Shown here piece after piece: positions 1 to 64,000 of a stretch of 64,000 nucleotides of DNA. Numbering within the stretch: position 1 is the first letter of the stretch; every line of letters begins with the position of its first letter. The position numbers and the translations under genes were made by a program. Source of the DNA: Gammaproteobacteria bacterium (GTDB lineage Bacteria; Pseudomonadota; Gammaproteobacteria; Pseudomonadales; Halieaceae); contig JANSYN010000017.1 in assembly GCA_024742415.1 (NCBI GenBank), forward strand, positions 1 through 64,000, given 5' to 3'. The notes beneath the pieces were generated by a model that did no database searches, had not been told where the DNA came from, and saw nothing but the letters and a program-made list of their open reading frames with translations.

Positions 1-401
1 GTGCCCCCGTGCGACAGCGCTCGGTCGGTTAATGACTGCGAGTTATGGCTCGGCGCGGAGTAGGCGCAGTAGCAATACGACAAGCAACCAGGCCCTGAAT
101 TGAAGTCTACCGGTCGCTCATCAACAATAACGTCAGTTGAACCCACTCAAGAGGCAGCTGCTCCGGGCTATACCACCGGAGCGAGTATCTCAGCCTTTCG
201 AGCGCAGGGGGTATAGGCCGGTGCAGTTGCCGTCCCTGGGTAACGCTCCAGGTAAGCTATCGCAATCTCCGAGTACTGATTGAACGGGCTTTGGGTTGGG
301 CCTCGGCGGTACGCGCCGCCCGATCTCAGTACCACCCTGTCTGCGTCAAAACCTGTGTGACTCAGCCGCGCAGGCCAGAGGTTTTAGCGTATCATTAGCG
401 T
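1..401. other. Intergenic stretch without a recognisable gene
   Basis: No open frame here looks coding. Just before the first gene a 9-bp word, TTAGCGTAT, occurs twice (384-392 and 395-403), the second copy running into the start codon. No terminator or RNA gene was recognised. The far left may hold the end of a neighbouring gene (a frame opening at base 1 stops at 61), but nothing identifies it. Confidence 0.5.
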
Positions 402-1646
402 ATGCCCGGTAACCCCTACGATGACGGAAAGTTCCCATGGCGCACCGCCGGTGCGCTGTTCTTTCTGCTGAGCGCGATTATCGGTTTTGAAATGGGCGTA
501 TCCGTTTCTGAACGCCCCTATATTGTTGATGCGAGCCTTCTCACCAAGATCTACTACAGCCTGAGCCTCTTCGTGATTGGTGGTGTCGACCTCGGCACGC
601 CCAACGGTGGGCCGCTGTTTGCGCAGGCGTTAGTATGGCTGGCCTACTTTGGCGCACCCGTATTGGCGGCATCCACATTGATCATGGCCCTGTTGCAGGC
701 GCTCTCGCCACAGCGCTGGTATCTGCGTCGATTGAAAGACCACGTTGTAATCGTGGGCGACTGCGATATTGCACTGAGCACGCTACGTGCCATTCGCAAA
801 CACAACAGCAAGATTCCCGTTGTGATGGTCAGTGATAATCACGACCGGTTGCTGATCGACGAGATGAAACAGAACTATGGTGCGATTGTCGCTGTTGGCG
901 ACATCAGCCACGATTACTTCCTTGAACAGCTCCGGGTGAGCGCAGCGCGCAAGATATTCCTGCTCGAAGACAACAGCCTGCGCAGTTATGAGGCGGCGGC
1001 GGGATTGATGGCACGCGTGCCTGGCATCAGCGATCGCGTCGTCATTCACTGCGCCAGCCTGCGCTTCATGCGTTCAATGGAAAACACTGCGGTTGCCAAG
1101 CGGTGCGAAATATTCAACACCTACCACCTTGCCGCTTCCGGACTCGTGCGCTCGCACATGTTGCAACAGTTTGAGGAGACCAAGTCGAAAGATGTGGTTA
1201 TTCTCGCTGGCTTTGGCCGCTTTGGACAAACCGTGCTGGAGGAATTGCAGCGCAGCGCACTGGGTGAGTTGGATACCGTTATCATCATCGACCGCGACGC
1301 CCATCGCCGCGTGCTTGTCGCAGATGAACAGATGGAGTTTTCGGGACGTTATCGCCGTGAGCTGTTTGAGGGCGACATCGCTCACCCCGAGGTATGGGAG
1401 CGCGTGACACAGTCGGTCGATCTTTCTGGCGACAACATCGTTTTTGTATTGGGAACCGGCCGCGAGGAAGAGAACCTGCGCATGGGCCTGTGGCTGCGCC
1501 AGAAACACCCCGAGGCAATGGTCATCGCCCGAACCAGCGCGGAATCGCGTTTTGCCAGGCAGGTGGGTGAAGAGCACAACATTGTCAGCGTAAGTATTAC
1601 GCAGTTGGTGGAAGACAACCTTCCCTCCCAGTGGACAAATTTGTAA
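402..1646 (+). CDS. Membrane-anchored RCK/TrkA-N protein, ion-channel-like
   Basis: Predicted inner-membrane protein with cytoplasmic nucleotide-binding RCK (TrkA-N) domains, the layout of ligand-gated K+ channels. Residues 14-34 form one hydrophobic helix and about 74-100 a second. Between them (about 48-66) is a pore-loop-like segment, but in place of the usual TVGYGD filter it reads FVIGGVDLG, so ion selectivity is doubtful. The first Rossmann-like domain starts near residue 113 with a degenerate VVIVGDCD strand; the second has a good glycine motif, AGFGRFGQ, at 269-276. At 414 residues it is normal for two TM segments plus two RCK domains. It probably senses NAD(H) or another ligand. The next gene starts close behind and may be co-transcribed. 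Confidence 0.75.
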   Translation: MPGNPYDDGKFPWRTAGALFFLLSAIIGFEMGVSVSERPYIVDASLLTKIYYSLSLFVIGGVDLGTPNGGPLFAQALVWLAYFGAPVLAASTLIMALLQALSPQRWYLRRLKDHVVIVGDCDIALSTLRAIRKHNSKIPVVMVSDNHDRLLIDEMKQNYGAIVAVGDISHDYFLEQLRVSAARKIFLLEDNSLRSYEAAAGLMARVPGISDRVVIHCASLRFMRSMENTAVAKRCEIFNTYHLAASGLVRSHMLQQFEETKSKDVVILAGFGRFGQTVLEELQRSALGELDTVIIIDRDAHRRVLVADEQMEFSGRYRRELFEGDIAHPEVWERVTQSVDLSGDNIVFVLGTGREEENLRMGLWLRQKHPEAMVIARTSAESRFARQVGEEHNIVSVSITQLVEDNLPSQWTNL

Positions 1647-1717
1647 CCACCCCTGGCACCGGCTACAGTAAGCCTCTTGCAACCCACCCAAGGCAAACAA
1701 CACGTGATCTGGCAGAC

Positions 1718-2713
1718 ATGTCTGTGAACGAAATGACGCTGCAAACCCTGGAAGCACGCGATTTGGCGCGCGATACTCAGGCTATGAGGGAGCGTATCGA
1801 GCAGTTTCGTGATCGGCTACCTGCGTCCAATCCCGCGCTGATTATTGATCCAGCCAGGGCACCCGATTCCAACGCCCAGGGCAGTACCGCACAGGGCGGC
1901 AGTATCCCGCATATCGAGCGCGACGAACTGAACGCGCAAGTCCTGCGGGCCGCCGTGCTGGAACACGGCGCGCTGTTGGTCAGGAATTTTTTTCCAGAAG
2001 CGCTGATTCAGGCGTTACCGCACATGATCGATCGTGTGCTCGAGTGTGTTGAACTTCCGCGGAAGCAAAAGCGACAGCTGCGCAGCCACTATTACAATCC
2101 TCCGGACAACCTGGTGTCGATTATGCCCGAGGGCGCCATGGAGTTAGGAGCGTTGCGTGTATTCAACGCCAAGGTAGGCGCGGCGATGTGTGCCGAGGCC
2201 CCAAGTGTGGCCGAAGCGCTGCTGGAGCTCTTTGATGCGGTCGAACTCAAGCGCTTGATCAGCGAGTACCTCAACGAGGCACCTTGCCTGTCCGTGAAAA
2301 AATGGGTGATACGACGCTCTGCCCTGCCCGTTGATGAAGCTGGCTGGCACCAGGACGGCGCGTTCATGGGCACCAACATTAACTCCATCAATTTATGGAT
2401 GCCGTTGACCACCTGCGGTGGCGACACCGGTGCGCCGGGAATGGACGTGGTGCCACAGCGCCTGTACGACGTTGCCTCGGCACAGGGCGCCTCCTTCGAC
2501 TGGTCGGTGAGTGATGACCACGTCAACACGGCGTTCGCCATGAATCAGCCGGTTGCTCCAGTGTTTCACGCAGGCGATGCCTTTTTCTTCGATCACCTGT
2601 ACTTGCATCGCACCCAATTTCGCAAGGACTTCACGCGCCCGCGCTATGCCATCGAAAGCTGGTTTTTCGGTGCGTCTGCGTTTTCCAAGAGTCAGGTGCC
2701 ACTGGCCTGGTAG
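1718..2713 (+). CDS. Phytanoyl-CoA dioxygenase (PhyH)-like Fe(II)/2-oxoglutarate oxygenase
   Basis: Likely non-haem iron, 2-oxoglutarate-dependent hydroxylase; substrate unknown. The facial triad is visible: H211 and D213 in the motif WHQDG and a distal His at about 297 (LYLHRT) before a basic strand. These residues are counted from the ATG at 1718. The frame is open further up to a GTG at 1631 that overlaps the preceding gene, but the extra 29 residues look unlike protein and the ATG is preferred. The N-terminal 60 residues are charged and helical. The gene ends 43 bp from the convergent quinoprotein gene. The family assignment rests on the HxD...H pattern and the C-terminal third only. Confidence 0.7.
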   Translation: MSVNEMTLQTLEARDLARDTQAMRERIEQFRDRLPASNPALIIDPARAPDSNAQGSTAQGGSIPHIERDELNAQVLRAAVLEHGALLVRNFFPEALIQALPHMIDRVLECVELPRKQKRQLRSHYYNPPDNLVSIMPEGAMELGALRVFNAKVGAAMCAEAPSVAEALLELFDAVELKRLISEYLNEAPCLSVKKWVIRRSALPVDEAGWHQDGAFMGTNINSINLWMPLTTCGGDTGAPGMDVVPQRLYDVASAQGASFDWSVSDDHVNTAFAMNQPVAPVFHAGDAFFFDHLYLHRTQFRKDFTRPRYAIESWFFGASAFSKSQVPLAW

Positions 2714-2756
2714 TGGAGCCCGCCCTGGCCGCTGGCCACGCGCATGGCACCGCAAG

Positions 2757-4775
2757 CTAGTGTTCAGGCGCTGATGATACTTTGTAGGCAAGCAGAACAT
2801 TGCCTGGCAGCTGGCCAAACATCGAGTAGCCCGACTGTACGTAGAGCCAGCCATCGGCTAACACCTGGCCACTGACATCAATCGCTCCGCCGTGGCCTGC
2901 AATGCCGTTGTCTGCGGCGAACGGGCGGGCAGTTTCCGTCTGCCAAAGCACCTGGCCGTTGTCGATGTCATAGGCACGTACCTTGCCGTCCAGACCGGCG
3001 CTAAACACGAGTTGATCTGTGCTGGTGAGCGCCGCCGACAAACCGTAATAGAACGAGCACTCGTACTGCGTCTGCAAATCAATGGTCTTGCCAGCGCGCA
3101 TATTCTGCAAACCCACCAGCGGTTTGTTCTCATCCGCAATGTCGCAACCCCGGGTCACGCCCTCGTGCCACAGCACACTGCCATCGCGCACATTCAGCGC
3201 ATGCATGCCCGGTTTAGGCACATACTGTGGTCGATCGCGTTCAGGGTCAGACGCGGCCACCAGCAGTCTGTCACCTGACAACGACATGCCCCAGTGAATG
3301 CCGCCATTCGTTGTGGTCTTGTGCAGGTCCGGGCCGATAGCCGCGTTGCTTACGCGCGTTTGCCACACCAGCTCGCCTTCCGAACCCGCCGGGTCAAGTG
3401 CAAGTGCGTAGACGTCACCGGATTTCTGGCCGGCAAGCAACAGTTCTTCACCCGAGGGCAACCGGGCGTGTATCACCGAGGCGCCGAAATCAAAATCACC
3501 GCCTGCATTCTCCGGGCAATTCGCACTGCCGCTGAGACAACCCGCATTCCACACATCGTCCGCGGTAGCCTGATAGCGCCAGACTTGCTGGCCAGTGGCA
3601 AGGTCCAGCGCGATGATTGCATCGGAGGTATCCGTGGCGGGATGCGACAGGTTCTCGCCTGTGCCGATGTATAAGCGACTGCGTTTGGCATCCACTGTCG
3701 GCGTGCTCCAGATACTGACACCCGATGGTCCGTACATCTGCGCGCCGGCGCTGTTCACTCCTTGCGGTTGCGCATCTTCGGTTGCATGCCACTGCCACAA
3801 CTGCTCGCCACTATCGACATCAAGCGCAATAACACCGCCGTGGGACTTACAGCAAACGTAGCCGGGACTTCCGGCAACCGCAACTTCGTAGGAAGAGACA
3901 GGCACGAACAAGCGACCATCATGGTAGGTGATCGACCCTGTGATTACCGAAGTGTCATACAGGCGTGCTGCCGTCTGCCAGACAATGTCCAACGACGACG
4001 GCTCCACCGCATAGATAGATGCCATGGAATCTGCAAATACAAGCAGCGGGCCATGCCGCCCGGACGCGGCAACAGTTATCGCAGAACGAATACCGCTTAG
4101 CACCTCTGTAATGGCCTGCACGCAGCCGGTCAAGCGATCGATCGCATAGAGCTTGCCTGTCTTGTCACCAAAATACAGGGTGTCTCCCACGATGGCCGGC
4201 TGCGAGCGCATATCCGTCACCTTGGGAAACGCCAGGCTCCAGGCAAGTTCCAGCGTGCCGACGTTTGCACGATTGATCCCCGCGACATCATCCGGCAGGT
4301 AACGCCGATTGCTCACGCCCATACCCCAGTTTGCGGCGTACTCAACGCCGCCGTAGCTGTTCGGTCGCGTACACGTATGCTTGTCGATCCACTCGACCGC
4401 GGGCTGCGACCCGGCAAGGTAGATTGCAATCAGGCCTTTTTCCTGTTTGCTCAGGTGGCTGGCCATGGGCGCCATCTTGCCGAACTCCAGCGCCACCATC
4501 ACGGTTTCCTTGGAAAACCCGGCAAGGGCCTCGCGGGTTGGTGAATGTGTCGCCGGGTTGTCGTGACAGCTGGCACAGTGGCGGTCGAACAGCCTCTGAC
4601 CGACATAGGCAAGCGGTAAGGCGTCGGCATTGCGCAAGGCGAAGGATTCCAGTGCGCGCGCCGGTGGCTCCGAGGACGCCAGGATCACGTACCCCACCAG
4701 GGCCGTAACGGCCACGACAGCAATGACAAGAATAACTAGAACAAACCTGAACAGACTGGCAGCAATACGGGGCAT
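2757..4775 (-). CDS. Membrane-anchored cytochrome c / PQQ beta-propeller dehydrogenase, PVA-dehydrogenase-like
   Basis: Predicted periplasmic quinoprotein alcohol dehydrogenase with its own electron-accepting haem. An N-terminal helix (about residues 8-32) anchors it; a c-type haem motif CASCH follows at about 67-71; the rest (about 150-665) is a PQQ-type propeller with recurring strand-turn units such as GKLYAIDRLTG and GKVRAYDIDNG. The order cytochrome domain then propeller matches polyvinyl-alcohol dehydrogenase (EC 1.1.2.6) rather than methanol dehydrogenase, where the cytochrome is C-terminal. Two adjacent cysteines before KSHGG resemble the vicinal disulfide of PQQ enzymes. GAGGTGAA precedes the ATG. 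A paralogue lacking the cytochrome part is at 35433-37097. The substrate cannot be read from sequence. Confidence 0.8.
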   Translation of the reverse strand: MPRIAASLFRFVLVILVIAVVAVTALVGYVILASSEPPARALESFALRNADALPLAYVGQRLFDRHCASCHDNPATHSPTREALAGFSKETVMVALEFGKMAPMASHLSKQEKGLIAIYLAGSQPAVEWIDKHTCTRPNSYGGVEYAANWGMGVSNRRYLPDDVAGINRANVGTLELAWSLAFPKVTDMRSQPAIVGDTLYFGDKTGKLYAIDRLTGCVQAITEVLSGIRSAITVAASGRHGPLLVFADSMASIYAVEPSSLDIVWQTAARLYDTSVITGSITYHDGRLFVPVSSYEVAVAGSPGYVCCKSHGGVIALDVDSGEQLWQWHATEDAQPQGVNSAGAQMYGPSGVSIWSTPTVDAKRSRLYIGTGENLSHPATDTSDAIIALDLATGQQVWRYQATADDVWNAGCLSGSANCPENAGGDFDFGASVIHARLPSGEELLLAGQKSGDVYALALDPAGSEGELVWQTRVSNAAIGPDLHKTTTNGGIHWGMSLSGDRLLVAASDPERDRPQYVPKPGMHALNVRDGSVLWHEGVTRGCDIADENKPLVGLQNMRAGKTIDLQTQYECSFYYGLSAALTSTDQLVFSAGLDGKVRAYDIDNGQVLWQTETARPFAADNGIAGHGGAIDVSGQVLADGWLYVQSGYSMFGQLPGNVLLAYKVSSAPEH

Positions 4776-5000
4776 AGCTCGACTTCACCTCTGACATCCA
4801 TTGGGGAACCGCTAGAATCACGTCATAATATCATTCTGCCCACCTGACGCGCTCGTGCCGCAAGCGCCCGGCGCTGGCAACACAACCACACAGGCTGCCA
4901 AAGTTGACCGGCCACTTACTGAATGTCCACTGGCTCTCAACTGGCCACGAGACAGCGCCAGCGCTATAGCATCTGCGTCTTTTTCTGATAGGCTGCCACC

Positions 5001-6443
5001 ATGACAACAATTATTCCCCGCGCTGGCATGGCCGTGCTGGCAGCCGCTCTGAGGCGATGCAGCACAACCGCTTTTCTATATCCTCGGCTTTGCACCCGTC
5101 TGTACACCTGTCTATATCTCCGTATGCGCAGTCCCCGCAAACCGCCAGCAGCGGTTCACCCGATCGGTCGTGGCGCCCTATCGACCTGCGCAGTGATTGT
5201 TGCAACTGTATTAGTGGGCTTGCCGCTCAAGGCAGCGGCCCAGGCGAATACGGCCAGCTCATTATTCGAACGCGGTAAGCAGGCTGTCTACCAGATACGC
5301 GTTGTCGATGTCGCCTCTGGCGACAAATACAGCATTGGGTCCGGCTTCCAGATTTCTGAACAGGGGTATGTGGGCACCAATTTCCACGTGGTTTCGGCTT
5401 TCGTGCACGAGCCCGACAAGTACCGCCTGGAGTACATCCGCCACGACGGCGACGTCAACCCCGTCACCCTGCTCCTGACTGATGTCGTACACGATCTTGC
5501 GCTTCTGAAGATCGACGAGCCGGCTGATCACTACCTGGAACTTTCCAGTGCAGAGCTGGGCAAGGGCGATCGCATTTATTCCATGGGCAATCCTCATGAC
5601 CTGGGCATGACGATTATTGAAGGCACGTACAACGGCCTTGTTGAAAATTCCCGCTATCGCAAGATACTGTTTTCCGGCTCGCTCAATGCAGGCATGAGCG
5701 GCGGACCGGCACTCGACGCAAGCGGCAAAGTCATGGGCATCAATGTATCCAAGGGCGGCGAGCAGCTGAGCTTTCTAGTGCCGGTTGATCACTTACGCGC
5801 CCTGCTGGCCGAGCACAATGCCGGTAACGTCGTTGCTGATCACAGCGAGCGCATCCGCAACGCACTGCTGGATGACCAGAATGCTTTTTTCCAGACGCTG
5901 TTGAGCAAGCCACCGCCGACCAAAATCATGGGCGCGTTATCGATACCCGACAGGCTCGCTGAATCACTGCGCTGCTGGGGCCACAGCGTCGACGAAGAAG
6001 ACAAAGACAAGAAGTACACAGCGGCACACCAGCACTGTAAAGCCGAAGACAACATCTACGTGAGCCAGGCCCTGTACATAGGCGACTTCCAGTACGACTT
6101 TGAGCTTATCAATACCGATGAGTTGAACCGCTTCCAGTTTTATACCCTGCTGGAGGAACAGTTCTCACACCCGGCATTCACCAACACCGGAGATAAGGAC
6201 GAGGTTGGAAATTTTACCTGCGAGGACGATCTGGTGCGCTTGAGCGGTTATACCTGGAAAGTGTCCAGCTGCATGCGCGCCTACAAAAAATACAAGGGCC
6301 TGTTTGATGCCTCGATGACCATGGTGTCGCTGGACTTCAGTAACCGCGCGGCGGTGGTCACCGTCGCCGCCAGCGGTATCAGTGCCGACAACGCCGTGGC
6401 GACCTTTCGGTATATTGCGGAGACCGTGACATGGAAGCAATAG
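5001..6443 (+). CDS. Exported trypsin-like serine protease
   Basis: Chymotrypsin-fold (S1C/HtrA-like) protease with an intact triad: H129 in TNFHVV, D165 in HDLALL and S233 in GMSGGP. No PDZ domain follows; instead the last 190 residues form an unrecognised domain with four cysteines. A signal sequence with a hydrophobic core and an AQA cleavage site ends near residue 77. That is late, so translation may really start at the in-frame ATG at 5124, which would give a normal 36-residue signal peptide, although neither start has a strong ribosome site. It overlaps the FHA gene by 13 bp, so the two are probably translationally coupled and may work together. Confidence 0.8.
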   Translation: MTTIIPRAGMAVLAAALRRCSTTAFLYPRLCTRLYTCLYLRMRSPRKPPAAVHPIGRGALSTCAVIVATVLVGLPLKAAAQANTASSLFERGKQAVYQIRVVDVASGDKYSIGSGFQISEQGYVGTNFHVVSAFVHEPDKYRLEYIRHDGDVNPVTLLLTDVVHDLALLKIDEPADHYLELSSAELGKGDRIYSMGNPHDLGMTIIEGTYNGLVENSRYRKILFSGSLNAGMSGGPALDASGKVMGINVSKGGEQLSFLVPVDHLRALLAEHNAGNVVADHSERIRNALLDDQNAFFQTLLSKPPPTKIMGALSIPDRLAESLRCWGHSVDEEDKDKKYTAAHQHCKAEDNIYVSQALYIGDFQYDFELINTDELNRFQFYTLLEEQFSHPAFTNTGDKDEVGNFTCEDDLVRLSGYTWKVSSCMRAYKKYKGLFDASMTMVSLDFSNRAAVVTVAASGISADNAVATFRYIAETVTWKQ

Positions 6444-7381
6444 TACTGCAGGTAGAAGCGCGTCACGGGCGCGTCGCTGAATTCGCTCGCAGCAGTGGGC
6501 AGGGATTAACGGTCGGTCGCGCCTATGACAATGACCTGGTGCTGACAGATTTGCACGTTGCACCGCATCAGTTACATTTTTTCAAGGAAGGTACTCACTG
6601 GTTCTTCGACGTGATAGACGCCGTTAACCCGGTGCTGCTGAACAAGCGTCCGGTGAATGCAACTAACAATGCCGTTGGCCCGGGTGACGAAATCACGATT
6701 GGTAGAACCCGGCTGCACGTGTTCCCACTTGACCACACTGTCGAGCCGACACGCCAACTGATGCTGTCCAGTTGGCTGGCGCTGGAAAACACCGGTCCAA
6801 TCCTGCCCCTGTTGGCCTTGATAGGCGTTAGCCTGGTGGATTTGGTCATAAACTATTTCTACGCATCAACCAACCTGAAATGGATGGAGCAGGTGTATGG
6901 CGTTCTGTTCTCTGCATTGATCTGTGCGGTTTGGGCTGGCCTGTGGGCCATTGCCGGTCGGATACTGCGCCACCAACACCACTTCGGCCTGCAGCTTATT
7001 GTCGTCAGCGGTTTTTCAATGTTAATGACCTTCCTGGCGATCGCGGCCAATTACATCGCGTTCTACGCCTTCGACGCGGGGGTAGAAGAATTTCTCAGCT
7101 GGTTTATCTACGCGCTGGCGCTACTCATACTGTTCCGGCTGAACTTCATGATCGCTACCAACGTGCAGCGCCCACTGCTGGCTTCTGTCATTGCCACAAC
7201 AACATTGCTGGGGGTCGTCTACGGGTTTTACTATCCGTGGGATGACGAAGAAATAGAGTATGCCCCTGAGCATTCAGCGATATTGCTGCCACCACCGCTG
7301 GTCCTGGGCAGCGGAGAAACCGCACAGGCGTATTTTTCCGAGTTGGGCGAGGCCTTTGCCGACAGCGAGCAGCCTCTGTAA
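6431..7381 (+). CDS. FHA-domain membrane protein
   Basis: The N-terminal 100 residues match a forkhead-associated domain, a phosphothreonine-peptide reader. The GR...ND motif is present (VGRAYDNDLVLTD), but the usual SRxH element is replaced by VAPHQ, so phospho-binding may be altered. About five hydrophobic segments follow (roughly residues 116-270), then a short acidic, proline-rich tail. The FHA part should face the cytoplasm. Its start lies inside the 3' end of the protease gene, which points to a two-gene operon coupling a periplasmic protease to a cytoplasmic signalling domain. Bacterial FHA proteins usually pair with Ser/Thr kinases; none is visible in this window. It converges on manA with a 42-bp gap. 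Confidence 0.75.
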   Translation: MEAIVLQVEARHGRVAEFARSSGQGLTVGRAYDNDLVLTDLHVAPHQLHFFKEGTHWFFDVIDAVNPVLLNKRPVNATNNAVGPGDEITIGRTRLHVFPLDHTVEPTRQLMLSSWLALENTGPILPLLALIGVSLVDLVINYFYASTNLKWMEQVYGVLFSALICAVWAGLWAIAGRILRHQHHFGLQLIVVSGFSMLMTFLAIAANYIAFYAFDAGVEEFLSWFIYALALLILFRLNFMIATNVQRPLLASVIATTTLLGVVYGFYYPWDDEEIEYAPEHSAILLPPPLVLGSGETAQAYFSELGEAFADSEQPL

Positions 7382-7423
7382 AGCGGCATCCTGCAGCTGG
7401 CGCGCAGGCACAGCGCGAATGCA

Positions 7424-8623
7424 TCAGGGAATCGAGACAGCCGCCCGCGCCAGACGGCCTTCACCCACCACCGCGAATTCACCCGCGGCAGCACACACAA
7501 AGCACGACTGCCCCGGCTCCAGCGCCAGAGATTGCGCTGCACAGTGAACCGTCAGTGCGCCACTCACACACAGCAGGATCTCGCAGGAATCCATCGGGTA
7601 GGTCGCACCGATACCCGTGACATCGATGCTGGCAAAGGCAAAATCATCGACCGGTGTGGGATACGTTGTTTGCGCGCCCTCATGCACTGGCGACACGCGC
7701 AACTGTTGCTCGGGCAAAGGCACAAAGTGCGCAAGCTTTACCAGTTCGTCACAGTCAACATGTTTGGGAGTGAGGCCACCACGGATAACGTTGTCACTGT
7801 TAGCCATGATCTCAAGGCCTACGCCGTCCAGATAACTGTGCATGTTGCCCGCCCCCAGAAACAAGGCCTCTCCCGGCTGTAGCTCTACACGATTGAGTAG
7901 CAGTGCGAACAACACGCCCCGGTCGCCCGGGTAGTACTCATGCAGCAGGCAGAGTTCGTTCAGGTCTGCGCGATCGTGCTCTGCGGCGACATCAAGGGCA
8001 TGACGTAAAACAGCCTGCAAATCCGGCTCGGGCATCTGCAGAATACCAAGGCATAGCGCCTGCAGTGCTTCTTCTGTGTGTGCGCCACGCAGCCCGGGCA
8101 GAAATTCAGTCAACTGCGGGGCATCCAGCAACGCGAGAATCTCGCAGATATCAGCAACAGGACGAAACCCACACAGCGCCCGAAACGGTGTCAGCGCGCA
8201 AATCAACTCAGGTTTGTGGTTGGCATCGGCATAGTTCCTGGTGGGAGCATCCAGCGGCACGCCCCTGGCCTGTTCATCGGCGAAACCACGCTCCGCTGTC
8301 GGCTTGTCGGGGTGCAACTGAATAGACAACGGCTGGCCGGCATTGAGCACCTTGAAAAGAAAAGGCAAGCGCTCCTGAAACCGCTGCGCCGCCTTTTGCC
8401 CAAGAAAATGTACCGGGTCGGTAGCAATCAGATCATCAAGCCGAACCTGTTCACCTTGCCACTCAACAAGGGAGGGGTCAGCGGGGTGAGCGCCCATCCA
8501 GATCTCGGCCTGGGGCACATCGTGTGGGTTTTCAATGCCAAACAGCTGCTGCAGTCGACGGCTGTCGCCCCATGCATAATCCTTGATCACATTGTTGAGC
8601 AGAAACAGGTTTGGCAACGACAT
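7424..8623 (-). CDS. manA: Mannose-6-phosphate isomerase, class I
   Basis: Zinc-dependent cupin enzyme interconverting mannose-6-phosphate and fructose-6-phosphate, feeding GDP-mannose and polysaccharide synthesis. Class I hallmarks are present in order: an N-terminal DYAWGD and AEIWMGAHP, QLHPDK (zinc ligands), NHKPELICALTPF, the zinc-binding GNMHSYLDGVGLEIMANSDN, and the following RGGLTPKHVD. Length (399) is normal. The ATG follows a purine-rich stretch. It stands alone, convergent with the FHA gene, and its upstream region carries the 13-bp tandem array. Confidence 0.93.
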   Translation of the reverse strand: MSLPNLFLLNNVIKDYAWGDSRRLQQLFGIENPHDVPQAEIWMGAHPADPSLVEWQGEQVRLDDLIATDPVHFLGQKAAQRFQERLPFLFKVLNAGQPLSIQLHPDKPTAERGFADEQARGVPLDAPTRNYADANHKPELICALTPFRALCGFRPVADICEILALLDAPQLTEFLPGLRGAHTEEALQALCLGILQMPEPDLQAVLRHALDVAAEHDRADLNELCLLHEYYPGDRGVLFALLLNRVELQPGEALFLGAGNMHSYLDGVGLEIMANSDNVIRGGLTPKHVDCDELVKLAHFVPLPEQQLRVSPVHEGAQTTYPTPVDDFAFASIDVTGIGATYPMDSCEILLCVSGALTVHCAAQSLALEPGQSCFVCAAAGEFAVVGEGRLARAAVSIP

Positions 8624-8682
8624 GACTCACTCTCTTATTCTGGTGTTGTGCTTCATCCGCAAGGAATTTCCGACGCACTATT

Positions 8683-8760
8683 GGCTACGCCGGCTGGCCG
8701 CGCCGACTGGCCGCGCCAACTGGGCACGCCGACTGGCCGCGCCGACTGGCTGCACCAAAA
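8683..8760. repeat. 13-bp tandem repeat upstream of manA
   Basis: Six consecutive 13-bp units with consensus GGCCGCGCCGACT. Units start at 8683, 8696, 8709, 8722, 8735 and 8748; those at 8696 and 8735 are identical and the outer two are degenerate. The array lies 60 bp upstream of the manA start, inside an otherwise empty 362-bp gap (8624-8985) that separates manA from the end of the quinoprotein gene. No open frame across it looks coding. It could be a slippage-prone promoter element or neutral minisatellite DNA. Confidence 0.75.
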
Positions 8761-8985
8761 AACAGCGCGCTGACCACATCAGGGTCCCAACCTACGAAAG
8801 CTGGCACTGACGGACACGCTGTATGCTAGCAGTTCACCCGCGCACTGTAGACTAACTGTCGCGCCCGCCGGATGTGGCATTGCCGAAAATGTGACCTGCC
8901 TACCATTACTGCGCGTACAGCGCGCACTGCGCGATAGCACCGCGCTGTCGCAAGGCCAGTAAAAACAACAGCAAGCACCGCACAG

Positions 8986-10977
8986 TCACCGAATGGCACA
9001 GGCAGCGCGGCTGCAATTTTGTCCGGCCAATGCGATATCGGCCTCGGTGATAATGCCGTCCTGGTTCACATCGCGTCGATCACCGGCCTGCACCGCTTCA
9101 CCGATGGCAAACCAGATGATCACCACATCGTTGAAGTCCACATCTGCATCCCCGTCTACATCACCCTCAGGAAGCACCGGCTCCAGGCGGAACAGGTTGC
9201 CCGATGCCAGCTCGGCGACATAGAGCTCGCCGGCGCTATCTTCACCGAAGGTCGAGACACCGGCGAGTTCGTTCGCCGGTGCCACCACGCGCATGGCAAA
9301 TCCGTCATCAGGGCCTGACAGCGCGCGCAGGCTGGACTGGCAGAAGTCCGTGAAAAAATACTGTCCCTGCAAAAGGGGATAACGGCTGCCGCGATACACC
9401 CTGCCCCCAGTGATCGAGCAGCCGCCCGGCGAGGCCGAATGGAAATAAGTATGCACCGGCGCCAGATAATCCAGGCGGCAACCCAGCGGTTCAAATTCCT
9501 CACCGCCTTCGAAGCAGTCCCAACCGAGGTTCGCGCCACCACCACTGCCGGCAGGAATAAAGTTGACTTCTTCGACCTCGCGTTGGCCGACGTCGGCAAT
9601 CCAGAGGTCACCGGTTACGCTGTCGAACGTGAAGCGCCAGGGATTGCGCAGGCCCAGAGCGTAAATCTCGTCACAGCCGGCACCGCCTTTACCATCGTCA
9701 AACGCATTGCCCGATGGAATGCGATAACCAGAGCCGGCAAGCAAGTTGCAGTCGGGCGCAGCATCCGGTTCCTCAGATGTCGCATCTACATCAATGCGCA
9801 GCAGTTTGCCGAGCAAGGTAGACGTATTCTGGCCGTTACTGAAAGGGTCGCCGCCACTGCCGCCGTCGCCGGATGCAATATAGAGATAACCATCCGGACC
9901 AAAGTGCAGGTCGCCGGCATTATGATTGGCAAACGGTTGGAAAAACTCCAGCAAAACGGTTTCGCTGTCAGCACTGGCCCTGTTTCCGTCAGCGGTCGCC
10001 TGAAAACGTGAAACGCGTGAGCGCGTTTCGCCGTCGCCGATGGCTACAGTGTAGTAAACATAGAAAAAGCGATTGGCGGTAAAGTCGGGGTGAAACGCAA
10101 GGCCAAGCAGCCCCAACTCGCTGGCAGTGCTCAACACCTGCCCGCGAATATCCAGAAACGCACCTGGCAGGACACTGCCATCAGACTCAACGATCCGAAT
10201 AGCGCCGGCACGCTCAGCCACAAACAGGCGTTCATCCGCGGCATGGGCAATTACCGTGGGTTGTGACAGCCCCTGGGCAAACAGGCGTGAGGTCATATCG
10301 GCCGACTTGTCCGCGGGCGGCCTGGGCGGCAGTTGCGCGGCGCCGTTCTCAATGCGCAGGCTGTGACGGGTTGACGCAATGGCATCGCCGCGTATATCCA
10401 GCGCACCATTACTGGAGTTTCCCGCCGCATACAGGGTGACGTCGGTGTTGTAGGAAGGCGCAATGTAGCGAAACACAAAGGTGACGAGATCACCTTCAAA
10501 CGCCTTCGGATGCTTGTGCACCAACTCGCCCTTGTCGATCTGCAGATCCTGGTCAAACGGTTCCAGGGTACCTGCGTCGTCCGAGACCGAGATGCCAACA
10601 CCGGCCGTGCGGGCAGGCCCCCCCAGCATCACCACAAAAAAATTCTGGCTGGCACCGGCGTTCATGCGCGATGGACCCACAATGCCGATGCCCGGTGCCG
10701 TTGCACCGTTGGCAGTGTGGCACACACTGCACACCGCGCCACCGCTGTCCTGCGGTGCACCGGAGAAACCACTGCGCCCTCCTTCACTGGCGGCAACAAA
10801 ACTACCCGGGGCCACAGACAGGCCAAGGGCAAGCAGGAACCATCCCAGGCGCTGGCGGTGCACACTGCATCTTCGCGAGCGCCGCACGACCAGAGCTGCC
10901 CCGGGCGATCTCCGCCCTTCACCAAAAACACGACCTGCCTGCATCAATTCCTGCTCCTTTTTACTCGTTCCACTCAT
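8986..10977 (-). CDS. Exported GSDH-type sugar dehydrogenase with haem-like N-domain and dockerin-like tail
   Basis: Three-part exported protein. After a twin-basic, hydrophobic leader comes a domain of about 150 residues with a CSVCH haem-type motif and beta-strands, resembling the choice-of-anchor/Reeler-like domains of secreted proteins. Then follows a soluble aldose-dehydrogenase (GSDH/HHIP-like) propeller with the family motifs GLLGLAFHPDF, NHNAGDLHFGPDGYLYI and GLRNPWRF. The last 60 residues hold two EF-hand-like calcium loops (DVDGDADVDFND, DVNQDGIITEAD), as in dockerins. The ATG at 10977 is preferred because it lies just after the upstream gene's stop; an open frame extends to 11052 inside that gene. 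It is third in an apparent sigma/anti-sigma operon. Confidence 0.8.
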   Translation of the reverse strand: MSGTSKKEQELMQAGRVFGEGRRSPGAALVVRRSRRCSVHRQRLGWFLLALGLSVAPGSFVAASEGGRSGFSGAPQDSGGAVCSVCHTANGATAPGIGIVGPSRMNAGASQNFFVVMLGGPARTAGVGISVSDDAGTLEPFDQDLQIDKGELVHKHPKAFEGDLVTFVFRYIAPSYNTDVTLYAAGNSSNGALDIRGDAIASTRHSLRIENGAAQLPPRPPADKSADMTSRLFAQGLSQPTVIAHAADERLFVAERAGAIRIVESDGSVLPGAFLDIRGQVLSTASELGLLGLAFHPDFTANRFFYVYYTVAIGDGETRSRVSRFQATADGNRASADSETVLLEFFQPFANHNAGDLHFGPDGYLYIASGDGGSGGDPFSNGQNTSTLLGKLLRIDVDATSEEPDAAPDCNLLAGSGYRIPSGNAFDDGKGGAGCDEIYALGLRNPWRFTFDSVTGDLWIADVGQREVEEVNFIPAGSGGGANLGWDCFEGGEEFEPLGCRLDYLAPVHTYFHSASPGGCSITGGRVYRGSRYPLLQGQYFFTDFCQSSLRALSGPDDGFAMRVVAPANELAGVSTFGEDSAGELYVAELASGNLFRLEPVLPEGDVDGDADVDFNDVVIIWFAIGEAVQAGDRRDVNQDGIITEADIALAGQNCSRAACAIR

Positions 10978-10987
10978 GTCACCCACA

Positions 10988-11911
10988 TTACTCGCGGCTC
11001 GCCAGCATCGCCACCGCCACAACGGCAAAATCACAGCTGCGCGTGAACGCATCCACGGGCTGGTCTATCGCAGCGACCAGATTGCGCGTAACGCGCGATG
11101 GATGCTGTTTCAGCACGGGTTGCAGAGCCGCCAGAGTCTGGTCGGCCTGCAGGAAGAAGGCTTCTGATCCATTGAGCTGACACTTGAACCGCGCCAGAGT
11201 TGCCAGCCGCCCCGATGCTACAAGGGCGTCGCGCACCGCAGGCTCTAATTCCTGCAGCGCATCGTCAAGGGGCATTTCTGTGAGCCAGTTGTCGGGAAAA
11301 TCCCCTCCCAGCTGATCCAGCCCCGCACGCAGACCCAGGTACAGCGCCTGCTGCTCGGCGCTCGCGGTAACCGGGGCAGTCGCACCGCGCACTGTCCTGC
11401 CGGGCAGCGTCGACGGCGGCGCCTGCCACTGGCCGGCATACTCATCATAGAGCTGGTCAACAGTCCCCGGCGCGGCGGCCTCCTCCTGGCCGGGGATGAT
11501 CAGCACCACCACCAGCGCGGCGGCAGCAAAGGAGCCCACTCCCGCCGGAACCGCCATGTGCTCGCGCAGCCAGCCCGCGACACGACCGACAACCGAGGTG
11601 GCCTCACCGGAGGCCTGCGTGGCGGCTTGCCGCGCTGTCTGAGACTGCGCAGAAGCGTCCATGTGCAGATTGGCGTCAAGGGTAGCCTGGGCCGACACCA
11701 CGTTCATCCAACGCTGGTAAAGCTGCTGATCCTGCGCGAGGTACCCCAGCACCTGGGCGCGACGCGTGGCATCCAGAGAGCCCTCGTACAGCGCGGTAAA
11801 TTCCTCAATCGTGGGCGGCTCGCCCACGGTAGCGCCCGCCGCTTGTGTCAGGCGCAGGCCAAGCAGGGCGCTGGCACGCGCCCTGGGGTCGCTACTGTCT
11901 ATCTGATCCAT
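10988..11911 (-). CDS. Putative anti-sigma factor (membrane protein)
   Basis: No family was recognised with certainty. The first 120 residues are helical and soluble (EEFTALYEGSL, then a helix-rich stretch like the N-domain of anti-sigma factors but without a zinc HxxxCxxC motif). One transmembrane helix lies at about 127-143, followed by a 160-residue Ala/Pro/Leu-rich periplasmic part. Topology and position, directly downstream of an ECF-like sigma gene and 10 bp before the exported dehydrogenase, suggest that it holds the sigma factor at the membrane. That role is inferred from context. Confidence 0.6.
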   Translation of the reverse strand: MDQIDSSDPRARASALLGLRLTQAAGATVGEPPTIEEFTALYEGSLDATRRAQVLGYLAQDQQLYQRWMNVVSAQATLDANLHMDASAQSQTARQAATQASGEATSVVGRVAGWLREHMAVPAGVGSFAAAALVVVLIIPGQEEAAAPGTVDQLYDEYAGQWQAPPSTLPGRTVRGATAPVTASAEQQALYLGLRAGLDQLGGDFPDNWLTEMPLDDALQELEPAVRDALVASGRLATLARFKCQLNGSEAFFLQADQTLAALQPVLKQHPSRVTRNLVAAIDQPVDAFTRSCDFAVVAVAMLASRE

Positions 11912-12011
11912 GGAACACCGCTGTTATGCCGAACCGGCCCTCTACCAGGGCATTCCGGCGCCTCATCAACTGTCTTAGACGGCCACGCAGGGGCACTCGA
12001 ACAATACCTGA

Positions 12012-12926
12012 TCATACTTTGCCCTCCAGGTCTTCCAGCGATAAACCACACTCCTGCAGTGCCTGCGCAATTCTGGCGAGCGCAGCGTTCACGATGCGAC
12101 CGGCCTGGTGTGAGGCCATCCCCAGGGCTTTGGAGGCGGCGGTCTTTGAAAACCCCTCGACGAAAATCATGCGCAGCAGCAGGCGCTCTTCATCTGATAG
12201 GCTTAACTTCTGGCTGAAGTTCGATAACTCGCCCGCAACGCGTTCGGCGCAGGCTGCGGCGTCATCGCGGCTCTGGCGGGAAAAGGCCCCCTGCGCTGCC
12301 TCACCTGCGGTGATAGAACGCAGCATCAGCACGACCTCGCCCAGGGCGCCTTCCTCCAGCGGCAATTCCGCCATCTCCGGGTCAGTATCCACCTGCTGCG
12401 CGTCGCTGAGCAGTTCCAGGTCGTCACGCAGTTCATGGTCCATCGCGGTTACGCCGCAATTGGGCAGGCGGGCCTTTATCGTGCGCGCCACGTCGTACAG
12501 CATTTGCGGTTCGCGCGCGCGGTTAATGCAGAGTCGATCCACCACGCTGGTCAACAACTGGCGCTCCAGGCAGAGCATCTTCCACATCTGCACCCACAAT
12601 TCACCCTGCTCCTGTAGCCAGCGCGGCGGACGCGGGCGACCGAAACGTTGGCGCGAGAACTCTTCGATAAGGTTACTGGCCAGGGAATACAGGTAAGTCG
12701 TTGGCTGTGCGTTGCCCTTGAAAGCCCGGCAGCGCGCCCAGTCATCTTCGGCCAGTGCCGCCAGGACATGCGTGACAGCTTCTTCTGCCAGCACGCCATT
12801 GTTGAAACGCTTCGCGGCGAGCTTGTCAAAGGCGCGCATCGACGCCTGATCGAAGACCAGGGCAGGCCAATCGATAGTGGCATGGCCAGCGGGTGATCCG
12901 CCCGCCGTGCTTGCCGAGGTAGTCAC
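12012..12926 (-). CDS. ECF-like RNA polymerase sigma factor
   Basis: The N-terminal half resembles sigma region 2: a helix with the AKRF and AEEAVTHVLAAL signatures, then FKGNAQPTTYLYSLASNLIEEFSRQRFGR, which aligns with the region 2.3/2.4 pattern of ECF factors. The C-terminal 65 residues look like region 4, with a helix-turn-helix around LSDEERLLLRMIFVEGFSKTAASKALGM. A 100-residue acidic insert separates the two, so the protein (304 residues) is longer than a usual ECF factor. It heads a minus-strand set with the anti-sigma-like and dehydrogenase genes. The upstream region contains a 10-bp direct repeat at 22-bp spacing. Confidence 0.72.
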   Translation of the reverse strand: MTTSASTAGGSPAGHATIDWPALVFDQASMRAFDKLAAKRFNNGVLAEEAVTHVLAALAEDDWARCRAFKGNAQPTTYLYSLASNLIEEFSRQRFGRPRPPRWLQEQGELWVQMWKMLCLERQLLTSVVDRLCINRAREPQMLYDVARTIKARLPNCGVTAMDHELRDDLELLSDAQQVDTDPEMAELPLEEGALGEVVLMLRSITAGEAAQGAFSRQSRDDAAACAERVAGELSNFSQKLSLSDEERLLLRMIFVEGFSKTAASKALGMASHQAGRIVNAALARIAQALQECGLSLEDLEGKV

Positions 12927-13440
12927 TTGAAGGTCACTTTCCTACTACTCAACCCGGTTGATTGACGTGGATTAATGCCCGTGGAGCAGGACGCTGACGC
13001 CCGTGGAGTATTGTCCAATAAGTCCGACAAATCAATTTTCGCCCTGCCCTGTCCGGCTGCAGCCTGTTTGCCCTTTCGCTAATCGTGCCGTTCACTTTGC
13101 GCAGTGTGTCCGTCTACTTTCAATACGAAGGCGCTGGCCACGCTGTCAGCAGAAGGAGCAAGACCGCAGCGCATGCGGCGGTACTGACAATAATGAAACC
13201 GTAACGAGGAGACAGTGATGCAATCGACAGCCCATGCAACCCGCACAACATCTGTTCCCGGCAAAAACGCCTGCAGCCCCGCCAACGGCGCCGGAATGCC
13301 CCAGCAGAATACCGTGACATCGCGCCTGTACCGGAACTTGCGAAGCGCGCGACTATACTACTACTGCGGCTACAAACGGATTAGGATACTTTAATGCAGT
13401 GCCAGCCTGTGGCACCCATAACCAAGGGTAGGTCAAGACC
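12927..13440. other. Divergent intergenic region with a 10-bp direct repeat
   Basis: This gap separates the minus-strand sigma gene from the plus-strand OmpA-like gene and must hold both promoters. The word GCCCGTGGAG occurs twice, at 12977-12986 and 12999-13008, 22 bp apart (two helical turns), 50-80 bp upstream of the sigma start; it could bind a regulator. No open frame in 13010-13440 looks coding, and no terminator or RNA gene was recognised. Confidence 0.5.
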
Positions 13441-13989
13441 ATGAAGCGTATTTCACTGAAGAAGATAATTGTACCGGGCACCGTCGCAGCCATGCTGCAC
13501 CTGGCACCGGCTGGCCTGGCCGATAACGTCCACCTGGGCAAAGACGGCGCGAGCACCGAGGAGATCATCCAGATGCTCAATCCGGAACCGGGCAACGTCA
13601 AGGTTCGCGGCCTGAAGCTCGGCGACGGCGCCAATGCGCGCCCTGCCGAGCCGAAATCGATCTCGCTGGAAGTGTTTTTCGAGTTCGACTCGGCCCGACT
13701 TTCACCCCAGGCTGTCGATCAATTGGCACCGCTGGGAGAGGCTCTGCGCTCTGCACAACTTGAGCAGCTCGACTTTGAACTTGAGGGGCACACTGACGCC
13801 CTGGGTGACGACGACTACAACCAGGACCTCTCGGAGCGCCGCGCGGCATCAGTGCGCGACTACCTGATTGCCCAGTTCGGCATCGCTGAAAGTCGCCTGA
13901 TCTCTACCGGCAAGGGCGAGCAGGAACTGCTGGATCCGGACAACCCGAATTCGGGTGTAAACAGGCGGGTGCGCATCGCTACCCGATAA
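13441..13989 (+). CDS. OmpA-family C-terminal domain protein
   Basis: Exported protein with a signal peptide (MKRISLKK start, cleavage after GLA at about residue 28), a short linker, and an OmpA-like peptidoglycan-binding domain in residues 75-182. Visible motifs are FFEFDSARLSP, the conserved ELEGHTDALGDDDYNQDLSERRA and the closing NRRVRIATR. It has no N-terminal beta-barrel and no lipobox, so it is a soluble periplasmic protein that tethers to the cell wall. A role in anchoring the neighbouring exported proteins to peptidoglycan is possible but only inferred. Confidence 0.88.
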   Translation: MKRISLKKIIVPGTVAAMLHLAPAGLADNVHLGKDGASTEEIIQMLNPEPGNVKVRGLKLGDGANARPAEPKSISLEVFFEFDSARLSPQAVDQLAPLGEALRSAQLEQLDFELEGHTDALGDDDYNQDLSERRAASVRDYLIAQFGIAESRLISTGKGEQELLDPDNPNSGVNRRVRIATR

Positions 13990-14509
13990 ACACTTCAGGC
14001 AGCGGCGCAACCGCACGGCCTGACTCTCTCCGCTCCGCCAGCATCCCCACTGCGCGGAGCGTTATGTGCAAGACGGCTACCGCCGCAGTACGGCATCCTG
14101 TGTCGATGTTCAGGCACAACAAGGTTGTTCAGATTCCCCGCGCTGTCCCTCTATACAAGTATCACCAACGCGCGAGATCAACCCCATGTTGAACTACAAT
14201 AACAAAATCGCCCTGTACCACGCCTGGCGGTTCGCCGGCACACTAGCCTCTGCACTGGGTCTGCTCGTGGACGGCCCGGATATCAGCAGCATTCTGGCGC
14301 TCGGTTTGGCCCTGGTCTGGCTCTGCCTTCCGGTATCGGCAGATGATGCCGGGCCAGCAGGTAATCCGGCACTCCCGGCGCAGGTGCGAGCCAACTTGCA
14401 GCGCTGTGTCATACGATGGCTTCACCGCAGCCCGCACAGGGGTATACTGTGTACCGACAGGCCAGCGCAAAACCAACGGCAGATCCGCAGCCTGCATCCG
14501 GAGACACAC
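13990..14509 (+). other. Spacer upstream of the orthocaspase gene
   Basis: The frame of the next gene remains open up to 14066, and a segment starting at ATG 14186 includes a hydrophobic stretch. A true signal peptide and a ribosome site (GGAG at 14500-14503) immediately precede ATG 14510, so this 520-bp region is treated as leader. No terminator was seen. Confidence 0.4.
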
Positions 14510-16996
14510 ATGAATTCCATTGGACAGCACCATTCACATCCACGTTTTCGCCACCGGCTGCCGGGCCTGCTATGTGCGATCTTACTCGCAGCCGCTACTC
14601 CCACCCACGCCGCAGCGCCTGACATACAGCGTGCAGATGAATTGCTTCCCGTTGACTGCCTGCTGCCAGGGGCCGTCAGAAAGCTGGGCGGCCAGCTGAC
14701 CTACCTGACCGCGCGACGCCCAATCAAGACCACCGGCGTGAACTGCGAAATTCGCGGCGGGGAATACGTGCTGTACGATCGCGCCAACTACAAGACCTCA
14801 CTGGCAATCTGGCTGCCGCAGGCGGAAGCGGGCGATCCGAAAGCGCAGAACTACGTGGGCGAAATTTACGAGAAGGGCCTGGGTACGGAACCAGACTTTG
14901 CGTTGGCGGCCCAGTGGTATCGGAAAGCCGCGGATCAGGACTACGCGCCTGCGCAGGTCAACCTGGGGCAGTTACATGAGTTGGGCAGGGGCGTCGATGC
15001 CGACATGGAACAAGCGATCAGCCTCTATCGTGACGCGGCGGGCATCAAGGGTAAGCAACTGAGTTTTGTGTCCTGGGATTACTCGGAAGAAAAATACGCC
15101 GCCATGACGCAACAGATTGCTGGCCAGGATGCAGCCATGGCGCAGCAACAGCGCAAAATCGAGGAGCTTACCCGCAGGCTCGACGCATCACAAAGCCGCG
15201 AGAGCCAGCTTGTCGCCGAAGTTGCGGCGTCAAGGTCACAGTACCGCCAGGAACTGCTAATGCTGGAAAAGTCCCGCGAGCAGCTCGCCGCCAGGGAGGC
15301 GCAGCTGTCTGCGATCGCGCGCCAGAACTCACAATCTGCCACGGATAAGGCCGAACGCGAGCAACAGGCACGCGCGCTGGCCGCCGAACGCGAAGCCCTC
15401 GCCGACCAACGCTCTGACCTGGAGCAGGAAAAGGCCGCGCTGCGCGAGCAGGCTCAACAGATTGCAGGGCTGGCCAGCCAGACTTCCGCGCAGGATGCAG
15501 CGCTGGCCGCCGAGCGCGCCGCACTGGCCGAACGCACCGATACCGTCGCAGCGCAATTGGCGGAGTTGTCCCTGAAAGAGGCGGCACTGGCCGAGCAGTC
15601 TGTCCAACTGCAACAAGAGCGGCAAAAACTCCAGCAACAGCTCAACCTGGCAGACAACCGTTCGCAAGCCCTGGACGCGCAGCAAAAGGAACTGGAACTC
15701 CTGCGCGCAGAGGTCACCCAGCGCGAGAGCGAGCTGGCCAGCCGGGAGTCTGAACTGTTCAGCAAGAACTCCGAGCTGCAGTCGCTGTCCCAACAGCTGG
15801 CGCTTTTGCAATCACAGCTCAAAGACAATGCCTCGACCGTTGCGACACCGCCAGCGGACACTCCCGATACACCTGAAGCCGGCGCCAAACCGGTGATCGA
15901 AATGATCGAGCCGCGCCTGCTCGCCACGCGCGGCGAAAGGATGGTCGTCAAGACTCGCGCCGGCATCGACCAACGCACTATCATCGGGCGCGTGCTGGGT
16001 CCCAACACTATTATGCAGCTGCTGGTAAATGAGGAGCTGGTGCGGATTGACGAGCGCGGCATATTCCAGCAGCGCATACCGCTGACGGGCAAGGAAACCG
16101 CCGTGACCGTCGTGGCAATTGACGAGTTGGGGTTGCGTTCCGATCTGGAGTTCCTGCTGGGTATAGAGGACACCACGGAAACTGATCTGACCCTGGCCAA
16201 CCAGGGCAAGGAGCAGGTGCAGAATAAAGGACGCAAAGCGCCCAAACTCAACTTTGGGAATTTTCATGCGCTGATCATTGGCAACAAGGACTACCAGACG
16301 CTACCCGACCTCGACACCACGATCACCGACGCTGAGGCGCTGCGCGATGTGTTGAGCACACGCTATGGTTTCAAGACGACCTTGCTCACCGACGCCACGC
16401 GCTACGACATCTTGTCTGCAATGGAAAAACTCCGCCAGGAACTCACCGAAGACGACAATCTCCTCATCTACTACGCCGGTCACGGTGAGCTGGACGAGGT
16501 CAATTCGCGCGGCCACTGGTTGCCCGTAGACGCCGAAGAGGCCAGCCGCGCCAACTGGATATCCAACGTGGCTATCTCCGACATCCTGAACTCAATGAGC
16601 GCGAACAAGGTGCTGGTCATCGCAGACTCCTGCTACTCGGGCTCCATGACGCGCTCCACGCTGGCCCGGCTCGATGCCGGGCGCAGTGATCAGGCCTGGA
16701 TCTCGTGGCTCAAGAAACAAGCCACCAGCCATTCCAGGCTGATTTTCAGTTCGGGCGGAAACTCCCCCGTGCTCGACGGTGGCGGCGGCAAGCACTCTAT
16801 CTTTGCCAAGGCCCTGCTCGACGTGCTCAGCAGCAATGATGGCGTGCTTGAAGGCCGCGAGATTCACGCCCAGGTAGCCCAGGCCGTGAACTACGCGGCA
16901 CTGGCTGCACAGTTTGACCAGACACCACAGTATGCGCCCATCAAGTTTGCCGGCCACGAGGGCGGTGACTTCCTGTTTGTTGCGGCATCGAACTAG
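14510..16996 (+). CDS. Exported orthocaspase (peptidase C14) with SEL1 repeats and a long coiled coil
   Basis: Predicted Arg/Lys-specific cysteine protease of the caspase clan. In order: a signal peptide ending near THAAA (residue 35); two SEL1-like repeats at about 100-175 (KAQNYVGEIYEKGLG, PAQVNLGQLHELGRG); about 240 residues of charged coiled coil (roughly 197-440) with heptads of E, A, Q and L; a beta-rich linker; and a p20-like caspase domain from about 585. The catalytic dyad is intact: H658 in YYAGHGE and C708 in ADSCYSG. The start at 14510 gives a clean signal peptide and ribosome site. The gene is followed 27 bp later by the lipase-like lipoprotein, and with the OmpA gene upstream forms a plus-strand envelope cluster. 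Confidence 0.85.
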   Translation: MNSIGQHHSHPRFRHRLPGLLCAILLAAATPTHAAAPDIQRADELLPVDCLLPGAVRKLGGQLTYLTARRPIKTTGVNCEIRGGEYVLYDRANYKTSLAIWLPQAEAGDPKAQNYVGEIYEKGLGTEPDFALAAQWYRKAADQDYAPAQVNLGQLHELGRGVDADMEQAISLYRDAAGIKGKQLSFVSWDYSEEKYAAMTQQIAGQDAAMAQQQRKIEELTRRLDASQSRESQLVAEVAASRSQYRQELLMLEKSREQLAAREAQLSAIARQNSQSATDKAEREQQARALAAEREALADQRSDLEQEKAALREQAQQIAGLASQTSAQDAALAAERAALAERTDTVAAQLAELSLKEAALAEQSVQLQQERQKLQQQLNLADNRSQALDAQQKELELLRAEVTQRESELASRESELFSKNSELQSLSQQLALLQSQLKDNASTVATPPADTPDTPEAGAKPVIEMIEPRLLATRGERMVVKTRAGIDQRTIIGRVLGPNTIMQLLVNEELVRIDERGIFQQRIPLTGKETAVTVVAIDELGLRSDLEFLLGIEDTTETDLTLANQGKEQVQNKGRKAPKLNFGNFHALIIGNKDYQTLPDLDTTITDAEALRDVLSTRYGFKTTLLTDATRYDILSAMEKLRQELTEDDNLLIYYAGHGELDEVNSRGHWLPVDAEEASRANWISNVAISDILNSMSANKVLVIADSCYSGSMTRSTLARLDAGRSDQAWISWLKKQATSHSRLIFSSGGNSPVLDGGGGKHSIFAKALLDVLSSNDGVLEGREIHAQVAQAVNYAALAAQFDQTPQYAPIKFAGHEGGDFLFVAASN

Positions 16997-17023
16997 GCTA
17001 TCGCCACACCCCGGACACGCACG

Positions 17024-17839
17024 GTGCAGCCCGCGGCGGCCCTACAGACAACGCTGTGTCTTGCAGCGTTAATACTCGGTATGCTGGTGGCGCTGACGGC
17101 CTGCAGCACCGCGCCGCCTTTAAGTGCGCCAACCGCAGACGCCCGGTTGGCGCTGGTTCGGGGCGGCGCTTTCTCTCACCGAACCATCTTCAAGCCAGGC
17201 AGCGGCTCGCGCCTGCATGTTTATATCGAGGGTGATGGCAGGCCGTGGGTAACGCCGCGCAGCATCGCCCGCGACCCGACACCGCGCTCGCCCTTGCTGA
17301 ACCAGCTGATGGCGGCAGACCCGGCTCCCGCCCTGTACCTTGGCCGACCCTGTTACTTCGACACGGGCGATGCCGCCTGTGACGACGCCAAGTGGTGGAC
17401 ATCCCATCGCTATGCAGCAGAAGTGGTGGATAGCCTGCATCAGGCGCTCGCAGGCTATGCCCATCGCTACGATTCCCTGGTGCTTATCGGGCATAGCGGT
17501 GGTGGCACACTGGCATACCTGATGAGCACGCAACGCGATGACGTTGCGGCGCTGGTCACCCTCGCAGGCAATCTCAACGTTAGCTTGTGGACACAGCAGC
17601 ACGGTTACACCCCCCTGACAGGATCGCTGGACCCTGCCCAACGGCCCGCCCTTAAAGACAGCATCAAGCAGCGGCATTACAGGGGCACGCAAGACGAACG
17701 CATCTCGCCTGCGATGATCACCTCGGTCACAGGCCACCAGCCAAACGCCCGCTATATTGAACTTGAGGGCGCCGATCACAGCTGCTGCTGGGCCTCTCAC
17801 TGGCCGCAGATTTTGCAGGACCTTGCAGTCGGCAGGTAA
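17024..17839 (+). CDS. Alpha/beta-hydrolase-fold lipoprotein
   Basis: Predicted outer-membrane-anchored esterase or lipase. A GTG start is followed by a signal peptide with a lipobox (LTACST, Cys at about 28). The nucleophile elbow GHSGGG places the active Ser at 158; a candidate acid lies in the region after residue 220 and a His in ADHSCCW near the C terminus. The conserved YLGRPCYFD segment is seen in a small family of bacterial hydrolases of unknown substrate. The 27-bp gap from the orthocaspase gene suggests one transcript. Confidence 0.78.
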   Translation: MQPAAALQTTLCLAALILGMLVALTACSTAPPLSAPTADARLALVRGGAFSHRTIFKPGSGSRLHVYIEGDGRPWVTPRSIARDPTPRSPLLNQLMAADPAPALYLGRPCYFDTGDAACDDAKWWTSHRYAAEVVDSLHQALAGYAHRYDSLVLIGHSGGGTLAYLMSTQRDDVAALVTLAGNLNVSLWTQQHGYTPLTGSLDPAQRPALKDSIKQRHYRGTQDERISPAMITSVTGHQPNARYIELEGADHSCCWASHWPQILQDLAVGR

Positions 17840-17917
17840 GCCCCTGCTTGATGGGCGTCGCCCATACGGAGTGCACACATACCGCGAATACAAAACCGGT
17901 AACAGAAAAACAGGAGC

Positions 17918-17945
17918 AAAAAAAAGGCCGCCCCGGTGGCGGCCT
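17918..17945 (-). terminator. Rho-independent terminator of the autotransporter-type gene
   Basis: Perfect 8-bp stem AGGCCGCC / GGCGGCCT (17925-17932 and 17938-17945) with a 5-nt loop. On the minus strand it is followed by a run of eight T. It lies 17 bp beyond the stop codon of the minus-strand gene. Confidence 0.9.
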
Positions 17946-17961
17946 GTTACTGGACTGCGAT

Positions 17962-19308
17962 TTACAGCTCCTTGCGGATACCTGCTGTAATTGCATTGTA
18001 GGTGTAATCTTCCAGATCCAGCAGCGTGTCGTAGTTCACGAACATCTGCAGGCCCCCGGAGAAACCTATCGAGGCGCCGAGACTCAGGCGAAAGTAGTCA
18101 GAATCCAGTTCATCGGTTTGCGTGGTAAATGACACGTTATTGACATTCTGGTCTGCCGGCAGATCCGCATTGGAGTAACGCGAGATAATCGGGTCATCGC
18201 CATTCTCGAACTCATGAATCCAAGACACATCAACATACGGCACAATCACGCCGAAGCTCTGACTCAGGGGGTACGAAAACTGCGCACCCAGTTCACTTTG
18301 CAATGACTGGATTTCCTGGTCGTCCACGGTCATGCCTATTGCGCCGTTGTCGAGGTTATTGGTGGACTCTGTGTAGCCATCGATTTCAAGATCAATGGCG
18401 TTCACCTGTGCGTAGTAGCTCTGGTTAAACGCACCGCTGTTTACAAGATAGCCCGCGCCGAGACTCCAGGTGAGTTGATCGCCGTCGGGCGATGCGCTTA
18501 GCACTTCGTGGAAGGTGGGGTCAACGTGATAGTCCACGATGCGTGTGCTGTCGTATTCCAGCGCACCAATGCTGAGTGAGCCCTCAACATAGAAGTTGTC
18601 ACCGTAGGTCGTGGCGTAGGCCGACAGCGTCTGTCCCTCGGTTTCAAACTCACCGTAGTTGTTGTCGATGTCAGCTTCTGAATCCAGGTAGTGGTAGGCG
18701 ATGCCAGCTACAAAGGTATCTGTAAAACGGTAGTCAGCGCCGATGGTCACACCGGACGTGTCAAAATCGAACCCGTCCACATTGTCGCTGCCGTCGCGAT
18801 CGCCACTGGCATAGTTAAAGTTCACAAACACACCCAATCGCGAAAAATCGTCCGACGAGGCCATGCCACCTGTTGGCATCTGCGTATCATTCCAGTTGGC
18901 GCCTGCAATCGATACGCCAACGGCGCCTGCGCGAATCGCCTGCAAGCGGTTGCCGATATTCTGCAATTGATTCCCCGAGCCTTCCGTTCCCTGGGACGAG
19001 AGAATTTCGATTTCTTCGGCCTGCACTTCCTGCAGGGCGTCAGGCAAGGCGCCAATCAGCTCCGTTTCCTGTCGTACGATCTCCCCGCAGCGACTGCGCA
19101 GGCGAATCGCGGCCGGGTCGGTGAGGTCCGGGTTGCCCGCCAGCTCATCACGACACAGCACCGTGATGCCGTCGTTGGTGGATTGCTGGTTGTCAGTGAG
19201 CATATCACCGGACTGCATCTGGGCCAGGGCAGGATTGCTCGCCACCAGTAGAGCAGCCAGTGGAAGAAGTGGTAACGCCAACTTGTGCGCTTTGAGTGAA
19301 CGTGACAT
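17962..19308 (-). CDS. Autotransporter-type beta-barrel outer membrane protein
   Basis: Exported outer-membrane protein. The ATG at 19308 begins a clean signal peptide ending NPALAQ; the frame extends upstream but without coding character. About 110 residues of helical or linker sequence follow, with two cysteines (CRDEL, RSRCG), then a barrel of about 280 residues with the alternating aromatic/polar strands of the autotransporter domain (for example FVAGIAYHYLDSEADI, NFYVEGSLSIGALEYDS). It ends in GIRKEL. The passenger is far too short for an adhesin. A strong terminator follows. Confidence 0.8.
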   Translation of the reverse strand: MSRSLKAHKLALPLLPLAALLVASNPALAQMQSGDMLTDNQQSTNDGITVLCRDELAGNPDLTDPAAIRLRSRCGEIVRQETELIGALPDALQEVQAEEIEILSSQGTEGSGNQLQNIGNRLQAIRAGAVGVSIAGANWNDTQMPTGGMASSDDFSRLGVFVNFNYASGDRDGSDNVDGFDFDTSGVTIGADYRFTDTFVAGIAYHYLDSEADIDNNYGEFETEGQTLSAYATTYGDNFYVEGSLSIGALEYDSTRIVDYHVDPTFHEVLSASPDGDQLTWSLGAGYLVNSGAFNQSYYAQVNAIDLEIDGYTESTNNLDNGAIGMTVDDQEIQSLQSELGAQFSYPLSQSFGVIVPYVDVSWIHEFENGDDPIISRYSNADLPADQNVNNVSFTTQTDELDSDYFRLSLGASIGFSGGLQMFVNYDTLLDLEDYTYNAITAGIRKEL

Positions 19309-19596
19309 CCGTGATGTGCTCCTTATGTTTTTTTGATTGCTCTTGATATTAGGTAAAGGGCTGACCGATGTAAACGAACACAACGATCTATCTACGCGCA
19401 TTAGTGACAACAGCGAGTGACATTGCACTGTCCGGATATCGCGCTTTCTGCTCGTTGCTTCGCGCATCCACGCAATAGCCAGACAAATCGTCAGGTCTTC
19501 GCACGCTTCATACTTTGAGATGGACAACACTCGAAAACTGGACGCGTTATCAGGAAAAACCCGTCACTGGCGCGCCAGCGACGAATCGTCATACCG

Positions 19597-20502
19597 CTAG
19601 AAGAGTCTGGAATAGGCCAGGGACAACTCGTGAAAGGTCTCGCCATCATCATTGATGGAACCGGTGTTATAGCCCACGCGGACCACGTGGCCCCGCGCAA
19701 CCGGAAACGCCAGCGTCGCTCCCACTTTCATATCGCGTTGCAGGTCATCGAGCTTGACGCCGGCCACACGGCTGCGACCACCCCGGTAGAGGCTGGTGTT
19801 GATGGAGCCCCAAAAACCAGGACTGAATCGGCGCACAAGGTGGAACTGTACCGAGGCAATAGGATCCTGCTCCTTGCGCGCGCCCAGGAAGTCGTCGTTG
19901 TCCGCAAACAGCCACAGCCCTGCCTGCGATTCCAGCAACCACTTGCTCGTTAGTACCTGCATGTAGCCCAGCTCCGCCTTTGCCGCCCATCGATTGGCAC
20001 CCACATTCAGCAAGCGATCGGCGTCGTAGCGCCCGGTGGGCGCTACCACCTTGAGACTGGCACCCAGTATCGGCCTGGGAGATTCACGCAACGCCGCGAA
20101 GTCGCCGGCGTCCATCGCCGGCGCTCCGAGCAGGTTGATGGACAGCGTTGTCGTGATGTCGCCCTGCCCTTTGTAGTCACGCTGGATCTGAATGTCGTCC
20201 GGCCCGGCAACACTTGAGCGGCCATTGGCATAAGGCAGCTCCACCTGCAGGTTGGAGCTACGCCCAAACAGCTCCAGCGTTCTCAGGTAGCCGATCTTCA
20301 CGGCGTTAATATCGGAATCGAAACCCGTCACGGGCAGTGAAGGGTCCGGGATGATGTCACCGGTGGTAAAGGCATAGCCGATCGTCATGATCTGCGTGCC
20401 GGTCGGCGCAGGCCAATAGGCGCGTGGTGACAATTCCTGTGAGATAGCGTGCCGGGGAGCTGTGCACAGCACCACGACGCTGATAAGTAGCAGTCTTAAC
20501 AT
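19597..20502 (-). CDS. Putative outer-membrane transporter (phenol-degradation meta-pathway type)
   Basis: A signal peptide with Leu-rich core is followed by about 280 residues of amphipathic beta-strands typical of the PF13557-like outer-membrane family often found in aromatic-degradation clusters. The ATG at 20502 has AGGTG upstream; a longer start at 20529 is possible. Strand-like segments such as LQVELPYANGRSS, ILGASLKVVAPTGRYD and FWGSINTSLYRGG support a barrel. There is no catabolic operon here, so the substrate is unknown. It shares no transcript with the divergent penicillin-acylase gene. Confidence 0.65.
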   Translation of the reverse strand: MLRLLLISVVVLCTAPRHAISQELSPRAYWPAPTGTQIMTIGYAFTTGDIIPDPSLPVTGFDSDINAVKIGYLRTLELFGRSSNLQVELPYANGRSSVAGPDDIQIQRDYKGQGDITTTLSINLLGAPAMDAGDFAALRESPRPILGASLKVVAPTGRYDADRLLNVGANRWAAKAELGYMQVLTSKWLLESQAGLWLFADNDDFLGARKEQDPIASVQFHLVRRFSPGFWGSINTSLYRGGRSRVAGVKLDDLQRDMKVGATLAFPVARGHVVRVGYNTGSINDDGETFHELSLAYSRLF

Positions 20503-20900
20503 GGCACCTGTGGATGAATAAGCCAACATGCTAGCCGGTTCAACGTGTTCCCTGCTATTTACCGGGTGAGTTCCTACTATAGGGAAACGGGCGCCAAAAA
20601 TCGCCCTCCCAGCAACCGTACCCGGCCAATGATGCCGGCAAAACGTCCCCGGCGCGCAATTTGTCCGCTCGCGTCAGTCACACAGGCGGTAAAAGTGTTT
20701 GCTTGTGGCAGCGTGCAAAGTAGTATGGGCTGCTATCTGGCACACAGGGCGCGACAATCCGCCGATTGGGCGCCGCACAAGCCTGTAGTGCCATGGCTGT
20801 GCTTTTTCCAGATTCGCAACCGATCGAACGCACTCGGCCCACTCGGCCAGAGCACGCCACTACGTTGCATACAATAATTCGACTAACAGAGGCAATTACC
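20503..20900. other. Divergent promoter region
   Basis: This 398-bp gap lies between the minus-strand outer-membrane gene and the plus-strand penicillin-acylase gene. Open frames across it look like non-coding noise. An AGAGG ribosome site at 20888-20892 decides the GTG start at 20901. No repeat, terminator or RNA gene was recognised. Confidence 0.45.
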
Positions 20901-23450
20901 GTGTCCAGACAACCACTTTTCTTCAACCGCAAAACCAAAAAGACCGCACAGGCCGTTTGCCTGGCGTTGGCTGCGGCGCTGACCGCCTGTTCGGACGGGG
21001 CAGATAACCCCGGCGGCAACCCGGATCCAGGCCCGGGCCCTGGGCCAGGGCCTGGTCCGGGCCCTGAACCACTGAGCGATCGCGCCTACTATATCCTGCC
21101 GCCGGGTAACTTCGGCGGTATTCCCACCAACGAAAACTCCCGCGACCAGCTGCCACTCTACGATGGCCTGACACCCCTGCGTGGTAACGTCACCGATGCC
21201 GATATCGAGGCACTCTTTCTGCCAGCGGATTTTGCGCCGGTGGGTGCGACCCGTGAAGAGGTCACTGGCAGGCAGGGCCTGACCATTATCTACGATGAGT
21301 TTGGTATTGCGCATATCACCGGCGACACACGCGCTGACGTCGCCTTTGGTGCCGGCTGGGTCACCGGCCGGGACCGTCTGCTGCTGCTTAGCCTTGGGCG
21401 CGGCCCCGCGCGGGCGGCAGTCGCCGATGTGCCCGGCATCAACGCCTTCTCGCTCGTCACCAGCGGCCAGTCGTTTGTGCCCAGTGCAGCCACAGAGCAA
21501 CTGGTGACCGACCAGATCGCGCTGATCATCGACACCTATGGCGAAGAGGGTCAGGAAATTATCGATGACGCCCAGGCCTATGCGGACGGCCTGAACGCCT
21601 ATGAAACGGCAAACGGCATCGAGAACGGCGTGCCTTACACCGTCAACGACGTTATCGCCACAACGGCGTTCATCGGCTCAATCTTTGGTGCCGGTGGTGG
21701 CAGTGAAGTGTCCAACGCCGAATTCCTGTCCAAGCTGAAAATGGGCCTCGGTGAAGGCCAGGCACAGCTGGCCTGGGAAGATGCCATGTTGTTCAACGAT
21801 CCGGAAGCCACCACGACCATCGATACCGTGTTCGATTACGGCCCCTTGACCGGTGGCGAGGTAACCGGTGCCGTGGTGATCGATGCAGGCTCAGTGGTTT
21901 CGCTTGACCCGCGCGATCCGCTGGTTATGCCCACCGTGGCCGATGCAGCCGATGTGCTGATACCCGCGGCAGGTCCGCCGCCTGATCGCCAGGCATCCAA
22001 CTTCCTGATCGTCGACGCGCCACAGTCAGCCAATGACACACGCCTGGCCGTTATGGGCCCACAGCTGGGCTACTTCTACCCTGAGATCGTGCAGCAAATA
22101 CACCTCAGCGGCCCGGGTATTGAAGCTCAGGGAGCAGCGGTGCCGGGGCTGTCGATGTACATACTGATCGGTCGCACCAAAGACTATGCGTGGAGCCTGA
22201 CCTCAGCCAACCACGACGTCAGGGACGTCTACGCCGAGATGCTGTGTAACCCGGACGATTCCCCGCCAACCCGCGATTCCCTGCACTATATGTATAACGG
22301 CGAGTGCATTCCTTTTGAGATCTTCGACGCCGGCACGCTCAACGGCGTACCGATTGTCTACCCGGTCTCGGTTCACGGCCCAATGATTGGCACGGCGACC
22401 TCCAACGGTATGCCAATCGCCCTGACGCGCAAGCGCTCGACCTTTGGTCGTGACGGCCTCAACCTTGCCGGTCTCAAGGACATGACCGAGGGTGATGCCA
22501 CCACGCCGGAACGCTTTTGGGAAGCCGCCAACAAGTTCGGCTTCACGTTCAACTGGGGCTATGTATCGCGCAGCAACATTGCCTACTTCAGTTCCGGCCT
22601 GCTGCCTGTGCGGCCCGCAGGGCTGGACCGTCGCCTGCCCGCCTGGGGCACCGGCGAGTACGAGTGGGAAGGCTTTCTCACTGAAGAACAGCACCCCCAT
22701 GCTGCAGGCGGCCCCAATGGACGCTTGCTGAACTGGAACAACCAGTCGGCCCCCGGGTTCATGCACGGTGACGGCACGCCCTTCGGCTCTGTCCATCGCG
22801 TGGAAGCCTTTGACCAATGGCCAGACAAGGTAGACCTTGCCGGTGTGGTCGGAGTGATGAATCGCTCGGCAACCGAAGATGTACGTTCGTCCGTTTGGCC
22901 GGTCATCAGCGAAGTGCTGCGCGGCTCTGAAGCGCCCACCCCGCTGGCCGGCCAGATTGTTGACCTGCTCGATGCCTGGGTCGCCGACGACGCACCGCAG
23001 CTTGATGGTGACGACGATGGTTTCAATGACGAATCCGGGCCCACGATCTATGGCGCACTGTTTGAACCCCTGGCCGAAGCCGTCGTCAGGCCTGTGTACG
23101 GCGATAGCGTGGCAGACCTGGACCGCATACGTAACCTCTCCAGCAACGACGGTGCCAGTATCGTTGACAAAGACCTGCGCACACTGCTGGGCAAAGACGT
23201 CAAGGGCCCCTTCAACCTCAGCTACTGCGGCAATGGCTCGCTGGAAGACTGCCGTGAATCGCTGTGGGCAGTGGTTGATGAGGTTGCCCAGGCACTGGCG
23301 CTGGAACGCGGTGACGACCCGGCGACCTGGCTCAACGAAGGCCAGCGTTCGAGTTTCGCGCCGGGCCTGATCAGCGACACCTTCCGTGCCACCAACCGGC
23401 CAACCTTTCAGCAGGTACTGGAATTTGTGCCGCCGGCTTCTGCTGACTAA
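20901..23450 (+). CDS. Penicillin-acylase-family lipoprotein (Ntn-hydrolase)
   Basis: N-terminal-nucleophile amidase family (penicillin G acylase, acyl-homoserine-lactone acylase, aculeacin A acylase). A GTG start with an AGAGG ribosome site begins a signal peptide with lipobox LTACS, followed by a Pro-Gly linker of six PG repeats that spaces the enzyme from the membrane. The alpha-chain segment contains YDEFGIAHITGDTRADVAFGAG; the expected autocatalytic beta-chain start is Ser366 in DRQASNF; HDVRDVYAE and the C-terminal RNLSSND segments also fit. Length 849 suits the family. The substrate could be an N-acyl amide, peptide or AHL; none is certain. A strong terminator follows. Confidence 0.85.
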   Translation: MSRQPLFFNRKTKKTAQAVCLALAAALTACSDGADNPGGNPDPGPGPGPGPGPGPEPLSDRAYYILPPGNFGGIPTNENSRDQLPLYDGLTPLRGNVTDADIEALFLPADFAPVGATREEVTGRQGLTIIYDEFGIAHITGDTRADVAFGAGWVTGRDRLLLLSLGRGPARAAVADVPGINAFSLVTSGQSFVPSAATEQLVTDQIALIIDTYGEEGQEIIDDAQAYADGLNAYETANGIENGVPYTVNDVIATTAFIGSIFGAGGGSEVSNAEFLSKLKMGLGEGQAQLAWEDAMLFNDPEATTTIDTVFDYGPLTGGEVTGAVVIDAGSVVSLDPRDPLVMPTVADAADVLIPAAGPPPDRQASNFLIVDAPQSANDTRLAVMGPQLGYFYPEIVQQIHLSGPGIEAQGAAVPGLSMYILIGRTKDYAWSLTSANHDVRDVYAEMLCNPDDSPPTRDSLHYMYNGECIPFEIFDAGTLNGVPIVYPVSVHGPMIGTATSNGMPIALTRKRSTFGRDGLNLAGLKDMTEGDATTPERFWEAANKFGFTFNWGYVSRSNIAYFSSGLLPVRPAGLDRRLPAWGTGEYEWEGFLTEEQHPHAAGGPNGRLLNWNNQSAPGFMHGDGTPFGSVHRVEAFDQWPDKVDLAGVVGVMNRSATEDVRSSVWPVISEVLRGSEAPTPLAGQIVDLLDAWVADDAPQLDGDDDGFNDESGPTIYGALFEPLAEAVVRPVYGDSVADLDRIRNLSSNDGASIVDKDLRTLLGKDVKGPFNLSYCGNGSLEDCRESLWAVVDEVAQALALERGDDPATWLNEGQRSSFAPGLISDTFRATNRPTFQQVLEFVPPASAD

Positions 23451-23470
23451 AATGACGAGCACGCCTGACA

Positions 23471-23499
23471 AGCCCGGCTATCATGCCGGGCTTTTTTTG
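23471..23499 (+). terminator. Rho-independent terminator after the penicillin-acylase gene
   Basis: An 8-bp perfect stem AGCCCGGC / GCCGGGCT (23471-23478 and 23485-23492) with a 6-nt loop, followed by seven T. It lies 20 bp after the stop codon and ends 21 bp before the sulfatase start. Confidence 0.93.
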
Positions 23500-23519
23500 G
23501 CGCCAAAAAGCGACGTGTC

Positions 23520-24974
23520 ATGACAATACGGCATCGAATCCTGGCAATCTGCTGCTGCGCGCTGCTCGCGCTCGCCGTGCTGACTGGTTGCGGCGACGGC
23601 AACAGTCATGCCAACAGCAATAACGCTGGTCGCCCCAACATCGTGCTCATCACAGCCGATGACCTGGGAATGCACCTGAGCAACTACGGCGACCCCTACG
23701 CGCGCACGCCACGACTTGCGGCGCTGGCGGCGGAATCGGTTCAGTTCAACCGCGCGTATGTTACCCAGGCTTCCTGCAGCCCGTCGCGCAGCAGTATTTT
23801 TACGGGGTACTACCCGCACCAGACGGGTCAGTATGGCCTTGGGTCGATGGCCAACCAGCGTTATGGCTATCGTATGCGTGGCGAGTTTCGCACCCTGCCC
23901 CAGTACCTGAAGGCAGCAGGATACCGCACGGGGGTTATCGGGAAAGTGCATGTGGCCTCGGCCAATCCTGACGCCTTTCCATTCGACCACGAAAACACCG
24001 ATACGCTGCGCACATTGGATGTTGAACGGGTCGCGCGGGAAGCCGGGCAGTTTCTTGACGCCAACGCCGGCACGCCGATGTTCCTGATGATCAACTACTT
24101 CGATCCGCACCGGCACCCGCAGCTTCCCACCTCGTTCCATGACCAGTACGAAGGGCAGCCTCCAACGGTGCAGAGCCCAGAGGATGTTCACACTTTCGCC
24201 TTCATGGGTTTTGACCCACCGCAGATCAGGGCTGACGTTGCCGGGTATTACAACAGCATCGCCAGGCTGGATACCGGCGTGGGGCTTGTTATCGATGAAC
24301 TCAAGGCCAGGGAGCTGTGGGATGACACGCTGTTCATTTTCATCAGCGACCATGGCGCGCCCTTTACTCGCGCCAAAACCGGAAACTATGAGGCCTCTGT
24401 GCGCGTACCGCTGCTGGTGTCGTGGCCGGCAGCGAATGCCCGCAAGGGGGTGCAAACTCCGGCGCTCGTATCGAGCATCGATCTGCTGCCAACCGTTCTG
24501 GCCGCAGCGGGACTGGCAAGCCACGGCGCGCTGCCGGGATTTGACCTCGCACCGCTGCTGCGGGGAGACGTCAACACCCTGCCACGAACCCACATATTCA
24601 CCCAGTTCACGGCGCACTCCAATGCACACTATTACCCGCGTCGCGCCGTACACGGTGAGCGCTTCAAGCTCATCCACAATCTACAGCACTGGCGGCCCAA
24701 CCCACTGAAACAACTTGCGGATGACGCTTACAGTCTGTCACGCAAACCAGCGGTGTCTGCCACTACCCGCGCACTGTACGACACCTGGTTGCATCCGCCT
24801 GAATACGAACTGTACGACCTGCACAATGACCCGCAGGAGTTTGTCAATCTGGCCGATGTTCCAGAACATGCCGCCACCCGCGCCGCACTGGTTGAAGTGC
24901 TGAACGAATGGCGGGCACGCAGCGGTGATACCGCAACGGCGCACACCGCCAACCCGTCGACCACGCTCAGGTAG
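23520..24974 (+). CDS. Sulfatase lipoprotein (formylglycine type)
   Basis: Hydrolyses sulfate esters, probably of marine polysaccharides. Lipobox LTGCGD is near residue 26. PNIVLITADDLG supplies metal ligands. The sulfatase signature CSPSR puts the formylglycine precursor Cys at residue 86, so activation needs a formylglycine-generating enzyme, not seen here. TGVIGKVHVA and the later DHGAPF complete the active-site set; the C-terminal DLHNDPQEFVNLAD is typical of the family. At 484 residues the length is normal. It is separated from the upstream gene by a terminator, so it is probably transcribed on its own. Confidence 0.9.
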   Translation: MTIRHRILAICCCALLALAVLTGCGDGNSHANSNNAGRPNIVLITADDLGMHLSNYGDPYARTPRLAALAAESVQFNRAYVTQASCSPSRSSIFTGYYPHQTGQYGLGSMANQRYGYRMRGEFRTLPQYLKAAGYRTGVIGKVHVASANPDAFPFDHENTDTLRTLDVERVAREAGQFLDANAGTPMFLMINYFDPHRHPQLPTSFHDQYEGQPPTVQSPEDVHTFAFMGFDPPQIRADVAGYYNSIARLDTGVGLVIDELKARELWDDTLFIFISDHGAPFTRAKTGNYEASVRVPLLVSWPAANARKGVQTPALVSSIDLLPTVLAAAGLASHGALPGFDLAPLLRGDVNTLPRTHIFTQFTAHSNAHYYPRRAVHGERFKLIHNLQHWRPNPLKQLADDAYSLSRKPAVSATTRALYDTWLHPPEYELYDLHNDPQEFVNLADVPEHAATRAALVEVLNEWRARSGDTATAHTANPSTTLR

Positions 24975-25023
24975 ATGATCGGGCACTGCCCGCGCTGCGT
25001 TGAACACGCTTTGGGTTTTCTCC

Positions 25024-25205
25024 GACTTCCCATACCTGACTTCCCATGCCTGACTTATTTTGTCAGGATTCTCTCGTTAACTTTTCTCATGGGCCTATTC
25101 TCATCGGCCTGTTCTTAAGGGCCTATTCACATGAGCATTTTCTCGTGGAACTGTTCGCGTGGTACTGTTCGCGTGAGGCTTGTCTCGAAAGACTTTTCTT
25201 GATCG
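25024..25205. repeat. Degenerate 14-bp tandem array
   Basis: Thirteen consecutive units keep a 14-bp register with loose consensus GCCTRTTCTCGTGG. Unit starts are at 25024, 25038, 25052, 25066, 25081, 25093, 25107, 25121, 25135, 25149, 25163, 25177 and 25191. The first two are nearly identical (GACTTCCCATACCT and GACTTCCCATGCCT), as are those at 25149 and 25163. The array fills most of the 354-bp gap between the sulfatase and patatin genes (24975-25328), ending 123 bp before the patatin start. No coding frame or terminator was seen in the gap. Confidence 0.72.
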
Positions 25206-25328
25206 AAGTCACGAAGGCGATGTATTCACCGCTTACAATTCACTGGGACTGACCCATGATTTGCCTTATCCTATTTATATGGACTGCGACAGCAGCCGTT
25301 GCAAGACGCACCATGAGGTAACTTCGGT

Positions 25329-26984
25329 ATGAAAGCGCGCAAACTCAAGCAACTCGAAAAGCAGATGAATGAGAGCACCACTTATGAACAGTGGAGCCAG
25401 GCCGCAAAGGCGCATGACGCGCTCTCCGGCCAGCAGCGCTGGCGTCAGGTGGATCAGTCCAGCCAGTATGATTACGCGCAGATTCGCCTGCGCCTGGACC
25501 GCATCCGCAGCCTGCGTGCACGCCATGATTATCAGGGGCTACTGTTTACGCTCAATGAGGGCATCCACGGCAATATGGGCGGCATGGGCAATCCTGGCCT
25601 GTTTACCCGCGCCCGTTTCGGCACCAAAAACCTGATCGAGCAGTACATTGACGAAGTCGATGATTCACTGCGCTTTCTGGCCGAACTGGAGTCAAAAGAC
25701 ATCAGCGTGCAGGATAAGCTCGATTTCTTCTACCGCGCCAATGTCTGTTTCGGACGCTCTGCCCTGATGCTCAGCGGTGGCGGCGTATTGGGGTTTTATC
25801 ACCTGGGGGTGGTGAAAACACTGCTGGATCAGGGCTTGCTGCCCCGCGTGATTTCAGGTTCGAGCGCCGGCGCACTCGTGGCGGGCGTCATCGGCTGCCA
25901 CACCGACAAGGAACTGGAGCACTTCTACGAACCCGCCAACCTGCTATTTGAGGCCGAGCGCGAAGCCAGCGCCTTTACCCGTATGTTCTTTGGCGCCAAT
26001 CCGCAGATCGACATCAGCGACCTGGAAAAACTCGTCAACCGCATGATCCCGAATATGACCTTCCAGGAGGCCTATGAAAAAACCGGGCGCCAGATCAGCA
26101 TTCCGGTCGCACCGGCAGAACTGCACCAGCGCTCTCGACTGCTCAACGCAATTACCTCACCCAATGTGTTCGTGCGCTCTGCGGTCATGGCCTCCTGCGC
26201 GGTGCCAGGGGTTTTTCCGCCGGTCATGCTGATGGCCAAGAACGTTCACGATGAACCCCAACCCTATCTGCCGACACGTCGCTGGGTCGATGGCTCCATC
26301 GCCGATGACCTGCCTGCCAAACGGTTGCAGCGCCTGTACAGCACCAATCATTTCATCGTCAGCATGGTCAATCCTATTGCGATTCCCTTCCTGCGCAAAG
26401 ACGGCAAGGCAAACCCGCTGTCCGGTGCACTGGGCGCGCTGGGTATTGGCCTGGGCCGGGAGGTCCTGAACTTCTATCGCGGTATCGTGCAAAAGCGCAA
26501 CGAAACCTGGCCGCGCTTCAACCTGCTGGTCAGCAGCATTCACGCTCTGATGGACCAGAACTACAGCGGTGACATCAACATCGTGCCGAGCTTCAGCTGG
26601 TACAACCCAACCAAACTGCTGTCGCACCTTTCAGAGAAGGATTTACTGGACCTGATGCAGGGTGGTGAGCGCTCGACGTATCCTCGCGTTGAGGCCATAC
26701 GTACCTGCACCAAGATCAGCCGCACGATGGAAGAAATCCTGATTCGCTTCGAACAGGGCGACCTGCGGCCGGACGATGCCGAATACCACCGCCCACGCTC
26801 GTCGCGTCGCCGGCCAACGCCCACCCGCGCAGACCGCGCTGCGCTGCGTGAACAGAGCCTTAACTCTGAAAGCCTGAGCAAGCCGGCGAAGAAAAAAGAG
26901 CGCGCAAAACGCAAGGGTGTAAAGCCGAAGAAGCCCGGCACTACCAGCAAGACAGGTGGCGCGCCGCCGCGCAAGGCCGCCTAG
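25329..26984 (+). CDS. Patatin-like phospholipase with DUF3336 N-domain
   Basis: Predicted lipid acyl hydrolase of the DUF3336-patatin family, which includes fungal TAG lipases and bacterial phospholipases. The N-terminal 140 residues are charged and helical (KLKQLEKQM, YDYAQIRLRLDRIRSLR). The patatin core follows: oxyanion GGGVLGFYHLG, nucleophile S179 in SGSSAGALVAG, and the dyad Asp D321 in DGSIADD. A Lys/Arg-rich tail of about 80 residues follows residue 470 and could bind nucleic acid or anionic lipid. There is no signal peptide, so the protein acts in the cytoplasm or at the inner membrane. A GAGGT ribosome site precedes the ATG. Confidence 0.85.
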   Translation: MKARKLKQLEKQMNESTTYEQWSQAAKAHDALSGQQRWRQVDQSSQYDYAQIRLRLDRIRSLRARHDYQGLLFTLNEGIHGNMGGMGNPGLFTRARFGTKNLIEQYIDEVDDSLRFLAELESKDISVQDKLDFFYRANVCFGRSALMLSGGGVLGFYHLGVVKTLLDQGLLPRVISGSSAGALVAGVIGCHTDKELEHFYEPANLLFEAEREASAFTRMFFGANPQIDISDLEKLVNRMIPNMTFQEAYEKTGRQISIPVAPAELHQRSRLLNAITSPNVFVRSAVMASCAVPGVFPPVMLMAKNVHDEPQPYLPTRRWVDGSIADDLPAKRLQRLYSTNHFIVSMVNPIAIPFLRKDGKANPLSGALGALGIGLGREVLNFYRGIVQKRNETWPRFNLLVSSIHALMDQNYSGDINIVPSFSWYNPTKLLSHLSEKDLLDLMQGGERSTYPRVEAIRTCTKISRTMEEILIRFEQGDLRPDDAEYHRPRSSRRRPTPTRADRAALREQSLNSESLSKPAKKKERAKRKGVKPKKPGTTSKTGGAPPRKAA

Positions 26985-27182
26985 CGGCCCTCGCACCAGC
27001 ATTAACCCGGGCCTGCACAGCGTGCAGTTGCCTTTCCTCCTTCAGGCGTCTGCTGGCGGCAAACGGCCGCCACGCCAGCCTTACAGCGCTTCATTAAGCT
27101 CCACAACGCTTCGCCACCTGATGCAAAAATTGCTACACTGTTCCCGCACCGCATAACACAAAATAATAACGAGGAAGCCTCC

Positions 27183-29543
27183 ATGCACAGAGCAACCGCA
27201 CGCTGTATTCCACTGATTTTGTCTATTTTGTCGGCCTCGCCAGGCTTCCAGAGTCATGCGCAGGCGCAAACAGGGCAAGCCGGCGTAACCGCGCGTGCCG
27301 GGGCCCTGGAAGAAGTCATTGTGACGGCGCGCAAACGGGAGCAGAGCCTGCAGGATGTTTCACTGGCGGTCACGGCCCTGCCCGAGAGCCTGCTGAAAGA
27401 CTCACTGGTGGGCAGTTCAGAGGAGTTGGCCAACCTGGTCCCGTCGCTGAACCTGAACAAGGGGGCCAACCCGCGGCAAACATCCTTCAGTATTCGCGGT
27501 ATTGGCACAACCAGTTTCAGCTCGGGCATTGAGCCCAGCGTTTCAACCATGCTTGACGGCGTGGTGATGGGACAAACCGGTATGGCCTTTGCGCAACTTG
27601 TCGATATGCAGCGCGTCGAGGTACTGCGCGGGCCACAGGGAACACTGTTCGGCAAGAATGCCTCCGGCGGCCTTGTGCATTTCATTACCCGCGACCCCAC
27701 CGATGAATTCAATGCCGAGGTGCAGGCCTACGCCACTGACGACCAGGAATACCGCAGCAGCTTTACCGTATCAAACGGACTGACTGACACACTGGCGTTT
27801 CGACTGACCGGTTACCTGAACAAGGATGAGGGTTGGGTTGAAAACGTTTTCGATGGCAACGACGTCAACGACTCCGACGATTGGGGCCTGCGCGGCAAGC
27901 TGCTATGGAACCCCTCAGACACCTTGCAGCTAAAATGGAGCAGCGATTACAGTGACCGCGAATCTAACTGCTGTGTCGCTGCTTTTCGCGACCTTGACCC
28001 ATGGCCGGAAACACCGCCCAACAATCAGGCAACCGTAGACGATCTGCTTGCGCAGCTGGACCCGGTCGTGCCGGGCGAGAAAAACACCCAGGTTAATCTC
28101 AATGGCGACCTGACAACTGACATCAAGGCCTCCGGGCACAGCCTGGAAGTGAACTGGGACGTTGGCGAGCACACGGTCACCTCGATCAGCGCCTACCGCG
28201 AATGGGAGCAAAACTCACGCGGCGACAGTGACCAGCTGCCCACCGACGTACTGGGGTTCAGGCAGGGCGGCCTGTCAGAGCAGGAGCAGTTTTCACAGGA
28301 GATTCGCCTGACATCTCCTGCAGGCGAAAGATTCTCTTACGTGGTTGGCCTATTCTATTTCGACCAGACGGTGGATCGCGCCTTTGACCGTTCCTTCGAC
28401 CTGTTTGGCGACAATCGCACAACGGCCGTCGCTGACTTTACCGTGGACTCACTGAACTATGCCGCCTTCGGCGAGGCCACCTTCGCATTGACAGAACGCT
28501 GGCGCATCATCGCGGGCGCGCGCTGGACTTACGATGATTTGAGTTTCGACTTCGAGCGAACGGGCATGACACTCGGCGCAAATCCGCAGCCGTACTTCGA
28601 ACGCGAAACCGACGAGGATGATCTGTCCGGCAAGTTCGTCGTTGAATGGGACGCCACCGAAGATGCGCTGCTCTACGCCAGCTACGTGCAGGGTTACAAG
28701 GGCCCGGCCTTCAACGTCGGCTTCGGCTCTCGACCGGACAACACCGACCCGGTAGCGCCCGAGACCAGTGACGCCTATGAAATCGGCTTGAAATCCAGCT
28801 GGTTTGATAACCGCCTGGTGTTAAACATTGCAGCGTTCTATACCGAGTACAGTGACTTTCAGGCCAGCGCCTCGCAGTTCATTCCGGATCTCGATGAAGA
28901 TGGCAATCCGGTGGATGAAAACGGCGACGGACGCGACGATGGTGTATTCAGTTTTATTCTTGCCAACGTCGGTGAAGTTGAAACCCGTGGTGTGGAGGTA
29001 GATTTCACTGCCAGGCCGCTAGAAAACCTGACACTGTTCGGCGGGATTGCGTTTATCGACGCAGAAATCGTCACGTTCAAAGACGGGCCCTGTTCCTTCG
29101 GACAGACCTTTCGCGGCGTGGGCTATCAGGGGCAGGCCTCCTGCGCGCAACGGCCTGCGATACAAAATCTTGACGGCGGCGAACTACCCGAGTCACCCGA
29201 CTGGAAGTTCACCCTCGCGGCGAATTACCTCATTCCATTGCAGTCTATGCCCTTCGACCTCGCACTCAAAGGGAACTACCGTTACCAGGATGACATTCAG
29301 TTCCTGATTGAACAGGACGAGTACACCACCGAAGACGCCTACGGCATTCTGGATGTATCCGTCGCACTGGAAGACAAGTCTGAGCATTACACGGTGACCG
29401 CATTTGTGCGCAACCTCACCGATCAATGGTATGTGGACGGCATTGCCGCATTCGCTGACACATTTACACCCAACGGTTATGGCCACAACGTACCGCGCTA
29501 CGCCGAGCGCACCTTTGGTGTGGAGGGACGCTACCGCTGGTAG
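27183..29543 (+). CDS. TonB-dependent receptor
   Basis: Outer-membrane active-transport channel, energised by TonB-ExbBD. A signal peptide (cleavage near AQAQ, residue 28) precedes a TonB-box-like EEVIVTARKREQSLQDV, then a plug domain with DGVVMGQTGMAF and RVEVLRGPQGTLFGKNASGG, and a 22-strand-type barrel to the C-terminal GVEGRYRW. Total length 786 suits the Fe-transport-like and CirA/FepA-like families of marine gammaproteobacteria. The ligand is not deducible, and the flanking genes give no siderophore or sugar pathway. GAGGA before the ATG is a good ribosome site. Confidence 0.92.
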   Translation: MHRATARCIPLILSILSASPGFQSHAQAQTGQAGVTARAGALEEVIVTARKREQSLQDVSLAVTALPESLLKDSLVGSSEELANLVPSLNLNKGANPRQTSFSIRGIGTTSFSSGIEPSVSTMLDGVVMGQTGMAFAQLVDMQRVEVLRGPQGTLFGKNASGGLVHFITRDPTDEFNAEVQAYATDDQEYRSSFTVSNGLTDTLAFRLTGYLNKDEGWVENVFDGNDVNDSDDWGLRGKLLWNPSDTLQLKWSSDYSDRESNCCVAAFRDLDPWPETPPNNQATVDDLLAQLDPVVPGEKNTQVNLNGDLTTDIKASGHSLEVNWDVGEHTVTSISAYREWEQNSRGDSDQLPTDVLGFRQGGLSEQEQFSQEIRLTSPAGERFSYVVGLFYFDQTVDRAFDRSFDLFGDNRTTAVADFTVDSLNYAAFGEATFALTERWRIIAGARWTYDDLSFDFERTGMTLGANPQPYFERETDEDDLSGKFVVEWDATEDALLYASYVQGYKGPAFNVGFGSRPDNTDPVAPETSDAYEIGLKSSWFDNRLVLNIAAFYTEYSDFQASASQFIPDLDEDGNPVDENGDGRDDGVFSFILANVGEVETRGVEVDFTARPLENLTLFGGIAFIDAEIVTFKDGPCSFGQTFRGVGYQGQASCAQRPAIQNLDGGELPESPDWKFTLAANYLIPLQSMPFDLALKGNYRYQDDIQFLIEQDEYTTEDAYGILDVSVALEDKSEHYTVTAFVRNLTDQWYVDGIAAFADTFTPNGYGHNVPRYAERTFGVEGRYRW

Positions 29544-29591
29544 TGCTGCGGTGATGCAGCGCGGCCGTTGAGCCGTCGCGCAACGCGCTGC

Positions 29592-30122
29592 CTAAAAGCT
29601 GCCCAGCGACAGTGCCTGCTCGATCAGCGCCTGCTCCTGCTCATCTGCCAATGCACGCACCGGGCGAATGAGCAGGTGCTTGTCGTGCGTCTGCTTGAAC
29701 CCGGCGGCCAGGTCGACTTCGCGGGCGCGCTCGTCACCGGCGTGACCAAAAAATGCATCTATCCCCGTATGAAACCGCGTAAATGCATACAACAGCGTTT
29801 GCCTTAACATTCCGCCGGCGGCGTTGATAGCACCGGCCCTGTCGTTGGGCATCGCGCGCATTATGGCACCGTCAGTACAACCCCCGCCGATCAGGCCGAT
29901 ACGATCCTGCTGCCAGAAGTGCAGGTAAGACAGCGTGTGCATTGCGGCGGCGCTGTCGCGATACAGTGCCACAATGTGGCGGCCATATTCGGGCGGGGCA
30001 ACGCCGTACTTACGCTGAAAGAGATCGGCTGCAAAAAATTCGCCGTCCTGCACCTCGAGCACGTCGATCCATCCGCGCAGGCTGGCAGGAAGTTCGCTGG
30101 GTTGTGACAATTCTGGCAGCAT
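29592..30122 (-). CDS. Conserved hypothetical protein
   Basis: No family recognised. The 176-residue soluble protein has no signal peptide or membrane segment. It holds a central Gly-rich stretch (IGLIGGGCTDGAIMRAMPNDRAGAINAAGG) and a C-terminal basic-acidic helix (HDKHLLIRPVRALADEQEQAL). Codon use resembles its neighbours, which favours a real gene. It lies 49 bp from the end of the convergent TonB receptor gene. Confidence 0.5.
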   Translation of the reverse strand: MLPELSQPSELPASLRGWIDVLEVQDGEFFAADLFQRKYGVAPPEYGRHIVALYRDSAAAMHTLSYLHFWQQDRIGLIGGGCTDGAIMRAMPNDRAGAINAAGGMLRQTLLYAFTRFHTGIDAFFGHAGDERAREVDLAAGFKQTHDKHLLIRPVRALADEQEQALIEQALSLGSF

Positions 30123-30238
30123 GGCAACTCGCGGGTGTCAGAGCCTGCGCAGTTTATCCAATTGCCCACTGCAAGACCATGAATTGCGCCATTCCTCTGG
30201 CATCCAGCTTGTGACATCCAGCCCAGGGCCGCCAGCCT

Positions 30239-31108
30239 CTAGCCGTGCACAATCCGGCGAAGAATCGCCTGAAACTCCTGGGGCGTTCGCCAGGCATCGG
30301 CGCAAACCAGCCGCGGTATCTCGTACACGGGCGTTGCGTGATCAATCAACGCCTGTTGCGTTGTGAAAGCCGCCAACATGCCGTGCTCGTGTTGCAGTGT
30401 CGGGAAGTAGTCGCGCGTGAGATATGGGCTGGTGTGGCCATAGGGATAGGCGAACAGCTGCGTGCGCTTGCCGACAGGTCTGAGCCGTTCATCAATACAC
30501 TGCGCGGCGCAGCGCACCTGCCGATCAGCGCGCGCATAGTTGTCAACACTGGAGAAGTCTCCCCCTGCGCCATAACGCTGCAAGGAAGCCGGCAACGTTG
30601 CGTGGACGTGATCCCAGCTGTGATTCTCAATGGCCACCAGGCCTTCGGCGGCCGCTTCTGCCCACCAGTTATCGTCGCTCAGGGGCAGGCCGCCATAACA
30701 GCCATGGTCAATGGCGGCGCGCGCCACAGGACAGGCGATAACAAACGCCGTCAACAGATTCTGCGTGCTATCGGTGAGCGTACTATCGGTGAACGTGCCG
30801 GGCGAGGTGCGCGCGAGGTGGTCGCGCAGAATATTGGCAAAGGCGCGCTGCCTGCCGAACTGCGGGTGGTCGTAGTCAGCCCAGTCCAGTGACGTGCCAT
30901 CATCACAACTGAATGCCACAAAGTGTGACGGCAGCGCTTGCGGCGTGCGGGTGGCCAGCGCCAAGGCGATGTCCAGCAGTGAAACAACAGGCAAGCCAGC
31001 CTCGTGTACCGCGTGCAGGTCTGCCGCGAAGGCGATGTGGTCGTTGCTGGCGTAATCGTAGCCACCGCAATTCTGGGCGTGATAGGTAAAAACAGCGCCT
31101 CGCATCAA
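30239..31108 (-). CDS. Polysaccharide deacetylase (NodB-type) family protein
   Basis: Family CE4-like hydrolase removing N- or O-acetyl groups from glycans. NodB motif 1 appears as FSCDDGT (the DD pair) and motif 2 as NHSWDHVH with the HxxxH metal ligands. It lacks a signal peptide, as some cytoplasmic CE4 relatives do. Residues around 150 carry a direct repeat, TDSTLTDST. The frame ends in a C-terminal helix. The downstream gene is on the same strand, but the 116-bp gap argues against tight coupling. Confidence 0.78.
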   Translation of the reverse strand: MMRGAVFTYHAQNCGGYDYASNDHIAFAADLHAVHEAGLPVVSLLDIALALATRTPQALPSHFVAFSCDDGTSLDWADYDHPQFGRQRAFANILRDHLARTSPGTFTDSTLTDSTQNLLTAFVIACPVARAAIDHGCYGGLPLSDDNWWAEAAAEGLVAIENHSWDHVHATLPASLQRYGAGGDFSSVDNYARADRQVRCAAQCIDERLRPVGKRTQLFAYPYGHTSPYLTRDYFPTLQHEHGMLAAFTTQQALIDHATPVYEIPRLVCADAWRTPQEFQAILRRIVHG

Positions 31109-31162
31109 CGCAGGCCCATTGCCGCAAGCACGCCGCCCGCCCGGTCACGCTGGGTTTTTGCG

Positions 31163-32281
31163 CTAGCGGATTTCGATGATTTCAAACCCCTGCTCCGCGG
31201 TGCGCCACTTCAGCAACAGGTCATAAACACGGTCATCGATAAAGACGTCGAACAGTTCAATTTCATCGCCACCGAGTTCGCAGGTTGCGGCGTCTGTGGC
31301 AACCTCATCCGAGGCCGGTATAAAGTTCTTGTCCAGCGTTACAACCGAGAACGTCGAGCTGGATGCCGCCATTGCGCCTTGCGTTGTGTAGGCACGCGCT
31401 GTCATGGTGTGGGTACCGGCACCCAGGTATGAATACGCGAACGCCATCGAATAACCAGATTGCTGTGCACCCACAATATCCGGAAAAGCCGCGGCCACGT
31501 CCGCGCGATCGCCGCCGGTTGGCATCTCAAACAAAAAACGGCCATTGAGCCACATTTCTACCCGATCAATGCCGTCTGAGGCAACGGCCCAACCGCGCAG
31601 GTTGCCCACGCCGCTGTGCACCTCGCCGATCAACGGTTCTTCCAGTACATGCTCAAAAACCAATGCATTATCAGGCGACGGATACAGGCTGCGCATACCG
31701 GCGATGTCATCGGCCTGCGGCACTTCCACATCACCGACAAAACTGTTCATCAGCGCCAGGCGGTCGTCCTCGTGATCCAGGCCGGAAAAATGCCCCAATT
31801 CGTGTGCGGCCACACGGCGGAAATCCAGGGTGTCTCGTCTCAGGGGGCCTGAGTAGATGTCCCAGTCAACGTTGCTGTTGAACACGGTATCGGACTCCAC
31901 GATGAACCCCCCCGGTTCGTCGATATAGGACACGTTGATTGCCAGGGTGCCGTCATTGAAAGGAATGCCGCAGTCGGTTGGCTTGAAGGCAACACCGTTG
32001 AAAAAGTTATCCTCGGGCTCGGTAATACCGGCGCAGGGGTCAGAGAACCTGCCGTTTACATCCAATCGAAAACCGGGCACGACGTCGTTCCATGCATCGG
32101 CTGCCTGCACAAGCGCCGCGTTCCAGGGTTTACCGGAACCGGTGCTTTGTTCGATGTTACCGTAGATTGTCGCCCGGCCGTCTCTCCAGCGCTCGCCGTA
32201 AAGTTCGAACGCTGCCGCGGACGTTGCCACGGCTGCCCACAGGGCACATGCCAGGGCCAGTTTGCAGCGTATGCTGATCAC
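31163..32281 (-). CDS. Exported matrixin-like metalloprotease
   Basis: Zinc-dependent metzincin endopeptidase. Signal peptide (residues 1-24, cleavage near AAAF), then a catalytic domain with the full zinc signature HELGHFSGLDH (H160, E161, H164, H170) and a downstream Met178 (ALMNS) placed as a Met-turn. From about 208 to 305 is a beta-rich domain with the pattern LRGWAVASDGIDRVEMWLNG, an Ig-like adhesion module recurrent in marine gammaproteobacterial secreted proteins. The last 60 residues are acidic. Its ATG lies inside the stop region of the preceding gene (ATGA overlap), so the two are translated together. Confidence 0.85.
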   Translation of the reverse strand: MISIRCKLALACALWAAVATSAAAFELYGERWRDGRATIYGNIEQSTGSGKPWNAALVQAADAWNDVVPGFRLDVNGRFSDPCAGITEPEDNFFNGVAFKPTDCGIPFNDGTLAINVSYIDEPGGFIVESDTVFNSNVDWDIYSGPLRRDTLDFRRVAAHELGHFSGLDHEDDRLALMNSFVGDVEVPQADDIAGMRSLYPSPDNALVFEHVLEEPLIGEVHSGVGNLRGWAVASDGIDRVEMWLNGRFLFEMPTGGDRADVAAAFPDIVGAQQSGYSMAFAYSYLGAGTHTMTARAYTTQGAMAASSSTFSVVTLDKNFIPASDEVATDAATCELGGDEIELFDVFIDDRVYDLLLKWRTAEQGFEIIEIR

Positions 32282-32919
32282 TGTGCGTGCTCCTGAATGA
32301 AAGCCTTGAACTCCGCACTGGTCAACGGCTGTTGCGCACCGGAGGCGTCACTAGCTCCGCCAGCGCCACTGGAGGGTTGCATCAACGTTACGCCGGCCGC
32401 GGTTCGGGCGTCGAGCTTCAGTGCCGATGCATTCACCTTCGCAACGCTTTTTACTGTCCTGTTGCGGCTGTCTTTCACGAAGTATTCGCGGGTCGATGGC
32501 TCTCGCTCAAGTATAAAGTGCCCCTGCCCCCAGCCGCGCAACGGGTGCACGGTATGACCCTGGTCGGACTCAAGAAAGTAAATGCCATGCTCACCGACAG
32601 CCGGTATCGATTGATCACTGACGCGCACAGACCTGCCGCCGCTACTGCCACCGAGGTAGCGCACCTGCAGTTCAGCCGCGTTGTGCTCGCCCTTGATGAC
32701 ATCGATGACCTCAAACGTCACCCAGGTAAAGATTTTCTTGCCCTGAGCCTCCACGGCAATCGCGGCCACTCTGCCCTCAAACACCAGCGGAGACTGTTTG
32801 GCAATGTCGGTGATGGGGCGTTGCACTACGCTGGACGCAAACGCGCTTGTGTGGGTTGCCAGCACAAAACACAACAGGAGCAGGCATCGGAATGGAATGA
32901 TTTCGCGGGCGCTTTGCAT
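32278..32919 (-). CDS. Exported partner of the matrixin-like protease
   Basis: Signal peptide (core FRCLLLLCFVLATHTSAFA) followed by a beta-rich domain of about 120 residues: SPLVFEGRVAAIAVEAQG, then TWVTFEVIDVIKGE, LQVRYLGGSSGG, and a HPLRGWGQGHFILE end. The pattern resembles OB-fold-like or TIMP-like small periplasmic proteins, but no firm match is possible by eye. It overlaps the protease gene by 4 nt (ATGA), the usual sign of a stoichiometric pair. Candidate roles are protease inhibitor or export partner; both are inferred. Confidence 0.65.
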   Translation of the reverse strand: MQSAREIIPFRCLLLLCFVLATHTSAFASSVVQRPITDIAKQSPLVFEGRVAAIAVEAQGKKIFTWVTFEVIDVIKGEHNAAELQVRYLGGSSGGRSVRVSDQSIPAVGEHGIYFLESDQGHTVHPLRGWGQGHFILEREPSTREYFVKDSRNRTVKSVAKVNASALKLDARTAAGVTLMQPSSGAGGASDASGAQQPLTSAEFKAFIQEHAQ

Positions 32920-33186
32920 GGCGAGGACTCTCCGCGTTGGCGGGCCAGTGCTGTTCGCAGTGCGATCCTTCTATTGTTGACCTCGCGAGACACGTCGCGC
33001 CAGGGCCCGGATCGGCGCATAAGAAACAGCGTCAACCTGCAGACTATCAACTGCCGAAACCCTGCACAAGCACGGCTGTCAGGGTGCTTGACCGCTGTTG
33101 CTGCAAACACTCTACCGTTAGGCCGCATCCTGGGGCGTTGATCTCGTGTTTGTCGCAGGGCACGCCCCCCAGCGCAGGCCCCTGAA

Positions 33187-33423
33187 TCAGCGCAGGCACC
33201 TGAACAGGCGCTTGTACCAGGGCAGTGCAACACGGCGTGCCGGACGGCGATGGCTGCTCGGTATGCCGTGCTCCTGGTACCACTGTTGCCATTCATAGGG
33301 AGTCAACGTGGTCGGTGGTTCTTTGACCGTGGCGCGCTTTAGCGATTTCGAGCGCAGCGAGGTGTCGGCGCGCTCGTCTTTGTCGCCGAGCAACTGCCTG
33401 ATGCGCTCGTGATCGACAGCCAC
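33187..33423 (-). CDS. Small basic hypothetical protein
   Basis: A 78-residue protein with a GTG start preceded by a GGTAGGG-like ribosome site, 26 bp behind the stop of the acyl-CoA dehydrogenase gene, so probably in its operon. No signal peptide; a charged N-half (IRQLLGDKDERADTSLR) and a Lys/Arg-rich C-half with an aromatic PYEWQQWYQEHG segment. Small basic proteins with this aromatic motif sit beside acyl-CoA dehydrogenase genes in other gammaproteobacteria, but the function is unknown. Confidence 0.55.
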   Translation of the reverse strand: MAVDHERIRQLLGDKDERADTSLRSKSLKRATVKEPPTTLTPYEWQQWYQEHGIPSSHRRPARRVALPWYKRLFRCLR

Positions 33424-33449
33424 GTCGCCCTACCCCAATGGTGCCATCG

Positions 33450-35225
33450 CTATACCTGCCACTGGTTTTCCTGCAGCGCCATAACACTTTGCTTGCCGCT
33501 TTTTATATCGGCCAGCAAGCTGACGGATTCCGGCAGGAGCTTCTCGAAATAATAGCTGGCAGAGACCACCTTGCCCTGCAGCAACAGGGCATTGCCGACA
33601 CCCTCGTCCAACTGGCGCTGCGCGACACTTGCCATTCTTGACCACAAGTAGGCGATCACCGTCAGGGCCGTCAGGCGCAGGTAAGGCGAGGCGGCGGCGC
33701 CGGCCTCTTCCGGGTCTGCCAGGCCCTTGCTGGCAATCCACGCGGTGGCATCCTGCAGGCGCTGCAGCGCCGCCGCCAGCTCAGCGTGGTGGGGAGCCTC
33801 TGGCGTGTCTGCGAGAAAATCCGACACGGTCGTGAACAAGCGCGCGATCAACTGCCCGCCTTTGAGGCCGAGTTTACGGCCTACCAGGTCCATCGCCTGG
33901 ATACCGTTGGTGCCCTCGTAGATGCGCGGAATCCTGCCGTCACGTACCAGTTGCTCCAGCGGCCAGTCTGTCGTGAAGCCTGCGCCGCCCAGCACCTGCA
34001 GGCCCACGTTGGCGTTGTTGAAGCCCTCGTCTGTTAAAAATGCTTTCACCACCGGGGTGAGTAACTGCACCAGGTCATCGCCCTCCTGCCGCACTTGCGC
34101 ATCCGGGTGCGCTACCGACAAGTCGAGCTGGTAACCAGTAAAGAGTGCCAGCGCCCGCATGCCCTCGTTCAGCACCTTCTGGTGCATCAGCATACGGCGC
34201 ACGTCGGGGTGAACGATAATCGGGTCTGCGGGTCCATCGGGGTTTTTCGCGCCGCCCAGGGCACGGCCCTGCAGGCGCTCCTGTGCAAAGCCGAGGCTTT
34301 CCTGAAAGGCCATCTCTGCCACACCAAGCCCCTGCATACCCACCATCAGGCGCGCTTCGTTCATCATGGTGAACATGGCACGCATCCCGTCGTTGGGCTC
34401 GCCTACCATCCAGCCGCGGGCCTGCTCGAAGTTCATCACACAGGTGGCAGAACCCTTGATCCCCATCTTGTGCTCAAGCCCGCCACAGTACACCGGGTTA
34501 CGCTCGCCGCTGTCTGGCAGCACCTTGGGTACCACAAACAGGGAGATGCCCTTGGTGCTGTCGGGCGCTCCCGGCAGCTTGGCCAACACCAGGTGGACGA
34601 TGTTGTCTACCAGGTCATGTTCACCGCCGGTAATCCAGATTTTGGTACCTTCGATACTGTAACTGCCGTCATCGCGCGGTGTTGCGCGCGTGCGAATCAG
34701 GCCAAGATCGGTACCGCATTGGGGCTCTGTCAGGCACATGGTGCCCGTCCACTGACCACTGACCAGATTGGCCAGGTACGTTGCCTTGAGTGACTCCGAA
34801 CCGTGGGCATACAGGGCGCTGATCGCACCATGGGTAAGACCGGCGTACATGCCCAACGACAGATTAGTTGAGCAAACCATTTCATCCACGATGAACTTCA
34901 GTGTGTGTGGCAGCCCCTGGCCGCCAAAGGCGACCGGAGCATCCAGCGACGCCCAGCCGCCCGCGACGAATTGCGCATAGGCAGCTTTGAAGCCCTCTGG
35001 CGTGGTGACCACGTGATCCCGAGGATCATAGCTACATCCCTGCTCATCGCCGATCCTGTTCACCGGTTGCAGGACTTCGGCGGCCAGCTTGCCCGCTTCC
35101 TCGATCACGGCCGTGATGATGTCTGGCGATGCGTCCTGGTACTTCTCGAACTCGGCGAGTTTTTCCACCCCCAGTACATCAAACAGCATGAACTTGATGT
35201 CGTTGATCGGTGCCTGGTACTGCAT
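33450..35225 (-). CDS. Acyl-CoA dehydrogenase, DmdC-like (C-terminal-extended type)
   Basis: FAD flavoenzyme that introduces the alpha-beta double bond of an acyl-CoA. The length (591) and domain set fit the group with an extra C-terminal domain (as in DmdC, the methylthiopropanoyl-CoA dehydrogenase, and FadE-type proteins). Seen: TEPQCGTDLG and IEGTKIWITGGEH (substrate and FAD binding), the catalytic-base Glu in RIYEGTNGIQAMD, and QVLGGAGFTTDWPLEQ. Substrate range could be medium- or long-chain acyl-CoA or methylthiopropanoyl-CoA; the active-site pocket cannot be read by eye. Its ATG has GGGAGAG upstream. Confidence 0.9.
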   Translation of the reverse strand: MQYQAPINDIKFMLFDVLGVEKLAEFEKYQDASPDIITAVIEEAGKLAAEVLQPVNRIGDEQGCSYDPRDHVVTTPEGFKAAYAQFVAGGWASLDAPVAFGGQGLPHTLKFIVDEMVCSTNLSLGMYAGLTHGAISALYAHGSESLKATYLANLVSGQWTGTMCLTEPQCGTDLGLIRTRATPRDDGSYSIEGTKIWITGGEHDLVDNIVHLVLAKLPGAPDSTKGISLFVVPKVLPDSGERNPVYCGGLEHKMGIKGSATCVMNFEQARGWMVGEPNDGMRAMFTMMNEARLMVGMQGLGVAEMAFQESLGFAQERLQGRALGGAKNPDGPADPIIVHPDVRRMLMHQKVLNEGMRALALFTGYQLDLSVAHPDAQVRQEGDDLVQLLTPVVKAFLTDEGFNNANVGLQVLGGAGFTTDWPLEQLVRDGRIPRIYEGTNGIQAMDLVGRKLGLKGGQLIARLFTTVSDFLADTPEAPHHAELAAALQRLQDATAWIASKGLADPEEAGAAASPYLRLTALTVIAYLWSRMASVAQRQLDEGVGNALLLQGKVVSASYYFEKLLPESVSLLADIKSGKQSVMALQENQWQV

Positions 35226-35432
35226 TGGTCTCTCCCGCGGTGAGTGCCTGAATTCACACTGTATACGGGGCGGGCTGCCGTCTGGTTCAGGGGACTATCG
35301 GCAGCTAACGCTGCGCCCGCACACCCACCCGCTCAGGCGGTGGCGGAGACCGCCTGCGTCTGTCGCGACCCGCTGGCGGGCACCGTGCTTCTTTAGCCAC
35401 TTGCGCTTGATGCGCCGCATTCAGCCGTGCCG

Positions 35433-37097
35433 TCACCTGGGCAAAGCCAGGACGAACAGCGCGTTGCCCGCGCCGGCCTGGTAGCGGCCATCAACACCCT
35501 GAAAAGTGCTGTACCCGGAGTTGATCAACAGGCCATCGCCCGCGACCACCACTCCGACAGAATCAATAGTGCCACCATTGCCGGCCTCACCGTTGACATC
35601 AGTAAAGCCGATGGCGGTATCGAGGGACCACTTTTCAGTGCCATCACGCGTGTCAAACGCCCTGACTACACCGTCAAGTGAGCCGGCAAACAGCAAGTCA
35701 TTGCTGACAGATAACGACGCCGAGTACAGGGACGGCGTGGTCAGCCCCTCGAAGGTATGGGTAGGATGAATGGCCCAATCGACGGCGCCGGTGGCGAGGT
35801 CCAGCGCGTAAATGCCGGGCCGCGCTCCGGGGATCAAGTCTGCCCGGCCCCCACTGGCCTTGTCGATACTGAAATCTGTGGCGGCGGCGTAAACACGAGC
35901 CTCGTCGACCGCCATACCCCAGTGAATACCGCCCAGCGCTGAGCCCTCGCTGATTTTATTGGACCAGTTCAGCGCACCGGTATCGGCCTGTATCGAGTAC
36001 ACCACGCCGCCCTTGTCGCCCGCGATGAGGGTGTCGCCATCCTGCAGGAGGATTGGCGCTGCGCCAAAATCGAAGTCTTGCCCGGGGGGTACCGAGCAGC
36101 GCAAAGACCCAGTGAGGTTACAGTTACCGTTCCAGGTGTCGTTTTGTCTGGCCTGGAAGATCCAGTTCACAGCACCGCTGTCCATGTCCAGCGAGATGAT
36201 GGCGTCTGAGGTTGCTGTGGCAGGTTCGGTATAGTTCTGACCCGTTCCTATATACACAGCGTTGCGGCTGACATCGAGAGTGGGCGTCGCCCAGACAGGC
36301 GCGCCATTGGGGCCAATCCGCGCATCGGGCTCCACAACTTCCTGCGCTTGTGCAGTGGTGTGATACTGCCACAGTGTGTCACCGTTGCGGGCATCCAGCG
36401 CCACCAGCATACCGTGGCTCCTGCAGCAGGGGCCCGGAATGACCACCGTTGCCAGCACTTCCTTGCTGGAAACCGGCACAAACAGTTTGCCGCCATGATG
36501 CTGCATCCCGCCCGTCACAAAATGCAGCCCCGGCATTGTGCCGGCAAATGTTTGCCACAGCAGTGCGCCCGTGGCAGCCTCAACCGCATACACGTAGCCG
36601 TTGAAGTCCGCCGTATACACCACCGCCGGTGTGGTAGCGGTAGCCGGCACAAACAGTATGGAACCCGAGCGAAAGTTGCTGCCCGCTGCGGGTGTCGTGA
36701 ACGACCAGTACGCGCAGCCCGAGAGCCTGTTGATGGCAAGCAGCTCATTCCCGGACGTCAAGAAAATCGCCTGCGCCGTCACCGCGGGCACGCCGCGCTT
36801 CTCGGTCGCCCTGGCAGGTGCATAGCGAAAGTTTACTTCCAGCGTGTGCACATTTGACGCATCGATCAACGAATCCTGGTTGCGCGTGTTGGCAGGGTTA
36901 AACCCAAAGCCATTCACGATCAACGGAGCGGTGACATCCACGGCCTCCTCGCACTGCCCGCCCCTGGGCTGTGGTTGCGCGCTGTAGTCTAGAAACGGGA
37001 ACACAGGTTCGTTGTTCGAACGGTGCGCCGCATCATTTGCGTCGCTGCAAGCAACCAGCAGCGACAAAAAAAGAGCAAGGTAAACAACAGGTGGCAT
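35433..37097 (-). CDS. PQQ beta-propeller lipoprotein, quinoprotein-like
   Basis: Short hydrophobic signal with a lipobox-like LLVACSD, then a PQQ-type propeller of about 520 residues with the recurrent units ELLAINRLSGC, YVYAVEAATGALLWQ and LVALDARNGDTLWQY. It matches the paralogue at 2757-4775 in layout, including two adjacent cysteines before RSHG (PGPCCRSHG), which in true quinoproteins form the PQQ-binding vicinal disulfide. It lacks the cytochrome domain, so an external electron acceptor would be needed. Substrate unknown. Confidence 0.75.
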   Translation of the reverse strand: MPPVVYLALFLSLLVACSDANDAAHRSNNEPVFPFLDYSAQPQPRGGQCEEAVDVTAPLIVNGFGFNPANTRNQDSLIDASNVHTLEVNFRYAPARATEKRGVPAVTAQAIFLTSGNELLAINRLSGCAYWSFTTPAAGSNFRSGSILFVPATATTPAVVYTADFNGYVYAVEAATGALLWQTFAGTMPGLHFVTGGMQHHGGKLFVPVSSKEVLATVVIPGPCCRSHGMLVALDARNGDTLWQYHTTAQAQEVVEPDARIGPNGAPVWATPTLDVSRNAVYIGTGQNYTEPATATSDAIISLDMDSGAVNWIFQARQNDTWNGNCNLTGSLRCSVPPGQDFDFGAAPILLQDGDTLIAGDKGGVVYSIQADTGALNWSNKISEGSALGGIHWGMAVDEARVYAAATDFSIDKASGGRADLIPGARPGIYALDLATGAVDWAIHPTHTFEGLTTPSLYSASLSVSNDLLFAGSLDGVVRAFDTRDGTEKWSLDTAIGFTDVNGEAGNGGTIDSVGVVVAGDGLLINSGYSTFQGVDGRYQAGAGNALFVLALPR

Positions 37098-37210
37098 AGC
37101 GGATTCGTCTTCTGTCGGGTTAGAAATGTTTGGCCGGGGCAGGTGTCTCTACGGTCCTTGCCGGGCAGGCCCGGCAGCGCCTTGATGCGTCGGGTACGGC
37201 GCCAGTCGAG

Positions 37211-37894
37211 CTAGCGCCGCTTGCGCAATCCCCGTACAGCGAAGCCCGCGATCAGCAGGCAGAGCAGCCACAATGCCGCGCTGCCCATCACCGGGACTGG
37301 CCTGACGCCGGCGCCACTGCCAGACGCAGCGGCCGTGGTGACGATGTTGTCCAGCAGGGAATCGATGCTGGGATAGCTGTCGTGCACGATCTCTACGCGC
37401 TCCACGTTGTCAAGAGCGCTCAGGTCCACCGTCACCCAGTTGTCCGTATTGATCAAATGCTGCACCGTTACGGGAGCGCCGCCACCGGCGGGAAAACCGG
37501 TGATATTGACTGTGCCAGGGCCCTCACCGGCAAAGCGGCTGAAATCGATGGAAACGAGGTTGAACGGCGCGGCGTCCTGCCGCGTGACGGTCAAGGTGAG
37601 GGATTGTGGCCCACAGGCTCCACACCAACCCATGACACTGCTGCCGTTTGTCGGCACGCCGGGGCCACCCGGGGGCGGGAAGTCATTCGCGGCGCCCAAC
37701 ACACAGGAGTCGGGCGCGGCAGGCGGCGAGGGTGTATCGTCGATAATATTGAGGCCGTTCTGGGTCACGCCACTCGCCCCGTCAGGGCAAACAGCGCTGG
37801 CGGGAAAGTTTTCGAAGTTCATGGTCTGTGCCAGCGCAGCGGGAGCGAGGCTCAGGAGCATGCACATAGCGATTACTTTCAGCGATGATTGCAT
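37211..37894 (-). CDS. Exported protein with CTERM-type sorting tail
   Basis: Signal peptide (cleavage near LAQ, residue 23), a beta-rich central domain of about 160 residues with an acidic loop (FSRFAGEGPGTVNITGFP), and a C-terminal tail with the pattern VPVMGSAALWLLCLLIAGFAVRGLRKRR: a proline-rich signature, hydrophobic helix and basic end. That tail is the layout of the PEP-CTERM/IPTL-CTERM family, cleaved and sorted by an exosortase. No exosortase is in the window. A strong AAGGAGG ribosome site precedes the ATG. Confidence 0.75.
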   Translation of the reverse strand: MQSSLKVIAMCMLLSLAPAALAQTMNFENFPASAVCPDGASGVTQNGLNIIDDTPSPPAAPDSCVLGAANDFPPPGGPGVPTNGSSVMGWCGACGPQSLTLTVTRQDAAPFNLVSIDFSRFAGEGPGTVNITGFPAGGGAPVTVQHLINTDNWVTVDLSALDNVERVEIVHDSYPSIDSLLDNIVTTAAASGSGAGVRPVPVMGSAALWLLCLLIAGFAVRGLRKRR

Positions 37895-37994
37895 GGAAAC
37901 CTCCTTATTGTTATCCGGCTGCCAGTCTTCAGTTTATGATAAACCGGAGGTATGCACTACCTTATCAACGCCTTTGGTTTGCTCCACAGCTCCT

Positions 37995-39587
37995 TCACGT
38001 TTCCCCCACGTTTACCTCACGCTTGCGGTGCTTGCGCCCCTGCCCGCGCTTCGGTGCGGGTTTTATAACCAGTTCTCGCAACATGAACTTGAGCTTGCGC
38101 TGATCATCGCTGCGCCCAAGCTCATAGGGTGAACGCACGTCTTCGTGGGTCAGCTGCAGGCGCAGCAGGTCACCGTCGAGCTGCGCCTGTGAGATCCACA
38201 ACACCTTGTTTTGTAGCACGTGTCTGCCGCGGTCGGTGCTTCCGATCTGGACGCCGGTTTTTTCAACGCCGTTGAAGTAGTCTCCCCGGATACGCAGGCG
38301 CAGGCGCTCGGCGCTCGCCAACTCCGGCGGCAGCCGCAGAACGAGGGTGGAGCGCCAGCCGAGACTCCATGTTCCACGCTCCTCGGGCATGGCCCAGCCG
38401 CCCGACAGGAGAACATCCGTCTCCAGTGTTTGTGCGGTCACTCTTGAGACAGCCGGCAGCGTCGGCTCCAGCGGTGCGAGGAGCGCAGGCCGCATGGCGT
38501 CAAGACGACGCTCCGCCGTCCGCAAAAAAGCGCGCGGGCCCGTTCTGGCACGGATGGGCTCCGCCCCGGCCGCCCTCAGGTTCGCCAGCAGGGCCCGGGT
38601 GCGCTCGCGGGCGCAGGCAGAGGTGATGTGGTAATAGGTGTCGACGAAACACCGTGCGGTGAAATGACTGTCGCGATAATCGCCCAGCATCGGGTAACCC
38701 GCCGCCTGCAGCATGGCGCGAATATCGCCTGCATAAGCCTGCACCGTGGCCATGAAGGCAGCGTCGCGGTAACAGGGGCTGTCTGGGGAATCCACCACTG
38801 CGGGCCAGGTAAAAAAGATCTGGGCGCCCTTTTCGCGCAGCCGATCCAGGGCAGACAGTGCGCGGCGGAATTCAGACGAGATACGGAAATTGTTGCGCTG
38901 CTGCGACGCGAACACGTAGTCATTACAGGAGAGTCGTCCCACGGCCGGTGCAACGTTTGCGTTGTTATCCCGGGATTCAGTGTTACCCCATGCCCAGCGG
39001 CCGTCTGACCACAGCCGCGTCTGAATCCCGCTGGCCGTCGCCAGGTTTTCACGGGCGAACTCGAGCGGGTCCGTCATGGCGCGAATACTGCTCACCGCCT
39101 CTTGCAGAGGGTACTGGGTCAAAAGAAACCGCCCGCGCTCCCAGGGGGGCAAGGCGTCATAGTAGTGTGTCATCGAGGATTCAGGGCGCGAGATGGCTGC
39201 CAGGAAATCCGTGCTGAGCACCGCATCGTCAGCATAAAGATTCCATTCCAGCGGCAAGACGATCACATCGCCCGCCTCCACATGGTGCAGCAGGTTGTAA
39301 AGTTTGGGCAACAGTGGGTAACCCGCATTCTGCGCCACGGTGATCACCGGGGCCTCGAAATAGTCCGCGAGGATGTCCGGCACGATGGCGTGCTTGGAAT
39401 TGGACCCGGATTCAATGATGACCTTGCCGCCAGTCTGTGTGGCGGACTCGAGCAGGAACTGCGCATAGACTACCGGCAACTCGCGCCGCTCGAATGCCTG
39501 CGCATTGACGAAACGGACATAGCCGTACAGTGCGCCAACCAGCAGCGTGGCAGTGATAAGCAGGAACAGGCGTGCGGGCAATGGCAT
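37995..39587 (-). CDS. Exported SGNH-like protein paired with an MBOAT O-acyltransferase
   Basis: An N-terminal membrane helix (about residues 5-25) leads into a periplasmic protein of 500 residues. An early motif, VIIESGSNSKHAIV, has a Ser before a Gly-rich turn, recalling the SGNH/AlgJ-AlgX enzymes that carry acetyl groups to alginate-like polymers. DxxH elements further on (MLGDYRDSHFTARCFVDTYYH) could supply the dyad. Its start overlaps the stop of the MBOAT gene (TGATG), the classic acceptor-donor pair for polysaccharide O-acetylation. The C-terminal 100 residues are beta-rich and basic. The SGNH assignment is moderate; the pairing is strong. Confidence 0.62.
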   Translation of the reverse strand: MPLPARLFLLITATLLVGALYGYVRFVNAQAFERRELPVVYAQFLLESATQTGGKVIIESGSNSKHAIVPDILADYFEAPVITVAQNAGYPLLPKLYNLLHHVEAGDVIVLPLEWNLYADDAVLSTDFLAAISRPESSMTHYYDALPPWERGRFLLTQYPLQEAVSSIRAMTDPLEFARENLATASGIQTRLWSDGRWAWGNTESRDNNANVAPAVGRLSCNDYVFASQQRNNFRISSEFRRALSALDRLREKGAQIFFTWPAVVDSPDSPCYRDAAFMATVQAYAGDIRAMLQAAGYPMLGDYRDSHFTARCFVDTYYHITSACARERTRALLANLRAAGAEPIRARTGPRAFLRTAERRLDAMRPALLAPLEPTLPAVSRVTAQTLETDVLLSGGWAMPEERGTWSLGWRSTLVLRLPPELASAERLRLRIRGDYFNGVEKTGVQIGSTDRGRHVLQNKVLWISQAQLDGDLLRLQLTHEDVRSPYELGRSDDQRKLKFMLRELVIKPAPKRGQGRKHRKREVNVGET

Positions 39588-41068
39588 CAGAAATTGAAGT
39601 ACAGGAACTCGGGCGCATTGGACCCGATACTGAGCACGATAGCCGCGAACAGCGCCGAGGCGGCCAACACGGCGTGCCAGAGCCTGAACCCGCGCCCGTC
39701 GAGAGCGATTGCGTTGGAGTTGTGCGCGGTGAAGGCCAGCAATGCGAACAGCGCGATAAACATCAGGTTGCCGTGCCCGCCGAGGCTGCCCCAGTCATCG
39801 TACAGCGCCCACAGCGTGTCGGCATCCAGTGCCACCAGCGCCTGCCAGGGCAGCGCCTCAGCCAGCCCGGGGCCATTCAGCCCGGCCATGCCACGCAATA
39901 CCGCCAGCGCGGTGGGAACGTCCTCGGCACGAAAAAAAACCCAGGTGATATGGACGAAGATAAAGGTGAGCAGCCAGCCCGCCAGCGCAGGCATGCGCAG
40001 GCCCAGTTGCTGCCACAGGCGGTGCAGGCACAGCGCAACGCCATGCAGCGTACCCCACAGCACGAAGGTCCAGCCGGCGCCATGCCAGAGGCCACCTAGA
40101 ATGAAAGTCGCCATAAGGTTGAAGTATAGCCGCACGCTCATGACGCGGTTGCCGCCCAGCGCAATGTAGACGTAATCCCGCAGCCAGCGCGAGAGCGTCA
40201 TGTGCCAGCGGCGCCAGAAATCCTGAATGCTGGTGGCCTTGTAGGGCGAGTTGAAGTTCAGCGGCAGACGAATGTTAAACAACAGCGCCGCACCAATGGC
40301 CATATCGGTATAGCCCGAAAAGTCATAGTAAAGCTGGAACGTGTAGCTGAGGCTGGTAGCCCAAGCCTCGAGCAAGTCCAGGTTACCCGCGTTGGCGTAG
40401 CCCTGGTTGGCCCAAAGGGCAAAGGTATCGGCAATCACCACTTTCTTGAACAGCCCGATGCAAAAAATCAGCACCCCGCTGCCGATGTTGTGCCAGTGTA
40501 TGCGTGTGTTCGCTCGGCTGACGAACTGGGGCATCATCTCCCGGTGATGCACGATGGGCCCGGCGATCAACTGCGGGAAGAAACACACGAACAGGCAGTA
40601 GCTGACGAAATCGTACTCCTGGGTATCGTAACGGTAGCAGTCCACCAGGTAGGCGATCTGCTGGAAGGTAAAGAAGCTGATTGCCAGCGGCAGCACAAGG
40701 TGTAACAGCGGGACCTCGCTGCCCAGTACCAGGTTGACGTTGCCGATCAGAAAATCCGCGTACTTGAACCAGCCCAACAGCCCCAGGTTAAACAACACCC
40801 CCACGGTGAGCAGGGCCCGGTGTGTGTGCGGTTGCTCTGCAGCGAGCAGCCGGGTGCGATGCAGCGCGCGCCCAATCGCATAATTTACCGCGATCGACGC
40901 GAGAATGAGCAGCAGGTATTTGGGGTTCCAGTAGCCGTAGAAATACAGCGACGCGCCCACCAGCCACAGTTTGGCCACCAGAGGCGGCGCCAGTCTTTGC
41001 AACAGGAAATAGCCGACAAACACTACCGGCAGAAAGGCGAAAATATAGACCGTAGAATTGAAGAGCAA
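39587..41068 (-). CDS. MBOAT-family O-acyltransferase (AlgI-like)
   Basis: Multi-pass inner-membrane enzyme that moves acyl groups across the membrane to exported polymers. The sequence begins LLFNSTVYIFAFLPVVFVGY, the typical AlgI start, with a TTG start codon, and continues through about ten hydrophobic segments. MBOAT motifs are present: YYDFSGYTDMAIG, FWRRWHMTLSRWLRDYVYIALGGNR, and the invariant His in LGGLWHGAGWTF. Length (493) is normal. It overlaps the SGNH-like gene, so the pair probably O-acetylates an extracellular polysaccharide or lipid. It is the last intact backbone gene before the island. Confidence 0.9.
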   Translation of the reverse strand: MLFNSTVYIFAFLPVVFVGYFLLQRLAPPLVAKLWLVGASLYFYGYWNPKYLLLILASIAVNYAIGRALHRTRLLAAEQPHTHRALLTVGVLFNLGLLGWFKYADFLIGNVNLVLGSEVPLLHLVLPLAISFFTFQQIAYLVDCYRYDTQEYDFVSYCLFVCFFPQLIAGPIVHHREMMPQFVSRANTRIHWHNIGSGVLIFCIGLFKKVVIADTFALWANQGYANAGNLDLLEAWATSLSYTFQLYYDFSGYTDMAIGAALLFNIRLPLNFNSPYKATSIQDFWRRWHMTLSRWLRDYVYIALGGNRVMSVRLYFNLMATFILGGLWHGAGWTFVLWGTLHGVALCLHRLWQQLGLRMPALAGWLLTFIFVHITWVFFRAEDVPTALAVLRGMAGLNGPGLAEALPWQALVALDADTLWALYDDWGSLGGHGNLMFIALFALLAFTAHNSNAIALDGRGFRLWHAVLAASALFAAIVLSIGSNAPEFLYFNF

Positions 41069-41137
41069 AGCGAGTCTGCCAAGCGTTCTTTTTATGGGCG
41101 CTATTGTTGCACAGTTGCCCGGGGCGCGCTCGCCTGG

Positions 41138-41536
41138 CTAGTACGGTGATGCCTGGAGAAGAACCGCTACGGAATTTTTACATCGATGCAATTTCCAGGG
41201 CTTAACGACATCAAAAGATTCGTTTTCGTACTTCAGTTGCAGCGCGTCGCCAATCTCAAAGGATAGGTTATCGTTCTGAAAGTTCTCTTTTGCAAAAGCA
41301 ATTGCTTTCTCATCGATATCTATACCGCATACGCTCTGAAAATAACGAGCCAGGTACTCATCAATAATCCCCGTTGAACCGCCAACGCTCAACACGGATT
41401 GGTCGCTCAAATCCTGCTCAAGGTACTCTGACATAATGGCGACCATCGTGGCCGCCTTCCTTTGACGCCCAGCGACGTTGAACACAGTTTGCTTTAAATC
41501 AGAGTAATTGTATTGATACTCAAGTTCTTCAGACAC
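41138..41536 (-). pseudogene. 3'-truncated SAM-dependent methyltransferase
   Basis: A GTG start at 41536, preceded by AAGGGGGA, begins a normal class I methyltransferase N-terminus: VSEELEYQYNYSDLKQ, then the SAM loop VLSVGGSTGIIDEYLARYF and GIDIDEKAIAFAKENF, to NESFDVV. There the sequence should continue with the ICxHVYEH region, but instead reads KPWKLHRCKN and stops at 41138. About half of the domain is therefore missing. The break falls between the MBOAT gene and the gene body; either a deletion or another recombination cut the gene. It sits 225 bp from the tRNA-derived attachment site. Confidence 0.75.
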
Positions 41537-41760
41537 ACATCCCCCTTCGTGTCCGCTCGGAGTAGATAGCGGCCCAGTGGGTAAGTGTAGTCTAAATGAC
41601 AGCCTGTAGGCGAAAGCACTCGAAGCAAAGTTCTGCAAAGCCATTGCTGTTTACACTACGGGTAAGATTAGCCCGCTCTCTGAGCCAAATGACTCTCGAT
41701 AGCGCAGGACACGCAGTCGCCCGCTCTAGCGCTTGGTAACTGGTTGTATCTAGGGGAAAT

Positions 41761-41806
41761 TGGTGGGCCGTGCTGGATTCGAACCAGCGACCAATTGGTT
41801 AAAAGC
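41761..41806 (-). other. 3' half of tRNA-Lys(UUU), likely integration attachment site
   Basis: Read on the minus strand (41806 to 41761), this matches the tRNA-Lys gene from the anticodon loop through the anticodon stem, variable loop, the T-arm with GGTTCGAATCC, the acceptor strand ACGGCCC and the CCA end. The sequence upstream of the anticodon (past 41806) is not tRNA: the D-arm and 5' acceptor strand are absent. Such 3'-half copies are the usual attachment core of tyrosine-recombinase elements. Orientation implies that the intact tRNA-Lys lies at the far end of the element, beyond position 64000. Confidence 0.85.
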
Positions 41807-41940
41807 CCGATCTGCGCAGCTCAATCTCGACATTCGAAAAAGCCGCGAAAGACGAGCTTGAAAGCGGCGTATTCAGCGGCACCAAGGGTGCGGGCGGTGT
41901 CAGCACCGCTCTGAGCCGCATTGCCGAGAACCTGCGCGGA

Positions 41941-42642
41941 ATGGAAAAGTCCATATTGGAGGCAGGGGCTTCTGGGGCAAATGATGCCCTAGAGGCTGGC
42001 AAGCACCTCGAGACCATGCGCGCAGCGATGCGCTCGAAGAAGTCTCTGCCAGAGAAGATTGATGGGATAGCAGCCAGCGACGTTAAGCTCAAAGCCGTGC
42101 ATTCACGCATGGATGTCTCCAGCATTGCACAGTCAACGCTCCGCCTCTTAAACAACCTGCCTCACGAGACGAACGTCGTATCAGATTTCTCGCGCAATGC
42201 GTCCGTGAGGTCTAGCCAGCGCGACGCGCTTGCCAAACTTGGAGGCTACCTCGAAGAGACGAGTCATGCGCTGCAGCAATCACTCGAGATGTATTCTGAA
42301 CAGGACCTGCCCACGCTTGCCCCTTTCGAGCGAATTTCGGGTAATCGAGCCATCATGGTCATGTGGCGTGAAATCCCGGCGGCCTGGGCTGCCGGTATAA
42401 CGATCGATTTCATGCCTTACTTCCTGCTGTTTTATCTGTTCATCTCTGCCAGCGGCATGACGCCCGAGCAACATCGTGCTGCGCGCGCACGCGCCATGAC
42501 TATTGATGAATACATCGATCATACAGATGTCGCTTCCGGCATTAAGCAATACCGTACACATCCCGATGACGTTGAAATCCTGATGCGCAAGAACAAGAGG
42601 CGCGAGGACCATCGCGAGCAAGCCGAGCGTGAGGACGAGTGA
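41941..42642 (+). CDS. Unknown membrane protein, probably 5'-truncated
   Basis: The first usable start is the ATG at 41941, but the same frame is open and coding-like back to 41803 (containing KAAKDELESGVF and GGVSTALSRIAENL), without an ATG, GTG or TTG, and it meets a stop inside the tRNA-derived site (41800-41802). The N-terminus is therefore probably lost. The remaining 233 residues have a helical coiled-coil-like region, a hydrophobic segment near 150-175 (WAAGITIDFMPYFLLFYLFI) and a charged tail. It ends overlapping the next gene's start (GTGATG), so the three genes to 43502 form an operon. No family was recognised. Confidence 0.6.
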   Translation: MEKSILEAGASGANDALEAGKHLETMRAAMRSKKSLPEKIDGIAASDVKLKAVHSRMDVSSIAQSTLRLLNNLPHETNVVSDFSRNASVRSSQRDALAKLGGYLEETSHALQQSLEMYSEQDLPTLAPFERISGNRAIMVMWREIPAAWAAGITIDFMPYFLLFYLFISASGMTPEQHRAARARAMTIDEYIDHTDVASGIKQYRTHPDDVEILMRKNKRREDHREQAEREDE

Positions 42643-42860
42643 TGGAGACGCTAAAGCAGGCCTTAGAGCTGTGGGAGAAGTACGCAGAAAGCGTCAACAA
42701 GGCGCTGATAAAGCTGCTGATCGTCGTGTTTGTTCTGATCAATGTCTGCCTGGTTCTGCTCTCTGCGGATGAAAGCAGCTCTGTGCAGGCAACAACCGCG
42801 CCGCCCGACTGCATCCATAAGAAGGATGGCATACAGATTTGTAACTCAGTGCAGAGGTAA
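42642..42860 (+). CDS. Small single-pass membrane protein
   Basis: About 72 residues, starting at ATG 42642 (or the GTG at 42639) overlapping the upstream stop. One transmembrane helix (ALIKLLIVVFVLINVCLVLL) is followed by a short periplasmic tail with two cysteines (PPDCIHKKDG, QICNSVQR) that could form a disulfide. A GAGGTAA-like site at its end serves the next gene, 6 bp on. Function unknown; the operon suggests a partner of the neighbours. Confidence 0.6.
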   Translation: METLKQALELWEKYAESVNKALIKLLIVVFVLINVCLVLLSADESSSVQATTAPPDCIHKKDGIQICNSVQR

Positions 42861-42866
42861 ATCCCT

Positions 42867-43502
42867 ATGAAACTTATAGACATTCTGGTGGGCGTATCAC
42901 TGATATCCCTAATTCAACTCACGCCCGGACCGGCAAGCGCGAGTGAGTATGAGACCATACGATTCTCCGAGAATGATGTCGTTTGCACCTTTGCTGCCCG
43001 TCCCAACTTTGGCCGAGAGGTCCGGCTCAGCAAACCCAGTCGCGAGGCACGCAAGTCCGTGGAGTGGCTATCGGACTACGTGGGTATTCACCCGAACTTT
43101 CAGATCATGGCTGGTAAGTTTGAAAGTGGTGCTAGCCCCGTCGCATTCGCCGCTATACACGATAGTGTGCGGTTTATCGTGTATGACGTGGACATTATGT
43201 ACCAATCCGCCAAGAACACCGTGACGTGGCGAGATCTTGGCGTGATGGCGCACGAGATGGGTCATCACATCAGCGGCGCGACGACGCTCGGAACCAAGTC
43301 TCCGCATGACGGGGAGCTTGAAGCTGATCGCGCTGCCGGTCATCTGCTTCGCCTGCTGGGTGCAAGCGTTGAGCAGGCTCTAAGCATGGCGAGTGTGTTT
43401 TCCAGTGAGGGGTCTCTCACTCATCCGCCCAGGCAGGAGCGGGAAGACGCCATCATCGACGGGTGGGAGAATGCCCAGGCGCTGCTGCAGGCAACACGCT
43501 GA
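42867..43502 (+). CDS. Exported M48-like zinc metalloprotease
   Basis: Signal peptide (cleavage near ASAS, residue 26) and a small gluzincin-type domain: zinc motif HEMGHH with H129, E130, H133, and a third-ligand candidate E152 in GELEADRAAG, the pattern of M48/Ste24 and IrrE-like proteases. Total 211 residues, so only the minimal catalytic domain. Third gene of a three-gene operon with two membrane proteins. Within an element, such proteases may process cell wall or conjugation proteins, but that is inferred. Confidence 0.78.
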   Translation: MKLIDILVGVSLISLIQLTPGPASASEYETIRFSENDVVCTFAARPNFGREVRLSKPSREARKSVEWLSDYVGIHPNFQIMAGKFESGASPVAFAAIHDSVRFIVYDVDIMYQSAKNTVTWRDLGVMAHEMGHHISGATTLGTKSPHDGELEADRAAGHLLRLLGASVEQALSMASVFSSEGSLTHPPRQEREDAIIDGWENAQALLQATR

Positions 43503-43508
43503 GCAATG

Positions 43509-44123
43509 CTACAACGCACCGGTATAGAGATGCTCGATCTCGGTGGGCTGGATACATAGATAGTCCATGGTTTGGCGCTCGCTTGAGTGCCCAAACGCAA
43601 CGCTCAAAAGCGCAGTCGGCTGATTGAATGTCTTGCGCTGATGATATCCCCAGGTCTTTCGTAAAGTATGAGATCCGTAGTTGCCGTCAAGTTGGGCCAT
43701 TGAGCACCAATGCTTGACCATGGCGGTGAGCGTTGTGGCGGTGAGTGCCTCGCGGGTTTTAAAGGATTTAAAGAGCGGTGCTTCTGGCTCAGGCTCGGGG
43801 TGAACGCGCAGCCAGCCTCGCAGCGCTTTGATCACATTCTCGTTCAGCGTCGCGGCGCGATACTTCCCATTCTTGCTTTGTTTGATCTCTAGCCTGTCCC
43901 CGGCATTGAGGTGGGCAACCTGACCCACCTTGATAGAGACCAGCTCGTTAGCCCTATACGCCGTATTTATCCCGAAGGTGAATAAACACAGATCACGCGG
44001 ATTGTTGCGCAATGCGTATTTGATGTTCTCGATGGCTTTCAGGTCGGTGATAGGAGCAACCTTGATGGAGGAGCCCTTCTTCGGGTGGTTCGGGTTACGG
44101 ATAGAGATATTCGCTTTGCTCAT
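43509..44123 (-). CDS. Short tyrosine recombinase / integrase
   Basis: Catalytic core of a phage-type integrase: R57 in AYRANEL, H152 and R155 in SHTLRKTWGY, H179 in GHSSERQ, and the nucleophile Y188 in MDYLCI. At 204 residues it has the core but only a short N-terminal arm-binding part, like FimB-type recombinases and the small integrases of some islands. It probably drives integration and excision at tRNA-Lys. Its start lies 8 bp from one arm of an 18-bp inverted repeat, which may be its operator. It ends 6 bp from the convergent metalloprotease gene. Confidence 0.9.
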   Translation of the reverse strand: MSKANISIRNPNHPKKGSSIKVAPITDLKAIENIKYALRNNPRDLCLFTFGINTAYRANELVSIKVGQVAHLNAGDRLEIKQSKNGKYRAATLNENVIKALRGWLRVHPEPEPEAPLFKSFKTREALTATTLTAMVKHWCSMAQLDGNYGSHTLRKTWGYHQRKTFNQPTALLSVAFGHSSERQTMDYLCIQPTEIEHLYTGAL

Positions 44124-44131
44124 GATCCTAT

Positions 44132-44267
44132 CTTTTCTCTAGAAGTTAATATTATATGTAAATCCCTATGTATTCAACGGGCTCTAGACCATAGCCTGCC
44201 CGCCTAGCGGAGAAAACCCAGCCCGAAACGCCCTGAAATCCAAGTCCCCTTAACTTCTAGAGAAAAG
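44132..44267. repeat. 18-bp perfect inverted repeat between integrase and divergent gene
   Basis: CTTTTCTCTAGAAGTTAA at 44132-44149 and its exact reverse complement at 44250-44267, separated by 100 bp. The left arm lies 8 bp upstream of the integrase start; the right arm 50 bp upstream of the divergent gene. The right arm also belongs to a smaller dyad (TTAACTT ... AAGTTAA, 44250-44271). The intervening 100 bp have no coding frame. Possible roles are integrase arm sites, an operator pair, or a recombination target. Confidence 0.85.
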
Positions 44268-44316
44268 TTAAGCGGTTTCGCCCTCTTTATTTATGGGCAA
44301 CCGGGAGGGTGAGTCG

Positions 44317-44886
44317 GTGGGTAAACGGGGCGTTCACGAAGCGCTTTTGCGACCATGCATGGTCGCCCTAGCGCTGGCCACGATGACGGCGCGCGCGGAT
44401 CTGACTACCGATATCGACGGGGCAATCCTGGCGGGCCTCCGCCACGACACCAGCCTTACCAAGAAAGAGAAGCTCTTTACCTATCGCTGCGAGTCGATCG
44501 AGCGAACGATAGGGTTTTCCGAAACCCCTACCGGACAGGCAACCAAATACTCATGTGATGTGGCTGGCGTCGGGATAGCGCTGTATGCCGGAGCAGATCT
44601 GGGCAAACATCCGCCCGAAAAGGTGGGGCAATATTTCGTGGATGCGCTGGCCGAAGAAGGTGTGAGGGCAAAAGTCTTCATCAAGCCGGACCACGAATTT
44701 GGCTCGAGCATGGCGTTCTACATCAATGGCGATAGTTGGCGAGATGAACCTGTCGACCCACTGAAAGGTGTGGATCTAGTAAAATTCCTCGCTGCGGAAT
44801 CAAAATTGATTTTGTTTGCAGATGGAAGGATCGAAAAAATTACGGTCGATCCTATCCAACAGGAAAGTCCTGCTTCTCAAAAATAG
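44317..44886 (+). CDS. Hypothetical exported protein
   Basis: The GTG at 44317 follows a GGGAGG site (44303-44308) and begins a plausible signal peptide (core MVALALATMTARA). An alternative ATG lies at 44293. The mature part is about 160 residues of mixed beta/helix with two Cys near RCESIERT and KYSCDVAG. No family recognised. Its 3' end overlaps that of the convergent gene by 35 bp, which is normal in dense elements. Confidence 0.55.
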   Translation: MGKRGVHEALLRPCMVALALATMTARADLTTDIDGAILAGLRHDTSLTKKEKLFTYRCESIERTIGFSETPTGQATKYSCDVAGVGIALYAGADLGKHPPEKVGQYFVDALAEEGVRAKVFIKPDHEFGSSMAFYINGDSWRDEPVDPLKGVDLVKFLAAESKLILFADGRIEKITVDPIQQESPASQK

Positions 44887-45496
44887 CACCGAAGCCACTT
44901 TCCAGATCCGGACGATCTGCGTTGTCATGGGAATTCTCTGCCTCTGTTCTATCCTCTGGCAATGCTCCACTGTGATCTAGCGATTGTCGATGGTCACGCA
45001 GCTCTGCATGTTTATCCAGCCACTCCTTAAAATCGGGGTTTTGATGGGCCGTGTCAGCGTCGATACTTCCATCGCGAATACCTTCATAGATAGAAAGCGC
45101 AATCGCTTTTCTGCGTTCTTCCGGGTCTACGATCTGCATGAGTTTTTCGAAGGTTTTCTCGTCAAGTAATTCGGCTGCAAATTGCTCCGCGAAATCCTCG
45201 CCGTATTTCCTTGCCATAGCCAACTCGATCTCTTGCAGTTGACGATCGAGAATAGCCATTATCATGAGATCTGTTCTGGTCTTCTCCTCTTTCTTCTTGG
45301 CCGTGGAAGAGTTCTCCATTCGACCGTTTGGATTGATTTGAAGGCCGCCGATTGAGGGTGAATCGTCACCGCTCATACTCGCGGCGATATAGTAGTTATG
45401 GCGAATCCATTCGAGAGTTTCCCCTGTCACTTCGCGGCGTTTGTCATCGAACAATGCGCTGAGTTCACCGGATTTTGGGGACCTAGGATCAATCAT
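44852..45496 (-). CDS. Hypothetical cytoplasmic protein
   Basis: 214 residues, soluble, strongly charged, with long helical stretches (DLMIMAILDRQLQEIELAMARKYG and DEKTFEKLMQIVDPEERRKA). No signal peptide or TM segment and no recognised domain. The C-terminal 60 residues are polar and look unstructured. It ends in a 35-bp overlap with the convergent gene at 44317-44886. Confidence 0.55.
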   Translation of the reverse strand: MIDPRSPKSGELSALFDDKRREVTGETLEWIRHNYYIAASMSGDDSPSIGGLQINPNGRMENSSTAKKKEEKTRTDLMIMAILDRQLQEIELAMARKYGEDFAEQFAAELLDEKTFEKLMQIVDPEERRKAIALSIYEGIRDGSIDADTAHQNPDFKEWLDKHAELRDHRQSLDHSGALPEDRTEAENSHDNADRPDLESGFGAIFEKQDFPVG

Positions 45497-45546
45497 GGTC
45501 CACCTCGCAGCGCGCGGCGCGATGGCGTACTACTTGACGCCATAAA

Positions 45547-45577
45547 TCGCCAACACGTTTCGTGTTGGCGACTTTTT
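45547..45577 (+). terminator. Strong hairpin with T-run
   Basis: Perfect 11-bp stem TCGCCAACACG / CGTGTTGGCGA with a TTT loop, followed by CTTTTT on the plus strand. No plus-strand gene lies just upstream; the only plus-strand transcript that could reach it comes from 44317-44886 through antisense of the neighbour. It may be an attenuator, a terminator that stops antisense reading, or an element of the gap between the minus-strand genes. Confidence 0.6.
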
Positions 45578-45743
45578 CAAATTCTCTACTATGCCTAGAG
45601 CTGCCCATTTGTCCCGCCATACCCTGTTACAACTTTTACATAAATATTCTAGATCAAAATGGTTAAGAAGCGCTTAACGTCTGCGACGCAGCGGCCTTTA
45701 CGCGCATTGTTCTTGTTGGTTTGATGCATAAGCGTAGCGTTGC

Positions 45744-46034
45744 TCAAAACAATGTGAGCTGATTGCGCAGGCAATCACCCTCTCGCCATCGGCTGGACGA
45801 GTGCAGGGCATCATCCAGCCACATTTCTGTCAGGGCTTGGATTTCTTCCTGTGAATAGGATCGATCAAGCGTAAGCAGCCAGCGCACCAGATAATCATCG
45901 CCGCCTTTATAGAACGGCTCCGATGCCTTGATATGGAACCGGTCCATTTCACGGCCCCAAAGCTGGCGCACATAATCGGTCCTGATTTGAAGGCCGCGCC
46001 AATTCATATGGCATGTAGTCCTATGCGATTCCAT
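45744..46034 (-). CDS. Hypothetical protein next to ardA
   Basis: 96 residues from the ATG at 46034. Soluble, aromatic-rich (TDYVRQLWGREMDRF, RWLLTLDRSYSQEEIQAL), no signal peptide. It follows ardA by 31 bp on the same strand and is probably co-transcribed. Many elements carry small proteins of unknown function beside ardA. No family recognised. Confidence 0.55.
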   Translation of the reverse strand: MESHRTTCHMNWRGLQIRTDYVRQLWGREMDRFHIKASEPFYKGGDDYLVRWLLTLDRSYSQEEIQALTEMWLDDALHSSSRWREGDCLRNQLTLF

Positions 46035-46065
46035 CAAGAATGCCCCTCCCTGGGCTTGTGGTTTC

Positions 46066-46578
46066 CTAGTGGTTCCAGAATATATGCACTTCGTCGTGCG
46101 CGGTTTCGATCGTGTAGACATCGCCGCCCAATTCCATGTCACGGCCCATTTTCTCGTAATCGATGTAATACTCCAGATGTGCAGGGACCTCGCTTGTATC
46201 TTCGGTCAACTGCTGGGCGTAGTCCGCAAGGCTTTCGTAAACACCTGCATAGCTATCCTCGAGCGCTTTTCCGGCGTCGTCTAGATCCCCACACCAGTGA
46301 TCTAGCATTGCTGCGCCAAGCTCGCCGTGCTCATCGATAAACAGAGCTTTCTCACGTGCACTTTCAAGCCCTTCATATTCACTCAAGCGGACTGAACCAA
46401 ACCCCTCGTAATCGTGAATGGCGTATTCTTCTGCCATCTCTTCGGGGCTGCTTTTCAGCATTTGATTTACAGCTTCCCAGATGTCATCCATCTCGCCGCA
46501 CGCATCTACCCAGACCCCGTGTAACTTGCCATTGTTGTAGGCTGCCAAATCCGCCACATATATTCTGATCTCTTCCAT
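46066..46578 (-). CDS. ardA: Antirestriction protein ArdA
   Basis: DNA-mimic protein that inhibits type I restriction enzymes and protects incoming single-stranded or newly transferred DNA. The sequence from MEEIRIYVADLAAYNNGKLHGVW through the acidic EYAIHDYEGFG and LDHWCGDLDDA segments to the C-terminal HIFWNH is the ArdA pattern; it is very acidic, as a DNA mimic should be. At 170 residues the length is normal. An AAGGAG ribosome site precedes the ATG at 46578; the open frame extends further upstream but loses coding character. Its leader is rich in palindromes. Confidence 0.9.
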   Translation of the reverse strand: MEEIRIYVADLAAYNNGKLHGVWVDACGEMDDIWEAVNQMLKSSPEEMAEEYAIHDYEGFGSVRLSEYEGLESAREKALFIDEHGELGAAMLDHWCGDLDDAGKALEDSYAGVYESLADYAQQLTEDTSEVPAHLEYYIDYEKMGRDMELGGDVYTIETAHDEVHIFWNH

Positions 46579-47060
46579 CGTCCTTCTCCTTAATCGTTCC
46601 TGAGGTTCAAAAAGCGCTTTTTGCGCTGCGCATGAACCTCTGGCGACTAGGCCGACTAGGCGGGAGTGAAAAAATCCAGAAGAATTGCGGAGGGTCCGCC
46701 CAGCCAAAGGCGAATATGGGTGGAAACCGTCATTCTTCTTGATTTTGAGAGGATGCAATGCCTCTCGTTCACTTTGCTGTTTACAAGACCGGGGAATTGC
46801 GGGGTGTCCCCGCTAGAAAGGGGTGCCTGAAAACGCGCTCAAGCGGTTGAAGCAGGGGAAAGGCCTTTCCCCAAATATTCATCTCGGACTATCTTGCAGT
46901 TCTTCTATTATCCTAAAAACGAAGCGTTTCGTATTCATTCAGCACAATTGCTCCCAGTGTGCGTCAGCCGCTGGCTATACCGGAGACCTTTCATTCGATG
47001 TGCGGTGGGCGTCGAAAGGTTCCGATAGCCGGAGCCTCCTTACGAAAGGGAGCAATAACT
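46579..47060. other. Palindrome-rich leader between ardA and the small divergent gene
   Basis: No gene in 482 bp. Inverted repeats cluster: an 8-bp stem GAGGTTCA/TGAACCTC (46602-46609 and 46633-46640) around a 14-bp palindrome AAAAAGCGCTTTTT (46609-46622); GAGAGG/CCTCTC (46747-46766); GCGGGG/CCCCGC (46799-46813); and an 18-bp perfect palindrome GGGGAAAGGCCTTTCCCC (46855-46872). Such regions upstream of ardA in conjugative elements hold single-strand promoters or transfer origins. The plus-strand gene at 47061 has a GAAAGGGAGC ribosome site just before it. Confidence 0.6.
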
Positions 47061-47237
47061 ATGAAACTCATAACGCAATACGAACTGGCAAACCTGTCCC
47101 TCGAAGAACTTCACGGCGTTTATCGGCAAGTCTTTAACGCTCTTGCCCATATCCCGCCTCATACACTTGAGCGCTCCAACGCTCTTGGCTCACTTGAGAA
47201 TATAGGCCGCGAGATAGGAAACCGACACAATCGTTAA
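47061..47237 (+). CDS. Small hypothetical protein of the element
   Basis: 58 residues with a good ribosome site (AAAGGGAG) 8 bp before the ATG. Composition is soluble, with MKLITQYELANLSLEELHG and a basic C-terminus REIGNRHNR. Similar small proteins occur on plasmids and islands, but no function is known. It is divergent from ardA across the palindromic leader and convergent with the MerR gene. Confidence 0.6.
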   Translation: MKLITQYELANLSLEELHGVYRQVFNALAHIPPHTLERSNALGSLENIGREIGNRHNR

Positions 47238-47277
47238 CAAAAAGCTCGTGATCCAAAATCTTTTGGAGTGCCAGAAT

Positions 47278-47685
47278 CTACGCCTCCTCCAAAGGCCCAC
47301 TTCGGAGCGAGTCCAGAATTCCGCATTCCTCTATCGTGCGATTGTCGGTACAACTATCTCGAAGAGAAATGAGCTGGTCGCGGAGTTTCCCCAGTTCTCC
47401 CAATCGCCGCTCAACCTGGGTGATATGCGTTTCGAACAAGAGATTCACATCATCACAATGAATATGGGGAGAGCGGTTGATATCAATTAAGTGGCGAATC
47501 TCGACGATTGACAGATCCATACTACGGCAGCGCTTGATAAACATGATTTTCTCGATCATCGATTGATCATAGAGCCTAAAGTTACCTTCGCTGCGGTGGG
47601 CAGATGGCAGGAGCTGCTCCTTCTCGTAATAGCGAATCGCCTGCACGGAGCAGCCGGTGCGTTTTGCCAGTTCTCCGATTTTCAC
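47278..47685 (-). CDS. cadR: MerR-family metal regulator, CadR/PbrR-like
   Basis: Dimeric activator/repressor that twists the promoter DNA when metal binds. N-terminal helix-turn-helix (KIGELAKRTGCSVQAIRYYE), a dimerisation helix, and C-terminal metal-binding cysteines C77 (HCDDV), C112 (SCTDN) and C121 (ECGIL), the layout of Cd(II)/Pb(II) regulators. The GTG at 47685 fits the family's usual start; an open frame extends 15 bp upstream to 47700. It is divergent from the CDF transporter gene, and the intervening DNA carries the operator. Confidence 0.85.
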   Translation of the reverse strand: MKIGELAKRTGCSVQAIRYYEKEQLLPSAHRSEGNFRLYDQSMIEKIMFIKRCRSMDLSIVEIRHLIDINRSPHIHCDDVNLLFETHITQVERRLGELGKLRDQLISLRDSCTDNRTIEECGILDSLRSGPLEEA

Positions 47686-47700
47686 CAATTTCGCGCCCAC

Positions 47701-47731
47701 TTGACTCTATAGTTACTATAGATATTACAGT
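47701..47731 (+). promoter_or_regulatory. MerR-type promoter and operator for the CDF gene
   Basis: A -35 TTGACT at 47701-47706 and a -10 TACAGT at 47726-47731 are separated by 19 bp, the overlong spacing typical of MerR-regulated promoters. A perfect 7-1-7 dyad CTATAGT-T-ACTATAG (47707-47721) occupies the spacer where the regulator should bind. It reads toward the CDF gene starting at 47761. Confidence 0.88.
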
Positions 47732-47760
47732 GAAGGCAGTTTTCGTCGCAAGGTCCTTCC

Positions 47761-48648
47761 ATGACAGAGCATTCCCAGACATCTGATGAAGATGCCAATC
47801 CACGCGACCCAGCCGCAGAGCTGTCAGGCCAGCTGATTCTCGTAAGCACATTTGACGTGCCGAAAATGGACTGCCCTTCAGAGGAACAGATGATCCGAAT
47901 GGCGCTGGAAGATATCGAGCCACCGGTAATCTTGAATTTTGATACGGCCAATCGACATGTTCGCGCGTTTCATGCTGTAGATGTGTCTGAAATCGACAAG
48001 CGTCTATCGGCGCTCGGACTGGGTGCGAAATTGATCGATACGCACTCGGCACAAGCCAGTGAAATGGATCACGCGGAAGCTGAAGAGCAAGCATCGAACA
48101 TAAAGCAGGCCCGCATACTCAAATGGCTTCTGACAATAAACGCACTCATGTTTGGGCTGGAGCTTTGTATCGGTGTAATTGCACAGTCCACCGGCTTAAT
48201 CGCAGATTCTCTCGATATGTTTGCCGATGCTGCAGTATATGGCGTCGCTCTCTATGCTGTCGGGCGCAGCGTCACCATGAAAGTTCGCGCAGCGCACCTG
48301 GCGGGCTGGCTACAGGTTATTCTCGCTCTAGGTGCGTTGAGTGAAGTCATACGGCGATTCCTGTTTGGCAGTGATCCTGGCTCAACACTCATGATGTCAT
48401 TTGGAGTTGTTGCGCTTATTGCCAACGTGCTGTGCCTGATACTCATTGCGAAAAGCAAGGATGAAGGCGCACATATGAAGGCAAGCTGGATCTTTTCTGC
48501 CAACGATGTGATCGCAAATATCGGTGTAATCGTGGCAGGGTTTCTCGTGGCACTTACAAACTCCAACATACCCGATTTATTGATTGGTCTGATCATTGCG
48601 ATGATCGTGCTAAACGGCGGGCGGCGAATTCTGAAGCTTCAATCATGA
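47761..48648 (+). CDS. CDF-type cation transporter with N-terminal HMA-like domain
   Basis: Inner-membrane metal exporter. Residues 29-95 resemble a heavy-metal-associated domain with the motif KMDCPSEE (M36, C38), though the usual second Cys is missing. After an acidic linker, five to six TM helices start at about 121. The CDF metal site reads DSLDMFAD (D149, D152, D156), with a second site SANDVIAN in a later helix in place of the usual HxxxD. This subgroup is often controlled by CadR/PbrR-like proteins, as here. Start at 47761, 29 bp behind the MerR promoter's -10. Confidence 0.78.
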   Translation: MTEHSQTSDEDANPRDPAAELSGQLILVSTFDVPKMDCPSEEQMIRMALEDIEPPVILNFDTANRHVRAFHAVDVSEIDKRLSALGLGAKLIDTHSAQASEMDHAEAEEQASNIKQARILKWLLTINALMFGLELCIGVIAQSTGLIADSLDMFADAAVYGVALYAVGRSVTMKVRAAHLAGWLQVILALGALSEVIRRFLFGSDPGSTLMMSFGVVALIANVLCLILIAKSKDEGAHMKASWIFSANDVIANIGVIVAGFLVALTNSNIPDLLIGLIIAMIVLNGGRRILKLQS

Positions 48649-48746
48649 GCCATTCAGCTGCTTGCTTAAAGGCACGAAGAGTGAAGCCCGATCACAAGCC
48701 CATTTTTGGCTAAGCGCACAATCGTTTTGGAGTGGATGCAAGAATT

Positions 48747-49415
48747 ATGTCGAAACAGAAGGATTTTACGCCAGCCCTGGGCTTTTCCGCCCTCACCCCG
48801 CTATATGATTTGGCGATTTCAACACTCACGCGGGAAGACACATGGCGCGGCGAACTTCTCGATCTTGTCGAGCCTTCTCAAGATGATCGAATTCTGGACG
48901 TGGGGTGCGGGACCGGGTCGCTGGCAATCAGGATGAAAAGGCGTAACCCTGACTGCGAAGTTCACGGCATGGACCCAGATATAAATGTTCTCGATAGAGC
49001 GCGAAAGAAAGCTAAGAACGCAAAGGTCGATATCAGTTTCCATCAAGGTTTTTTACACCCAGGTGAGCCGATGCAGCTCGGTCGCTTCTCCAAAATTGTA
49101 TCGAGCTTGGTTTTTCATCAGACCGCGCTCGACACCAAAATCGATCTCCTCAAATCGATGATTCAGCTGTTGCAGCCCGGCGGTAAGTTGTACATTGCGG
49201 ATTATGGCCTTCAACGCACGCCGCTAATGCGAAGCCTCTTTCGCTGCACCGTTCAGGCTATTGATGGTGTGACAGATACACAGCATAACGCTGATGGTTG
49301 CATGCCTGAGCTCATTGAACAAAGTGGATTTTCAAACACTGAAGAAGTTCGGGTCATTCCTACGCCGACAGGATCGATTTCAATCTACACAGCGATGCTA
49401 GACCAGAAGCGATGA
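48747..49415 (+). CDS. Class I SAM-dependent methyltransferase
   Basis: The SAM-binding motif ILDVGCGTGSLAIRMK lies near residue 50, followed by HGMDPDINVLDRARKKA and a C-terminal LLQPGGKLYIADYGL. Size (222) fits the UbiE/ArsM-like group. Position in a metal cargo suggests modification of a metal or metalloid, or of a lipid, but there are no ArsM cysteines. The ATG at 48747 is chosen; a GTG at 48732 is possible. It follows the CDF gene by 98 bp. Confidence 0.75.
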   Translation: MSKQKDFTPALGFSALTPLYDLAISTLTREDTWRGELLDLVEPSQDDRILDVGCGTGSLAIRMKRRNPDCEVHGMDPDINVLDRARKKAKNAKVDISFHQGFLHPGEPMQLGRFSKIVSSLVFHQTALDTKIDLLKSMIQLLQPGGKLYIADYGLQRTPLMRSLFRCTVQAIDGVTDTQHNADGCMPELIEQSGFSNTEEVRVIPTPTGSISIYTAMLDQKR

Positions 49416-49496
49416 AAGGCGGGTTATCCTGGGTAGTAAAAATGCGGTCAAATCAGCACTTTTGTCTGCAAGTTGATCCGGCGGGCATTTTCTCTC

Positions 49497-49524
49497 TTGA
49501 TCTTGCAGAAACTTGGTGTATTCT
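49497..49524 (+). promoter_or_regulatory. Possible sigma-70-type promoter for the czc operon
   Basis: TTGATC at 49497-49502, then 16 bp, then TATTCT at 49519-49524, 40 bp upstream of the CzcI-like gene. The match is moderate and was seen by eye only. No regulator site was recognised beside it. Confidence 0.35.
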
Positions 49525-49563
49525 TTTGTGCATGTTAGTTGGTTTAATTTTTCGAACTCCATC

Positions 49564-49920
49564 ATGAGCCGGACTCGATTATCCAGTCTTGTCGCCGTCA
49601 TGATTGTGATGCAACTGTTCATGGTTGTAGCAGAAGCGCATGCGTTTGAGCCCTACGAGTCAATACCCTCCTCTCACGACGTTGTACATCAGCTATCCGC
49701 AGATTTTCACTCACACGACAATCACCCAGATAGCGACGATCATGAGAACGGGATAGATCATGTTCGTCACTGCTCGCATCATGGCTGCCATTGTCCGTTG
49801 CTTCTGGCAGGCGTGAGTTCACACGCACTGATTAGCAACCTGACATCCGTAAAAAATCGTTTGTCGGATCATATTCCGGACGCCCCACTTTCTACGCTTT
49901 TCCGCCCTCCTATCGTCTAA
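49564..49920 (+). CDS. His-rich periplasmic metal-binding protein, CzcI-like
   Basis: Signal peptide (cleavage near AEAHA, residue 27 from the ATG at 49564) followed by a short mature protein rich in His and Asp: SHDNHPDSDDHENGIDHVRHCSHHGCHC. The position, immediately before czcC, and the His/Cys-rich pattern fit CzcI, a small regulatory or metal-buffering protein of czc operons. Assignment rests on context and composition; no catalytic motif is expected. Confidence 0.72.
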   Translation: MSRTRLSSLVAVMIVMQLFMVVAEAHAFEPYESIPSSHDVVHQLSADFHSHDNHPDSDDHENGIDHVRHCSHHGCHCPLLLAGVSSHALISNLTSVKNRLSDHIPDAPLSTLFRPPIV

Positions 49921-50010
49921 ATCCTGAAACCTCGCTTTGCTCGATCTTGCTTTGGCGAATGCCACCGCAATTCGGGCGGTTATCTCGCGTCTCAAAAACA
50001 GGATTTAGAC

Positions 50011-51351
50011 ATGTACCCTTTTCCCAATGCGCCGTGGCACGGCGCGGGAGCTAATGCTTGCATATCATTGCGGTTTTTTCTCCCAACTCTGTTTGCGCTA
50101 CTGCTTACCAGCGCAGCAAATGCCGAAACATCGCACTCGGCCCTTACGCTTTCCAGCGCGCTCGAGCGCACTTTGGACAACAGTCCCTCTCTCAAACTCT
50201 ACGTATTCCGCAAGGATGCGTTGCAGGGCGCGGCGTATACGGCCAATCTCCGTCCTGGCTACGAAATCGAATTGGAAGCCGAGAACTTCGCAGGCTCCGG
50301 CGATACCGAGGCCTTTGATAGCGCCGAGCTCACCGTTTCTCTGTCATCAGTGATGGAACTTGGTGACAAGCGGAATGCCCGAAGCGGTCTCGTAACAAAT
50401 ACGCGCTCAATGCTCGATACACAGTTGAGGCTTGAATCCCTGGCGGTACTGGCGGAAGTGACCCGCAGGTTCGTAGAGACGCTGAGCACACAAGCCCGCC
50501 TGGAGCTGAACAAAGAGGCGCTGAAATTGGCCGAGGAGGCTGCGAAAAGCGTCCAGAAGAGGGTGTCTGCCGGAGCCGCTTCCGCAGCAGAGGCAAAACG
50601 CGCTCAAAGCGCACTGGCCATGGCAAGGCTAATGCAATCATCCGCAGAGCAGCGCTTTGATACTTCAAAGGTCTCACTGGCCGCATTATGGGGGGAGAGC
50701 ATCCCTTCGTTCGATAGTGTTGAAGGCGACCTCTTTAACTTCGGCGCCGACATTTCCTTAGAAGAACTCTACATAGCGTTGGAGAACAATCCCGCTATTG
50801 CCATCTATGCCGATGAGGAGCGCGTTGCCAACGCGGAGATCCGACTGGCCAGATCTCAATCAAAAGCCGATCTGGGTTGGTCGTTCGGGATCAGACGAAT
50901 CCGGGAGACAGATGACACTGCGCTTGTTGCGGGGCTAAGCATGCCGCTGTTTTCCGAGCGACGTAACGCTGGAGAGGTTTCCAGACTACGGGCGCAGAAA
51001 AACTCTATTGCCGTAGAACGTGAAGCCGACATTCTCAAGTTGCGCGCACTACTCTTCAGCGCCTACAGCGCACGCCAACAGGCCATCGTCACCGTGGAGC
51101 AATTGCAGACAAACGTGATCCCTGCCCTGGAGGGCGCCTTACGGCAAACGCGTCAGGGCTACCAGCGCGGTCGCTTTAGCTACCTGGAATACATCTCTGT
51201 CGCGAAAGAGCTTCTGGAATCCAAGCTGATGCTCATAGAGACGGCAGCTGCAGTTCTTACCTATGGCGCAGAGATTGAACAGCTAAGCGCTAGCGCCTTA
51301 ACCGCCAATCCATCAACGCCTATTGGCCAAGGTCCGGGAGAAAAACAATGA
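50011..51351 (+). CDS. czcC: CzcC-like outer-membrane factor (TolC family)
   Basis: Forms the outer-membrane duct of the tripartite pump. Signal peptide (cleavage near ANAET, residue 38), then long amphipathic helices (for example FVETLSTQARLELNKEALKLAEEAAKSVQKR) and repeat halves typical of TolC; length 446 is normal. The stop overlaps the czcB start by 4 nt (ATGA), so translation is coupled. Confidence 0.87.
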   Translation: MYPFPNAPWHGAGANACISLRFFLPTLFALLLTSAANAETSHSALTLSSALERTLDNSPSLKLYVFRKDALQGAAYTANLRPGYEIELEAENFAGSGDTEAFDSAELTVSLSSVMELGDKRNARSGLVTNTRSMLDTQLRLESLAVLAEVTRRFVETLSTQARLELNKEALKLAEEAAKSVQKRVSAGAASAAEAKRAQSALAMARLMQSSAEQRFDTSKVSLAALWGESIPSFDSVEGDLFNFGADISLEELYIALENNPAIAIYADEERVANAEIRLARSQSKADLGWSFGIRRIRETDDTALVAGLSMPLFSERRNAGEVSRLRAQKNSIAVEREADILKLRALLFSAYSARQQAIVTVEQLQTNVIPALEGALRQTRQGYQRGRFSYLEYISVAKELLESKLMLIETAAAVLTYGAEIEQLSASALTANPSTPIGQGPGEKQ

Positions 51352-52286
51352 TCAATATTCAGACATTTCGAAAACTTGGTGCCGCCTGCACACTCACGTT
51401 TTTATCTGTGTTTGCGCTTACGCTCCCCGCTTTGGCAGAGCAGGAGTCTCACGAAGGTGAGGAACATGAGGGTGCTCACATCGAGCTCTCCGCAGAGCAG
51501 ATAGAGCATGCAGGCATCACTCTTGAGAAAGCGGGACCGGGAATGCTCTTCGAGACGTTGAAAGTCTACGGCAGCGTAAAGCCGAACCCCGAACATTCAC
51601 AGAGCATAACCGCGCGTTTCGAGGGGCAGATCACGTCATTCAACAAGAGCATTGGGGATACCGTTAAGCGTGGCGAGAAACTCGTCACGATAGAGGCCAA
51701 CGATTCCCTGCAGCGCTATAACTTGATCGCATCTATAGATGGTGTAGTCACTCAAAGACAGGCCAATGTAGGTGAGCAAACCAACGGTAGAACCCTGCTT
51801 AAAATCGATGATCTGTCCAATGTGTGGGTTGAGTTATCGCTATTTCCTAAGGATCTGGAAGCAGTGAGTATTGGGCAACAGGTCCGGGTGCAAGATAAGC
51901 AAGGTGCAATCTTAGCCGAGGGCGAGATTAGCTACATTTCGCCTATTGCGCAGACAGACTCGCGCTCGGTTACCGCCCGCGTACCCCTGGAAAACCGGCA
52001 ACGAACCCTTATACCGGGATCGTTTGTCGTCGGACAGATCACACTCTCACAGGACCGTGTGCCACTTCTCATCGATAAGCAAGCCATTCAGATTGTAGAG
52101 GAAAGATCTGTAGTTTTTGTGAAAGGGCATGAAGGCTTTGAGCCCCGAGAAGTGGAGCTTGGTCGCTCCGATGGCTTATCCATAGAGGTATTAGATGGAC
52201 TGCAAGTCGGTGAAACCTACGTCGCTGCAAACAGCTTTGTCCTCAAATCCGAGCTTGGTAAGGAGGACGCTGAACATGGCCACTAA
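51348..52286 (+). CDS. czcB: CzcB-like periplasmic adaptor
   Basis: Membrane-fusion protein linking the RND pump to the outer-membrane factor. Signal peptide (cleavage near ALAEQ), a His/Glu-rich N-terminus (EQESHEGEEHEGAH) that can bind zinc, an interrupted hairpin, the lipoyl-like segments NKSIGDTVKRGEKLVTIEAND and IASIDGVVTQRQANVGEQTN, and a beta-barrel C-terminus. At 312 residues it is somewhat shorter than most CzcB proteins. A 69-bp gap separates it from czcA. Confidence 0.87.
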   Translation: MINIQTFRKLGAACTLTFLSVFALTLPALAEQESHEGEEHEGAHIELSAEQIEHAGITLEKAGPGMLFETLKVYGSVKPNPEHSQSITARFEGQITSFNKSIGDTVKRGEKLVTIEANDSLQRYNLIASIDGVVTQRQANVGEQTNGRTLLKIDDLSNVWVELSLFPKDLEAVSIGQQVRVQDKQGAILAEGEISYISPIAQTDSRSVTARVPLENRQRTLIPGSFVVGQITLSQDRVPLLIDKQAIQIVEERSVVFVKGHEGFEPREVELGRSDGLSIEVLDGLQVGETYVAANSFVLKSELGKEDAEHGH

Positions 52287-52355
52287 TCAAATCGTCAACC
52301 ATTTCCATTTCGAGACAGGGCCCACGTCCACCTTTATGCAAGAAGGAGTCTCGCG

Positions 52356-55300
52356 ATGATCGACAAATTGATAATGTTTTCGCTTACACGGCGATGGCTG
52401 ATTATGTTTCTTGTACTCATCGTCGCCGCACTTGGTGTTTGGAATTATCAGAAACTGCCCATAGACGCCGTTCCGGATATCACTAACATCCAGGTACAAA
52501 TCAATACCGAGGCCCCTGGATACTCTCCCTTGGAAGTGGAGCAACGGGTGACCTATCTCGTAGAACTTGCGATCACAGGTTTGCCCTACGTCGAAAGTAC
52601 GCGCTCAATCTCTCGCTATGCACTTTCTCAGGTCACGGTGGTATTCGAGAAGGGCACGGATATTTACTTCGCAAGAAACCTGATAAACGAACGGCTCCAG
52701 CAAGCCAAGAGCGAGATGCCTTCCGGAATTGAGCCTGTCATGGGCCCGGTTGCCACAGGACTGGGCGAGATCTTTCATTACGCGGTGCATGCCGAGCCAG
52801 ATGCAGTGCAAGACAACGGAGAGCCCTATGATTCCACAGCGCTTAGAACGCTACAAGATTGGGTTATTAGGCCGCAACTACGTCTTGTGCCGGGGGTCAC
52901 GGAGATAAACACTATTGGAGGATTTGAGAAAGAATTCCATGTCACACCTACCGCCGCCCAGCTGCTGGCATACGGACTCACTTTTGACGATCTCGTAGGC
53001 GCTCTGGAGGCCAATAATGCCAATGTCGGTGCAGGCTATATCGAGAAGAATGGAGAGCAATATCTCATTCGCGCGCCCGGTCAGGTCGCGGACCTGTCCG
53101 AGATGGGAAACATTGTCGTAGCAACAAGAGATGGCCTCCCTATTCGCTTGAGCGACGTTGCCGATATTGGGTACGGAAAGCAGCTTCGTACTGGCGCGGC
53201 AACACTAGACGGCAAGGAAACGGTTTTAGGCACAGCGGTGATGCTGCTCGGAGGCAACAGTCGCACAGTTTCGGAAGCTGTGGCAAGCAAGCTGTCAGCG
53301 ATAAACAAGACCTTGCCCGAAGGCGTTGTGGCCGAGCCGGTCTACAACCGCACGGTTCTTGTCGACAAAACCATCTCGACTGTACAGACAAACCTGGTTG
53401 AGGGGGCTCTTCTCGTGGTCGTCGTACTATTGGTGATGCTGGGCAATATTCGAGCCGCCCTGCTTACGGCCATGGTTATACCGCTATCAATGCTCATGCT
53501 GATGACCGGTATGGTACAGACAAAGGTGAGCGCAAACCTCATGAGCCTGGGTGCTCTGGATTTCGGCCTGATTGTCGATGGCGCAGTCATCATCGTTGAG
53601 AATTGTATTGCCAGGCTGGCAGCCAGACAGCATGAACTTGGACGGCTGCTGAAACGTAGTGAGCGCTTCGAGACAGTGTTTGCGGCCACGCGCGAAGTCT
53701 TTACACCCAGCCTCATCAGCGTATTGGTCGTGATACTCGTGAATCTGCCAATACTTGCACTCACTGGCGTCGAGGGAAAGATGTTCACGCCGATGGCTAT
53801 GGCCGTCATCATGGCGCTACTTTCCGCACTCGTGCTCTCCCTTACATTCGTACCCGCTGCTGTAGCGCTGCTACTTACGGGCCGGATTCAAGAGAAAGAG
53901 AACTTTATTGTGCGAAGTGCAAAGCAGGTTTATAGACCGGTTCTGGAAGCTGCTCTTAGCCTGCGAATCCCCGTCCTGCTTGGCGCACTGGTTTTCATCG
54001 GTGTTTGCGTCGGTATTGCGAGCAGGATGGGCACCGAGTTTGTCCCCAATCTCGACGAGGGCGATGTAGCCATTCAGGCGCTGCGAATTCCAGGCACAAG
54101 CCTCACGCAGTCTTTGGATATGCAGTTCCAGCTAGAAAAGGCAATTCTGGAACTTCCTGAAGTAAAGACCTACTTTTCTCGCGTGGGCACAGCCGAAGTC
54201 GCCTCTGATCCAATGGGCCCAAACATCTCCGATGGCTATGTAATGCTCAAACCGCGAGCTGAGTGGCCGGAGCCTAACAAAACCAAAGCACAGCTTCTTG
54301 AAGACATGAAGGCCAAGCTCGCTTTACTGCCTGGTAATGCATTCGAGATTAGTCAGCCGATACAGCTGCGCTTCAACGAGCTGATTTCAGGTGTCCGCTC
54401 AGATCTCGGTATCAAGGTGTTTGGTGATGATCTTGATCAACTTCTGGCATCCGGATCAGAGATCGCCGCCGTACTAAATGACATAGAAGGGGCGGAGGGC
54501 GTAAAAATCGAGCAAGTCGCTGGATTGCCAATTTTGTCCGTTCAAGCCGACAGAGAGGCCCTCTCTCGCTATGGCCTCAACGTTGCCGAGCTTCAGGAAG
54601 TGGTCGCAGCCGCCACCGGCGGAGAAGAGGCGGGCCTGGTGTTTGAGGGTGATCGCAGGTTTGCCATTGTTGTCCGGCTTGATGAGTCCCTTCGCAACGA
54701 TCTGGCAGAGCTGGAGCGCTTACCTATTCCGCTTCCCGGCGGCCAGTACGTTCCCATCAGTGAAGTTGCGAGCCTAGAGCTGGCTCCAGGTGCCAATCAG
54801 ATATCTCGGGAAAATGGTAAGCGGCGTCTGGTCGTCAGTACGAATGTTCGCGGGCGCGACCTTGGAGGTTTCGTTGCTGAGGCGCAGCGCCAGATCGAAG
54901 ACAAAGTCTCGATGCTTCCAGGATACTGGCTAGGATATGGCGGCACCTTCGAGCAACTCCAGTCGGCATCGCAACGACTGAGCGTGCTCGTGCCTGTCAC
55001 ACTGGTCATGATCTTCGCGCTGTTGATGGTGACGTTCGGATCTGCCAGGGACGCTGCTCTCGTATTCAGCGGCGTACCGTTAGCTCTGACTGGTGGTGTC
55101 ATTGCTCTGTGGGCCCGCGATATACCCTTATCCATCACCGCTGGTGTGGGGTTTATCACACTCTGCGGCGTATCGGTGCTCACAGGCGTCATGATGGTAT
55201 CCGCGTTTAGAGATCGACTCCGACAAGGAATGGATATTGACGAGGCTATCCGTAGCGGGGCAATGCTACGACTGCGCCCTATCCTTATGGTCGCTTTGGT

Positions 55301-55487
55301 CGCCGCTCTGGGGTTCCTTCCGATGGCACTTAATACAAGTACGGGTGCTGAAGTACAGCGCCCGCTTGCGACTGTGGTGATTGGCGGGATCATATCGTCC
55401 ACACTATTGACTCTACTGGTACTGCCAGGGCTTTACCTCATGGTAAATCGGAGCACTGACTTTACCGAATCCGATCATGATAGGTAG
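52356..55487 (+). CDS. czcA: CzcA-type heavy-metal efflux RND pump
   Basis: Proton-driven exporter of Zn, Cd and Co from periplasm or cytoplasm. The acidic proton-relay residues sit in DFGLIVDGAVIIVENC at D402, D408 and E415, the same numbers as in Cupriavidus CzcA. The C-terminal half keeps SQPIQLRFNELISGVRSDLGIKVFGDD, the Czc-type (not Cus-type) version of the periplasmic segment. Length 1043 is close to CzcA's 1063, and 12 TM helices are expected. An AAGGAG site precedes the ATG. It is followed by a long palindrome and then the CDF gene. Confidence 0.92.
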   Translation: MIDKLIMFSLTRRWLIMFLVLIVAALGVWNYQKLPIDAVPDITNIQVQINTEAPGYSPLEVEQRVTYLVELAITGLPYVESTRSISRYALSQVTVVFEKGTDIYFARNLINERLQQAKSEMPSGIEPVMGPVATGLGEIFHYAVHAEPDAVQDNGEPYDSTALRTLQDWVIRPQLRLVPGVTEINTIGGFEKEFHVTPTAAQLLAYGLTFDDLVGALEANNANVGAGYIEKNGEQYLIRAPGQVADLSEMGNIVVATRDGLPIRLSDVADIGYGKQLRTGAATLDGKETVLGTAVMLLGGNSRTVSEAVASKLSAINKTLPEGVVAEPVYNRTVLVDKTISTVQTNLVEGALLVVVVLLVMLGNIRAALLTAMVIPLSMLMLMTGMVQTKVSANLMSLGALDFGLIVDGAVIIVENCIARLAARQHELGRLLKRSERFETVFAATREVFTPSLISVLVVILVNLPILALTGVEGKMFTPMAMAVIMALLSALVLSLTFVPAAVALLLTGRIQEKENFIVRSAKQVYRPVLEAALSLRIPVLLGALVFIGVCVGIASRMGTEFVPNLDEGDVAIQALRIPGTSLTQSLDMQFQLEKAILELPEVKTYFSRVGTAEVASDPMGPNISDGYVMLKPRAEWPEPNKTKAQLLEDMKAKLALLPGNAFEISQPIQLRFNELISGVRSDLGIKVFGDDLDQLLASGSEIAAVLNDIEGAEGVKIEQVAGLPILSVQADREALSRYGLNVAELQEVVAAATGGEEAGLVFEGDRRFAIVVRLDESLRNDLAELERLPIPLPGGQYVPISEVASLELAPGANQISRENGKRRLVVSTNVRGRDLGGFVAEAQRQIEDKVSMLPGYWLGYGGTFEQLQSASQRLSVLVPVTLVMIFALLMVTFGSARDAALVFSGVPLALTGGVIALWARDIPLSITAGVGFITLCGVSVLTGVMMVSAFRDRLRQGMDIDEAIRSGAMLRLRPILMVALVAALGFLPMALNTSTGAEVQRPLATVVIGGIISSTLLTLLVLPGLYLMVNRSTDFTESDHDR

Positions 55488-55520
55488 GTTGATTGGGCAA
55501 TAAATGCGCCAGGACTAGGC

Positions 55521-55557
55521 AGACTCTTGGCCATTTTGGCAAAATGGCCAAGAGTCT
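55521..55557. repeat. 37-bp perfect inverted repeat between czcA and the CDF gene
   Basis: Arms AGACTCTTGGCCATTTT (55521-55537) and its reverse complement AAAATGGCCAAGAGTCT (55541-55557), loop GGC. No T-run follows on the plus strand, so it is not a classic terminator. In RNA it would form a very stable hairpin 33 bp before the CDF start and could process or stabilise the czcCBA mRNA, or reduce read-through into the next gene. Confidence 0.85.
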
Positions 55558-55589
55558 GAACAATAATATTCGCCGTGAGGAGAAGCACC

Positions 55590-56474
55590 GTGGCCGGACA
55601 CAATCATGCACATCACCACGACGCGAGTTCTGAGCGCATCGGCTATGCGTTTTTTCTAAATGTCACATTTACGATCATCGAGTTTATCGGTGGATACCTG
55701 ACCAACAGCACCGCAATTATGGCAGATGCAGTGCATGACCTAGGCGATAGCCTTTCGATTGGCAGCGCATGGCTGCTAAATCGACTCGGCAAGAAAAACG
55801 CGGATGATGAGTTTACCTATGGATATCGACGGCTATCGCTGCTTGGCGCACTGCTGAACGGCATTGTCTTACTTGTCGGCTCTATCTGGGTGCTAACTGA
55901 AGCGCTCCCTCGCCTGGCCAATCCTGTGATGCCGGTGGCCGAAGGTATGCTGGCGCTGGCAATTCTGGGCGTGAGCGTTAACGGCTACGCGGCCTATAAA
56001 CTCAGTCACGGCACCACATTGAATGAGCGTGTCTTGAACTGGCATCTGCTTGAGGATGTACTGGGATGGGTTGCGGTGCTTATCGTATCGATTGTTCTCC
56101 AATTCAAGCATTGGCCCATTCTTGACCCGGTTTTATCCATAGGCTTCACGCTGTTTATCTTGTTTAACGTATTCAGAAATCTGATTGCCACGATGAAGCT
56201 CTTTTTTCAGGCGGTTCCAGACAAAGAACTTTTGGATAAGATCAGGCAGTCACTCATTTCTATTCGGGAGGTAGAAGAAGTGCACCACTTACATCTATGG
56301 TCACTTGATGGCGAAAACCATGTGTTGACGGCGCACGTCGTCGTGGCACCCTCCATTGACAGCGAGATACACAAACACCTGCGCGCGCAGATCCATCAAG
56401 GACTAGTCGAGTTCAATCTGAATCATACTACCATTGAAATAGAGTTTGAGGACGAGGAATGTCGCGACGCTTGA
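55590..56474 (+). CDS. czcD: CzcD-like cation diffusion facilitator
   Basis: Inner-membrane Zn/Cd/Co exporter, proton antiport. A His-rich start (NHAHHHDASS) precedes six TM helices. The CDF metal sites are present: HDLGDS (H, D) in the second helix region and HLLEDVLGW (H, D) in a later helix, plus a C-terminal cytoplasmic domain from about residue 200 with HHLHLWSLDGENHVLTAHV. GTG at 55590 follows GAGGAG; an open frame extends 15 bp upstream. Placed as the last gene of the czc set, separated from czcA by the palindrome. Confidence 0.87.
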   Translation: MAGHNHAHHHDASSERIGYAFFLNVTFTIIEFIGGYLTNSTAIMADAVHDLGDSLSIGSAWLLNRLGKKNADDEFTYGYRRLSLLGALLNGIVLLVGSIWVLTEALPRLANPVMPVAEGMLALAILGVSVNGYAAYKLSHGTTLNERVLNWHLLEDVLGWVAVLIVSIVLQFKHWPILDPVLSIGFTLFILFNVFRNLIATMKLFFQAVPDKELLDKIRQSLISIREVEEVHHLHLWSLDGENHVLTAHVVVAPSIDSEIHKHLRAQIHQGLVEFNLNHTTIEIEFEDEECRDA

Positions 56475-56524
56475 GAGTTCAGCGACGGACGTAGAAAGGT
56501 GGTAACTTATTCCCACGCGATCCC

Positions 56525-57130
56525 TTACCTGCGCTCTTTTCGCTTACTTTGGCTCCGGCTTTGGGAAGTGGAAAATCCAATGAATCGAGACGTTGATCTC
56601 TTATATTCGATAAACTGGTCGCCGTAAGTCCGCTCAAGCCACGACTCTTCAACGAAGGGTGCGAGGATATAAAGTAGCGCCCATAGCGAGAGTATGGCTG
56701 TAACGTAAACAGAATTTACAAACAGCGCCCAACCCAGCATACCCAAGAGGGAGGTGACGTAAATCGGATTCCTACTCCAGCAATATGGTCCTGAAACGAC
56801 CAATCCGGCCTCCTCACCATGCGCGTTGTCCCACCCAAGTTTGGCGCTCAGATACGTAGCGCCACCAAAGCCGACCAACATGAGGGGCAGCCAAATTGCG
56901 TAGCGATCAGTAGGTCCGAAAAATGGTTTGGGGTCAAAATCGAGAAACGACAACAGCAGAAGACCTCCAAACATTATTCTAAAGAGAATCCAAAATGTGT
57001 GGTATTGCCAACTGTCTTTAGATGGAGGCGGGAAAAAATCGAAGCCCTTTACTCTCCAGCCTATGGCGGAGGCCAGAAATATTGCGAGCAAGGACATAAA
57101 TGAAATAGAAAAGATCCATTGAACGAGCAT
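56525..57130 (-). CDS. Isoprenylcysteine carboxyl methyltransferase-family membrane protein
   Basis: Multi-pass membrane protein of the ICMT/PEMT-like group: after about four helices comes the signature GPYCWSRNPIYVTSLLGMLG and the C-terminal EESWLERTYGDQFIEYKRSTSRFI, which binds SAM in the family. At 201 residues the length is normal. Such proteins often accompany metal-efflux genes, but the substrate is unknown. Convergent with the czcD-like gene, 50 bp apart. Confidence 0.82.
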   Translation of the reverse strand: MLVQWIFSISFMSLLAIFLASAIGWRVKGFDFFPPPSKDSWQYHTFWILFRIMFGGLLLLSFLDFDPKPFFGPTDRYAIWLPLMLVGFGGATYLSAKLGWDNAHGEEAGLVVSGPYCWSRNPIYVTSLLGMLGWALFVNSVYVTAILSLWALLYILAPFVEESWLERTYGDQFIEYKRSTSRFIGFSTSQSRSQSKRKERR

Positions 57131-57303
57131 AGTTCTTGAGCCTCAGTCGCGCACTTTCAACAAGTTGTGCACAAATCTAAACGTTACCGCAAGGGGAAGG
57201 TCAAGTTTCATTCTAGCTGCTCTATGGCTATATAACCCGCCTGGACCTATTGGTTCGAAAGAAGCCGGGCAGGCCAATTTGAAACATCCTTTTCTCTCAA
57301 AAT

Positions 57304-57570
57304 CTAGCCGCCCTTACCCCGTAACATCGCATTGTAAATAGTAGCCAACATCAATCCGGCCAGGCCCGACAGACCCGTCCAAGCCACTAATCCAACGCAA
57401 AAACCCAGCCAATTCATGGCCCAATTCATCTGCAGCATTTCGACATGCAGCATTTGACCTGTCATTTGCCACATAGCATCCGGCATGGCCACGACCATTA
57501 GGCTACATGAAATCCAAAGTAGTGCCGCTGTTACAGCGCACGCCGCCCCGAATATTCTTGGATAGATCAT
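57304..57570 (-). CDS. DUF5676-family small membrane protein
   Basis: 88 residues from the ATG at 57570, with two TM helices and the pattern LLWISCSLMVVAMPDAMWQMTGQMLHVEMLQMNWAMNWLGFCVGLVAW, characteristic of DUF5676 membrane proteins found in metal-resistance clusters. Its start overlaps the stop of the ion-channel gene (ATGA), so it belongs to the cus transcript. Function unknown. Confidence 0.72.
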   Translation of the reverse strand: MIYPRIFGAACAVTAALLWISCSLMVVAMPDAMWQMTGQMLHVEMLQMNWAMNWLGFCVGLVAWTGLSGLAGLMLATIYNAMLRGKGG

Positions 57571-58058
57571 CGTTTTTCTCCTTTCTCGGTGACTAATGTT
57601 GTGTCCACATGCTGGGTTGAGCTGGCGCAATGATTTTCCCAAGGCCACAATCGCCCCATTGCCAGGAATGTGAATGAAGCAGACCAAGTGATTAGTAGAA
57701 ACCCATTGAGAGCTTCCATGGCTGTGATGAAACGAATGTGCCCCTGAGGTTCGATATCGCCCAGACCGAGCGTGGTGTAGATTACGCCTGAGTAGTAGAG
57801 ATAGCTCATCGCGTCTGTAACCGCCGCGCCCTCGAAAACGCCCAAATCAAGAAATGACACTGAGATACCATAGGTAAAGGCATAGATTCCAATCTCGGCG
57901 ATGTGGGCAAGGAAGAGCGTCACGACGATTACAAGCACCTGAGCCTGCGTCGATAGCCCAAGCCGTGGACCCCTTGAACCGAGCCAAAGCAGCACGCGGT
58001 AGTGAAATAGAAATGTCAGCGAAACCAGTCCAAATGCGAGCAGCATGGCGGCTATCAT
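57567..58058 (-). CDS. Two-TM ion channel family protein
   Basis: 163 residues with the layout of a K+ channel: an N-terminal helix region, a pore loop YYSGVIYTTLGLGDIEP and a following helix. The filter reads TLGLGD rather than TVGYGD, so selectivity is uncertain. Its start overlaps the stop of the RND pump (ATGA), and its stop overlaps the next start, so it is part of the operon. A channel in a copper/silver operon is unusual; it might balance charge or potential during metal stress. Confidence 0.75.
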   Translation of the reverse strand: MIAAMLLAFGLVSLTFLFHYRVLLWLGSRGPRLGLSTQAQVLVIVVTLFLAHIAEIGIYAFTYGISVSFLDLGVFEGAAVTDAMSYLYYSGVIYTTLGLGDIEPQGHIRFITAMEALNGFLLITWSASFTFLAMGRLWPWENHCASSTQHVDTTLVTEKGEKR

Positions 58059-61000
58059 GGTGCTGCTCCCACGACACCATCTTCTGACTCCGGCTCGGAT
58101 TGATCGGCAATAACCCGCCGCCTTTCCTGGAATTGGAGAACGAAGCTATAAATCACCGGCAGCACCAGAAGATTGAGTATCATGACTGTTAGCATGCCGC
58201 CTAACATGGGAGCGGCAATTCGGTGCGTAACATCTGATCCGGTACCGCTACTCAACATAATCGGTATCAGGCCAGCCATGGTAGAAATTGCCGTCATAGC
58301 CACTGGTCTAACCCGTTTTGAAGTAGCGCTCAATACTGCGTCTCTGACCTCTTCTAATGTGAGACGCCTACTGCTTTCCTTTCTGCGCAGGGCAATCTCG
58401 GTGTCGATGAAACTCAAAACCAGAACCCCAATCTCTGCCGCCATTCCGGCGAGCGCGATAAATCCGACTGCTACAGCAACAGACATGTTGTAGTCGTTAA
58501 AGTAGATGAGCCATATGCCTCCTATCAGTCCAAAAGGGATAGACATCATCACAACTACAGGCTCGATGACATTTCTGAAGTTGAAGTACAGCAGCAAGAA
58601 GATGATAAAGAGCGTGGCTGGCGCAACGATGCTCAGCCGTTTAGCCGCTCTTTCCATGTACTCGAACTGCCCTGACCATGCGAGTGTATAACCAGCCGGG
58701 ACTTTCACCTGCTGATTGATTACCTCTTTGGCCTTGCTCACAAAACCACCAATATCCGAGGTTGATATATCCACATAAATCCACGCATTGGGCCTTGCAT
58801 CCTCGCTCTTTATGACTGGCGGCCCGCGCGTGTAGTTGATGTCAGCCACTAGAGAGAGGGGTACTTGTGCCCCTGTTGGGGTGGGTATAAGTACGCGCTT
58901 GAGCGTCTCCATATCATCCCTCAGCTCTCTGGGATAGCGCAGATTTACTGGATATCGCTCAAGGCCTTCGACCGTTTCGGTAATGTTCATACCGCCGATG
59001 GCGCTTTGAATCACATCCTGCACTGCGCCAACAGTTAACCCATAGCGCGCCGCGCTTTCTCGGTGAATGTCGAAATCCAGGTAATACCCACCAACAGCGC
59101 GGTCACCGAAGGCCGATGTCGTTTCGGGAAGTGTTTTCATGGCCTGCTCGATATCCTGCGAGACCTCCTGCAGGACGTTGAGATCCGGGCCCGATACCTT
59201 TATACCAATAGGCGTTTTGATGCCGGTGGATAGCATGTCGATACGGGTTTTTATCGGCATAGTCCACGCGTTTGCGAGACCGGGAAATTGGATTGCAGCA
59301 TCCATCTCGCTCATCAATTCTTTCGTTGTCTTGTTCGGATCTGGCCACTCGTCTTTGGGGCGCAATCGAACCGTGGTTTCAATCATCGCCAGCGGCGCAG
59401 AATCCGTCGCCGTTTCTGCTCGACCCACTTTGCCAAACACGTGATGGACTTCCGGGAATGTCGTGAGGATCTTATCGGTTTGCTGTAATAGCTCTTTGGC
59501 TTTGGTAATGGAAATACCGGGGAAGGTGGTCGGCATATAGAGGATATCGCCCTCATCCAGCGGAGGCATAAACTCGCTGCCGAGCTTTGAGTAGGGGTAA
59601 TACGTTGCCCCAAGGAGCGCCAGGGCACACACGACGGTTACGACGCGCCAGCGCATCGCCGTTTTCAGAACCGGCCGGTGAAGCGCATGAAGCGCTCGAT
59701 TTAGCGGGTTCTTATGTTCCGCAATGATTTTGCCTCGCAGGAAGTAGCCCATCATTACCGGTACCAGCGTAATAGCTAGTATCGCGGAGGCCGCCATTGC
59801 ATAGGTCGCAGTAAACGCCAAGGGGCTGAAAAGCCTGCCTTCTTGTGCTTGCATCGTAAAAATGGGGAGGAACGATACAGTAATCACAAGAAGGGAGAAA
59901 AACAGCGCCGGGCCGACCTCCTGACAGGACTCGCCGATCGTCTTCCAGCGTTCTTCAATCGTGAGCTCACTACCCTTGTCATCGCGTGCCATGGCCAGTC
60001 TGCTATGGGCGTTCTCGACCATAACAATCGCGCCGTCCACCATAGTCCCGATGGTAATGGCGATGCCGCCGAGCGACATGATATTGGCATTCAAGCCCTG
60101 AAGACGCATGACAATGAACGCCATCAACACGCCCAGCGGCAAGGTGATAATAACGACGAAAGCAGAGCGGGCATGCAGAAGGAACAAGATGACCACAATG
60201 CTGACGATCACCAATTCCTGCACGAGTGAGGTATTCAGGCTTTTGACTGCGCGCTCAATCAGATCGCCACGATCATAGACCGGGATGATCTCAACACCAT
60301 CGGGGAGTCCTGGCTTGAGCTCCTCGAGTTTGTCGCGCACCGCCTGAATCGTTGCCAGCGCATTTTCACCAAAGCGCATAATGACAACGCCGCCCGCGAC
60401 CTCGCCCTCGCCATTCAGATCGACGAGCCCGCGCCGCAGCTCGGGGCCAATCTGGACGCGGGCAACATCCCGCAAGCGGATTGGGGTGCCATTCTGATCC
60501 ACGGAAACTGGTATCGCGTTAAGGTCTTCTATGGACTGGATATACCCAAGACCGCGCACCATGTACTCGGTCTCGGCCATTTCCACTAATCGACCACCCA
60601 CGTCTTTATTTGAGGTCTTGATCGCCATTCGGACTTTGTCGAGCGAGATGTTGTAGCGAAGTAAGGCATTCGGATCGACCTCGACCTGGTACTGTTTGAC
60701 GTACCCGCCGACAGAGGCCACTTCTGATACGCCATTGACGGTCTGCAACGGGTAGCGCAAGTACCAATCCTGAAGCGATCGAAGCTCTGAGAGGTCGTGT
60801 TTACCGGTTCTATCGACCAACGCATATTCATATACCCAGCCCACGCCCGTTGCGTCGGGGCCAAGTGTGGGTGTAACCCCCTGGGGCAGTCGCCCACTCA
60901 CGTAGTTGATTGACTCCAGCACGCGAGAGCGCGCCCAATACATATCCGTTCCATCTTCAAAGATGATGTATACAAACGACAGCCCAAAAAACGAATAGCC

Positions 61001-61249
61001 GCGAACGACTTTGGTATCAGGGACAGCAAGCATGGAGGTCGTCAGCGGATAGGTGACCTGGTCCTCAACAACTTGCGGAGATTGGCCGGGATATTCAGTG
61101 AAAATGATGACTTGAACATCCGACAGGTCTGGTATCGCATCCAGAGGCACATTCTTGTAGGCGAATATGCCGACCGCCCCGATGATAAACGTGGCTACGA
61201 GAACCATGAACCGGTCGCGAAGCGAGGCATTGATAATCGCCTTAATCAT
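58055..61249 (-). CDS. cusA: CusA-type Cu/Ag efflux RND pump
   Basis: Exports monovalent Cu and Ag. Proton relay D405 in IGTMVDGAIVMVEN; the methionines M572, M622 and M672 (the last in TMPIKTRIDMLSTG) align with the E. coli CusA triad (M573, M623, M672). That triad is missing in the Czc-type pump of this window, so the two pumps should differ in substrate. Length 1064 is normal. Overlaps cusB by 8 bp and the channel gene by 4 bp. Confidence 0.92.
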   Translation of the reverse strand: MIKAIINASLRDRFMVLVATFIIGAVGIFAYKNVPLDAIPDLSDVQVIIFTEYPGQSPQVVEDQVTYPLTTSMLAVPDTKVVRGYSFFGLSFVYIIFEDGTDMYWARSRVLESINYVSGRLPQGVTPTLGPDATGVGWVYEYALVDRTGKHDLSELRSLQDWYLRYPLQTVNGVSEVASVGGYVKQYQVEVDPNALLRYNISLDKVRMAIKTSNKDVGGRLVEMAETEYMVRGLGYIQSIEDLNAIPVSVDQNGTPIRLRDVARVQIGPELRRGLVDLNGEGEVAGGVVIMRFGENALATIQAVRDKLEELKPGLPDGVEIIPVYDRGDLIERAVKSLNTSLVQELVIVSIVVILFLLHARSAFVVIITLPLGVLMAFIVMRLQGLNANIMSLGGIAITIGTMVDGAIVMVENAHSRLAMARDDKGSELTIEERWKTIGESCQEVGPALFFSLLVITVSFLPIFTMQAQEGRLFSPLAFTATYAMAASAILAITLVPVMMGYFLRGKIIAEHKNPLNRALHALHRPVLKTAMRWRVVTVVCALALLGATYYPYSKLGSEFMPPLDEGDILYMPTTFPGISITKAKELLQQTDKILTTFPEVHHVFGKVGRAETATDSAPLAMIETTVRLRPKDEWPDPNKTTKELMSEMDAAIQFPGLANAWTMPIKTRIDMLSTGIKTPIGIKVSGPDLNVLQEVSQDIEQAMKTLPETTSAFGDRAVGGYYLDFDIHRESAARYGLTVGAVQDVIQSAIGGMNITETVEGLERYPVNLRYPRELRDDMETLKRVLIPTPTGAQVPLSLVADINYTRGPPVIKSEDARPNAWIYVDISTSDIGGFVSKAKEVINQQVKVPAGYTLAWSGQFEYMERAAKRLSIVAPATLFIIFLLLYFNFRNVIEPVVVMMSIPFGLIGGIWLIYFNDYNMSVAVAVGFIALAGMAAEIGVLVLSFIDTEIALRRKESSRRLTLEEVRDAVLSATSKRVRPVAMTAISTMAGLIPIMLSSGTGSDVTHRIAAPMLGGMLTVMILNLLVLPVIYSFVLQFQERRRVIADQSEPESEDGVVGAAP

Positions 61250-62735
61250 GATTCATGCCCCCGTGGATATCCTTGTCCATCTGGTGGTCTGTCTCCATAT
61301 CCATTTCATGAGACATGCCAGTATGATCAGAGTGGTCACTTTGAGTGTTGGCGTCGCCTGCCTTGAGGGCGTCCATCATCTTCGCGGTGGCTTCGCGCAA
61401 TTTTGACTCCGAATCAACGAGGAATTGCGCAGATGTGACCACTTCCTCTCCAGGTCTTACTCCGTCAATCACTTCTATGCGACCGTTTGATTCAACGCCA
61501 AGCCTGACTACTCTGGGTTCAAATTTTCCGGGCTCTCTCACAACAAATATCTGCGGATTTCCTCCTGAGCGAACCACGGCTTCAGCCGGTACGACGACAG
61601 ATTCCTCGCGGGTATCCGACAATATTCTGACCTCGGAGAACATGTCCGGGCGTAGCAACAAGTCAGTGTTGTCAAAAACCAGTCTCACTTTGGTGGTTCT
61701 GGTCTTGGCTTCAGAATAGGGGTAGATGTAGGCAACTTCGCCTCTGAAGGTTTTCCCAGGTACGGACGTGAGGGTCATTTCGACCTCATCGCCAACATTC
61801 ACCCACGGGATTTCGTTTTCGTAAATGTCCGCCAACACCCACACTCGCCTGAGATCCGCCAGCATATACAGCTCCGTCTGAGGGCTCACATGTTGGCCCT
61901 GGCGCGCCCCGATACGCAGCACAGTCCCATCGACTGGCGAATGGATATGTATGGTCTTCTTTATTTCTCTGGTCTGTTCGAGCTCGCGAATCTGGTGCTC
62001 GGGCACATCCAGGAACTGAAGCCGTTCACGGGAGCTCTTCGCGAGATCCTTAGCCCCCTGACGGATTTCCTCAATCGGGCTTTCACCGAGCGCTTTGAGA
62101 TTGTTCAAAGCAAGCAGATACTCCTGCTGCGTTGACACCAGCTGGGGCGAATAAATACTGAGCAGTATGTCGTCCTTCGTGACGGTTTCTCCGGTTTTAT
62201 CGACCCGCAGTTCTTCGATCCATCCCTGGACCTTTGGGTGAAGCCGGGCCATACGTTCTTCATCAAAATCAACGCGGCCAACGGTGCGGATGGTTCGGCT
62301 TATCGATTCGGATTTCGCAGTGGCCGTTCTTACCCCAATGTTCTGGACAATCACAGGATCAATGCTCACCGTCCCAACAACATCGCTGTTCTCCCCTTCG
62401 GCATAGACGGGCACGTAATCCATGCCCATCGAGTCCTTCATCGGTGTGGGAGAGGTCACAGATGGATTCATTGGGTTTCTGTAGTAGAGTATTTCACGCT
62501 CTGCCTTTGGCTTTTCTTGTTCCGCATAGACCGGGATGTAATCCATACCCATCGAGTCCTTCGCTGGTACCGGCGATGTGACATTTGGATTCATGGGGTT
62601 ACGGTAATACAGGGGTTCTTCCGCGTTCTCGGCAGCCACCGGCTGGCCCTGGCTGTGCCCCTGGGAGAGGAAGTGCCCTGCCGCGAGACCAACCCCAAGC
62701 ATCATGATCGCTACAATTGCGGTTGTCTTATTCAT
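61242..62735 (-). CDS. cusB: CusB-like periplasmic adaptor with duplicated metal-binding motif
   Basis: Membrane-fusion adaptor. After the signal helix (about 5-20) the N-terminus carries two nearly identical copies of a heavy-metal-binding domain motif: residues 43-70 and 84-111, each with YYRNPMNP and KDSMGMDY and several Met. Most homologues have one. Then follow the hairpin, lipoyl and beta-barrel regions (IHSPVDGTVLRIGARQGQHV). The last 30 residues form a His/Met/Asp-rich tail (HTGMSHEMDMETDH). Met-rich sites fit Cu(I)/Ag(I) capture. Overlaps the pump gene and cusC by 8 bp each. Confidence 0.9.
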   Translation of the reverse strand: MNKTTAIVAIMMLGVGLAAGHFLSQGHSQGQPVAAENAEEPLYYRNPMNPNVTSPVPAKDSMGMDYIPVYAEQEKPKAEREILYYRNPMNPSVTSPTPMKDSMGMDYVPVYAEGENSDVVGTVSIDPVIVQNIGVRTATAKSESISRTIRTVGRVDFDEERMARLHPKVQGWIEELRVDKTGETVTKDDILLSIYSPQLVSTQQEYLLALNNLKALGESPIEEIRQGAKDLAKSSRERLQFLDVPEHQIRELEQTREIKKTIHIHSPVDGTVLRIGARQGQHVSPQTELYMLADLRRVWVLADIYENEIPWVNVGDEVEMTLTSVPGKTFRGEVAYIYPYSEAKTRTTKVRLVFDNTDLLLRPDMFSEVRILSDTREESVVVPAEAVVRSGGNPQIFVVREPGKFEPRVVRLGVESNGRIEVIDGVRPGEEVVTSAQFLVDSESKLREATAKMMDALKAGDANTQSDHSDHTGMSHEMDMETDHQMDKDIHGGMNHD

Positions 62736-64000
62736 AGATAGATCCCTTTCCTACTGCGGCTTCCAGACGCGCAAGCGCCTGATTGGCCTCACTGACTGAT
62801 TTCCAGTACAAGAGCTCATAGTTAAACAATGTCATTTGGCTTCTTACCAGATTGAGAAAATCGACTTCGCTGACCTGATAGGCGGCAAGCATTGACTGAA
62901 CCGTCTGCTCAGCTTGAGGAATAATCCCTTTCGCGAACAACTCATACTGTTCTCGCGATCTTTGGTAATCTGTTGCAGCACCGGCAATGGCGGCTCTCAC
63001 CACGCCCTTTTCGTCAATGAGTGCGTACTGGTTTCTAGCCAGTTCAGCGGTTTTCTGAGAGATCGCACGCGATTGCTTGCGGCCCGCGTAGAGCGGTATC
63101 TTGGCTCCGACCATGACAGAGAAAAGGTCTGCGCGAGAGCCTCCCATGAAAGGCGGATTGTCCCCGGTTCTTTCTCCGTACATTACCCCGAGCTTGAAGT
63201 CTGGATACCTGTCCCTCTTGGCCAGCGCTAACCGTGAGCGGGCGGCTTCGACTTGCGTTTCTTTTACTTTCAGCTTTGGTCGCGCATCGTCGGCAAGCTC
63301 GAACAACGCTGCTTCGCTGAGAATGTCCGGCATTTCTGGATCTTGGGGTGCGATAAGAGAAATCTGGTCGCTGGCCGGTCTGTCCATGAGCGTATTGAGC
63401 TGGATGGCCTGGTGCTTTCTCAGGGCCACGAGCTTGATACCTTGATCCATCAGCTTGGACAGCTCCAGTTGCGCGAGCAAAATATCCTGCTGTAGGCCCT
63501 TCCCTGTTTCATACTTGGTCTTCGCTACCGAGATAAACTGCCGCAGGAGCTCCTTGTTTTTCTCAAGTGTTTCAAGCGCTCGGTCGAGGTAATAGATCTG
63601 CCACCACGCTGTTTTTACAGAATTGGCGAGACGCACGCGCATTTCGTCGACCGAATATCCAGCAGCGACTGCGTCGTATGTCGCGGCTTCTTCCTTGAGA
63701 TCCAGCTTTCCGGGAAACGGAAATACCTGGCTGAAACCGAACTGGAGTTGCGTCATACCTTCCTGGTCCCGATCAAAGCTGTCGGTCGGAAAGTTCATCG
63801 CGTTGAGGTTAACCATAGGGTCCGGCAGGGTGCCCACCTGGCTAGGCACTTCCTGCAGCGCTTCATAACGCATCTGCATGGCGGCCAAGCTTGGATTATC
63901 CTCAAGAGCAACAACTACAGCAGCTTGTGCCGTAAGGTCCGATGCTCCTCGATTACTCGGCGAAGCCCCCGCGCTAATTGGCACAAAAAGCGCCAGGCAC
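62728..64000 (-). CDS. cusC: CusC-like outer-membrane factor (5' end outside window)
   Basis: TolC-family duct of the Cus pump. The frame runs to the window edge; residues just before the GTG at 63984 read CLALFVPISAG, the end of a signal peptide, so the true start lies beyond position 64000. The body has TolC helices such as LGTLPDPMVNLNAMNFPTDSFD and RSREQYELFAKGIIPQAEQTVQSML. First gene of the minus-strand cusCBA-channel-DUF5676 operon; no CusF or CusRS is visible in the window. Confidence 0.88.
   Translation of the reverse strand, partial: CLALFVPISAGASPSNRGASDLTAQAAVVVALEDNPSLAAMQMRYEALQEVPSQVGTLPDPMVNLNAMNFPTDSFDRDQEGMTQLQFGFSQVFPFPGKLDLKEEAATYDAVAAGYSVDEMRVRLANSVKTAWWQIYYLDRALETLEKNKELLRQFISVAKTKYETGKGLQQDILLAQLELSKLMDQGIKLVALRKHQAIQLNTLMDRPASDQISLIAPQDPEMPDILSEAALFELADDARPKLKVKETQVEAARSRLALAKRDRYPDFKLGVMYGERTGDNPPFMGGSRADLFSVMVGAKIPLYAGRKQSRAISQKTAELARNQYALIDEKGVVRAAIAGAATDYQRSREQYELFAKGIIPQAEQTVQSMLAAYQVSEVDFLNLVRSQMTLFNYELLYWKSVSEANQALARLEAAVGKGSIYE

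Follow-up and report, generated by a model that had tools for sequence, protein, structure and literature searches.

A tRNA-Lys island with metal-efflux and phage-defence genes, probably trapped in the chromosome after loss of its far arm

The window analysed here, a stretch of 64,000 nucleotides (the first 64000 bases of the 81,700-base contig C14), was found to hold the left part of a genomic island that, with high probability, was formed by a tyrosine integrase, here termed intR, at tRNA-Lys(UUU) and was then probably trapped by the loss of its far arm and by an insertion sequence (IS). Two copies of the tRNA, an IS join between two contigs, a composition step, a far arm that was not found and a cut gene were directly observed. 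In the proposed course of events, tRNA-Lys(UUU) would have received a circular element in its anticodon loop through intR; the 3' half carried by that element would have completed the tRNA at the intR end (now on contig C26), and the 3' half of the chromosome would have been displaced to the far end (window 41761-41807). The far end would have lost its arm when the integrase recombined the half-tRNA end with a secondary site in an island gene, the intervening piece being deleted, and an ISL3-like IS would have entered the intR end and separated the near arm from the core. Both the order of these two events and the loss of mobility are what we infer from the present arrangement. The kind of element is well known, and the new point is a left end that lacks its arm, for which an origin is proposed below. 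Loss of its ends makes an island a permanent part of its host, and such a loss is rarely readable.

The displaced tRNA half and the extent of the island

The tRNA-Lys(UUU) 3' half lies on the minus strand at 41761-41807, runs from the anticodon loop to an encoded CCA, and is identical in 47/47 positions to C26:190-236, part of the intact tRNA-Lys(UUU) at C26:190-265 on a separate contig of the same genome. Identity with the intact gene starts 2 bases before the anticodon loop, at tRNA position 30 (the anticodon being at 34), and ends at the CCA. The 5' half was absent next to it, ARAGORN reported no tRNA gene over the window, and the Rfam tRNA model scored 23.4 bits at this place, below its gathering score of 29. 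A search of the 27-contig genome with a 101-base query gave only two matches at E <= 0.001, namely the window half and C26:190-265, and chance is ruled out for an exact match of 47 bases. An earlier reading of the window from its sequence alone had described a minus-strand tRNA-Lys 3' half without a 5' half, which the exact match to the gene on C26 bears out; it had the start of the fragment right but gave its length as 46 bp (41761-41806), one base too short.

Contig C14 ends at position 81700 within an ISL3-like IS, and C26 starts within the 3' end of the same IS. In this genome, the 5' end of the IS was found on C14 and C25 only, and its 3' end, with all 141 bases identical, on C26 and C23 only, other relatives being weaker or shorter. 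An 8-bp target duplication, AACGAAAA, is present at C14:81552-81559 and again at C26:142-149, and the other IS copy with these ends, which links C25 to C23, has its own duplication, CTAGGATT, on both. Since the ends occur on two pairs of contigs and the 8-mers match within each pair, the assembly points to two IS copies and a single consistent pairing of their ends. The element has inverted ends and the 8-bp target duplication that is typical of the ISL3 family. The interior of the C14/C26 copy is unassembled; in a related 110-aa fragment on C5, the ISL3 transposase domain PF01610 was detected with an E value of 3e-18, NF033550 remaining under its cut-off. Three pieces of the IS 3' end were also seen in a row at C5:37376-37707 (L007/L008).

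By this join, the island consists of C14:41808-81559, the IS and C26:142-189, amounting to 39,800 bp without the IS when both target duplications are counted; its portion in the window is 41808-64000. Target duplications can in this way close an island that is split over two contigs. The mean G+C content falls from 0.593 on the left side of the half-tRNA to 0.513 within the island and is 0.598 over C26:201-20000, and the tRNA 5' half from C26 joined to the left flank of the window gave a complete tRNA-Lys (the reconstructed empty site). The G+C step and the complete tRNA from the joined outer flanks agree with the earlier claim that the half-tRNA is the left end of an island. It had also been predicted that the cus genes would be followed, past the right edge, by an intact tRNA-Lys(UUU) sharing this core, and such a gene was found there, at C26:190-265, by way of the IS join. 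Given that join, fragment and intact gene are both on the minus strand, in the same orientation, with the island between them. Two details were wrong: the core does not precede the intact tRNA but is part of the tRNA itself, and the 3' half in the window, which had been taken for a copy made at that end, would by the established mechanism be the chromosome's own displaced 3' end, the element's copy having restored the gene.

In the parts of its description drawn on here (PMC4383910), the Islander rule is based on an intact tRNA and a displaced fragment, and anticodon-type sites are counted. The present island resembles the islands described there in its intact tRNA with a 3' fragment in the same orientation, its internal integrase and its crossover in the anticodon loop (class A there), and at 39,800 bp it passes the length filter of 2-200 kb; it is unlike them, as far as those parts of PMC4383910 go, in that it spans two contigs and in that its fragment end has no far arm of the type found in its sister islands.

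The integrase, its sister islands and their arms

The tyrosine integrase intR (C14:80415-81575, PF00589; start most likely at 80415) lies just past the window, beside the tRNA. Matches to intR were found at E <= 0.001 in 94/390 genomes of the order, many of them weak. In a set of 41 intR loci (11 from one search and 30 from the order-wide search, with the own locus included), 28 had a tRNA gene at most 600 bp from the integrase end, and all 28 were convergent with it, with none on the same strand and nine isotypes represented. The remaining 13 had no tRNA in reach; three of them have fewer than 600 bases left, and the own contig end is among the 13, its intR being convergent with tRNA-Lys by the IS join. 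intR overlaps a preceding frame of 122 aa that recurs in 15/19 of the related stretches compared; no name was obtained for this frame from Pfam or NCBIfam, and we take it for the putative excision factor.

The predicted structure of intR has strands at residues 10-13, 16-22 and 30-34 followed by a helix at 40-61, with a mean pLDDT of 80.7, a pTM of 0.52 and residues 356-386 under 50. The IS starts at codon 382 of 386, within this low-confidence tail and after the invariant tyrosine 337, which we take to be the catalytic tyrosine. The best PDB fold matches were to lambda integrase (TM about 0.5, rmsd 16-18), and because of the pTM and of the rmsd in these matches, the placement of the domains in the model is uncertain. 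With that qualification, the predicted N-terminal strand-strand-strand-helix before the core-binding and catalytic domains is like that of lambda-type integrases with an arm-binding domain, as these are described in the relevant part of PMC8138268, although intR is unlike lambda Int in being only 15-16% identical in the fold match. Several sister islands carry repeats at either end, which adds to the likeness to the lambda type in that part of PMC8138268, the arms being putative.

A convergent adjacent tRNA was present in 20/22 integrase stretches, and a far 3' half was found in six of the 20: G336 (Arg, 46.1 kb), G434 (Pro, 8.9 kb), G083 (Met, 8.5 kb), G027 and the own contig C12 (Arg, 11.4 kb each) and G308C5 (Arg, 15.9 kb). 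With more DNA, a far 3' half was also found for G308C2 (Lys, 102 kb), and a tRNA-Lys search of G001 gave a fragment with the same kind of neighbourhood. In the first pass, a far copy was not found at 14/20 loci, in 12 of which less than 15 kb of the island side was covered; at G287, it was not found within 73.7 kb. The sister tRNA fragments end at or just past the anticodon loop, like that of the window. The tRNA-Arg island of the own genome (within C12:25000-84999) shares 11,515 bp at 99.9% identity with an island on G027:C17, from another genus, and this common stretch starts with the far core's first base, which looks like the recent transfer of a live element. The genome would hence hold a probably live (C12) and a probably dead (Lys) island of one integrase family, which can be compared side by side.

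The sister far ends, seven in number with C12 counted together with G027, were picked by their tRNA letters and not by their arms. A TAA was found 15 bases past the 46-base core in 5/5 far cores compared, and a tandem repeat with a period of 11 starts 91-94 bases past the core in 4/5. In G336, G434, G027 and G083, the far repeat recurs near the integrase end with 16-20 of 20 letters alike, where the best of 20 shuffles reached 15 or 16; the likeness of near and far arm was not above shuffles in G308C5 (13/20) and in the own island (14/20). The own-type repeat, at up to 2 mismatches, occurs three times in the genome (in the own near arm at C14:81536-81553 and once at each end of the C12 island), against two occurrences of a reversed control pattern.

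A far arm was visible by inspection at 7/7 sister far ends, and a profile of the seven, with each held out in turn, recovered six (26-58 bits) and missed G434. Since G434 was missed when held out and the arms of G308C5 were unmatched above shuffles, the sequences indicate that arms can diverge. At the window end the profile gave nothing, and no plus-strand score on C14 exceeded 2.5 bits. A second model, R1, was made from six far ends with G027 omitted, C12 serving as the left-out control. It detected a single far arm in the own genome, at C12:37322-37422 (27.3 bits; 150/401 candidates scored), and, unprompted, one in G065 (65.3 bits) behind a tRNA-Met 3' half, and it gave no match on either strand of the window or of the C14 stretch L003 up to an E value of 10. 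Judged against the sister islands, a window end without the far arm that they carry is an abnormal attachment end. With its far arm missing and the IS standing between near arm and core, the island has probably become trapped in the chromosome, and the excisable circle implied by the sequence-only reading is doubtful, as the window end has no far arm of the sister type.

In being integrated with damaged attachment ends and retained cargo, the island is like the grounded, or excision-defective, prophages reviewed in PMC6379469, to the extent that they are covered in the part of the review used here. It is unlike the prophages of that part in being a metal and defence island, with no phage structural gene among the island frames scanned.

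Origin of the left end

At the edge of the core, a plus-strand reading frame (41803-42642) is truncated at its 5' end. From the first codon past the core, it matches residues 146/147-416 of 435-aa Rhizobiaceae plasmid proteins with 21-25% identity. A stop codon within the core closes the frame on its upstream side and the homology starts in mid-protein, so that roughly the first third of the gene is gone, corresponding to about 146 N-terminal residues in comparison with two 435-aa homologues. When residues 1-150 of two homologues from Rhizobiaceae were searched against C14 and C26:1-20000, the best E value was an unconvincing 1.1, and a full 435-aa homologue revealed no second copy in the own genome (next match at E 0.085). 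In the uncut homologues (L046, L047), the following genes match Clp protease weakly; the next gene of the window (42867-43502) showed no similarity to its counterpart in L046.

The junction of the cut gene with the tRNA sits at the usual crossover point and may be read as made by the integrase with a secondary site. A deletion of this kind at the far end has close to an even chance of being the actual mechanism. That the integrase itself grounded its own island, by a one-step deletion of the far arm at the crossover point, with the IS splitting the near arm from the core, is a tentative proposal that we hold with slightly less than even confidence; the same level applies to this proposal taken jointly with the suggestion that the tandem repeat of period 11 at both island ends is an arm code used throughout the family. 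If the former is true, metal and phage-defence genes were fixed in the chromosome by the integrase itself, and if the latter is true, the arm code makes such losses readable from sequence.

The junction could instead be older than the arrival of the island, if a faulty excision in a former host took along the end of the gene and integration here followed. This would give the same junction, and homologues of the cut gene were found on 76 Rhizobiaceae plasmid records and, at E <= 0.001, in none of 139 other genomes of the family and 368 other genomes of the class. It is nevertheless unlikely, though not strongly so: it requires integration without a far arm, and at the identity of the compared homologues no donor can be named.

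Another origin would be by tandem elements, the half-tRNA stemming from an older element and a later intR element having lost its far end by internal deletion; in that case the window would show the regular end of the older element. Three recombinase genes or pieces are indeed present in the island, namely intR, int2 (C14:78222-79418) and a partial minus-strand tyrosine recombinase of 204 aa (43509-44123), which consists of the catalytic part (PF00589, E 5.9e-17). The two closest relatives of int2 (G201 and G419, 43%) lay at none of the intR places listed from the order-wide search. The tRNA-Lys site is, moreover, a hotspot, with 3' fragments in the congeners G001, G006, G009 and G011 in a genus comparison that covered other species only, one genome per species. 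Yet int2 and its 102-aa neighbour (L003:16219-17758) lie beside intR, and the same pair adjoins an intR relative in G488, from another family, so that the pair is possibly part of one mobility module with intR; a scan of C14 that asked for 17 matches in the first 20 letters gave no second tRNA-Lys 3' fragment; and the truncation of a gene at the edge of the core would still call for an explanation. Tandem elements are for these reasons distinctly unlikely. The endpoints of other congener tRNA-Lys 3' fragments (L166:4262, L079:1613, L167:4700) differ from that of the window, and because of this difference several integrase types may use tRNA-Lys.

It is also very unlikely that the island is intact and its far arm merely diverged past recognition. 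Arms do vary between islands, those of G308C5 were not matched, and one of the seven sister ends escaped the profile, but the own near arm is of the same type as those in G027, G263, G243 and C12, and the place of the far arm is occupied by coding sequence whose homology to the 435-aa protein begins with the codon immediately after the core. A wrong contig join with a half-tRNA unrelated to the island is barely conceivable, for although the IS is a repeat and its gap is unassembled, the target duplications match in both contig pairs, intR loci are convergent with a tRNA in 28/41 cases, and the predicted empty site was obtained.

The flank outside the island and the cargo

The sequence just outside the island (41700-41760) may be interpreted as the flank that once lay downstream of tRNA-Lys. 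The 40 nt after the CCA resemble the downstream flank of tRNA-Lys in the congeners G004 and G017 (0/500 shuffles as good in each), and shuffles as good numbered 3/500 for the G009 fragment flank, 5 for G015, 15 for G005 and 31 for G003, with nothing notable in the other 11 of the 17 flanks compared, all values being uncorrected for the number of tests. The island side of C26 resembles the G010 flank and the G001 fragment flank (0/500 shuffles each), the next best being G013 (25/500). Fifteen congener tRNA-Lys loci were available, 14 with at least 1 kb behind the tRNA and one (G009) with only 6 bases, and the left-flank genes of the window were directly behind tRNA-Lys in 0/14. In G004, two window genes (5001-7381) have homologues (45% and 56%) in the same order 2.8-5.0 kb behind tRNA-Lys, and in G005 there was a PQQ-type match of 32-34%. 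Because congener gene order gives little, the assignment of the left flank rests on composition and the 40-nt similarity. Behind tRNA-Lys in G010 (L086:2200-2294), a stretch that by eye resembles the last codons of an intR-type gene is perhaps a scar left there by an earlier island; tblastn of intR at L086 gave no match at 1e-12. A candidate IS next to the tRNA-Lys of G015 seems to be no more than the remnant of an IS end, an MBOAT search found homologues that were uninformative on the integration site, and a scan of viral contigs gave a single relative (23%).

The cargo includes two Cus-type efflux sets. The first, on the plus strand (50011-55487), consists of CusC-, CusB- and CusA-like genes at 50011-51351, 51348-52286 and 52356-55487 (PF02321, PF16576 and PF00873), and the second, on the minus strand (58055-64000), of CusA (58055-61249, PF00873), CusB (61242-62735, PF16576) and a CusC that continues past the window edge (PF02321); TIGR00914 (CusA/CzcA) was above its cut-off in both. 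Two plus-strand genes encode cation diffusion facilitator proteins, one at 47761-48648 (PF01545, E 5.3e-15) and one with a ZT_dimer domain at 55575-56474 (PF01545, PF16916), and an ArdA antirestriction protein is encoded on the minus strand at 46066-46758 (PF07275, E 3.9e-43). Among the 33 distinct island frames given to Pfam, in which short frames were partly covered, there were no relaxase or conjugation genes of the kind that marks an integrative conjugative element. Also carried are a Fic protein and a P-type ATPase of the copper type (CopA-like), the latter accompanied by a regulator of the MerR type. With PADLOC models, a class I Argonaute, which is short at 504 aa, and an adjoining TIR partner were identified at C14:68895-71796 (L003:6895-9796), a pair that, we presume, recalls the SPARTA type, and Hachiman HamA and HamB were identified close to it (L003:11487-15751).
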